The notes: generated by a model not told the origin, from the sequence alone. A stretch of DNA of 35,684 bases from Planctomycetota bacterium (GCA_030749235.1 JASMKM010000099.1:1-35684), one strand, 5' to 3'. Positions 1-35,684 are shown, counted from the first letter of the stretch. Numbers and translations are program-made.

Positions 1-12
1 GGTCACGGCCAT

Positions 13-45
13 CAGCTGGGGCAAGTTAGACCAGCTGGGAGCAAG
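13..45. repeat. Short imperfect direct repeat
   Basis: Two near-identical copies lie at 13-25 and 32-45 (CAGCTGGGGCAAG and CAGCTGGGAGCAAG), one base different in length. They sit just downstream of the DUF885 gene stop. No function is evident and chance or slippage duplication is possible. Confidence 0.4.
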
Positions 46-58
46 ACAAGCTAAAGCC

Positions 59-1816
59 TTAGTGGTAGAAACGCCAAGCCGGAGGATTGTCCTTCGGCAG
101 GCTGGTTCCCTTCAAGGCCGCACGGATGTACTCCACTGGAATCGAATTCTCGCGCAGGATGGCATCGTGGAAATCACGCTCGCTCCAACTGGCCCCTTCG
201 ACTAGGTCACGATGCAGCGAAAGGACCTGCAGGCCGCCAAGCATGTAGGCCGCTTGATACAGCGGACCATACCCACCTTGGATTGACCGACGTACCTCGG
301 CAGTGGCATTACGGCGTTCATGGCCAACATTCTCGACCAAGAAGTCCACGCATTCCTCCGGAGTCCAATTGCCCAAGTGGAAGTTCAGCGAGAACATGAT
401 GCGTGCGCAGCGGTGCGTGCGCCAGAACAGCATGCCAATCTTGTCGTCGGGCGTGGCCGGGAAGTCCAGATCCCACAAGCGCATCTCCCAATAAAGCGCC
501 CATCCCTCGACTAGGAAAGGCGTGTAGAAGGCTTGGCGATGTGGCGCCCAACGATCCGCCATAAAGCCTTGCATGTGATGCCCCGGAATCAACTCATGCT
601 GCACAGTGGCGCGTGAGTAGTGATAGTTGTTGCCACGCATGGTCATCATCTTGGCTTCGTGCGACATCGTATCGGTGGGGTAGGAGATCGAGATGACCTC
701 GCCGCCGGTGAAGTAGGGCGAGAACTTCTGACGCTCCGGTGTCATCATTTGCATGCGCCAGCTCTCCTTGGCCAACTCTGGGATGGTCATCAAATTGCGC
801 GCCTCAAGGAATTCGATGGCCTCCTCGGCAAGGAAGTGAATCATCGCAGGTTGGCTACCAGGGGATGGGTGGACCTTCTTCACCACCTCTTGCGCCTCAC
901 GCCAATCACCATTGAGGCCCATCTCATCGGCGGCCTTCCTGCGTTCCTCCATGCACCACTCGAACTCGCTCTGGGCAATCTCTAGCAGCTCTTCCGGCGT
1001 ATAGGCGATGCGCTCGAACGCCAACTCGGCTAACAAGGCCTCGCGACCTATGGGATTGCCAATCAGGCGATCCTGATCGTTAGGGTCGATGCCCCCCAAG
1101 TCCTTGGTGAGGTACTTCGCATAGGATTCCAAAGCCTTGTTCAGATCCCTCCATGGGGCGGCGCACCACCATGTGAAGACCGGGTCGTAACCGTCGCGAT
1201 AGGTCGCCCAACTTTGCAGCGAACGACGCAAGCTGTTCACTTGGCGACTGACGCGCTGCGCCTCCGGTGCACTCAACTCCGGCTTCTCCTGTTCGAATCC
1301 GCTGCGGGTCTCCTTGATCGCTTCCATGGCAGCGGTCAACACCTCGGCCATCTCGCGCGGGTCTACTTCCTCGCGACGTGACTTCGCCTCTAGGATTGCA
1401 ACCAGCGGTGGCACGAAGGGCACCAAATGGGCGGATTCCTGATCACGCCGATGTTGAATCCTGGAGGACTCCAGGTCATGCTCGATCATGTTACGTAGCA
1501 GATGCCAATCGATCTGCGAGCGTGCATCGAGTGCGGCGTAGTCGATATTCTCGAGCTCGTCGAGCCAATCCTGCTGCAGGCGTTGCATTCGCTGCAGCCC
1601 GACTTCGGAGAAGGGGAAGGACCATAGCCGACCGAGCGAACCACGATCGGCTTGGTATTGGGCGATCAGTTCCTGAGTCGTGGCCGGAGCCAACTGTGTT
1701 CCGGGGGATTGTGCGAAGGCGCTGGCGATTGCCAGGGCTGGTCGGGCCGCTAGGGCGGAGGTCGCACCTAGACATAGGGCGGTCGGAATCAGAAGCAGCA
1801 GGAGGGAGGCACGCAT
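59..1816 (-). CDS. Secreted DUF885 family putative metallopeptidase
   Basis: The product is a 585-residue exported protein of the DUF885 family, whose members are usually treated as zinc metallopeptidases or carboxypeptidase-like hydrolases. The N terminus has a hydrophobic signal segment (about residues 3-24, ending in AxA-type sites near ALAA and AFA). The family hallmark HELIPGHH is at residues 407-414: His407-Glu408 would form the zinc/catalytic HE pair and the PGHH completes the motif. Length is normal for the family. The ATG at 1816 was chosen because a TAGGCT hexamer ends 6 nt before it and it precedes the signal peptide directly. It is divergent from the MBL lipoprotein gene with only 41 bp between the starts. 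The peptide substrate cannot be read from sequence. Confidence 0.9.
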   Translation of the reverse strand: MRASLLLLLIPTALCLGATSALAARPALAIASAFAQSPGTQLAPATTQELIAQYQADRGSLGRLWSFPFSEVGLQRMQRLQQDWLDELENIDYAALDARSQIDWHLLRNMIEHDLESSRIQHRRDQESAHLVPFVPPLVAILEAKSRREEVDPREMAEVLTAAMEAIKETRSGFEQEKPELSAPEAQRVSRQVNSLRRSLQSWATYRDGYDPVFTWWCAAPWRDLNKALESYAKYLTKDLGGIDPNDQDRLIGNPIGREALLAELAFERIAYTPEELLEIAQSEFEWCMEERRKAADEMGLNGDWREAQEVVKKVHPSPGSQPAMIHFLAEEAIEFLEARNLMTIPELAKESWRMQMMTPERQKFSPYFTGGEVISISYPTDTMSHEAKMMTMRGNNYHYSRATVQHELIPGHHMQGFMADRWAPHRQAFYTPFLVEGWALYWEMRLWDLDFPATPDDKIGMLFWRTHRCARIMFSLNFHLGNWTPEECVDFLVENVGHERRNATAEVRRSIQGGYGPLYQAAYMLGGLQVLSLHRDLVEGASWSERDFHDAILRENSIPVEYIRAALKGTSLPKDNPPAWRFYH

Positions 1817-1822
1817 TTCAAG

Positions 1823-1828
1823 AGCCTA
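1823..1828 (-). promoter_or_regulatory. Putative -10 box, leaderless promoter of the DUF885 gene
   Basis: On the minus strand the hexamer TAGGCT is followed by exactly 6 nt and then the ATG at 1816, so the expected transcription start is the A of the start codon. No clear TTGACA-like -35 is visible. Confidence 0.5.
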
Positions 1829-1845
1829 GCAGCCTCCGCCGCGGG

Positions 1846-1851
1846 CATACT
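1846..1851 (+). promoter_or_regulatory. Putative -10 box, leaderless promoter of the MBL lipoprotein gene
   Basis: CATACT followed by 6 nt and the ATG at 1858. It deviates from TAnnnT at the first base but keeps the same spacing as the other promoters here. Confidence 0.45.
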
Positions 1852-1857
1852 GTGAGC

Positions 1858-2868
1858 ATGTCCATTCGTGCCGCCATGCTAATCCTGTGCTTACTGGTCA
1901 GTTGCGCAAGTTCGCCTTCGACAGATTTCTCCGATCCATCGGATGCAGCGGATTCATCACTTGCACCATTCGAGTCCGACGTCCTCGAGTCAGGTGACTT
2001 CTGCTCACGAGCCTACTTGCAGGTCCTGGGCGTGGCACAAGATGCCGGTTACCCGCATTCAGGATGTTATGAAGACCATTGTCAACGCGCTTGGCAGGAT
2101 CACAAGCTGAAGCGATATGTTTCCTGCTTGGCACTTGTGGATGGTGTTGCCAAACGGAAGTTCCTGTTCGACGCCACGCCGGACCTGCCTGCGCAGTTAC
2201 AAGCCTTGCAAGCCAATGCCCCGGACGAACAGGTGGCCTTGGAAGGTGTGTTCCTGACTCACGGCCATATGGGGCACTACACCGGACTGATGCATTTTGG
2301 ACGTGAAGCCCAAGGCGCCGATGGCATCACCGTCTTCGCCATGCCACGCATGTTCGAATACCTAGTGAACAACGGTCCATGGAGTCAGTTGGTATCGCTC
2401 GGCAACATCCGGCTCGTTGGCCTTGCGCCAGGCCGCGTGCAGCAAGTGACCGAAGACCTGCAGGTTACGCCGCTGCAGGTTCCTCATCGCGACGAGTTCA
2501 CTGAGACCGTTGGCTTCCTCATCGAAGGGCCGCACAAGACTGCGCTCTTCCTGCCCGATATCGACAAGTGGCATCGTTGGCAGACCGATATCCGTACGTT
2601 AATCGCAGAAGTGGATTACGCTTTTTTGGATGCCACTTTTTTTGCTGCCGATGAATTGCCAGGTCGCGACATGAGCGAGATTCCACATCCTTATGTGGAG
2701 GAGAGCTTTGCCTTGTTCGCTGACCTGCATCCGGAGCAGAAGGCCAAGGTCCATTTCATCCATTTCAATCACACCAACCCCTTATTAATCGATGGAAGTG
2801 AGGCGCAGCGGGAAGTGGAGGCACGTGGTTTTCGTATCGCCAAGCAGGGGATGATCCTGCCGATGTGA
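1858..2868 (+). CDS. PqqB-like MBL-fold metallo-hydrolase lipoprotein
   Basis: This is a 336-residue metallo-beta-lactamase-fold protein resembling the set often named coenzyme PQQ synthesis protein B-like. Visible landmarks are the N-terminal GVAQDAGYPHSGC block, the metal motif THGHMGHYTGL, a downstream VPHRDE histidine, LPDIDKW and the late HFNHTNP. The usual HxHxDH motif reads HGHMGH, so the Asp that binds the second metal is Gly. The ATG at 1858 gives a short lipoprotein signal with Cys at LLVSC; a longer in-frame reading from 1378 would only add sequence antisense to the DUF885 gene. No other PQQ genes are nearby, so a role in PQQ synthesis is not supported. It is more likely a periplasmic or membrane-anchored hydrolase of unknown substrate. 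Confidence 0.85.
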   Translation: MSIRAAMLILCLLVSCASSPSTDFSDPSDAADSSLAPFESDVLESGDFCSRAYLQVLGVAQDAGYPHSGCYEDHCQRAWQDHKLKRYVSCLALVDGVAKRKFLFDATPDLPAQLQALQANAPDEQVALEGVFLTHGHMGHYTGLMHFGREAQGADGITVFAMPRMFEYLVNNGPWSQLVSLGNIRLVGLAPGRVQQVTEDLQVTPLQVPHRDEFTETVGFLIEGPHKTALFLPDIDKWHRWQTDIRTLIAEVDYAFLDATFFAADELPGRDMSEIPHPYVEESFALFADLHPEQKAKVHFIHFNHTNPLLIDGSEAQREVEARGFRIAKQGMILPM

Positions 2869-2904
2869 GGACCGAATCACGCCTGCTTGGGCATGACGGT
2901 GCAG

Positions 2905-2910
2905 TAGGAT
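2905..2910 (+). promoter_or_regulatory. Putative -10 box, leaderless promoter of the PhoD-like gene
   Basis: TAGGAT followed by 6 nt and the ATG at 2917. It lies in the 48-bp gap after the MBL gene, so the phosphatase may be transcribed separately. Confidence 0.55.
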
Positions 2911-2916
2911 GGCGCG

Positions 2917-5625
2917 ATGTTCCCGCTCAGTCTGCTCCTCGTCATCATCCCCTTTCCGCAGGCGGTCGTGGAGGTTCCTGCAGCCACTACCTTGCGCACG
3001 CGTACTGCTGTCGGGCCGCAGCAGGAAAGTCCTGAGCGTACCTGGGTTGGTCCGCAATTCTGGGCCAACCGTCTGCAGGACTGGCGTCTCGCCGATGGTC
3101 GTATCGAATGCGTCGAGCAGGCGGCGAACTATCCTTTGCGTACCTTGATGATGCTAGATAGGAGTGTCGTCGCCGGCCAAGGCGACCTGAGCCTAGAAGT
3201 CATCACTGGTGCGATCGATGAGGTTCAAGGGGACCAGACGCCGCGCGGCTTCCACGGTTTTCTAATCGGTGCCGGCGGCGATCATGTGGACTATCGCATT
3301 TCCGCGCAGGTGCATCACCGTCCGGCAGCCGATGGCGGCCTGTTGGCGACGGTCGATAGCCATGGCCAAGTCGCCTTCTACGACAACAGCAAGCGACTCG
3401 GTGCAGGCGGGCGTTGGTCGATCGGCGGCGCCTTGAAGGACGGTGAGTTGCAAGGCATCACTCCCGATGCGATGACCATGAACACCGGCTTGATCCAGGA
3501 CAACCTTACTTGCCTCTTGGTGCTCGAAATCCAATCGCAGGCGGATGGCTACACCCTGGAACTCAAGGCTTATGACGCCCAGGACCAGCAACGCGAAAGG
3601 CCAATCTCGAGTGCAGTCCTGCGCAGGCGCACGGCCGACAACATTGACGGTCTAATCGGTCTCGTCTCTCATCTTGGCCCTGCCGACGGCAGCGCTGGTC
3701 ACTGGTTCCAGCATATGCACAGCACGGGCGACCTCATCCAGCACTTGCCAGCACGTAGCCACGGCCCGGTGCATGGTGTGCAATACACCACCAGTCATGA
3801 CATCCTGAAGCTCACCGCGCAGCTGCCGCCAATGGCACCAAGCGATGGTGTCCACGGTGTCCTGCAAATCCGTCCGAGCGGAACCGATGAGGAGTGGCGC
3901 GAAGTAGCCACCACCATCTTGCGGCGCGACTCCTGGACCTTACCCTTCCGGGTGGAGGAGTGGAACGCTCAGGTTGCCACCGATTTCCGTGTGAACTACA
4001 AATGGCAAGACCTGCATGGCCAAAACCAAGACAGTAGCTATGAGGGTGTCATCGCCGCGGAGCCCGAGGCCAACGAGGAGATGGTGGTGGCTTCGCTGAA
4101 TTGTGCCAAGCACTACGTCGGTAACCTTGCATGGAACCACGACAGCATCTGGTTTCCGCATGCCGAGGTGGCGGAGCGCGTGGCGTTGCACGATCCGCAT
4201 TTGCTCTACTTTGCCGGCGACCAACTCTATGAGGGAGACATCGATCCGGTGGATGCGCGAAACGTCGGCAAGCTTACCCTCGATTATCTCTACAAGTGGT
4301 ATCGCTGGCAGTGGTCCTTCGGCGAGCTCACGCGCAAGCTGCCCACCGTCACCATCCCGGATGATCACGATGTCTATCAAGGCAACCTGTGGGGGGCGGG
4401 TGGTCGCAAGGCCGTCGCAGACAAGAAACGAGGTCTGACTGCCCAGGATTCCGGTGGCTATCGTTACGACGCATCCTTTGTGAACATCGTGCATGCCACC
4501 CAGACTTCGCATTTGCCCGACCCCTTCGACCCTACCCCTTGCGATCAGGGCATCTCGGTCTATTTCACCGAGCTTGATTACGGCGGCATCTCTTTCGCCA
4601 TCGTCGGCGATCGTCAGTTCAAGGATTCGGCCAGCGACGTGGTGCCGGAGGGCAAGGTTAAGAACGGTTGGTTTCAAAACCCCGACTTCGACCCACGCGA
4701 TGCCGACGTCGATGGTGCGCGCTTGCTCGGTGAAGGCCAACAGCAATTCCTCAGCCATTGGGCGCGTGATTGGGACAATCAAGCGTGGATGAAAGTGCTT
4801 TTGTCGCAGACACCTTTCGTGAACGTGGCGACCATCCCCGAGAAGGCCGAAGGTGGTGGGGTGTTACCGTCGCTGCCAATCCCAGAGCCTGGCATCTATC
4901 CCGAGGGCTACAAGTTTGCGGCCGACACCGACTCCGGTGGATGGCCGCAGACACCACGCAATCGAGTCGTGCGCACCTTACGTTCCTGCTTCGCCGTCCA
5001 CCTCACCGGCGACCAGCACCTTGGTAGCCTGGTCGAGTATGGTGCGGATGAATTTCGCGATGGTGGCTTCGTCTTCACTTCGCCAGCCATCGCCAACACT
5101 TGGCCGCGCCGCTGGTGGCCACCCTTCCATGGTGGCAATCCCGAACCTGGCGCGCCGCATTACACCGGCGATTTCCGTGACGGCTTTGGCAATGCCATGA
5201 CCGTATGGGCCGTCTCCAATCCGGTCCAGGCTGGCTTCAAGCCGACCGCCCTCTATGACCGCACGCCGGGTTACGGCATCATTCGCTTCCAGCCCGCCAG
5301 CCAGAGCATCGTCTTTGAATGTTGGCCACGCTGGGAGGATCCGCTCGACCCGAAGGCGCAGCAATACGGGGGCTGGCCGCGCACCATCTCGCGGCTCGAC
5401 AACGGCCCGGCCAAGGTGCACGATTGGCTGCAGGTTCCTGAGACTGGCATCGAAAATGGCGTGGCCAGTGTTTTTCTCCTACAGGCTGACGGCCAGGAAT
5501 TCTGCTTCAGCTTGCCCTGTGATGCTTCTGGCGTGCGCCTACCGATTTATCGCGCTGGAGATTACGCCGTACGCGTTGAGGGAGAGCAAGAGCAACTCAA
5601 GTGGTACTGGTTTGAGGGCCGGTAA
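2917..5625 (+). CDS. Secreted PhoD-like metallophosphatase
   Basis: The 902-residue product is an exported phosphatase of the alkaline phosphatase D / PhoD-like superfamily, expected to hydrolyse phosphate esters with a dinuclear metal centre outside the cytoplasm. A signal peptide occupies about residues 1-21. The first ~380 residues resemble a beta-rich region of unclear function. The catalytic part follows, with SLNCAKH, LLYFAGDQLYEGD, IPDDHDVYQGNLWG and the late HLTGDQHLG. The DDHD and GDQH motifs are typical metal ligands of the family. The protein is long for PhoD (usually about 500-550) because of the N-terminal region and a C-terminal beta domain. Start at 2917 is supported by the signal peptide and upstream TAGGAT. 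Whether it is a phosphodiesterase or monoesterase is not decidable here. Confidence 0.85.
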   Translation: MFPLSLLLVIIPFPQAVVEVPAATTLRTRTAVGPQQESPERTWVGPQFWANRLQDWRLADGRIECVEQAANYPLRTLMMLDRSVVAGQGDLSLEVITGAIDEVQGDQTPRGFHGFLIGAGGDHVDYRISAQVHHRPAADGGLLATVDSHGQVAFYDNSKRLGAGGRWSIGGALKDGELQGITPDAMTMNTGLIQDNLTCLLVLEIQSQADGYTLELKAYDAQDQQRERPISSAVLRRRTADNIDGLIGLVSHLGPADGSAGHWFQHMHSTGDLIQHLPARSHGPVHGVQYTTSHDILKLTAQLPPMAPSDGVHGVLQIRPSGTDEEWREVATTILRRDSWTLPFRVEEWNAQVATDFRVNYKWQDLHGQNQDSSYEGVIAAEPEANEEMVVASLNCAKHYVGNLAWNHDSIWFPHAEVAERVALHDPHLLYFAGDQLYEGDIDPVDARNVGKLTLDYLYKWYRWQWSFGELTRKLPTVTIPDDHDVYQGNLWGAGGRKAVADKKRGLTAQDSGGYRYDASFVNIVHATQTSHLPDPFDPTPCDQGISVYFTELDYGGISFAIVGDRQFKDSASDVVPEGKVKNGWFQNPDFDPRDADVDGARLLGEGQQQFLSHWARDWDNQAWMKVLLSQTPFVNVATIPEKAEGGGVLPSLPIPEPGIYPEGYKFAADTDSGGWPQTPRNRVVRTLRSCFAVHLTGDQHLGSLVEYGADEFRDGGFVFTSPAIANTWPRRWWPPFHGGNPEPGAPHYTGDFRDGFGNAMTVWAVSNPVQAGFKPTALYDRTPGYGIIRFQPASQSIVFECWPRWEDPLDPKAQQYGGWPRTISRLDNGPAKVHDWLQVPETGIENGVASVFLLQADGQEFCFSLPCDASGVRLPIYRAGDYAVRVEGEQEQLKWYWFEGR

Positions 5626-5757
5626 TGCACAGGGGTCTTGGATCTGCGGTGAACATTTCAACCCAACCCGCAGCGCGTGTGCAAGCTCTGAATACCCAGG
5701 TGCTTGTGGCTGGCATGAACGATTCTGTATTCACCTGAGTGGAACCCGTTGGGGTGG

Positions 5758-5763
5758 TATATT
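5758..5763 (+). promoter_or_regulatory. Possible -10 box upstream of the Asp-box lipoprotein gene
   Basis: TATATT lies 30 nt before the ATG at 5794, predicting a leader of about 24 nt. The ATG at 5768 just after it is out of frame. The 168-bp gap otherwise shows only a weak CTGCGG/CCGCAG inverted repeat. Confidence 0.35.
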
Positions 5764-5793
5764 AAATATGGCGCTTCCCCGCACCATTTCTCC

Positions 5794-8397
5794 ATGACTT
5801 CCATCCTTCTCACTACCTCGACGCGCCGTTGGAGCTTCGGCGCTTTTGTCCTGCTCACTCTGGCCACAGCATGCTCCGTGCAACCCGAGTACAGCGAACC
5901 GTCGCTGACTGGGGCCATGCCGCGCCCGGCCGAATCGGAGGAGAGTGAAGAGAACCAGCACGCCCGTGAAGAGTGGATTGAAGGCATGCATCGCACCGCG
6001 CCGGGCGTGGATTGGCGAGCCATCGAGGAATCCAATCTGCGCGCTGCGCAAAGCGAGCGGGAAGCCGCCTTGATGAGTGGTGCATCTACCACTGGCAGCT
6101 GGAACGAGGTTGGCAGCACCAACTTGGCAGGCAGTACCTTCGTGACCGTGCCTTCTACCGACGGCAACGAACTTTACATTGGCTCCGCCTTGGGTGGCGT
6201 ATTCCGCGGCCCAGCGGATGGCAGTGATTGGCAAGCGATCGGTGACGGAGTCTACGGCGGCGCCCATGTGTTGCTCGCCATCCCACCTTCGGGTGGCGGC
6301 CAGGACATTATCTTGCGTGGCAGCTCCGGCTTCCTTTGGCGAAGCACCGATGGCGGCTTGACTTGGCAGAATCCCACCGGCATCACCGGCTTCTCGACCG
6401 TGCGCCGTTTGATCAAGATCAACGATGCCCAGCAGACAGTCTTCGCTTTGGTCTGGAAGTCGAACTCCTGGCAGTTGTTCCGCTCCACCGACCGTGCCGC
6501 TTCCTTCAGCCATATCCAGACCCTCAACGGTCAAGCCGACATCTGGTCCTCACGCACTGCGGTGGGCGACCTCTTCCTGTTCGAGAACAATCGCCTGTTG
6601 CGTTCGTCCAACCTGGGTACGACTTTCTCGAGCTTCGGCAACAGCCTTGGCGTGACACCATCGGACGTACGTTTCGGTGGTCATGAATCGGCCGGGACCA
6701 GCACCTTCAGCGTGGCCGCTAGGGTTAGCGGGACTTGGCAGCTGTATCGCACGACCAACTCCGGCAATAGTTGGAGCAACCCAAACGACATGCCCGAGAT
6801 GTGGAGCGCCTTCTGCACGTCGGCAACCGATGCCAACTTGTTGGTCTACGGTGGCGTGGAGTTGTGGGTCTCGGACAACGGCGGCACCAGCTTCTCGGCC
6901 TTCAACTGGTGGTGGGAGCATCCCGGAAACCGTCAGCATCGTCTGCACGCCGACATGATGGGGGTTAGCGTGATCGAGGACAACTCGCTGCCGAGTGGCG
7001 AACGTTGGTTCATCAATTGCCATGGTGGTACCTATGAATCCACCGACCAGCTCAGCACCGTGAATTGGTTGACCGGCGAAGGGCTGGGCGTGAGCCAGTA
7101 CTACAGCACCCACACCAGCCGCCGCGACCCCAAGTACATCCATGCTGGTTCCCAGGACCAGGGCTATCAATCCGGCGCGCTCGGCACTCCAGGCACCAAC
7201 GGTCCATGGGCGGAGTTCATCGAGGACATTACTGGTGACTATGGTCACCTTTCTTCCAGCGACGGCAGCCATGACCTGGTCTATTCTGATTACCCCGGCT
7301 TCGTGCTAGTGGTGGCCGGTGAACCGAACCACACGCTGTACACGGTCGATTTCCCCAGCGGCTTCGGCGGGCAGTGGTTGCCCTTCATGGTGGCCGATCC
7401 TGAGAACAAGAACGCCTTCTACTTGTGCGGGACGCGCTTGTGGCGTTATCAGCGTGTGGGCACCAGCGGTACCTGGAACTACAGCCAGGTCGGCAATACC
7501 AGCTTTAGCCAGCCGCTGACAGCCATCGCCTTCTCACCGCTCGATCCGAACTACGCTTGGTGCACCACCAGCAACGGCAAGATCTACTACAGCACTGACA
7601 AGGGCGTGAACTGGACTCAGTCCAATAGCAACGGGCCTGGCGCACATTACTTCTACGGCACCACCATCATCGCTTCATCCACCAACATCAACGAGGTCTG
7701 GGTGGCCGGTTCCGGTTACAGCAACCCGCCGGTGATGTACTCCGGGAATGGCGGCACGTCCTTCTACGACAAGAGTGCCGGCTTGCCGAGCACCCTCATC
7801 TACGGCATGTGCGAGGCACCGGACCAAAGCGGTTACATGTACGCAGCTGGACAAAGCGGTGCTTACGAATACGATCCCAGCACGCAGACCTGGGCGAGCA
7901 TCCTTGGTGCTGAAGCGCCGCTGACCACCTATTGGTCGGTCGAGGCTGTGCCGTCGCAGAACATCATCCGCTTCGGGACCTATGGTCGCGGCATCTGGGA
8001 TTACTACTCCGACTCGGCCGGTTTCTTCCCTTACGGTGAGTTGCGCGACGAGCCGACCCACTTGCCAATCGATCCTGATGCCCGCCCCATGATCGGCACA
8101 TCGGTGACCTTCTCGATTTCCGGTCTGCAATCCTACGCCAACGGTTTCCTTTCGGTGTCGACAGCTTCGGATGATTCCATCATGTTCGGCGGCAGCCTTC
8201 TGGTGGACCTCAGTCAGGAAGTGGTGCGTGTGCCCTTCAGCGCCAACATCTGGGGCAATGCGACGGTGAGTCTGAGCATCCCTAACAATCCGACCCTGGT
8301 CGGCAGCGAGTACTTCCTGCAGCTTGCCGCTCGCGATACGCGCCAGCCATTGGGGTGGGCGATGAGTCACGGCTTGCGCGCGGTAGTAGGTCAGTAA
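5794..8397 (+). CDS. Asp-box (BNR/sortilin-like) beta-propeller lipoprotein
   Basis: This gene encodes an 867-residue exported lipoprotein built from Asp-box repeats of the sialidase/VPS10 type. At least six repeats of form S-x-D-x-G-x-T-W are visible, for example STDGGLTWQ, SNLGTTFSS, TNSGNSWSN, SDNGGTSFS, STDKGVNWTQ and SGNGGTSFYD, consistent with a large beta propeller. The last ~120 residues look like a separate beta-sandwich. The ATG at 5794 starts a lipoprotein signal with Cys at LATACS; the reading frame is open 45 nt further upstream but that segment lacks signal character. No sialidase catalytic residues (Arg triad, FRIP) are obvious, so a binding or structural function, or glycan recognition at the surface, is more likely than sialidase activity. 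Confidence 0.8.
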   Translation: MTSILLTTSTRRWSFGAFVLLTLATACSVQPEYSEPSLTGAMPRPAESEESEENQHAREEWIEGMHRTAPGVDWRAIEESNLRAAQSEREAALMSGASTTGSWNEVGSTNLAGSTFVTVPSTDGNELYIGSALGGVFRGPADGSDWQAIGDGVYGGAHVLLAIPPSGGGQDIILRGSSGFLWRSTDGGLTWQNPTGITGFSTVRRLIKINDAQQTVFALVWKSNSWQLFRSTDRAASFSHIQTLNGQADIWSSRTAVGDLFLFENNRLLRSSNLGTTFSSFGNSLGVTPSDVRFGGHESAGTSTFSVAARVSGTWQLYRTTNSGNSWSNPNDMPEMWSAFCTSATDANLLVYGGVELWVSDNGGTSFSAFNWWWEHPGNRQHRLHADMMGVSVIEDNSLPSGERWFINCHGGTYESTDQLSTVNWLTGEGLGVSQYYSTHTSRRDPKYIHAGSQDQGYQSGALGTPGTNGPWAEFIEDITGDYGHLSSSDGSHDLVYSDYPGFVLVVAGEPNHTLYTVDFPSGFGGQWLPFMVADPENKNAFYLCGTRLWRYQRVGTSGTWNYSQVGNTSFSQPLTAIAFSPLDPNYAWCTTSNGKIYYSTDKGVNWTQSNSNGPGAHYFYGTTIIASSTNINEVWVAGSGYSNPPVMYSGNGGTSFYDKSAGLPSTLIYGMCEAPDQSGYMYAAGQSGAYEYDPSTQTWASILGAEAPLTTYWSVEAVPSQNIIRFGTYGRGIWDYYSDSAGFFPYGELRDEPTHLPIDPDARPMIGTSVTFSISGLQSYANGFLSVSTASDDSIMFGGSLLVDLSQEVVRVPFSANIWGNATVSLSIPNNPTLVGSEYFLQLAARDTRQPLGWAMSHGLRAVVGQ

Positions 8398-8413
8398 GGC
8401 TACTTCGGTAGCC
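8398..8413 (+). terminator. UUCG-loop hairpin right after the stop codon
   Basis: A perfect 6-bp stem GGCTAC/GTAGCC closes a TTCG tetraloop and begins at the base after the TAA of the Asp-box gene. There is no T tract, so it may be a processed or Rho-type 3' end or a stabilising hairpin and not a canonical intrinsic terminator. Confidence 0.5.
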
Positions 8414-8464
8414 CGCTGTGGTCACGGCCAAGCGGCGCGACTCCCCATCGAAGCCGCACCGCAC

Positions 8465-8995
8465 TCAAGACCCCTTAGTCAGCCGACGCTTCTTCTTGCG
8501 GCGTCGCATGCCATGCGGCAGCCACCACAGGTAGACGCCGGAAATCCACAGGAATAACACCACGAGGCCGCTCGGCAGGAAGATCCACATCTTGGCGCCA
8601 TCATGGAAGAAGGATCCCTCATGTAAGCTTTCGATCAGGTCGGAGCGGCGCCTAGCCACCTGCAGCACAGCACCACTGCTGGCGTCGAGCTGGACCTCGA
8701 TGCCGTTGTTGCATTGCACCTTCAGCATGCCCTCGCTGGGTCTTACGTCGAGGCGGTCGATGTCTTCCCAGCTCGCCACTTCCGCCTCGGGATTAGCTGC
8801 AGTGACGCTGAGTATCTGTTCGAAGGACAGCTCCGGTACCGTCCGGGCGCCGGTCTGGGTAGAGGGCTGGATCCACGTGAACTCCTTCTTCATTTGCAAG
8901 AGCAAGCCTGACACAATCACGATCAGGAAGGGGAGGGCAATGACGATGCTGCCGATTCGGTGCCAGCGGCGGGCTAGAGGAGGGTAAATGGACAT
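8465..8995 (-). CDS. PepSY-associated TM helix protein
   Basis: The 176-residue inner-membrane protein matches the PepSY-associated TM family. It starts with RRWHRIGSIVIALPF leading into the first membrane helix (about residues 12-33), has a soluble PepSY-like middle (about 45-115) and a second helix (about 136-160) with a very basic tail. Such proteins often accompany iron/siderophore reduction or respiratory genes, and full-length relatives have four helices, so this is the short two-helix form. It is divergent from ctaB, and both may be expressed with heme or metal metabolism. No clear -10 box was found before its ATG; TTCTCT at the leaderless spacing is a poor match. Confidence 0.8.
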   Translation of the reverse strand: MSIYPPLARRWHRIGSIVIALPFLIVIVSGLLLQMKKEFTWIQPSTQTGARTVPELSFEQILSVTAANPEAEVASWEDIDRLDVRPSEGMLKVQCNNGIEVQLDASSGAVLQVARRRSDLIESLHEGSFFHDGAKMWIFLPSGLVVLFLWISGVYLWWLPHGMRRRKKKRRLTKGS

Positions 8996-9060
8996 GGTCG
9001 GAGAGAAGTGGAGGGATGCCGACGTAGGAACCGGGAGGGTGCGGCCTGTCGATAAAGGAC

Positions 9061-9066
9061 TATACT
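9061..9066 (+). promoter_or_regulatory. Putative -10 box of ctaB
   Basis: TATACT lies 11 nt before the GTG at 9078, predicting a leader of about 5 nt. It also argues against the longer in-frame start at 8988, which would lie upstream of the promoter and overlap the divergent gene. Confidence 0.45.
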
Positions 9067-9077
9067 TTCACCCGAAA

Positions 9078-9989
9078 GTGAGCCAACCCACTACTTCCGC
9101 TTCCGCTTCGCGCTGGTCCGCCTTCGTGGAGCTCGGCAAGCTGCGCCTGTCCTCGCTGGCAATCCTTGCAGTCTTTGCCGGCTTGCTGCTTGGCACGCCG
9201 AACCTGCCAACCTTGCCATCCTGGTGGGTAATCGCCGGCTCCTTGCTGGGCACGGCGATGGTCGCCGTTGGTGGCAATGCCATGAACATGTGGCTGGAAC
9301 GCGACACCGACGTGCACATGGAGCGCACCGAAGGTCGGCCAATTCAATCCGGTCGCCTCAACCCCGCCGACGTCTTCTGGTTCGGTCTCCTGAATGCTAT
9401 CGGCGGCGTGGTGGTTTTGGCACTCACCACCAACCTGCCCGCCACCTTGTTTTGCGCGTTAATCTTTGTGCTGTACGTCGGCGTGTACACGCCGCTGAAG
9501 CGACGCAACACCTTGAACACCCTGGTCGGGGCAATCCCGGGCGCCCTGCCGCCGGTGGTCGGTTACGCCGCCAGCTCCGGACAGGTGGACATGCATGCAG
9601 GTGTACTGTTCCTGATTCTGTTCTTCTGGCAGATTCCGCACTTCCTTGCCATCGCTTGGCGTTACAAGGATCAATACCGCAACGCGGGCTTGATGATGTT
9701 GCCCTCGGTCGAAGGTACCGGCCTGCACACCGGCAAGCACATGATGACCTACGGCCTGTGTCTGGTTGGCGTGAGCATCATGCCCGCCTTGCCCGCCTTT
9801 GGTTTCTCTAGCCGTCACTATGTCTATTCGGCGGTGCTCCTGGGCGTACTTTTCCTGGCGGTGATTTTCGAGGCCGCGGTGTTGCGACGCCCCGCCGGGA
9901 TGCGCCGCTGCTTCATCGTCTCAATCATCTACCTTCCATTGCTGTTCGTGGCGATGGTCACCGACCGCCTCACGCCTCATGTCGCTTAA
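9078..9989 (+). CDS. ctaB: Protoheme IX farnesyltransferase (heme O synthase)
   Basis: The 303-residue polytopic membrane protein is a UbiA-superfamily prenyltransferase that adds a farnesyl group to heme B, giving heme O for heme-copper oxidases. The prenyl-diphosphate motif is NMWLERDTD at residues 70-78, followed by MERTEGRP; the second conserved block is WRYKDQYRNAGLMMLP. About eight hydrophobic helices can be traced. GTG at 9078 was chosen as start because it follows a TATACT box and begins just before the conserved FVELGKLRL block. The frame is open to an ATG at 8988, which would overlap the divergent PepSY gene. The sco gene follows after 36 nt, likely in one operon. No oxidase subunits are in the window. 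Confidence 0.93.
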   Translation: MSQPTTSASASRWSAFVELGKLRLSSLAILAVFAGLLLGTPNLPTLPSWWVIAGSLLGTAMVAVGGNAMNMWLERDTDVHMERTEGRPIQSGRLNPADVFWFGLLNAIGGVVVLALTTNLPATLFCALIFVLYVGVYTPLKRRNTLNTLVGAIPGALPPVVGYAASSGQVDMHAGVLFLILFFWQIPHFLAIAWRYKDQYRNAGLMMLPSVEGTGLHTGKHMMTYGLCLVGVSIMPALPAFGFSSRHYVYSAVLLGVLFLAVIFEAAVLRRPAGMRRCFIVSIIYLPLLFVAMVTDRLTPHVA

Positions 9990-10025
9990 TCCCCAACCGT
10001 TGCAATCCTGAAGTCCACGCACATC

Positions 10026-10682
10026 ATGCACCTCTCGCGATCCACTTCCCGCTCCGGCGTCCTTATCATCAACGTCACCCTGGTGGCCCTGCTGGTCCTG
10101 GTCTGCGCCACGTTTGCCGCTATTTACTTGCGCCCAGGCGGCGTTGACACCGGCCGTCCGAAAGGGGTACTGCCACCCATTTTCCACACCGCGCCGGCGT
10201 TCGAGCTCACCAATCAGGCGGGGCAGTCGTTCACCAAGGAGAACCTCAAGGGTCGCATCTGGGTATCGAACTTTATGTTTACAACCTGCCCGAGCATCTG
10301 CCCAATGCTTACGGCGCGCATGAAAATCATCGCCGACAAGGTTGCATCTTGGGACGACGTGCACCTGCTGTCTTTCTCGGTCGATCCCGAGATGGATACT
10401 CCGGAAGTCTTGCACCGCTATGCCGAGTCCTATGGAATTGACCACGACCAATGGTCCTTCCTGACTGGCGACTACAAGATCATGCAAGGCGCCATCGAGG
10501 AGGGTTTCAAGATTAGCATGGGTGGACCAATCGACCGTAGCGACCTCAACTCGGTAATGCATGGCACGCGCTTCGTACTTGGAGATGGCGACGGCAATAT
10601 CCGCGGCTACTACGACGTTGAGACCGACGAAGGCGTGGAGTTATTGGTGCACGAAATCAAGCTCCTGCGTCAGGCGCAGTAG
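10026..10682 (+). CDS. sco: SCO1/SenC-family copper chaperone
   Basis: The 218-residue membrane-anchored thioredoxin-fold protein belongs to the SCO1/SenC/PrrC family, which delivers copper to the CuA site of cytochrome c oxidase or keeps its cysteines reduced. An N-terminal membrane helix spans about residues 12-35. The copper ligands are present: Cys88 and Cys92 in TTCPSICP and His179 in VMHGTRFVLGD. It follows ctaB by 36 nt and shares its role in oxidase assembly. There is no good Shine-Dalgarno. Its last 26 nt overlap the 3' end of the convergent REC/PPDK_N gene. Confidence 0.92.
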   Translation: MHLSRSTSRSGVLIINVTLVALLVLVCATFAAIYLRPGGVDTGRPKGVLPPIFHTAPAFELTNQAGQSFTKENLKGRIWVSNFMFTTCPSICPMLTARMKIIADKVASWDDVHLLSFSVDPEMDTPEVLHRYAESYGIDHDQWSFLTGDYKIMQGAIEEGFKISMGGPIDRSDLNSVMHGTRFVLGDGDGNIRGYYDVETDEGVELLVHEIKLLRQAQ

Positions 10683-13600
10683 CGCCCGGTTGCGGCTTTA
10701 GAATCACGCCATGCGCGGCCTTGCCGTCCAGCATTACGTTGATTGGCAGCTCCAGCGGCACATGGCGCACGCCATGATCACCGACCTTGTGCGAGTTCAG
10801 CGAACGTAACCACTGCATGTCGAGGATGCCGTCGCCGGTCTCCGGGTTGACGGTGAAGTAACCCACGCGGAAGGAAGTCATGTTGTGGAAGAAGTGCGAA
10901 CCTTCTGATGGCTTGACGTGGACATCTTCGAAGCCGGTTTCGACGACTACTCGCGCGCAGTTAATGTCGGCCCATTCCACCGGCAGCCCCAGCCACGGAT
11001 CGGACGAACCCCAACGGCCAGGACCAATCAACAGGTACTGCTCACCGACTTTCTCGAGCTTGGCGTTGATCTTGGCGATGTCGCTGGCGGCACCAGTGGA
11101 TTGTGCGCGATCGAAATGGTCGGGGTCTATGTAGACCACATGCTTGATGTTGCGGATGAAACCATTGCCGAAGGCACGATTGCTGGCGCATAGAATCGAG
11201 TCCTTGTCGATCTGCGCGAGCTCGATATCGACCTCGGTCTCGGCCACGGCCATCGGACGCACCTGCAGCAGGTTCAGCTCCCGGATGTTGCTGTGGTCGT
11301 TGTCGAGTTCCACGGCGAACTCTACCTCAATTGGACAGCCCATCGCGGCATGACCGATTTCCAGAACCTGATTAACTACTTCCGCCAACGGGAACCCGCC
11401 GTGCTTGAGAATGTTGGAGAAGGTCACTAGGCGGGTTCCTTCCCGCGAGACACCATCGGTGATGCGGCCGTCGTTTGGTAGCCATGTCGACGCGACCGCC
11501 GCCAAAGTGCCGTCCTTATCGGCGTCGGCAATGGGATAGCGGCAAGGGTGCAGCGGGCCACTGGGGCCGCCGTCGGGGGAGGAAACTTCGTGGCCTTCCG
11601 GGTTGTGAATCGATTCGGTGGCCATCGGCAAGGCGTAGAAATGACGCTGCGCGTTCTCGAGGATGTCGTCCACCGAGGAGAAGTCAGGGATACTCTGCGG
11701 ATAGCGAGGGCAGAAACGTAAGCCACCTTCGCCACCGACTACCATCGTGCCCAAGCCCAAGGCCACTGCGCACACGCCGTCTTCGGGGCCATACTGTCCA
11801 TGCGGATAATAGTTGTGTGATCGCGCCACACCGGAGAAACTCGGGTAGAAACGCTCGCCGCGCTGGCGGCCGACCAGCGGTTGGATGATTACGGCCATCT
11901 TCTCCTCCTCGTGGCGATAGGCAGTCGCGCGTAAGTAGGAGCGCGCGCGATCGGAGTAGGTCGACGCGTAGATGGTCTTAATCGCATCGCAGAGCTCGAC
12001 TAGGCGTTGATCCTCGGTGCCGACGTTGCGAACCATCACCGTCTCGTAGATTCCGGCAAAGGGCTGATGATGCGAATCCTCCAGAAGGCTCGAAGAACGT
12101 ATTGCCAACGGCCCCTGCATGACGCGCAGCAACGCGCGCAGATCAGAGACCACGCTGGCTGAGAAGCGCCCGGCCAGAAAACGCTCGAGGCGCTCGTCTT
12201 CATCTAGTCCGCCACCCAGCGCCATGCGTTGCAGATGATTGCGGCGCATGAAGCGATCAAAGATCACGGTGGTCAGCACCACAGTGGGCGGGATCACCAC
12301 GCGCACGCTGACGCGGTCGTTGGCAGGGCTGAAGTTCGCCAGCGTCGAGTTGGCAAAGGCCAAGCCGCGCGCCTTGCCGCCCAAGGAACCAGTGCCGATG
12401 CGGGCGAAGCTGATGGTGTCGTCGAAGGTGGTGCGGTGGAAATCGACGATGGCACCACGTTGTGCACGTCGGCGTGAACGATGTACATGCTGGAGCAGGA
12501 AGGCGCGCAGTTCTTCGGCGTCGTCAAAGTCGCTGACCACCTTGGCGGCGAGGCGATTGGCTAGACGGAACTCGGTGCGCGCGCGTAACCAGGTGGAGAA
12601 ATCGTTGCGCTTGGCATGGCCCACGAGGGTGTCGGCCGACACCCGCTTGATCGCCGCTTCCATTTCACGCACGGTGCGTGCCTGCGTCTCTACCGAATGG
12701 TCGCTGCGTCGGAAACGGAAAGGACCGAAGCCGAAGTTGTTGAGCAGGAAGTTGCGCATCTCGAGGTGCAACACTTGGCTTCCCTTGAGCACGAAGCTGG
12801 AGTTCAACTTATTGGCATGCTCAGAGAAATCGGCGTTGGAGGACTGCAGCAGGATCGGCAGATGCGGTGCAGTGCGGCGCACCTGTTCGACGAAATCCAG
12901 GCCGGCTTTCATGTCGGGCTTGCGCCCTTGTACAGATGGCAGGCCCACATCCGAGATGATGCCGAGCAGGTGCTCATGATGTTCCTCGAAACGGTCGATG
13001 GCGCTGCGCAGGTCGCGTGCCAGCAGCACTTTCGGCCGCGCGCGCAGGCGCAACATTTTGTCGTATTGGTTGATGCCCTCCGACAACACGCTACGTGACT
13101 GCTCTAAGATCTCGGTGTAGAGCAGCGGCAGGTAGGACGACAGGAAGTTCAGCGAATCCTCGACCAGGAGGATGGCACGCATGCCTACGCGCTTGCAGTC
13201 ATGCAGGCAGTTGGCTCGATCTTCGACCAGCGTCACGATGGCATTGAGGATGCGGCTGTCGCCAGTCCATAGAAACACACCATCGAAGGCAGATTGGTTG
13301 CGGCCGCGCAACAGATCCTTGATATGCGAGTTGTCGTAGCCGAGTAGCACCACCGGCACCGCTCCGGCATGGGCCTTGATCTCCTCGGCCAAGTCGACCG
13401 GGTCCAGGCCACTCACCTGCGGAGTAATGATGACCATCGAGTTCTCACGCGTGGTGGAGATGCGCTCGATGGCCTCGCCGGCATCGGAGACGCGCACCAT
13501 GGTGGGGACGCTGTCGTCTACCGGCGCGTCGGCGCCCTGGCCGAAGGTGGTGGTGCGGCCGTCCTCCTGGAGAATGAACGCGTCATACATGCTCGAGACC

Positions 13601-13695
13601 AGGATGACTTCCTGGACGCGATAAGGCATCAAGGCCCGGAACCGTTGAAGACGCGTGTCGGGCTCGGTCAGTTGGAAGGGCGGGAAAAGAACCAC
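10657..13695 (-). CDS. Tandem REC-like plus PPDK_N ATP-grasp protein, function unknown
   Basis: This 1012-residue protein belongs to the large 'PEP/pyruvate-binding domain' group. Residues ~25-145 look like a degenerate receiver domain (EVILVSS, VIITPQVSG, PVVLLGYD). Residues ~170-310 form a second receiver with an acidic pair in LLVEDS, phospho-acceptor-like Asp in ISDVGLP (~246) and the late Lys in FVLKGS (~299). From ~430 to ~815 is a pyruvate-phosphate-dikinase N-terminal, ATP-grasp-like domain: GSLGGKARGL (~440), AIRSSSLLEDS (~532), LLQVRPMA (~812). A conserved-looking C-terminal block follows with LIGPGRWGSSDPW. The phospho-histidine swivel domain and the PEP-binding TIM barrel of PEP synthase are absent, so it is not a normal PpsA. 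The start is GTG; a TACGCT hexamer lies 8 nt upstream. An ATG at 13629 is an alternative start. Confidence 0.85.
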   Translation of the reverse strand: MVLFPPFQLTEPDTRLQRFRALMPYRVQEVILVSSMYDAFILQEDGRTTTFGQGADAPVDDSVPTMVRVSDAGEAIERISTTRENSMVIITPQVSGLDPVDLAEEIKAHAGAVPVVLLGYDNSHIKDLLRGRNQSAFDGVFLWTGDSRILNAIVTLVEDRANCLHDCKRVGMRAILLVEDSLNFLSSYLPLLYTEILEQSRSVLSEGINQYDKMLRLRARPKVLLARDLRSAIDRFEEHHEHLLGIISDVGLPSVQGRKPDMKAGLDFVEQVRRTAPHLPILLQSSNADFSEHANKLNSSFVLKGSQVLHLEMRNFLLNNFGFGPFRFRRSDHSVETQARTVREMEAAIKRVSADTLVGHAKRNDFSTWLRARTEFRLANRLAAKVVSDFDDAEELRAFLLQHVHRSRRRAQRGAIVDFHRTTFDDTISFARIGTGSLGGKARGLAFANSTLANFSPANDRVSVRVVIPPTVVLTTVIFDRFMRRNHLQRMALGGGLDEDERLERFLAGRFSASVVSDLRALLRVMQGPLAIRSSSLLEDSHHQPFAGIYETVMVRNVGTEDQRLVELCDAIKTIYASTYSDRARSYLRATAYRHEEEKMAVIIQPLVGRQRGERFYPSFSGVARSHNYYPHGQYGPEDGVCAVALGLGTMVVGGEGGLRFCPRYPQSIPDFSSVDDILENAQRHFYALPMATESIHNPEGHEVSSPDGGPSGPLHPCRYPIADADKDGTLAAVASTWLPNDGRITDGVSREGTRLVTFSNILKHGGFPLAEVVNQVLEIGHAAMGCPIEVEFAVELDNDHSNIRELNLLQVRPMAVAETEVDIELAQIDKDSILCASNRAFGNGFIRNIKHVVYIDPDHFDRAQSTGAASDIAKINAKLEKVGEQYLLIGPGRWGSSDPWLGLPVEWADINCARVVVETGFEDVHVKPSEGSHFFHNMTSFRVGYFTVNPETGDGILDMQWLRSLNSHKVGDHGVRHVPLELPINVMLDGKAAHGVILKPQPGATAPDAGA

Positions 13696-13703
13696 CAGCA
13701 GTC

Positions 13704-13709
13704 AGCGTA
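13704..13709 (-). promoter_or_regulatory. Possible -10 box of the REC/PPDK_N gene
   Basis: TACGCT on the minus strand lies 8 nt before the GTG at 13695. The spacing is 2 nt longer than the leaderless norm here. The rest of the 69-bp gap holds a short CCCGC/GCGGG inverted repeat (13729-13746) beside an A/T run, which could end gdhA transcription but has the T run on the wrong side. Confidence 0.25.
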
Positions 13710-13764
13710 CACCAACTGCCGGCGGTTTCCCGCTCAAAAGGGCGGGTCAAAAAATAATTGCGGC

Positions 13765-15132
<1,368 letters not shown>

Positions 15133-15153
15133 TCACCAAACTGGGACTTAGAG

Positions 15154-15159
15154 ATTCTA
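15154..15159 (-). promoter_or_regulatory. Putative -10 box of gdhA
   Basis: TAGAAT on the minus strand, 27 nt before the ATG at 15126, in the 73-bp divergent gap. Confidence 0.4.
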
Positions 15160-15187
15160 GGCCTGCGCGGACACAATCAAGACCCTA

Positions 15188-15193
15188 TATGAT
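15188..15193 (+). promoter_or_regulatory. Putative -10 box, leaderless promoter of the DUF1080-like gene
   Basis: TATGAT followed by 6 nt (GAATGC) and the ATG at 15200. Confidence 0.6.
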
Positions 15194-15199
15194 GAATGC

Positions 15200-15832
15200 A
15201 TGAATCGCTTGTTGTCGGCCGCCCTTGCCTTGGGTTGCATGATTTCATGCAGTGCACCAAACTCAGCCGACGACGAGGCCATCGTTTGGCAGGATTTGCT
15301 CACCGAAGAGAACATCACATCTTGGCAGCCCAGCGCCTTCGGGATCTCCGGCCGCGAAGAGATCCTGCCTCATGCGATTCGTCTGACCATGGGCAATCCC
15401 TTCACCGGGGTCGCTTGGAGCGGGGAGCCGCTGCCGACGGAGAACTACGAAATCGAGATCGTCGCACGCAAGGTCATGGGCAATGATTTCTTTTGCGGCC
15501 TGACCTTCGCCGTAGGGGAGGACCCTTGCACCTTCATCGCCGGCGGATGGGGCGGCAGCATCACCGGACTCTCGTGCATCGACGGCAAGGATGCGTCGGA
15601 AAACGCCACACGTACCTTTCAGCGCTATGACGTGGGGGAGGATTACACGATCCGAATCCGCGTCGAGGAGCATCGAGTCAGGGCTTGGCTGCAAGACGGG
15701 CTTGTGGTGCAGCAACCACGCGACGGCGTGGACTTCTCAGTGCGCATGGAGGTCGAGCTATCGACTCCATTCGGCATTGCCTGCTACAACACCGAAGCGT
15801 TGATCACTGCGTGCCGCATCCGCCGCCTATAG
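15200..15832 (+). CDS. DUF1080-like (3-keto-disaccharide hydrolase fold) lipoprotein
   Basis: The 210-residue lipoprotein has a signal with Cys near residue 17 (CMISCS). The mature part resembles the DUF1080 / concanavalin-like beta-sandwich family, common in Planctomycetota, with some members acting as 3-keto-glycoside hydrolases. Supporting blocks are ENITSWQPSAFGI, YEIEIVARKVMGNDFFCGL, TIRIRVEEHRVRAWLQDG and the closing STPFGIACYNTEA. The sulfatase gene starts 9 nt after its stop, and the pair may act on the same sulfated polysaccharide, which is inference from position only. The stop codon TAG is also the first half of the sulfatase -10 box. Confidence 0.75.
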   Translation: MNRLLSAALALGCMISCSAPNSADDEAIVWQDLLTEENITSWQPSAFGISGREEILPHAIRLTMGNPFTGVAWSGEPLPTENYEIEIVARKVMGNDFFCGLTFAVGEDPCTFIAGGWGGSITGLSCIDGKDASENATRTFQRYDVGEDYTIRIRVEEHRVRAWLQDGLVVQQPRDGVDFSVRMEVELSTPFGIACYNTEALITACRIRRL

Positions 15833-15835
15833 AAT
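15830..15835 (+). promoter_or_regulatory. Putative -10 box overlapping a stop codon, leaderless promoter of the sulfatase
   Basis: TAGAAT followed by 6 nt (GCGCAC) and the ATG at 15842. Its first three bases are the TAG stop of the preceding gene. Confidence 0.55.
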
Positions 15836-15841
15836 GCGCAC

Positions 15842-17344
15842 ATGCTTTCCAAGGCAATCTTGACGTTCGGTAGCCTGAGCTTGGCGCTCGGCAGTTGTGG
15901 TTACTTCTTCTCCGATGCACCGGACAGAGATCCGGTCGTGACCGCCTACGGCAAAGATGATCCGAACTCCGAGCAACCCACCACCAAACAGCCCAACGTG
16001 ATCCTGATCGTCGCCGACGATCTTGGTTGGGCCGAACTCGGCTGTTATGGGCAGGAGAAGATCAAGACCCCGAACATCGATCGGATGGCCGCCGAGGGCA
16101 TGCGCTTTACCGATTTCTACGCCGGTGCACCGGTATGCGCGCCGTCGCGTTCCGTGTTAATGACCGGCCAGCATATGGGCCATACCTATGTGCGCGATAA
16201 CCACGAGATTGGTGGTTGGGGCGACGACGACGGCGAAGGGCAGCTGCCGCTCCCGGCTGGCACTCCCACCCTGGGCAGCATGATGCAGGATGCCGGTTAT
16301 GCCACTGCCTGCGTCGGCAAGTGGGGCTTGGGTGGCCCGGACACCGAGGGCGAGCCGAACAAGCAAGGCTTCGACCACTTCTTCGGTTACCTATGCCAAC
16401 GCCAGGCGCACAACTTCTATCCCACGCACCTTTGGGAGGACGGCGAGCGCGTCGACTATGAAGGCAATGTCTTCAAGAACCTAACCGGCAAGCATTATTC
16501 GCACGACTTGATGACCGACGACGCGCTCGAATGGGTCGGTGAGAATTCCGAGAAGCCGTTCTTCCTGCTGCTGACCTACGCCATTCCGCATTTGGCGCTG
16601 CAGGTGCCGGAGGATTCAATGGAGCCCTACTACGGCCTTTGGGACGACCCACCCTACGACGGCAAGAAGGGTTATCTGCCGCACCCGACCCCTCGCGCTG
16701 CTTATGCCGGCATGGTCTCACGCATGGATCGCGATGTCGGGCGCTTAATGGACCTGCTTGCGCAACTCGAGATCGATGAGAACACCATCATCATGTTCAC
16801 TTCCGATAACGGTGCGACTTACGACATCGGTGGTGCCAACTCGATCTTCTTTAACAGCGGCGGTGGATTGCGCGGCGCTAAAGGCAGTGTCTATGAAGGC
16901 GGCCTGCGCGTACCGTTGGTCGCGCGTTGGCCGAACAGGATCGCAGCCGGTTCGATTAGCTCCACGCCAGCGGCCTTCTGGGATTTCATGCCGACCATCC
17001 TCGAAGCTGCGGGTGCGCATCCATCGGCAACTACCGATGGCTTGAGCCTGATGCCGGAACTACTCGGTAGCGGCGACTTGCCGGCACGCGAGTACCTCTA
17101 TTGGGAGTTCCCGGCTTATGGAAGTCAGCAGGCCTTGCGGATGGGGGATTGGAAAGCCGTGCGCCGTGGCCTGAAGAAGAACCCTGATGCGCCGATCCAG
17201 CTCTACAACCTCAAGGACGACATGGCAGAGAGCAAGGATGTCGCCGCCGAGAATCCCGAGGTCGTCGCGAGGATCGAAGCCTTGATGAAGGAAGCCCACG
17301 TACCCAGCGAGCAGTTTCCGCTACCGGGCGTCGATACGAAGTAG
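15842..17344 (+). CDS. Formylglycine-dependent sulfatase, exported
   Basis: The 500-residue protein is a type I sulfatase of the arylsulfatase A/N-acetylgalactosamine sulfatase kind, cleaving sulfate esters. Metal-site residues are in ILIVADDLGWAELGCYG. The maturation motif CAPSR has Cys99 as the residue converted to formylglycine. Further family blocks are CVGKWGLGG, FFLLLTYAIPH, FTSDNGATYDIGG and the C-terminal LYNLKDDMAESKDVA. The N terminus looks like an export signal with Cys19 in LALGSCG, so it may be a lipoprotein. No formylglycine-generating enzyme gene is in the window. It follows the DUF1080-like gene by 9 nt but has its own -10 box. The exact sulfated substrate is unknown. Confidence 0.93.
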   Translation: MLSKAILTFGSLSLALGSCGYFFSDAPDRDPVVTAYGKDDPNSEQPTTKQPNVILIVADDLGWAELGCYGQEKIKTPNIDRMAAEGMRFTDFYAGAPVCAPSRSVLMTGQHMGHTYVRDNHEIGGWGDDDGEGQLPLPAGTPTLGSMMQDAGYATACVGKWGLGGPDTEGEPNKQGFDHFFGYLCQRQAHNFYPTHLWEDGERVDYEGNVFKNLTGKHYSHDLMTDDALEWVGENSEKPFFLLLTYAIPHLALQVPEDSMEPYYGLWDDPPYDGKKGYLPHPTPRAAYAGMVSRMDRDVGRLMDLLAQLEIDENTIIMFTSDNGATYDIGGANSIFFNSGGGLRGAKGSVYEGGLRVPLVARWPNRIAAGSISSTPAAFWDFMPTILEAAGAHPSATTDGLSLMPELLGSGDLPAREYLYWEFPAYGSQQALRMGDWKAVRRGLKKNPDAPIQLYNLKDDMAESKDVAAENPEVVARIEALMKEAHVPSEQFPLPGVDTK

Positions 17345-17392
17345 TCCTAAAGGTTCTGCCAGACCAAATCGGAAACCGACAATAGCCCGGGA

Positions 17393-19027
17393 TTAAAGGA
17401 CCGGCAGATCCGACGAACCCAGGAAGAAGTCGTTGCCCTTGTCGTCGGTGATGATGAAGGCTGGAAAGTCCTCGACCTCGATGCGCCATATGGCTTCCAT
17501 GCCGGTTTCCGGGAACTCCAAGCATTCCACCTTACGGATGCAATCCTGCGCCAAACGTGCGGCTGCCCCGCCAATCGAGCCAAGATAGAAACCGCCATGT
17601 TTTCTGCAAGCTTGCATGACTTGTTCCGAGCGGTTGCCCTTGGCCACCATGACCATTGAGCCGCCTTGTGCCTGGAACTGGTCGACGAAACTGTCCATGC
17701 GTCCGGCGGTGGTGGGGCCGAAGCTTCCCGACGCCATGCCATCAGGAGTCTTGGCCGGGCCGGCGTAGTAGACCGGGCAATCCTTGATGTAATCCGGCAG
17801 CTCGCCGGTCTTCTCAAGACGCTCACGAAGCTTGGCATGTGCCAAGTCCCGCGCGACCACCATCGGACCGGTCAGGCTCACCCGCGTCTTTACCGGGTGC
17901 TTGGTCAACTCGGCGAGGATCGCATCCATTGGCTGATTCAGGTCAATCTTGACCACTTCACCACCGAGTTCCTCGCTGGAGGTGTCGGGCATGAAGCGGG
18001 CGGGGTCGGTCTCGAGCTGTTCCAACCAAATGCCATCCTTATCGATGCGGCCGAGCACCTGGCGGTCAGCGGAGCAGGAGACACCCACGCCAATCGGCAA
18101 CGATGCACCGTGACGCGGTAGGCGGATCACGCGGACGTCGTGGCAGAAGTACTTACCGCCGAACTGCGCTCCCAAGCCATTGTTGCGGGTCAAGGCATGG
18201 ATCTTGCGCTCGAACTCGATGTCGCGGAAGGCATGACCGCCTTCGCCACCGGTGGTTGGCAGGCTATCCAGGTAGCGGGCCGATGCCAACTTCACAGTCT
18301 TCAGGTTTTGTTCGGCAGAGGTTCCACCGATTACCACGCCAAGGTGATAAGGCGGGCAAGCTGCAGTGCCCAAGCTTTTAATCTTATCGGCAAGGATGTC
18401 GAGCAACAGGTCTTCCCGCAACATCGATGGCGTACTCTGGATCAGAAAAGATTTGTTGGCCGAGCCACCACCTTTAGCCATGAACAGGAAGTCGTAACTG
18501 TTGCCGTCCTTGCTGTAAAGATCGATCTGCGCAGGCAGGTTGCACTTGGTGTTGACTTCCTCGAACATGCCGAGCGGCGCCAGCATGCTGTAGCGCAGGT
18601 TGGTCTCGGTGTAGGTTTGGAAGACACCGCGGGACAAGGCCTCTTCGTCGCAACCATTGGTCCAAACGCGCTGCCCTTTCATGCCCATGACGATTGCCGA
18701 CCCGGTGTCTTGGCACATGGGCAGAATCTCACTCGAAGCAATGCAGGCGTTCTTCAACAGGTCAAGTGCGACGAAGCGGTCATTGTCGGATGCCTCCGAA
18801 TCATCGAGGATGTCGCGCAACTGCTGCAGGTGCCCCGGGCGCAGGAAGTGGGCGGTTGCGTGGAAGGCTTCCTTGGCCAGCAGCTCCAGACCAGCGGGCT
18901 CCACCTTCAGGACCTCCTCACCGTCTACTTCGAAGGTGCTGACGAACTCGCTGCTTAACTTGCGCCACGGCGTATCCGAAGGGCCAAGCGGGAACATGGT
19001 TTGGTACTGAAATTCCTTTTCCGACAT
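17393..19027 (-). CDS. fumA: Class I fumarate hydratase, single-chain [4Fe-4S]
   Basis: The 544-residue enzyme interconverts fumarate and malate in the TCA cycle using an oxygen-sensitive 4Fe-4S cluster. The three cluster cysteines are Cys105 in CQDTG, Cys224 in CPPYHLG and Cys318 in SCSAD, the same spacing as in E. coli FumA/FumB. Other class I blocks include [46 protein letters not shown] and [13 protein letters not shown]. Alpha and beta parts are fused in one chain. The ATG at 19027 has no leaderless-type box; the upstream region on the minus strand is rich in CTAC/TTAC but offers no convincing promoter. It is convergent with the sulfatase gene (48-bp gap holding only a weak TCGG/CCGA hairpin). 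Confidence 0.95.
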
Positions 19028-19135
19028 CGTCTTGTAGAGCTGGTAGAGGGTAAGCTAAGAGCGAGGCGAAAGGATAACCCAGCATGAGCCGGAATTCGTT
19101 AACAAACAAAAACTCCTTCCCACCGTAGAAGCACT

Positions 19136-19342
19136 ATGACCCGCTGCCAAGCCGCTCTCCTCGCCAGCCTTGCCGCCTTTGCTCTGGCTCCAGTCTCTTG
19201 CACCATGCCTGAACAAGGCGAAATAAAAGTCCGTAGTTCTTATCCTCCAATCGTCGAGACCGAGACCGGTGGAAGGCCCATGCTACAGGACAGCGGTTCT
19301 GGCATGGAGAATGCCGTGCACGGCGTGAAGAACAAGAACTAG
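19136..19342 (+). CDS. Small putative lipoprotein
   Basis: This reading frame would encode 68 residues: a basic start, a hydrophobic stretch (about residues 6-18) and a lipobox-like PVSC with Cys at about residue 21, then a short polar tail with no recognised domain. I do not recognise it. The signal-peptide layout and the position in an otherwise empty gap before the C25-like gene favour a real gene, but there is no Shine-Dalgarno and only a poor -10 (TAGAAG, 4 nt before the ATG). Confidence 0.45.
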   Translation: MTRCQAALLASLAAFALAPVSCTMPEQGEIKVRSSYPPIVETETGGRPMLQDSGSGMENAVHGVKNKN

Positions 19343-19415
19343 GAAAGCTCTGAGTTCTTAGGCCCGGTAGTCCACGCCCAGAATCGCTCGGCACAGAGCA
19401 AGGGGTCCGAGTCGC

Positions 19416-19421
19416 TAGGAT
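19416..19421 (+). promoter_or_regulatory. Putative -10 box, leaderless promoter of the C25-like gene
   Basis: TAGGAT followed by 6 nt (GAGGGC) and the ATG at 19428. Confidence 0.55.
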
Positions 19422-19427
19422 GAGGGC

Positions 19428-21857
19428 ATGCATCGCTCCGTAGTGTTGTCCCTCTTCCTGGTCAGCCTGGTCACCTCGCTGCTTGCAGGTCAGGAACCAC
19501 CGGCGAGCGGGATGAACAGGATCGGCCCCGACGCGAGGGTCATGATTCTTGTTCCGGTCGAGGATCAAGTCACATGGCTGGACGACGCCTTCCTTTGTGC
19601 GATTCCAGCGGCCTTGCAGTTGGGCGAACGAACCGGCACCCAGGATCCAATCGTGCTTGCCGTCGAGGCTGAACAGCCATTTCGGCCGGAGCTCCTGGAT
19701 TTCTTGCGTCGCTATGAACCAACTAAGCTGATTTGGTTGGGGCCCGAGCTACCGGAGTTTCCAGTCAGTAAAACCGCACGGCTGGAAGCGATGCAAGTTT
19801 CGAGTGGTGAAATCGCTGCCGCCACCATCTCTACATATGCCTTTGCGGGTGGCTACGACAAAGTGGTTCTTTATGACTCGAGCAATCGTACCGATGCCTT
19901 GGTGGCTGCGGCCTTCGCCGCACGTATCGGCGTACCGTTGTTCCCGTGGAGCGGCAAGAAGTTTGCACTTGACACCCATAGGACCTTCGCAATGCAGGGC
20001 GTCAAGAAGGCTTACTTCATTGGCGAAGGTGAAGCACCAGTTATCGGCGCTTTCACCAAGGCTTCGACCACGCCAAGTGACAAGGATGTAACTTATCCTG
20101 GCGCAAGGGTGGAGCGAATCAAGACGGCGAAGGACGTCGCCCACTGGTTGACGAAGAACCGCCACCCTGTGGAGTACTTGGCGGTCGTGAATCCCGACGA
20201 TGCTAGCGCCGGGCGTGATCGCAATCTTGCCCTGGCCGCACCCTTGTTGGCGGCCGCTCATCAAGGCGTGGTAGTACCCATAGAGCTGGAGACCCATTGG
20301 AAACGCAGTTTCGTGGCATCGGAAATTTTGGAGAAGAAACCCAGCGGAGCCGCAGACAGCAGCCAAGGATGGCGCCAGGGTGTTATTCAGCTCGAGAATC
20401 ACAAGGACACGCCATTTGTGACCGGCATCGATTCGGAGGACGGTCGTTGGTGGATGCAGCTCGACCGCAATCGCGATGGTCGTTACAGCGGCAAGAAGGA
20501 GAAGCCGGTCTTTACTGGCGACAATTTCCCGTTGGCCGACCTCCATTGGACCGCCGACTTGGATGCCGATGAGAAGAAACGTGGGGGCGCAATCTGGATG
20601 ACTACGCCGACGGCATCCGAGATCCACGGGGAACTCGCCGACTTCCATAAGGCCATCAAGCACGGCGCCGAATACCTTTGCCTAGTCGGCTGGCCCGACG
20701 CCTTGCCGATGGCCGTGATTTCCCATGGTCAAGGAATCGATGCCGACCTGGTCTCCGACCTCCCCTTCGCGCAGACCGACGAGGATCCCTTCGTCGACCT
20801 ATCCCATGCGCGCTTTATCGCCGAGGACCTGGAGTCGGCCACCTTGTTGGCTTGCCGTGGTTTCGCGCGTGACGATTTTCCACAGCGCCATTGGGCGCAA
20901 AAGTTCGCCACCGCCGAGTGGGAGGAACTCAGTCAGACCACCCTTCCCGAGGCCGGCCTCGATTTTGCTGGGCATCATGAAGGTGAAAAACCATTTGATG
21001 AAGGATCTGCATTGGCCCAATCCGGCCTGATTCTCCACTCCTCGCACGCCATGTGGACTGAGATGGGCAAGACCTATCTTTGGGACAGCAACACTCTGCT
21101 GGCGCCGGCGATGGTTGTTTCGGGCGGGTGCAGCACGGCTTCCTTGGATCAAGATGATGAACGGCGATCGGTAGCCAGTCGATTGTTGAAAAACGGCGCG
21201 GTCGCTTTCGTCGGCAACTCGCGACGCGGCATTGCCCAACAGGAGCTGTTCCGGACCGAGTTCCTGAACGCCCTGTTCGCAGGCAATAGTCTTGGCGCAG
21301 CGCAACGCATTGCGCAGAACTATGTCCTGCTAGCAATGATGGAGAAGGGCCAGACCGAGTCGGGACCTTACTTCTACCAGATGTACCATCAGCTGGTGTT
21401 CGGCGACCCTGCCCTGCGGCTGGGCCTTCGCTTTGCCGAAACCGATCCGCCAGCGCGTGCGCAGGTCAATGGCACCAAGGTGCGCGTGGTCGGCCCGAAG
21501 AAGTGGCACCGCATGGAGTACATTCCGCTAGAGGAGTGGGGCTGCGTCTTCCCGAAATTGTGGGCATGGCGTGGCTCCGGCATCGGCGTGGAGAGCCGTT
21601 GGCATCCCGCCGACAAGCGCGACGAGGAGCAACTCCTATTTCACATTACTGTCCACACGCGGAGGAAGGTCAACAGCATCAAGCCGCTGAGCGACGTCCC
21701 TGAATCCCTCGGGTGGACCGGAAGCTGCGGGGTTGACCATCATGCCGACGGAAGCCGCAGCCTCTATTGGCGCGTGCGTTTGATCGACGCCGACAAGACC
21801 ACGGGCGAGGTGCGCGCCCAAGTTGAGGAGTTGGACTTCAAGTTAATTCGGGATTGA
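19428..21857 (+). CDS. Exported C25 (gingipain-clan) peptidase-like protein
   Basis: The 809-residue protein has a signal peptide (about residues 1-21). Residues ~35-220 resemble cell-wall-binding-repeat-2-like units, e.g. VVLYDSSNRTDALVAAAFAA. The C-terminal half looks like a caspase-fold C25 protease: a YLCLVGWPDALP strand, candidate catalytic His537 or His540 in ILHSSHAMW, candidate nucleophile Cys568 in VVSGGCSTASLD, and the family-like VFGDPALRL near residue 660. The His-to-Cys spacing of about 30 residues is close to that of gingipains. No C-terminal type IX secretion domain is obvious. Proteolysis at the cell surface or in the periplasm is the likely role, but the substrate is unknown and the assignment rests on motif placement. 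Confidence 0.7.
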   Translation: MHRSVVLSLFLVSLVTSLLAGQEPPASGMNRIGPDARVMILVPVEDQVTWLDDAFLCAIPAALQLGERTGTQDPIVLAVEAEQPFRPELLDFLRRYEPTKLIWLGPELPEFPVSKTARLEAMQVSSGEIAAATISTYAFAGGYDKVVLYDSSNRTDALVAAAFAARIGVPLFPWSGKKFALDTHRTFAMQGVKKAYFIGEGEAPVIGAFTKASTTPSDKDVTYPGARVERIKTAKDVAHWLTKNRHPVEYLAVVNPDDASAGRDRNLALAAPLLAAAHQGVVVPIELETHWKRSFVASEILEKKPSGAADSSQGWRQGVIQLENHKDTPFVTGIDSEDGRWWMQLDRNRDGRYSGKKEKPVFTGDNFPLADLHWTADLDADEKKRGGAIWMTTPTASEIHGELADFHKAIKHGAEYLCLVGWPDALPMAVISHGQGIDADLVSDLPFAQTDEDPFVDLSHARFIAEDLESATLLACRGFARDDFPQRHWAQKFATAEWEELSQTTLPEAGLDFAGHHEGEKPFDEGSALAQSGLILHSSHAMWTEMGKTYLWDSNTLLAPAMVVSGGCSTASLDQDDERRSVASRLLKNGAVAFVGNSRRGIAQQELFRTEFLNALFAGNSLGAAQRIAQNYVLLAMMEKGQTESGPYFYQMYHQLVFGDPALRLGLRFAETDPPARAQVNGTKVRVVGPKKWHRMEYIPLEEWGCVFPKLWAWRGSGIGVESRWHPADKRDEEQLLFHITVHTRRKVNSIKPLSDVPESLGWTGSCGVDHHADGSRSLYWRVRLIDADKTTGEVRAQVEELDFKLIRD

Positions 21858-21890
21858 CCCGCCCGTCGGCATGCGTCCTGCCAGTTACCC

Positions 21891-21956
21891 CTCAAAACTG
21901 TCCTGCGGAACATCTTTTTGAGCAGCAGCTGAAGAGGTTATTGTCTATCTCAGCTG
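21891..21956. repeat. Two inverted repeats between convergent genes
   Basis: CTCAAAA (21891-21897) pairs with TTTTGAG (21916-21922), and CAGCTGA (21926-21932) pairs with TCAGCTG (21950-21956). Each gives a 7-bp stem with an 17-18 nt loop. The second overlaps the 3' end of the release-factor-like gene. They may help end transcription from both sides but the loops are large and there is no clean T tract. Confidence 0.3.
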
Positions 21957-22466
21957 GCGCTGCCCTTTGGCCTTGCGACGTTCATTCAATGCATGCAAGG
22001 CGGCTGGCTCGATGGCCAGGAACTTGATCAGCTGAGAATTCGAGATCCGAAAGGCGGTTGCCGTGCGGCCTAGGTCGTCGCCCTCCAGGTGGAGGCGGTC
22101 CAGCACCTCGGCCAGCAGGCTGGGGAAGTCCTCATGGCTGGGATTGACCTTGATCTTGCCCTTGCGCAAGCGCGCCACCCATTCCCCAGAAGGCTCATAG
22201 GCGCCCGGAGGCATGAAATCGGCATCTTCCAGCGGGGTGCGGTGCAAGAGCGCAAGCTTGAGCCGCAGTCGAAACAATGCCTCAACCTTGTTTTCCAGCT
22301 GAGAGCGCCTTTCGGTAGCCATTGCCTGGATGCCGGTGGGCTCGTGGGTGGCCCGAATTGCCGTCGCTACGCGGTTTCTGTGCTGACCGCCGGGCCCACG
22401 CGAGCGCGTGGCCTGAATGGAGACTTCTTTTTCGAAGTCCTCCGAAGTTTTTTGGGCGGGGTGCAC
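21945..22466 (-). CDS. GGQ-domain peptide release factor-like protein
   Basis: The 173-residue protein carries the class I release-factor catalytic domain with GGQ in RSRGPGGQHRNRVATA, followed by IRATHEPTGI, as in ArfB/YaeJ, RF-H and the mitochondrial C12orf65 group. It lacks the codon-recognition domains of RF1/RF2, so it probably hydrolyses peptidyl-tRNA on stalled ribosomes or on a special substrate. After the GGQ domain comes about 90 residues that I do not recognise, ending in a basic NERRKAKGQRQLR tail, which could enter the mRNA channel as in ArfB. The frame opens at a TTG (22472), but the GTG at 22466 is preferred since TAGAAT ends exactly 6 nt before it. Confidence 0.82.
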   Translation of the reverse strand: MHPAQKTSEDFEKEVSIQATRSRGPGGQHRNRVATAIRATHEPTGIQAMATERRSQLENKVEALFRLRLKLALLHRTPLEDADFMPPGAYEPSGEWVARLRKGKIKVNPSHEDFPSLLAEVLDRLHLEGDDLGRTATAFRISNSQLIKFLAIEPAALHALNERRKAKGQRQLR

Positions 22467-22472
22467 TTCCAA

Positions 22473-22478
22473 ATTCTA
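22473..22478 (-). promoter_or_regulatory. Putative -10 box, leaderless promoter of the GGQ protein gene
   Basis: TAGAAT on the minus strand, then 6 nt (TTGGAA), then GTG at 22466. It decides between the GTG start and the TTG two codons earlier. Confidence 0.5.
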
Positions 22479-22555
22479 TCCTTCGTTGGCCGTAAAGAGG
22501 ATTTCACAGGAGTTTGCCCACGAAACATGGAACTGTGGCCCCCTTCACGGGCTCG

Positions 22556-22561
22556 TATGAC
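22556..22561 (+). promoter_or_regulatory. Possible -10 box of the subtilisin gene
   Basis: TATGAC lies 14 nt before the ATG at 22576, inside a small CTCGT-ATG-ACGAG inverted repeat (22552-22564). It predicts a leader of about 8 nt. Confidence 0.3.
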
Positions 22562-22575
22562 GAGACCCTAGCACG

Positions 22576-24648
22576 ATGATTAGCCAGTTCCTCCTTCTTT
22601 CCCTTGTCCAGCTCCAAGGTTCCTCCGATGCCGTGCCAGCCTACCACTGGGTGGACACTGGTTTTGATCGAGCCTTGTTCCAAGTCGACGACGTCGACGC
22701 GCAGAGCAGTGCTGCGACTCGCATCAATGATGATCGCGCATCCAAGAGCGGTATCATCCCGGCACCAACGCCGGGCTACACGCTCTCCGCTTCGGTAATC
22801 GTCGAGACCGATGCCATCGGCACCCTCCAAGACCTGTCCAGCAGCGTCACTGAATGTTGGGTCGAGCCGATGGAGAACGTGCCTGGCTTCCAGTTGGTGC
22901 ATACCCATTCAATCCGCGCTGGCCTTGAGCTGACCATTGCGCTGGAAGCCTACTTCGGCGACGAGGCGGTTTACCTGGATGCTCAGCGCCCAATCGCTCC
23001 ACGCGCCCTGCCTACCGATCCCAATTTCGGCAGCCAGTGGCACCTGTTGAACACCCAGAACACTATCGCCGACGTCAACATCGAAGGCGCTTGGAATGCT
23101 GGCATCACCGGTGCAGGCCAAGTGATTGGCATCGTCGATGGCGGTGTGCAGCTTTCGCACCCTGACCTCAACGACAACTACAACAGCGCCGCCAGCCGCA
23201 GTGGCGGTTCGAGTAGCCACGGAACTTCGTGTGCAGGTGTATCGGCGGCCGAAGCTAACAACGGTAGGGGCGGTGTGGGTGCCGCTTACGATGCCGAGTG
23301 GTCCAACCTCTATTACGGCAGCAGCTCCACCACGGCGACCAACTTTGGTCACCGCAACGACCTTAACGATATCAAGACCAACTCTTGGGGTCCTTGGGAT
23401 AACGGCACCATCTCCTACATGAGTAGTGCCGAGCGGAGTGCATTGGAGAACGCCGTCTTCAACGGGCGCGGTGGCCTCGGCACCGTGTTCTGCTGGGCAG
23501 CCGGTAACGGTGGAACTGCAGACCGTGTCGAATACGATCCATACGCATCCAGCCGCCTGACCTTGGCGATCGGTGCGATCGGCGATTCCGACACCCGCTC
23601 TTACTACAATGAGCGTGGTTCCTCGATGACCGTGGTCGCTCACTCCAGCGGCAATAACCGTGGCATTTACACCACGACTTCCGGCAGCAGCTACACATCC
23701 AACTTCGGTGGCACCTCGTCGTCGAGTCCGCTTGGCGCAGGCGTCGTGGCTCTGATTCTGGATGCCAACCCAGCCTTGACTTGGCGCGACGTCACTGGCG
23801 TTCTGATCGAGTCCGCGCGTAAGAACAACCCCGGTCACTCCAACTGGATGACCAACGCCACTGGTCGTGACATCAGCATCGATTACGGTTTTGGCGCTAT
23901 CGATGCCGACGACGCCGTGCAGACCGCATTGAACTGGACCAACTATGGTGCCGAGCAGTCGGCAAGTTCCGGCCAGGTTAACGTCAACCAGTCCATCCCA
24001 GACAACAACAACAGCGGCCTGAACCGCACCGTCAGCATCGCCAACGATTTCATCATTGAATCGGTCGAGCTGAAGATGAACGTCGACCACAACTACGTCG
24101 GCGACCTCTACATTCGCTTGGTCGCCCCGAGTGGTACCGGCTCGGTACTGACCCACGTGCGTAACGACAGCACCGACGACTACAACAACTTCATCTTCAC
24201 TTCGCTGCGACCCTTCGGTGAGTCTTCGATGGGGGATTGGACCGTCGAGATTTCCGACCGCGATTCCGGTACCACCGGTACCTGGGAGAACTTTACCTTG
24301 ACCGTCTATGGTCACGATGGGAGCGGTAGTGGAACCACGATGACCTTGTCGTCGCCTCCGGTGACCGCTGGTGCTGCTGTTAACTTCCAGGTCACCAACG
24401 CCAACGCCAACTCGGCAACTTGGTTGGCCTACTCACTGTCTGGTCTGGGTAGCTACAGTATCCCACAGCTTGGTGTCACCTTGGGCATCAGCAACCCTCA
24501 ACAGATTGGCTCGATGCAGACCACCAATGCATCCGGTGTGACTGATTTCATCGTTGTCGCTCCTTCTGGATCCGCAGGCATCGCCTACTGGGTACAAGCT
24601 CTGCAAGCTGGTGAGATTAGCAACATCGTCAACGGCACCGTGCAATAG
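22576..24648 (+). CDS. Exported subtilisin-family (S8) serine protease with P domain
   Basis: The 690-residue protease has the kexin/proprotein-convertase-like arrangement. A short hydrophobic N terminus acts as export signal, and about residues 20-165 look like a propeptide. The catalytic triad is Asp188 in GIVDGGVQLSHPDL, His215 in SSHGTSCAG and Ser381 in GGTSSSSPLGAG, with oxyanion Asn311 in WAAGNGG. The P (proprotein convertase) beta domain spans about residues 465-580, ending with MGDWTVEISDRDSGTTGTWENF. About 100 further residues form an unidentified C-terminal beta domain. It probably degrades or processes extracellular proteins. It is divergent from the GGQ gene (109 bp between starts). 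Confidence 0.93.
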   Translation: MISQFLLLSLVQLQGSSDAVPAYHWVDTGFDRALFQVDDVDAQSSAATRINDDRASKSGIIPAPTPGYTLSASVIVETDAIGTLQDLSSSVTECWVEPMENVPGFQLVHTHSIRAGLELTIALEAYFGDEAVYLDAQRPIAPRALPTDPNFGSQWHLLNTQNTIADVNIEGAWNAGITGAGQVIGIVDGGVQLSHPDLNDNYNSAASRSGGSSSHGTSCAGVSAAEANNGRGGVGAAYDAEWSNLYYGSSSTTATNFGHRNDLNDIKTNSWGPWDNGTISYMSSAERSALENAVFNGRGGLGTVFCWAAGNGGTADRVEYDPYASSRLTLAIGAIGDSDTRSYYNERGSSMTVVAHSSGNNRGIYTTTSGSSYTSNFGGTSSSSPLGAGVVALILDANPALTWRDVTGVLIESARKNNPGHSNWMTNATGRDISIDYGFGAIDADDAVQTALNWTNYGAEQSASSGQVNVNQSIPDNNNSGLNRTVSIANDFIIESVELKMNVDHNYVGDLYIRLVAPSGTGSVLTHVRNDSTDDYNNFIFTSLRPFGESSMGDWTVEISDRDSGTTGTWENFTLTVYGHDGSGSGTTMTLSSPPVTAGAAVNFQVTNANANSATWLAYSLSGLGSYSIPQLGVTLGISNPQQIGSMQTTNASGVTDFIVVAPSGSAGIAYWVQALQAGEISNIVNGTVQ

Positions 24649-24691
24649 GTCGAACTGCCAAAGCTGATTGCCTACCGGAGGAGTCTCGCGT

Positions 24692-24723
24692 GCCCGACTC
24701 GTTGCAGAACCTGCAGTCGGGGC
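24692..24723 (+). terminator. Two-stage hairpin after the subtilisin gene
   Basis: CCCGACT (24693-24699) pairs with AGTCGGG (24715-24721), and inside it GCAG (24704-24707) pairs with CTGC (24711-24714) around an AAC loop. This is the strongest hairpin in the window and lies 44 nt after the subtilisin stop. There is no T run, so it is a likely but not canonical terminator. Confidence 0.5.
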
Positions 24724-24770
24724 TTGGCTAGCAGATGTGGTCTCAGGCGCGATTCAGTGGGAGCCAAGCC
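24721..24770. repeat. 9-bp perfect inverted repeat before the acyl-CoA ligase
   Basis: GGCTTGGCT (24721-24729) and AGCCAAGCC (24762-24770) are perfect reverse complements with a 32-nt spacer; arm centres are 41 bp apart, about four helical turns. The right arm falls where the -35 region of the TATGCT promoter would be. It could be a looping operator or a second hairpin. Confidence 0.45.
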
Positions 24771-24783
24771 TAGGGCGATAGGC

Positions 24784-24789
24784 TATGCT
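24784..24789 (+). promoter_or_regulatory. Putative -10 box, near-leaderless promoter of the acyl-CoA ligase
   Basis: TATGCT lies 5 nt before the ATG at 24795. Confidence 0.45.
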
Positions 24790-24794
24790 TGGGT

Positions 24795-26492
24795 ATGGAT
24801 GAAAAGCTCTGGCACAAGTCTTACGAAGAAGGCGTCCCAACCACGATAGATTTTGAGGACATCCCGGTTGGTCATTATCTTGACCGCTCTGCCCGGGAGT
24901 TCGGCAACGCCAAGGCCTTGGTATTCATGAATTGCGAGTTCAACTACGCGCAACTCAAGGACGAGGTCGATCGTTTCGCCACTGCGCTTTCAGGGCTTGG
25001 GGTGGTCAAGGGAACCAGGGTCGCCGTGCAAGCGCCGAACATCCCGCAATGCGCCATCGCCTACTTGGCGACCCAACGCTTGGGTGCGCATGCGGTGATG
25101 ACCAATCCGCTGTACATGCCACGCGAGATTATCCACCAATGGAACGATGCTGAAGTCGAGGTCGCCATCACCATGGACTTCCTGTGGGACCAGAAGGTGC
25201 GCGGGTTGCGCGATAAGGTCGGCGTGCGTGAATACATCATCGCTTCAATCCCGGAGTACCTGGGTTTTCCACTGAACCTTTTGGCTCCACTGAAGCTGAA
25301 GCGCCAGGATCCGCCGATGGTCGCCAAGGTCAAGCAAGAACCAGGGCTACATTTCTTCCGCAAGTTAGTCAAATCGTCGGCCGCTTCACCTCCATCGGTC
25401 TCAGTAGACATAGACGACATCGCCGTCATCCAGTACACCGGTGGCACCACTGGCTTGTCTAAGGGTGCAATGCTCTCGCACCGCAACCTTAGCTACAACG
25501 TGCAGCAGGTGCGTTCCTGGTTCACCGGGCTGGAGCCAGGCAAGGAGGTCCTGCTCGCTTGTTTGCCCTTCTTCCATATCTTTGGCATGACGGTCTGCCT
25601 GACCTGGCCGGTCACGGTAGGGGCAGCAATGATCCTGCAGCCCAATCCACGCGACATTCCGGGCTTAGTCAAAAACATCGTCAAGCACCGCGTGACCCTG
25701 TTCCCTGCATTGCCGGCATTGTTCAACGCGATCAACAACTTTGAGAACATTGAGACCATGGACCTGTCCAGCGTCAAGCGTTGCTTCTCCGGGTCGGCAC
25801 CATTGCCCGAGGACGTGCAGAACCGCTTTGAGAAGTTGACGAATTCGATTATCGTCGAAGGCTTCGGCTTGACCGAGACCTCACCGGTGGTCACCTGTAA
25901 TCCGGTGATGGGTAAGCGCAAGATCGGCCATATCGGCATCCCTGCCCCTGATACTGACGTGCGCATCGTCGATCCAGAATCCGGCTTGCCGGAATCGAAG
26001 GTCGGTGAGGTCGGCGAGCTGATTGTCAAGGGACCACAGGTGATGGTCGGCTATCTCAACCGCGAGCAGGAAACCGCCAACATGATCCGCAATGGTTGGC
26101 TCTACACCGGCGACCTAGCGACGATGGATGAGGAGGGTTACTTTAAGATCGTCGGCCGCAAGAAGGACATGATCATCGCCTCGGGCTACAACATTTTCCC
26201 TGACGAAATCGACCGCGTTCTGATGTCGCACGACAAGATCTTCGAGTCCTGCACCATCGGCATCCCTGACGAGAAGCGCGGCGAAACAGTCAAGTCCTTC
26301 ATCGTGCTGCAGCCCGGCGAGATGATGGACGAGGAAGACCTGAAGGCTTGGTGCGCGGCGGAGCTGGCGGCCTATAAGGTGCCCAAGCATTGGGAGTTCC
26401 GCGACGAGCTGCCAAAGACCGCAATGATGAAGTTGCTGCGCCGCGACTTGCGCGAGGAAGAGATCGCTAAGCAGAAGGCCGCGAATGCATAA
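24795..26492 (+). CDS. fadD: Long-chain acyl-CoA ligase (AMP-forming)
   Basis: The 565-residue ANL-superfamily enzyme activates a fatty acid to its CoA thioester through an acyl-adenylate. Visible motifs are the P-loop IQYTGGTTGLSKGAMLSH (about residue 212), VEGFGLTETSPVV, YTGDLATMDEEGYFKIVGR, KDMIIASGYNIFPDEI and the C-terminal lysine block MKLLRRDLR (in place of the usual GKILRRELR). The order and length fit FadD-type long-chain ligases. Translation could start at TTG 24789, but the ATG at 24795 lies 5 nt after TATGCT. The SDR gene starts inside its last codons (ATGCATAA overlap), so the two are translationally coupled. A dyad upstream may control it. Confidence 0.92.
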   Translation: MDEKLWHKSYEEGVPTTIDFEDIPVGHYLDRSAREFGNAKALVFMNCEFNYAQLKDEVDRFATALSGLGVVKGTRVAVQAPNIPQCAIAYLATQRLGAHAVMTNPLYMPREIIHQWNDAEVEVAITMDFLWDQKVRGLRDKVGVREYIIASIPEYLGFPLNLLAPLKLKRQDPPMVAKVKQEPGLHFFRKLVKSSAASPPSVSVDIDDIAVIQYTGGTTGLSKGAMLSHRNLSYNVQQVRSWFTGLEPGKEVLLACLPFFHIFGMTVCLTWPVTVGAAMILQPNPRDIPGLVKNIVKHRVTLFPALPALFNAINNFENIETMDLSSVKRCFSGSAPLPEDVQNRFEKLTNSIIVEGFGLTETSPVVTCNPVMGKRKIGHIGIPAPDTDVRIVDPESGLPESKVGEVGELIVKGPQVMVGYLNREQETANMIRNGWLYTGDLATMDEEGYFKIVGRKKDMIIASGYNIFPDEIDRVLMSHDKIFESCTIGIPDEKRGETVKSFIVLQPGEMMDEEDLKAWCAAELAAYKVPKHWEFRDELPKTAMMKLLRRDLREEEIAKQKAANA

Positions 26493-27342
26493 GCCGCCCT
26501 TCGAGGTACCCGATCTCCAGGGCCAAGTGGCGGTGATTACCGGTGCTAGCCGTGGCATCGGCAAGAACATCGCCTTGTCCTTGGCGCGCGCCGGTGCCGA
26601 CATCGTGATTGCAGCCAAGAGCGAGAAGTCGCGCGACCTGTTGCCGGGCAATATCCACGACACTGCCGCCGAGGTGGAAGCGCTCGGTCGTGAGGCACTC
26701 GCCGTCAAGACCAATGTGCGGGCTGCCGAAGAGATCGAGGCCATGGTCGCAGCTACCATGCAACGTTTCGGGCGTATCGACATTCTCATCAACAACGCTG
26801 GCGCCTTGCATTGGAAAGGCGTGGCGGAGACGCCGACCAAGCGTTTCGACCTGATGATGGAAGTCAATGCGCGCGCTGCCCATATCGCCTCGCATCACGT
26901 CCTTCCTCACATGATGGAGCGCGGCAGCGGTTGCATTGTGCAGATGTCACCACCGCTGGACTTAAGCATGGTTCCGGGCAAGACTGGCTATTGCATGTCG
27001 AAGTTCGGCATGAGCCTACTGGCGATGGGTATTGCCGGCGAGGTGGTGGACAGTGAGATCCGTTCCTGCGCGCTGTGGCCAGCGACGGCCATCGAATCGC
27101 AGGCCACCATTAATCACGGATTGGGTGGTCTGGCACAGTGGCGTCGGGCGGACATCCTTGCCGATAGCGTGCTGGGCATCCTGAAGTTGCCGCGCAAGCA
27201 GGTCCATGGCCGCTGCCTGATTGATGAGGAAGTCATGGACATGCTCGATGTCGCCGACCTCGAGCAGTACAACTGCGTCGAAGGTGGATCACCGCTACGT
27301 ATCGTCGGCCCGGGTGGGGTGCAGTCCCGGCTCTGGCACTAG
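26485..27342 (+). CDS. HSDL2-like short-chain dehydrogenase/reductase
   Basis: The 285-residue SDR has the cofactor loop TGASRGIGKN, the NNAG motif, and active-site Tyr169/Lys173 in YCMSK. The segment MSPPLDLSMVPGKTGYCMSKFGMS and the following CALWPATAIES match the hydroxysteroid-dehydrogenase-like protein 2 (HSDL2) branch, where SPP replaces the common SSI pattern. The C-terminal SCP2 lipid-binding domain of animal HSDL2 is absent. Its ATG overlaps the ligase stop by 8 nt, so it probably works on the same acyl or isoprenoid/branched substrate. It is convergent with plsC and the two stop codons share the palindrome CTAG at 27339-27342. Confidence 0.88.
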   Translation: MHKPPFEVPDLQGQVAVITGASRGIGKNIALSLARAGADIVIAAKSEKSRDLLPGNIHDTAAEVEALGREALAVKTNVRAAEEIEAMVAATMQRFGRIDILINNAGALHWKGVAETPTKRFDLMMEVNARAAHIASHHVLPHMMERGSGCIVQMSPPLDLSMVPGKTGYCMSKFGMSLLAMGIAGEVVDSEIRSCALWPATAIESQATINHGLGGLAQWRRADILADSVLGILKLPRKQVHGRCLIDEEVMDMLDVADLEQYNCVEGGSPLRIVGPGGVQSRLWH

Positions 27343-28205
27343 GCCTCGGCAGCCTTTGCAGAGGACTCTGCGGTAGCCTTCTCGGCTATTTCGGCATCAC
27401 GACGCTCATAATCCTCGAGCGTCGACGTATTCGGTGCCGGTGGCAAATATTTAAGGAACAGGCGTCGTAGTTCCTCGGACTTTTCACGCAACTCATGTCG
27501 CTTCCAATCCTTGGTCTCGACCGGCTCGAGGAAGTCAATGCGGATGGTGCCAGAGCGAATTATCTTGCTGCCCATTTTGTTGACCTCGGCCGCGCCGCGC
27601 ATGATGCACGGAATGATGGGTGCACCCGTCTGCATGGCCATGTAGAAGGCACCCATCTTGAATTCCTGCAGGCCACCCTGACGGGAGCGCGTGCCTTCGG
27701 GAGCGATCCAAATCGAAAGGCCGGTCTCGCGGATCCGTGTGGCGGCTTCAGCCATGCTTTTCAAGGATGAACGATGATCGCTGCGGTCAACCGGGATGAA
27801 ACCAATCATGCGCATCACGCGCCCCATCAAAGGGATCTTGTCGAACTCCTTCTTGTAGATCATTGTGCCGTGGTCGGTCCATGCAGCACTGTAGATGAAC
27901 AGGTCGACGATGCTGACATGATTGATTGCGAGGATCTTGGCACCTTCTATATCGCGATTCTCAACGCCGTTCAGAACCATCTTAATGCCGAAGATTTTCA
28001 GCAGACCACGTCCCCACAGGCTGGTGATGCGCGTGCGATGCTCCTCGAAATACCGGCGCCTGCAGGCCATCAGGAAGATCATCCACGGCAGGTTTACCAT
28101 GCACCACAGCACTCCGAGTGGAATGCAGATAATCGCTCGTAACCTGCCGCCAGTGGGTGGCGGGGTCCATTCGAGTGGCGCCTCGCTGGAGGTGGGGGCC
28201 GACAT
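27339..28205 (-). CDS. plsC: 1-acyl-sn-glycerol-3-phosphate acyltransferase (PlsC family)
   Basis: The 288-residue inner-membrane enzyme transfers an acyl chain to lysophosphatidic acid to make phosphatidic acid. A membrane helix lies around residues 22-48. Acyltransferase motif I is NHVSIVD (about residues 93-99, NHx4D) and motif III is EGTRSRQGGLQEFK (about 167). The VPRQ-like PIIPCIMRGA block follows. A low-complexity KATAESSAKAAEA tail extends the C terminus. It begins 15 nt after the SUI1 gene stop with no -10 box or Shine-Dalgarno, so it is likely the second gene of a SUI1-plsC operon. It could act on another lysolipid; the family is broad. Confidence 0.9.
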   Translation of the reverse strand: MSAPTSSEAPLEWTPPPTGGRLRAIICIPLGVLWCMVNLPWMIFLMACRRRYFEEHRTRITSLWGRGLLKIFGIKMVLNGVENRDIEGAKILAINHVSIVDLFIYSAAWTDHGTMIYKKEFDKIPLMGRVMRMIGFIPVDRSDHRSSLKSMAEAATRIRETGLSIWIAPEGTRSRQGGLQEFKMGAFYMAMQTGAPIIPCIMRGAAEVNKMGSKIIRSGTIRIDFLEPVETKDWKRHELREKSEELRRLFLKYLPPAPNTSTLEDYERRDAEIAEKATAESSAKAAEA

Positions 28206-28220
28206 AAATTGCAGCTTGGG

Positions 28221-28562
28221 TTACTCGCGTTCGCCGCGGACCTTAATCTCTTGCTTCTCGAACCAGCGTGTCAGTTGCGCACGACGATCGCCCTGCACGA
28301 CCAGCAGACCGTTCTCGTCGACCGTGCCACCGGTGCCGAATGCCTTCTTGATATAGCCGAGGAACTCCTCGGTACGTGCCTCTGGAATATCCCGGACGGT
28401 CGTCACGACTTTGCTGCCACTACGGCGCTCGTAGCCAAGGACCACCATCTTGAACGGTTTGCCGGTCTCCGGATCAAGCTCCACGCCATCAGCATCGTAT
28501 TTGCCTGTACCCTCGATCCCGAGGTCGGCGAAAAGATTACGGAAGGGATTGTCGTCACCCAT
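28221..28562 (-). CDS. SUI1/YciH-family translation initiation factor-like protein
   Basis: The 113-residue protein is a SUI1/eIF1-domain protein of the YciH type. The domain covers about residues 30-113 with VTTVRDIP, the hallmark KKAFGTGGTVDENGLLVVQG and the closing GDRRAQLTRWF. In E. coli YciH influences initiation fidelity, and archaeal/eukaryal eIF1 checks start codons. In a genome with many leaderless mRNAs such a factor is of interest, but no direct link is shown. TAGAAT lies 7 nt before its ATG, so its own mRNA also looks nearly leaderless. It is divergent from hldD with 41 bp between starts. Confidence 0.92.
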   Translation of the reverse strand: MGDDNPFRNLFADLGIEGTGKYDADGVELDPETGKPFKMVVLGYERRSGSKVVTTVRDIPEARTEEFLGYIKKAFGTGGTVDENGLLVVQGDRRAQLTRWFEKQEIKVRGERE

Positions 28563-28569
28563 GGGGTTT

Positions 28570-28575
28570 ATTCTA
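28570..28575 (-). promoter_or_regulatory. Putative -10 box of the SUI1-plsC operon
   Basis: TAGAAT on the minus strand, 7 nt before the ATG at 28562. Confidence 0.5.
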
Positions 28576-28591
28576 GGGCAGCCCGCGCGGA

Positions 28592-28597
28592 TAGGAT
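28592..28597 (+). promoter_or_regulatory. Putative -10 box, leaderless promoter of hldD
   Basis: TAGGAT followed by 6 nt (ACTGCC) and the ATG at 28604. It is only 17 bp from the divergent SUI1 -10 box, so the two promoters probably compete for polymerase. Confidence 0.55.
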
Positions 28598-28603
28598 ACT
28601 GCC

Positions 28604-29587
28604 ATGATTGTCGTAACCGGCGGTGCAGGATTCATTGGTAGCAACTTGTTGGCGGCCCTGGAGGGCCGTGGCGACCTCGTCGTGGTCGATCATCTCGGCG
28701 ATAGCGACATGTGGCGCAATATCGCCAAGCGTGAGCTCGCCGACATCATCGATCCTTGGGAGTTCCGGGATTGGCTGAAGGAGCGCAGCGGCGACCAGAT
28801 TCAAGCCATCTTCCATATGGGCGCAATCTCGTCGACCACCGAGACTGATGTGGATGAGATTGTCGAGAACAACATCCGCCTGACCTCCGACCTCTTCCGT
28901 TGGTGCGCCAGCGAAAAGGTGCGATTCATCTATGCGTCGTCCGCAGCCACTTATGGCGACGGCAGTCAAGGCTTCGACGACGACGACTCGGTCGCCGCCT
29001 TGTCCCAGTTGCGGCCATTGAATGCATACGGCTGGAGCAAGCACTTCATCGACCGCCGCCTGGCGCGCGTCTTGAGTGAAGGCGGTAGCCCGCCGCCACA
29101 ATGCGTGGGCCTGAAGTTTTTTAACGTCTATGGCCCCAATGAATACCACAAGGGCAACATGCGTAGCGTGGTGCATCAGCTGCATCCCCGGATCGCGGCG
29201 GGGGAGCCTGCCAAGCTGTTTCGCTCGCATCATCCCGACTACAAAGATGGTGGTCAGTTGCGCGATTTCATCTACGTGAAGGATGTGGTCGACGTCATGC
29301 TGTGGTTGTTCGACAACCCCAAAGTGCAAGGCCTATACAACGTTGGCACCGGCAAGGCGCGCAGTTTTGCCGACTTGGCAAGTGCGGTGTTCAGCGCCTT
29401 AGGCAAGGAGCCGCGCTTCGAATTCGTCGATACGCCGGTCGAGATACGTGACAAGTATCAGTACTTCACCGAGGCGAAGATGCAGAAGCTACGCGATGCC
29501 GGTTATGACCGTGAGTTCACGTCCTTGGAGGATGGCGTGAAAGATTATGTGCTCGAATATCTCGAGCAAGAAGATCCCTGGTTGTAG
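28604..29587 (+). CDS. hldD: ADP-L-glycero-D-manno-heptose 6-epimerase
   Basis: The 327-residue SDR-type epimerase makes ADP-L-glycero-D-manno-heptose, the precursor of LPS inner-core heptose. It shows the cofactor loop TGGAGFIGSN, DHLGDSDMWRN, the family-typical HMGAISSTTETD, Tyr142/Lys146 in YGWSK and KFFNVYGPNEYHKGNMRSV. Length matches HldD/RfaD. Its presence indicates a heptose-containing LPS and hence an outer membrane. It is divergent from SUI1-plsC and convergent with the GT2 gene (39-bp gap, nothing notable). The other heptose genes (gmhA, hldE) are not in the window. Confidence 0.92.
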   Translation: MIVVTGGAGFIGSNLLAALEGRGDLVVVDHLGDSDMWRNIAKRELADIIDPWEFRDWLKERSGDQIQAIFHMGAISSTTETDVDEIVENNIRLTSDLFRWCASEKVRFIYASSAATYGDGSQGFDDDDSVAALSQLRPLNAYGWSKHFIDRRLARVLSEGGSPPPQCVGLKFFNVYGPNEYHKGNMRSVVHQLHPRIAAGEPAKLFRSHHPDYKDGGQLRDFIYVKDVVDVMLWLFDNPKVQGLYNVGTGKARSFADLASAVFSALGKEPRFEFVDTPVEIRDKYQYFTEAKMQKLRDAGYDREFTSLEDGVKDYVLEYLEQEDPWL

Positions 29588-29626
29588 GAAGTGCTCCCAT
29601 GGGAATCAGGGTGCCAGTCTGGCGAC

Positions 29627-30568
29627 CTAGATCCCGCGGCGGCGCACAACGTAGATTGGACGTTGCTTCACTTCGGCATAGATGCGGCCAACGTATTCGC
29701 CAATCACACCGAGTCCCATCATGGTTGCACCACTCACCAGCACCATGAAGGCGGACAGGTAAGAAATGTCGTTGCCCATATCCAGCACGTTGGTCCAGTT
29801 GCCGATGAGCAGCAGCAGCGCAGCCACGACGGCCAGAATCATGGCCCCCATGCCGAGGATCATCAGCAGACGTAGTGGGAAGACCGAGAAAGCCAGCAGG
29901 CCTTCGATAGCAATTCCGGAAAGGATCCAGAAGTTGGTCTTTTCTTCACCGGCAGCACGGCCGGGGCGGTCGAAGGCGATACCGTCTTGCTTGAAGCCGA
30001 CGAAGGCGCGAAGCCCTGGAACGAATCGGCCGCGTTCACGCATGGAGCAAAGGGCGTTGACCACGCTGCGACGCATCAGGCAGAAGTTGCCGGCATCCAG
30101 CGGCACATGGATGTATGCGGTGCGGCGCCACAGGCGGTAGAAGATCTTCATCGAGAATCGCTTGATGAAGCCTTCCTTGGCGCGCTTTAAGCGCTGGCCA
30201 TAGACCACGTCGAGATCTTCCTTCTCCAGCTTCTCGAAGAATTCGGCGATCATCTCCGGTGGATCCTGCAGGTCGCCATCCATCAGCACGACGAACTCGC
30301 CGTCGGCATGGTCCAGGCCGCAAGCGACGGCGCCGGAATGACCGAAGTTTCGCGACAGCGACAAGTACTTGTAGCGTGGATCCTTCTCATGCAGGCCTTC
30401 CAGCAGGGCCAGCGAATTGTCAGAGGAACCGTTCTCCACCCAGATGATTTCCCAGGACTCCACGCCCATCTTGGCGAAGGTTGCGGTTAGACGCTCAGCG
30501 AGGGGGCCGATGTTGGGCTCCTCGTCGTAGGAAGGAATGACGACCGAGAACTGGGGGTGTTCGCTCAT
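29627..30568 (-). CDS. Membrane-bound GT2 family glycosyltransferase (GtrB/ArnC/DPM1-like)
   Basis: The 313-residue enzyme has a GT-A fold catalytic domain (about 1-220) with SVVIPSYDEEPNI, WVENGSSDNS, the DxD-containing LMDGDLQDPPE and a conserved GNFCLMRR. Two C-terminal membrane helices follow (about 228-260 and 268-295), ending in RPIYVVRRRG. This layout fits transferases that load a sugar onto undecaprenyl phosphate (GtrB, ArnC, DPM1 type). It starts 12 nt after the epimerase gene, with AGGA at a Shine-Dalgarno position, one of the few clear ribosome sites here, consistent with an internal gene of an operon. Sugar and acceptor are not certain. Confidence 0.9.
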   Translation of the reverse strand: MSEHPQFSVVIPSYDEEPNIGPLAERLTATFAKMGVESWEIIWVENGSSDNSLALLEGLHEKDPRYKYLSLSRNFGHSGAVACGLDHADGEFVVLMDGDLQDPPEMIAEFFEKLEKEDLDVVYGQRLKRAKEGFIKRFSMKIFYRLWRRTAYIHVPLDAGNFCLMRRSVVNALCSMRERGRFVPGLRAFVGFKQDGIAFDRPGRAAGEEKTNFWILSGIAIEGLLAFSVFPLRLLMILGMGAMILAVVAALLLLIGNWTNVLDMGNDISYLSAFMVLVSGATMMGLGVIGEYVGRIYAEVKQRPIYVVRRRGI

Positions 30569-30580
30569 GGCTTTCCTAAC

Positions 30581-31531
30581 TTAGGCCTGCGCCGCCGCGG
30601 CTTTGGCGCTTTCGACGACTTCTTGGATGCCCTCCTCGAGAGTGCGGCTAGGTTTCCAGCCCAGGACGCGCTCAGCCTTGGAGATGTCGGCTACGCAGCG
30701 CAGGATGTCTCCCTCGCGTAGCGGCATGGCGCCGAAGTTCGGCTTGCCACCGCCACCATGCTTGCAGATCAGCTCGACGACGCTGCGAATTGGTGATTCC
30801 ACACCGGAGCCGAGGTTGAAGATCTCGCCCTCGATGTTGGGGGTGACTGCGGCGCGCAGAATGCCGTCGATGACATCGTCGACCCACACGAAGTCGCGTG
30901 TCTGGGTACCTGCGGTGGTGTCGAAGGCCTCGTCTGCCAAGGCCTTGCCGATTACAAAGCTGATGAGGCCGCGCCCCATGTCCGGGCCGAGCACCACGAA
31001 GGGTCGCACAATGCAGACCGGCACGTTCTCTTCACGTGCGATCATCTGCAGGTGGTGGGTGCTGGCAGCCTTTGACACCGAATAGGCCGACACCGGCATT
31101 TCGCGCTGATCCTCCTTGGAAGGTACTGCGCCCATGCCGTATTCCTCGTTGGTGCCGGTATGTACCCAGCGGCGCAGCGATTTACCACCGATGACCGCAC
31201 GCCCAAGGCCACGCACGCCACCAAAGTGGTTGATTGCCATGATGTCGTCGTTGTCGCGACTGTGCGACTGGTCGGTGCGACCGGCCAGATCCAGCACATA
31301 ATGCGGATCAAATGCACGCATATCTTCCTGGACCTCCGGCGCGAATAGCGGGCCGACGATCAGTTTTACCGGCATGTTCTCGATGCGGGTCAGCGTGCTT
31401 GCTTGGGCGGCCACGGTGGCGCCCGCTTCGATCAGCTTAGGCAGCATACGCGCTGCGATATATCCGCCGGCGCCAGCGACAAGGACGCGGGTACCCGCGA
31501 AGACGGAGGGGTCGAAGTCGGAAGATGTCAT
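30581..31531 (-). CDS. NAD-dependent epimerase/dehydratase (nucleotide-sugar SDR)
   Basis: The 316-residue extended SDR has VLVAGAGGYIAARM as dinucleotide-binding loop, HTGTNEEYG with the Thr of the triad, SAYSVSKAA with the Tyr/Lys pair, and the usual late LGWKPSRTLEEGI. The frame is open far upstream to 32023, but that part is antisense to rfbF and the ATG at 31531 starts right at the domain. Being divergent from rfbF, it may act on CDP-sugars, as a CDP-glucose 4,6-dehydratase-like or CDP-4-keto-6-deoxyhexose reductase enzyme; UDP- or GDP-sugars are also possible. GT2 follows 12 nt later. A TATTAT on the minus strand (31569-31574) overlapping the rfbF TATAAT may be its -10, with a leader of about 30 nt. 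Confidence 0.82.
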   Translation of the reverse strand: MTSSDFDPSVFAGTRVLVAGAGGYIAARMLPKLIEAGATVAAQASTLTRIENMPVKLIVGPLFAPEVQEDMRAFDPHYVLDLAGRTDQSHSRDNDDIMAINHFGGVRGLGRAVIGGKSLRRWVHTGTNEEYGMGAVPSKEDQREMPVSAYSVSKAASTHHLQMIAREENVPVCIVRPFVVLGPDMGRGLISFVIGKALADEAFDTTAGTQTRDFVWVDDVIDGILRAAVTPNIEGEIFNLGSGVESPIRSVVELICKHGGGGKPNFGAMPLREGDILRCVADISKAERVLGWKPSRTLEEGIQEVVESAKAAAAQA

Positions 31532-31567
31532 GTTTCTGGCAGGTGCCTCAGCGATTAGGGGCAACCA

Positions 31568-31573
31568 TATAAT
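31568..31573 (+). promoter_or_regulatory. Consensus -10 box, leaderless promoter of rfbF
   Basis: Perfect TATAAT followed by 6 nt (ACAGCC) and the ATG at 31580. The overlapping minus-strand TATTAT (31569-31574) could serve the divergent epimerase gene. No -35 consensus is visible. Confidence 0.65.
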
Positions 31574-31579
31574 ACAGCC

Positions 31580-32359
31580 ATGCAGGTTGCCATCCTTTGT
31601 GGTGGTCGCGGTACCCGAATTCAGGGTGAAGTGGCCAACGTTCCTAAACCCATGGTGCCGATCGGGGGATTCCCGATCCTCTGGCACATCATGAAGATTT
31701 ATAGCCATTTCGGCCATAAGGAGTTCATCCCTTGCCTTGGCTACCGCTCCTGGGACTTCAAGGATTACTTCATGAACTATCGGGCCAAGATGGCCGACGT
31801 AACTGTGCGCTTGGGCGAGAACAGCATCGAGACCCACGCCCACGACTCCGCCGACGAGAAGGACTGGACCATCCACTTGGCCGAGACCGGCCTTAACGCC
31901 TTGACCGGCGCGCGCGTCAAGCGCATCCAAAAGTACATCACCGACGATACCTTCATGCTTACGTATGGGGATGGCGTCGCCGATATCGATATCCACGCGC
32001 TGACCGAATTCCACAAGTCGCATGGCAAGATCGCCACGCTGACCGCGGTGCGCCCGCCTAGCCGCTTCGGTGACTTGGACTTAGACGGTGCCAAGATTAC
32101 CGCCTTCAAGGAGAAGCTCGAGGTAGGCCAAGGTGCCATCAACGGCGGCTACTTCGTGTTGAACCGCGAGGTCTTCGATTATCTCGACGATCGCGAGGAC
32201 CTAACTTTCGAGCAGGAGCCGCTGAAACAACTCGCCGCCGATGGCGAGCTAATGGCTTACGAGCACGATGGCTTCTGGCTGCCGATGGACACCTTCCGCG
32301 AGTGGGACATCCTCGAGAAGATGTGGAACTCCGGCAAGGCTCCTTGGAAGACTTGGTAA
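31580..32359 (+). CDS. rfbF: Glucose-1-phosphate cytidylyltransferase
   Basis: The 259-residue nucleotidyltransferase makes CDP-glucose from glucose-1-phosphate and CTP, the first step to CDP-3,6-dideoxyhexoses of O-antigens. It has the signature ILCGGRGTRIQGEVANVPKP, PMVPIGGFPILWHIM, LGYRSWDFKDYF, and MLTYGDGVADID with the metal-binding Asp. Length equals that of RfbF. The normal partner, CDP-glucose 4,6-dehydratase (RfbG), is not clearly present; the divergent SDR at 30581-31531 is the closest candidate. Its 3' end faces the ALDC-like gene across 16 bp. Confidence 0.95.
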   Translation: MQVAILCGGRGTRIQGEVANVPKPMVPIGGFPILWHIMKIYSHFGHKEFIPCLGYRSWDFKDYFMNYRAKMADVTVRLGENSIETHAHDSADEKDWTIHLAETGLNALTGARVKRIQKYITDDTFMLTYGDGVADIDIHALTEFHKSHGKIATLTAVRPPSRFGDLDLDGAKITAFKEKLEVGQGAINGGYFVLNREVFDYLDDREDLTFEQEPLKQLAADGELMAYEHDGFWLPMDTFREWDILEKMWNSGKAPWKTW

Positions 32360-32375
32360 GCGTCGGGCGATAGCC

Positions 32376-33083
32376 TTAGGGAAGCGCCGGAATCCAGATC
32401 GAGGTGACACCATGAAAGGTGATGGCGTCGACATGTCCACTGTTTCCACTGGCAGGAGCAATGGCATGCATATGGATGTTGCGGTCGTGGTGCGTGAAAA
32501 TACCTGCAGCACCTTCGACATAGATTCCGAACAGGTTCACCAGCGCGACCTTCTCCTGAAGGCGTAGTGGTTCGGGACCTTCCGGGGTAGCGATTGGGCA
32601 TGCGCCATTGATGACGTGGAGGTGCATTTCGGAGACAGTACCTTTTACCCAGAACGGAATGGGCTGGCTGACATCTAAGCCTTGCTCCTCGCAGAGCTTG
32701 GCGATGTCCTTCTCCAGTTGACTGTAGTCGCTGGGTGCGCTGACTGAGAAGAGCTCCCACATCTCTGCGTCGGCAGTGACCAGGAGGGTTGCTTCATCTT
32801 CTGAGGTGTGGGGGCGAACGATCAATTCTCCGGAGCTCACTTCGGCAATGTGGACCTTGCCATCGATGATGGTGATCTCTCCTTCGAGATTGGCCAGCGC
32901 ACCAAGACCATAGGTATGGGGTTCGAGCACGTCGTCGATACCTACGCGGCCATGCGATTGCCCCAGTTTTAGTGCCTCGCGCATCGAGCCCCAGCTGCGC
33001 ACGGTCGTGTTGGAATCCTCCCAGACAGGAGGTTTGGCACAGCTTCCGAAAAGGAACAGGAGCAGTAGGAATCTAGTCATCAT
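32376..33083 (-). CDS. Acetolactate decarboxylase-like lipoprotein
   Basis: The 235-residue protein matches the alpha-acetolactate decarboxylase (ALDC) fold: YGLGALANLEGEITIIDG near residues 60-75 and HMH...H with His204, His206 and His217 (HxHx10H), the spacing of the zinc histidines in Bacillus ALDC; Glu69 in LEGE is in the place of the metal Glu. Unlike cytoplasmic ALDC it begins with a lipoprotein signal (LLLLFLFGSC). The usual VKTRSVP arginine segment reads MHLHVINGACP and the C terminus is short, so the decarboxylase reaction may be lost. ATG at 33083 (or the adjacent ATG at 33080) overlaps the pump stop by 8-11 nt, so the two are probably co-transcribed. A true function is unknown. Confidence 0.75.
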   Translation of the reverse strand: MMTRFLLLLFLFGSCAKPPVWEDSNTTVRSWGSMREALKLGQSHGRVGIDDVLEPHTYGLGALANLEGEITIIDGKVHIAEVSSGELIVRPHTSEDEATLLVTADAEMWELFSVSAPSDYSQLEKDIAKLCEEQGLDVSQPIPFWVKGTVSEMHLHVINGACPIATPEGPEPLRLQEKVALVNLFGIYVEGAAGIFTHHDRNIHMHAIAPASGNSGHVDAITFHGVTSIWIPALP

Positions 33084-35684
33084 GGGATTCAGGCTTGGTG
33101 GCAACGGGTGGAGTTGGAACTGATTTCGACGCTACGGTCGATTTGACCGGTTTTGCCCTTGGCAGCTTGAACTCCTGCATGGCGCAATAGAGTACCGGAA
33201 CCACGAACATCGTCAGCAGCGCGATTGCCATACCGCCGAAGCTCGGGATGGCCATCGGCACCATGACGTCGGCGCCGCGACCGGTGGAGGTGAGCACCGG
33301 AAGGAGTGCAAGCATAGTGGTTGCGGTGGTCATTAGGCAGGGGGCCACCCTGCGCTTGCCGGCTGCGACGACGGCATCGCGGATCTCCTGGCGTGTCTTC
33401 GGCTGGCTGGCCCCAAAGGAGTTCCTTAGGTAGGTGCCCATGATTACGCCATCGTCAGTGGCAATGCCGAACAATGCCAGGAACCCCACCCAGACCGCCA
33501 CTGAAAGGTTCAATGGTTGCACCTGGAAAAGCTCGCGCATCGAAGTGTCGAAAACGTGGAAGTTGAGGAACCAATCCTGGCCGTAGAGCCATAGCATCAG
33601 GAAACCACCGGACCACGCCACGAATACGCCGCTGAAGACGATCATCGTGGTTAGCAGTGAACGGAAGTTAAGTTGCAGCACCACCAGGATCAGCAGCAAG
33701 GCTACCGGCAGCACAATCGACAAGGTCTTCGACGCACGCAGTTGGTTCTCATAGGTGCCGGCGAACTTGTAGCTGACGCCGCTTGGCAGTTCGAGCTTGC
33801 CATTGGCGATGCGATCGGCCAGATGGTGCTGCGCTTCTTTGACCACGTCCACTTCAGCCTTGTCAGCCACGCGATCGAAGGTCACATAGGCAGTCAGAAA
33901 AGTGTCCTCGGTCTTGATGACCTGCGGTCCACGTCGGTAGTTGACGTCGGCCACTTGCGCCAACGGAATATGGCTTCCCTGCGGCAGCGGCAACCAAAGG
34001 TCATTGAGGTCTTTGGCATCATCGCGAAGTTCGTGCGGGTAGCGCACGCGCACGTTGAAGCGTTCGCGGCCTTCCACCGTCTGCGTGACCACCTTGCCGC
34101 CGAATGCGGTCATCAGATGCTCTTGCACAACCTCAACGTTCAGGCCGTAGCGCGCCGCATCCGCACGCCGAACCTCCACCTCCAGATATGGCTTGCCGAT
34201 TACGCGGTCAGCGAAGACGGCTGCCGGCACGATGCTCGGGACCTTTTTCAACTCCTTTTCGAGGATCAGGGCTGCGGCTTCCAGCGAATCCAGATCTGGT
34301 GCAGTCACCTTGATGCCCATCGGCGCGCGCATGCCACTCTGCAGCATCACCAGGCGTGTCTCGATTGGTTGCAGTTTCGGCGCCGACGTCACTCCTAGTA
34401 ACTTCGCGTGCTCCACGACCTGCTGCCAGATGTCGTCGGGCGAATTGATCTCGGGACGCCAGTTACGCACCTGTTCGCCGTCCTCGTTGAATGAGTACTC
34501 GGGCTTGTAGAGGATGACCGTCTCGACCATCGACACCGGTGCCGGATCCAAGGCGGTCTCGGCGCGCCCGATCTTGCCGACCGCAGATTCCACCTCGGGG
34601 ATTGCTACGATTGCCTGATCCAACAGACTCACCATCTCGATGGCCTGCTGCATCGAGGCATGTGGGGGAGTCGTGGGCATGTAGAGGAAGCTGCCTTCGT
34701 CCAAGGACGGCATGAACTCCTTGCCGAAGCCCGGCAGCGCTTGCGATCCATTGCTCCAGAAGGAAGTGCGGTAGACGCTGCTGCGTTCCATGCCAACCTT
34801 CTCCAGGCCGGCCGGCAAGAAGCTGAAGACGCGATCGAAACCCAGCCATGCACTGGCGCCAAACAGCACCAGAGCCGCGGGCAGGCTTAGGAACAGCAGC
34901 TTATGGCACAGGCACCACCGCAGGATCCGCGCGTAGGCCAAATGAAATAACCAGAACACCAACAGCAAGCCGCCGATGGTGGTGGCCACAAAGATGAAAT
35001 TGGTGAAGTCCCGTTCTAGGCCGAGCGGTTGCCAGCGGGAACTGAGTAGCGAGATCAGAAGAATGGCGATGACAATCAGGGCCAGCCAATGTGGGGCTCC
35101 AGCTGCCTTGCCGAGACGTTGCTGCGCACCTTGGCTGAGGCGTTGCCAAGTGCCTGGCTTCTCGTTGCGGTTGCGGAACAGCAGCAGCGACAGGACCGGG
35201 ATCAGCAGCAGCGCCACCGCGACCGACGCCCCCAAGGTGAAGGTCTTGGTGAAAGCCAACGGCTTAAACAGTTTGCCTTCAGCGCCGGTCATCACGAATA
35301 CAGGCAAAAAGCCGAGGATGGTGGTGGTGACTGCGGTCATCACTGCGCCGCCGACTTCGTTCGCGGCAAAGTGCACCGACTGCAAGCGCGTCTCGCCTTC
35401 AGGCGCGTTCTTGAGCCGTTGGATGATGTTCTCGCTCAACACGATGCCCATGTCGGCGATGGTGCCGATGGCAATGGCAATGCCGGATAAGGCCACGATG
35501 TTCGCTTCGATGCCGAAGATTTTCATCAACACGAAGGCACCGAGCACCGTCAGCGGCAACGACAAGGCCACTAACAACGCCGCGCGCAGACGCAGCAACA
35601 TCAACAGGATGACCACCATGGTGACCAGGACCTCCAAGGTCAGCGCCTCCTCGAGCGTGCCCAAGGTCTCGTGGATTAGACCCG
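33073..35684 (-). CDS. CusA/CzcA-type heavy-metal efflux RND pump, 5' part outside the window
   Basis: About 870 C-terminal residues of an inner-membrane proton-driven transporter are visible; the start lies beyond 35684. Landmarks are HETLGTLEEALTLEVLVT, GIAIAIGTIADMGIVLSENI (the TM4 Asp), GKEFMPSLDEGSFLYMP, GKIGRAETALDPAPVSMVE, RRADAARYGL and the TM10 block FGIATDDGVIMGTYL. Compared from memory with E. coli CusA, two extra membrane helices are inserted before FGKEFMP, the TM10 Glu is Asp, the relay Lys in RVRPKAMT is Cys (RVAPCLMT), and only one of three substrate methionines appears kept. This fits a subgroup seen in Bacteroidota and Planctomycetota; the metal may not be copper or silver. 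The C-terminal tail is Pro/Lys/Thr rich. Confidence 0.92.
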   Translation of the reverse strand, partial: GLIHETLGTLEEALTLEVLVTMVVILLMLLRLRAALLVALSLPLTVLGAFVLMKIFGIEANIVALSGIAIAIGTIADMGIVLSENIIQRLKNAPEGETRLQSVHFAANEVGGAVMTAVTTTILGFLPVFVMTGAEGKLFKPLAFTKTFTLGASVAVALLLIPVLSLLLFRNRNEKPGTWQRLSQGAQQRLGKAAGAPHWLALIVIAILLISLLSSRWQPLGLERDFTNFIFVATTIGGLLLVFWLFHLAYARILRWCLCHKLLFLSLPAALVLFGASAWLGFDRVFSFLPAGLEKVGMERSSVYRTSFWSNGSQALPGFGKEFMPSLDEGSFLYMPTTPPHASMQQAIEMVSLLDQAIVAIPEVESAVGKIGRAETALDPAPVSMVETVILYKPEYSFNEDGEQVRNWRPEINSPDDIWQQVVEHAKLLGVTSAPKLQPIETRLVMLQSGMRAPMGIKVTAPDLDSLEAAALILEKELKKVPSIVPAAVFADRVIGKPYLEVEVRRADAARYGLNVEVVQEHLMTAFGGKVVTQTVEGRERFNVRVRYPHELRDDAKDLNDLWLPLPQGSHIPLAQVADVNYRRGPQVIKTEDTFLTAYVTFDRVADKAEVDVVKEAQHHLADRIANGKLELPSGVSYKFAGTYENQLRASKTLSIVLPVALLLILVVLQLNFRSLLTTMIVFSGVFVAWSGGFLMLWLYGQDWFLNFHVFDTSMRELFQVQPLNLSVAVWVGFLALFGIATDDGVIMGTYLRNSFGASQPKTRQEIRDAVVAAGKRRVAPCLMTTATTMLALLPVLTSTGRGADVMVPMAIPSFGGMAIALLTMFVVPVLYCAMQEFKLPRAKPVKSTVASKSVPTPPVATKPESHDD

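Follow-up and report, generated by a model that had tools for sequence, protein, structure and literature searches.

A tandem-receiver ATP-grasp protein linked to gdhA in several phyla is a candidate controller of glutamate dehydrogenase activity

Here, we describe a protein family, termed A-type (gene A), in which two tandem receivers, a helical linker, a PPDK_N-type ATP-grasp module and a conserved C-terminal domain are joined in one chain, and which very probably is a functional partner of glutamate dehydrogenase (GDH) or of related ammonium-assimilation enzymes. The family likely controls the activity of GDH, and we somewhat favour the reading that it is devoted to setting the activity of the GDH encoded next to it, gated by a phosphorelay and driven by the ATP-grasp module. 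Activation is the more likely direction of the change in activity. That the control consists in a covalent, ATP-driven modification gated by residue D249 is a tentative proposal, with slightly less than even chances. The member studied is encoded in a stretch of 35,684 nucleotides from a Planctomycetota bacterium (JASMKM010000099.1), hereafter the window, and its features are compiled in Table 1.

Table 1. Coordinates in the window of the A-type gene, its encoded domains and the adjacent gdhA gene
Feature	Coordinates	Strand	Residues	Basis and remarks
A-type protein, REC-REC-helical-ATP-grasp-CTD	10657..13695	(-)	1012 aa, GTG start	ORF, PPDK_N 3.5e-37, full-length homologs, model
Receiver 1	13201..13614	(-)	28-165	without phospho-acceptor Asp; model, Foldseek, profile match to PDB receivers, residue counts
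Receiver 2	12730..13182	(-)	172-322	canonical site, first helix extended; Pfam Response_reg 1.2e-5
Helical linker, DUF5752-like	12451..12723	(-)	325-415	Pfam DUF5752 8.5e-5, just under cut-off
PPDK_N-type ATP-grasp module	11224..12414	(-)	428-824	Pfam, Foldseek (rifampin phosphotransferase, HpeI and PPDK), conserved residues
C-terminal domain (LIGPGRWGSSDPW, PSEGSHFFHN)	10684..11223	(-)	825-1004	conservation in 71 sequences, model pLDDT 94.3
gdhA, family-I glutamate dehydrogenase	13765..15126	(-)	453 aa	Pfam ELFV_dehydrog 2.9e-84

Full-length homologs of the A-type protein with 37-89% identity are present in Planctomycetota, Acidobacteriota, Desulfobacterota and Ignavibacteria. The Pfam match to PPDK_N covers residues 437-823 and lies above the cut-off, and that to Response_reg covers residues 212-291 and lies just under the curated cut-off. 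An AlphaFold2 model based on an alignment of 75 homologs reached a pLDDT of 87.6 and a pTM of 0.82, and Foldseek matched it to the tandem-receiver structures PleD (1w25, 1.3e-6) and 3luf (6.9e-6) as well as to the dikinase N-terminal domains 5hv3 (1.4e-11) and 9goj (5.3e-9). The receiver-1 part gave in addition a profile match to receivers in the PDB, and RedH and PigC were the best profile relatives of the ATP-grasp part. An earlier sequence-only reading had proposed tandem receivers fused to a PPDK_N/ATP-grasp domain, which the open reading frame, Pfam, AlphaFold2 and Foldseek corroborate, and all motifs listed in it (GGKARGL, AIRSSSLLEDS, LLQVRPMA and LIGPGRWGSSDPW) are found in the translated frame. 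Its further claim, that a swivel domain and a TIM barrel are missing, likewise holds: neither the swivel-His signature nor the PEP-barrel signature was detected in any of 75 homologs, with the PPDK of a related genome scoring positive for both as a control. The structure prediction and structural search that it had put forward as a check returned receiver folds and no intact swivel in the C-terminal part.

Since swivel and barrel were not found, PEP synthase and PPDK were rejected as identities of the protein. Like PPDK and PpsA, the A-type family has a PPDK_N ATP-grasp module, in which the motif residues agree, but it lacks their swivel phospho-His domain and PEP/pyruvate TIM barrel and adds receivers and a C-terminal domain of its own. 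The best structural relatives of its ATP-grasp part are rifampin phosphotransferase (5hv3) and HpeI (9goj), neither of which carries receivers or the A-type C-terminal domain. Rifampin phosphotransferase retains the swivel His domain, and together with HpeI and the prodigiosin ligase PigC/RedH it represents the users of a dikinase ATP-grasp module that do not employ PEP. To our knowledge, none of these three has a link to GDH. The existence of HpeI, a solved chain comprising the ATP-grasp part only, and the finding that the window genome contains no second PPDK_N gene would be in agreement with a PEP synthase or PPDK divided into separate chains, to which the A-type protein contributes the ATP-grasp part and other loci contribute the swivel and barrel. 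We regard this as highly improbable, given that no neighbour bearing a swivel or barrel was seen beside the A-type gene, that a relative of the family co-exists with a complete PPDK in genome G493, that the C-terminal domain occupies the place of the swivel in the chain, and that the nitrogen-enzyme neighbours described below do not fit.

In the ATP-grasp module, residues K441, R533, E790, E792, Q811 and R813 are kept in A-type proteins and also in a receiver-less sister family (B-type, see below), which mostly has Asp in place of E790. Assigned by motif, we take these residues to be the counterparts of K22, R92, D321, E323, Q335 and R337 of PPDK; in this motif-based correspondence the A-type ATP site departs from that of PPDK at one of six positions, with E for D.

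Among the 45 receiver-bearing homologs, receiver 2 contains D180, D249 and K304 without exception and E179 and S285 in 44 sequences, and thus shows the acidic pair, phospho-Asp, Thr/Ser and Lys of a response regulator. Receiver 1, in contrast, does not: Thr, Ile or another residue stands at the phospho-Asp position, and an invariant Trp143 takes the position of the Lys in these homologs. H360 and W369 of the helical linker are invariant. The tandem arrangement resembles that of the regulators PleD and 3luf, in which, however, the output is GGDEF and not ATP-grasp. No histidine kinase was identified in the window. At locus L010, two A copies enclose genes (3460-5156) for a LuxR-type response regulator and a histidine kinase of the HisKA_3 type, an arrangement that we do not take as evidence of pairing.

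When modelled alone (residues 818-1004), the C-terminal domain, with which the predicted chain ends, reached the pLDDT given in Table 1. In 71 sequences from both subfamilies, G893, R894, G896, G903, E919, S930, G932, H934, F935 and F936 are invariant, the alignment numbering having been converted to protein numbering by a shift of 817. A Foldseek search against the PDB gave no match with E<=0.001, its 50 best matches did not include any dikinase, and a profile search against PDB sequences gave weak, scattered matches only and no sequence relative. Judged by Foldseek with one predicted model, its fold appears to be new or to have diverged strongly. It stands where the swivel would be in a dikinase, and by eye GPGRWGSSDPWLGIPV resembles the swivel motif; the confident model and the outcome of the structural search do not support a shrunken swivel.

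These residues bear on the possibility that the A-type protein is a non-catalytic regulator, in which the ATP-grasp module solely senses ATP, ADP or AMP and GDH is bound stoichiometrically. In its favour, the protein has no known acceptor domain, and the presence of receivers and a helical linker hints at switching between conformations. Both families, however, keep six PPDK catalytic-site positions, beyond what ATP sensing would be expected to need, and H934 and R894 are invariant, and we therefore consider this possibility unlikely.

In the window, gdhA is located 69 nt upstream of the A gene on the same strand. We examined 36 further A-type copies, retrieved from other genomes by homology. 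A co-oriented family-I gdhA lies no more than 2.5 kb away in 31 of them and no more than 450 bp away in 30; counting the window copy, 31 of 37 are within the narrower limit. The set covers Planctomycetota, Acidobacteriota, Desulfobacterota and Bacteroidota/Ignavibacteria. The gdhA gene mostly precedes A and follows it in L008, L009, L116, L118 and one L096 copy. Two further linked cases are L130 and L133, with gdhA approximately 0.3 and 0.8 kb from A, respectively. The flanking DNA examined of L004, L005, L007, L103 and L117 (5 of the 36 copies) contains no gdhA. In the Bacteroidaceae-like G493 family, coordinates show A and gdhA directly adjoining each other in just some 13 of the 35 genomes with A, and in two members (G650 and G677) gdhA flanks A on both sides. 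Taken together, the gdhA-A linkage across phyla is strongly conserved, yet not universal. The sequence-only reading had valued the adjacency as a weak hint, an estimate that proved too low when the neighbouring genes were profiled across homologs as it had suggested, with family-I gdhA recurring beside A in several phyla.

With respect to other genes of the window, a UbiA prenyltransferase gene and a SCO1/SenC gene (8988-10682) are convergent to the A gene, the 3′-end of which overlaps SCO1 by 26 bp; the same pair adjoins A in L002 and L003. A 210-aa open reading frame without a Pfam match (15200-15832) is divergent from gdhA, and a protein with a C25 (gingipain-like) peptidase domain is encoded near a subtilase with a P-domain (19428-24648).

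Moreover, the two genes are distributed together. Among the sampled Bacteroidota, a family-I gdhA is present in 26/26 genomes with A and in 35/172 others (p 5e-16, phylogeny ignored), and among Planctomycetota in 10/11 and 37/138, respectively (p 4e-5, phylogeny ignored). The G493 family comprises 41 genomes, of which 40 contain gdhA and 35 contain A; all 35 with A have gdhA, and the sole genome devoid of gdhA is also devoid of A. Conversely, most sampled genomes with gdhA do not have A, and GDH in general thus does not need it. An NP[LIV]W loop insertion preceding PSATQNE is present in most GDHs from A-containing genomes (window 13765-15126, L136-L195) and mostly absent from other family-I GDHs. 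We rejected this combination as a diagnostic of the partner enzyme, as it is correlated (nearly all instances are in A genomes) but not exclusive, and may reflect ancestry.

The relation extends to paralogues. L098, L099 and L101 each contain two [gdhA, A] units, and their gdhA copies fall into two types, characterised by the NPxW loop and by SGPDG, respectively. In the tree of A sequences, six of the seven copies beside an SGPDG-type gdhA group in one clade, which also includes two copies from genomes with a second gdhA elsewhere. Mapped onto this tree, the gdhA-type label requires three changes, and none of 500 shuffles gave so low a value for the SGPDG group. The comparison of paralogues within a genome serves as a partial control for species history. 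These data indicate that gdhA and A were duplicated as a unit, with matched paralogue types.

This pattern also speaks to the alternative that the linkage reflects shared transcription only and that the A-type protein regulates another part of nitrogen metabolism. In line with this alternative, A is often unlinked from gdhA in the G493 family and five other copies are without a gdhA neighbour. Nonetheless, the occurrence of both gene orders and of a convergent arrangement, the joint duplication and the matched paralogue types would be unexpected, and we deem it very unlikely. Somewhat less remote, though still rather improbable, is a metabolic enzyme, such as a kinase or ligase that uses ATP, which acts on 2-oxoglutarate, glutamate or ammonia and is linked to gdhA by a common pathway. 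The catalytic residues are intact, and kindred ATP-grasp modules phosphorylate small molecules, including the best Foldseek matches 5hv3 and 9goj. However, no additional pathway gene recurs, the constant neighbours being GDH, glutamate synthase and glutamine synthetase, and the two fused receivers and the matching of paralogues with gdhA types fit a regulator better.

The sister family mentioned above, B-type, has the ATP-grasp and C-terminal domains in common with A-type at approximately 26-35% identity and carries no receivers. All 15 B-type loci viewed with wide flanks, a non-random sample in which several were picked for paired copies, place the gene beside GDH2, gdhA, split glutamate synthase or glutamine synthetase type III (GSIII). 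Split glutamate synthase genes adjoin it in L122 (8719-12839) and L126 (8331-12448), and GSIII in L125 (7924-10152). The order GDH2, short receiver-less A-type and B-type is found in Bacteroidota (L110, L111 and L114) as well as in Planctomycetota (L134, genome G050, 548-6370), and in L112 gdhA and a receiver-bearing A are located in between these genes. Some B-types possess a C-terminal nucleotidyltransferase in which the GS and SDxDL motifs are intact (L041 residues 972-1007; L070 residues 952-988), a domain type that is also found in GlnD. It is conceivable, albeit doubtful, that both families form a general ATP-grasp control of ammonium assimilation acting on GDH, glutamate synthase and GSIII in Planctomycetota, Bacteroidota, Acidobacteriota and Desulfobacterota, in which the target would be modified by way of a phosphoryl group carried on H934 and the nucleotidyltransferase of some B-types would contribute to the modification cycle, following a GlnD/GlnE-like logic with unrelated parts.

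For the A-type protein as controller of the neighbouring GDH, we envisage the following scheme. A histidine kinase or another phosphodonor, the presumed trigger, would phosphorylate receiver 2 at D249, with the Asp-less receiver 1 possibly acting as an interface. Phosphorylation would shift the helical linker and thereby switch the ATP-grasp module, which would bind and cleave ATP in a PPDK-like manner. The C-terminal domain, with R894, E919 and H934, may replace the swivel His domain and the PEP barrel as phosphoryl carrier or docking surface, and would modify or remodel GDH, the putative direct target, and so set its activity. The initial reading had envisioned a signal-gated ATP-dependent phosphotransferase or ligase with its own substrate. 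The intact receiver 2, the intact ATP-grasp residues and the missing swivel and barrel sustain its signal-gated, transferase-like part; in place of a substrate of its own, the adjacency, co-occurrence and co-duplication with gdhA, conserved across phyla, point to GDH as the partner. A dedicated modifier of a branch-point or nitrogen-assimilation enzyme has functional analogues in AceK, which acts on isocitrate dehydrogenase, and in GlnE/GlnD, which act on glutamine synthetase. The analogy is one of function alone: these proteins have other catalytic folds and no receivers, and we claim no homology, though some B-types carry the C-terminal nucleotidyltransferase.

Baggio and Morrison (1996), listed in PMC4539542, state in their title that GDH activity of B. 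thetaiotaomicron depends on one or more trans-acting genes downstream of gdhA. In G493, a 3.0-kb A gene is located 91 bp downstream of gdhA in convergent orientation. A separate 3-kb downstream fragment of B. thetaiotaomicron is reported to have restored the activity in E. coli. The 16S rRNA primer sites of G493 are presumably of the Bacteroides type; 6/8 genomes with a presumed Bacteroides-type site gave no PPDK_N match, and the primer site alone therefore does not identify the genus. As far as the 1996 title goes, its gene or genes and A have in common the place downstream of gdhA, with GDH activity as the effect named there, and A is perhaps the trans-acting gene of B. thetaiotaomicron. Within the literature collection searched, text searches for a GDH link of the A-type family, and by B. 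thetaiotaomicron locus tags, returned nothing. A published census lists the same named domain combination, compared by description, and gives no function, GDH link or C-terminal domain; this combination is probably the A-type family. As a partner of GDH, the family appears to be uncharacterised so far.

Our analysis provides a concrete candidate for the 1996 gene or genes, with a residue-level switch (D249) and catalytic hypotheses (K441, R533 and H934), and it draws attention to a conserved C-terminal domain for which Foldseek found no solved structural relative in the PDB. If the proposed role is true, nitrogen assimilation would be under post-translational control across several phyla, including gut commensals, and a dikinase-type ATP-grasp module would act on a metabolic enzyme under the control of a phosphorelay.
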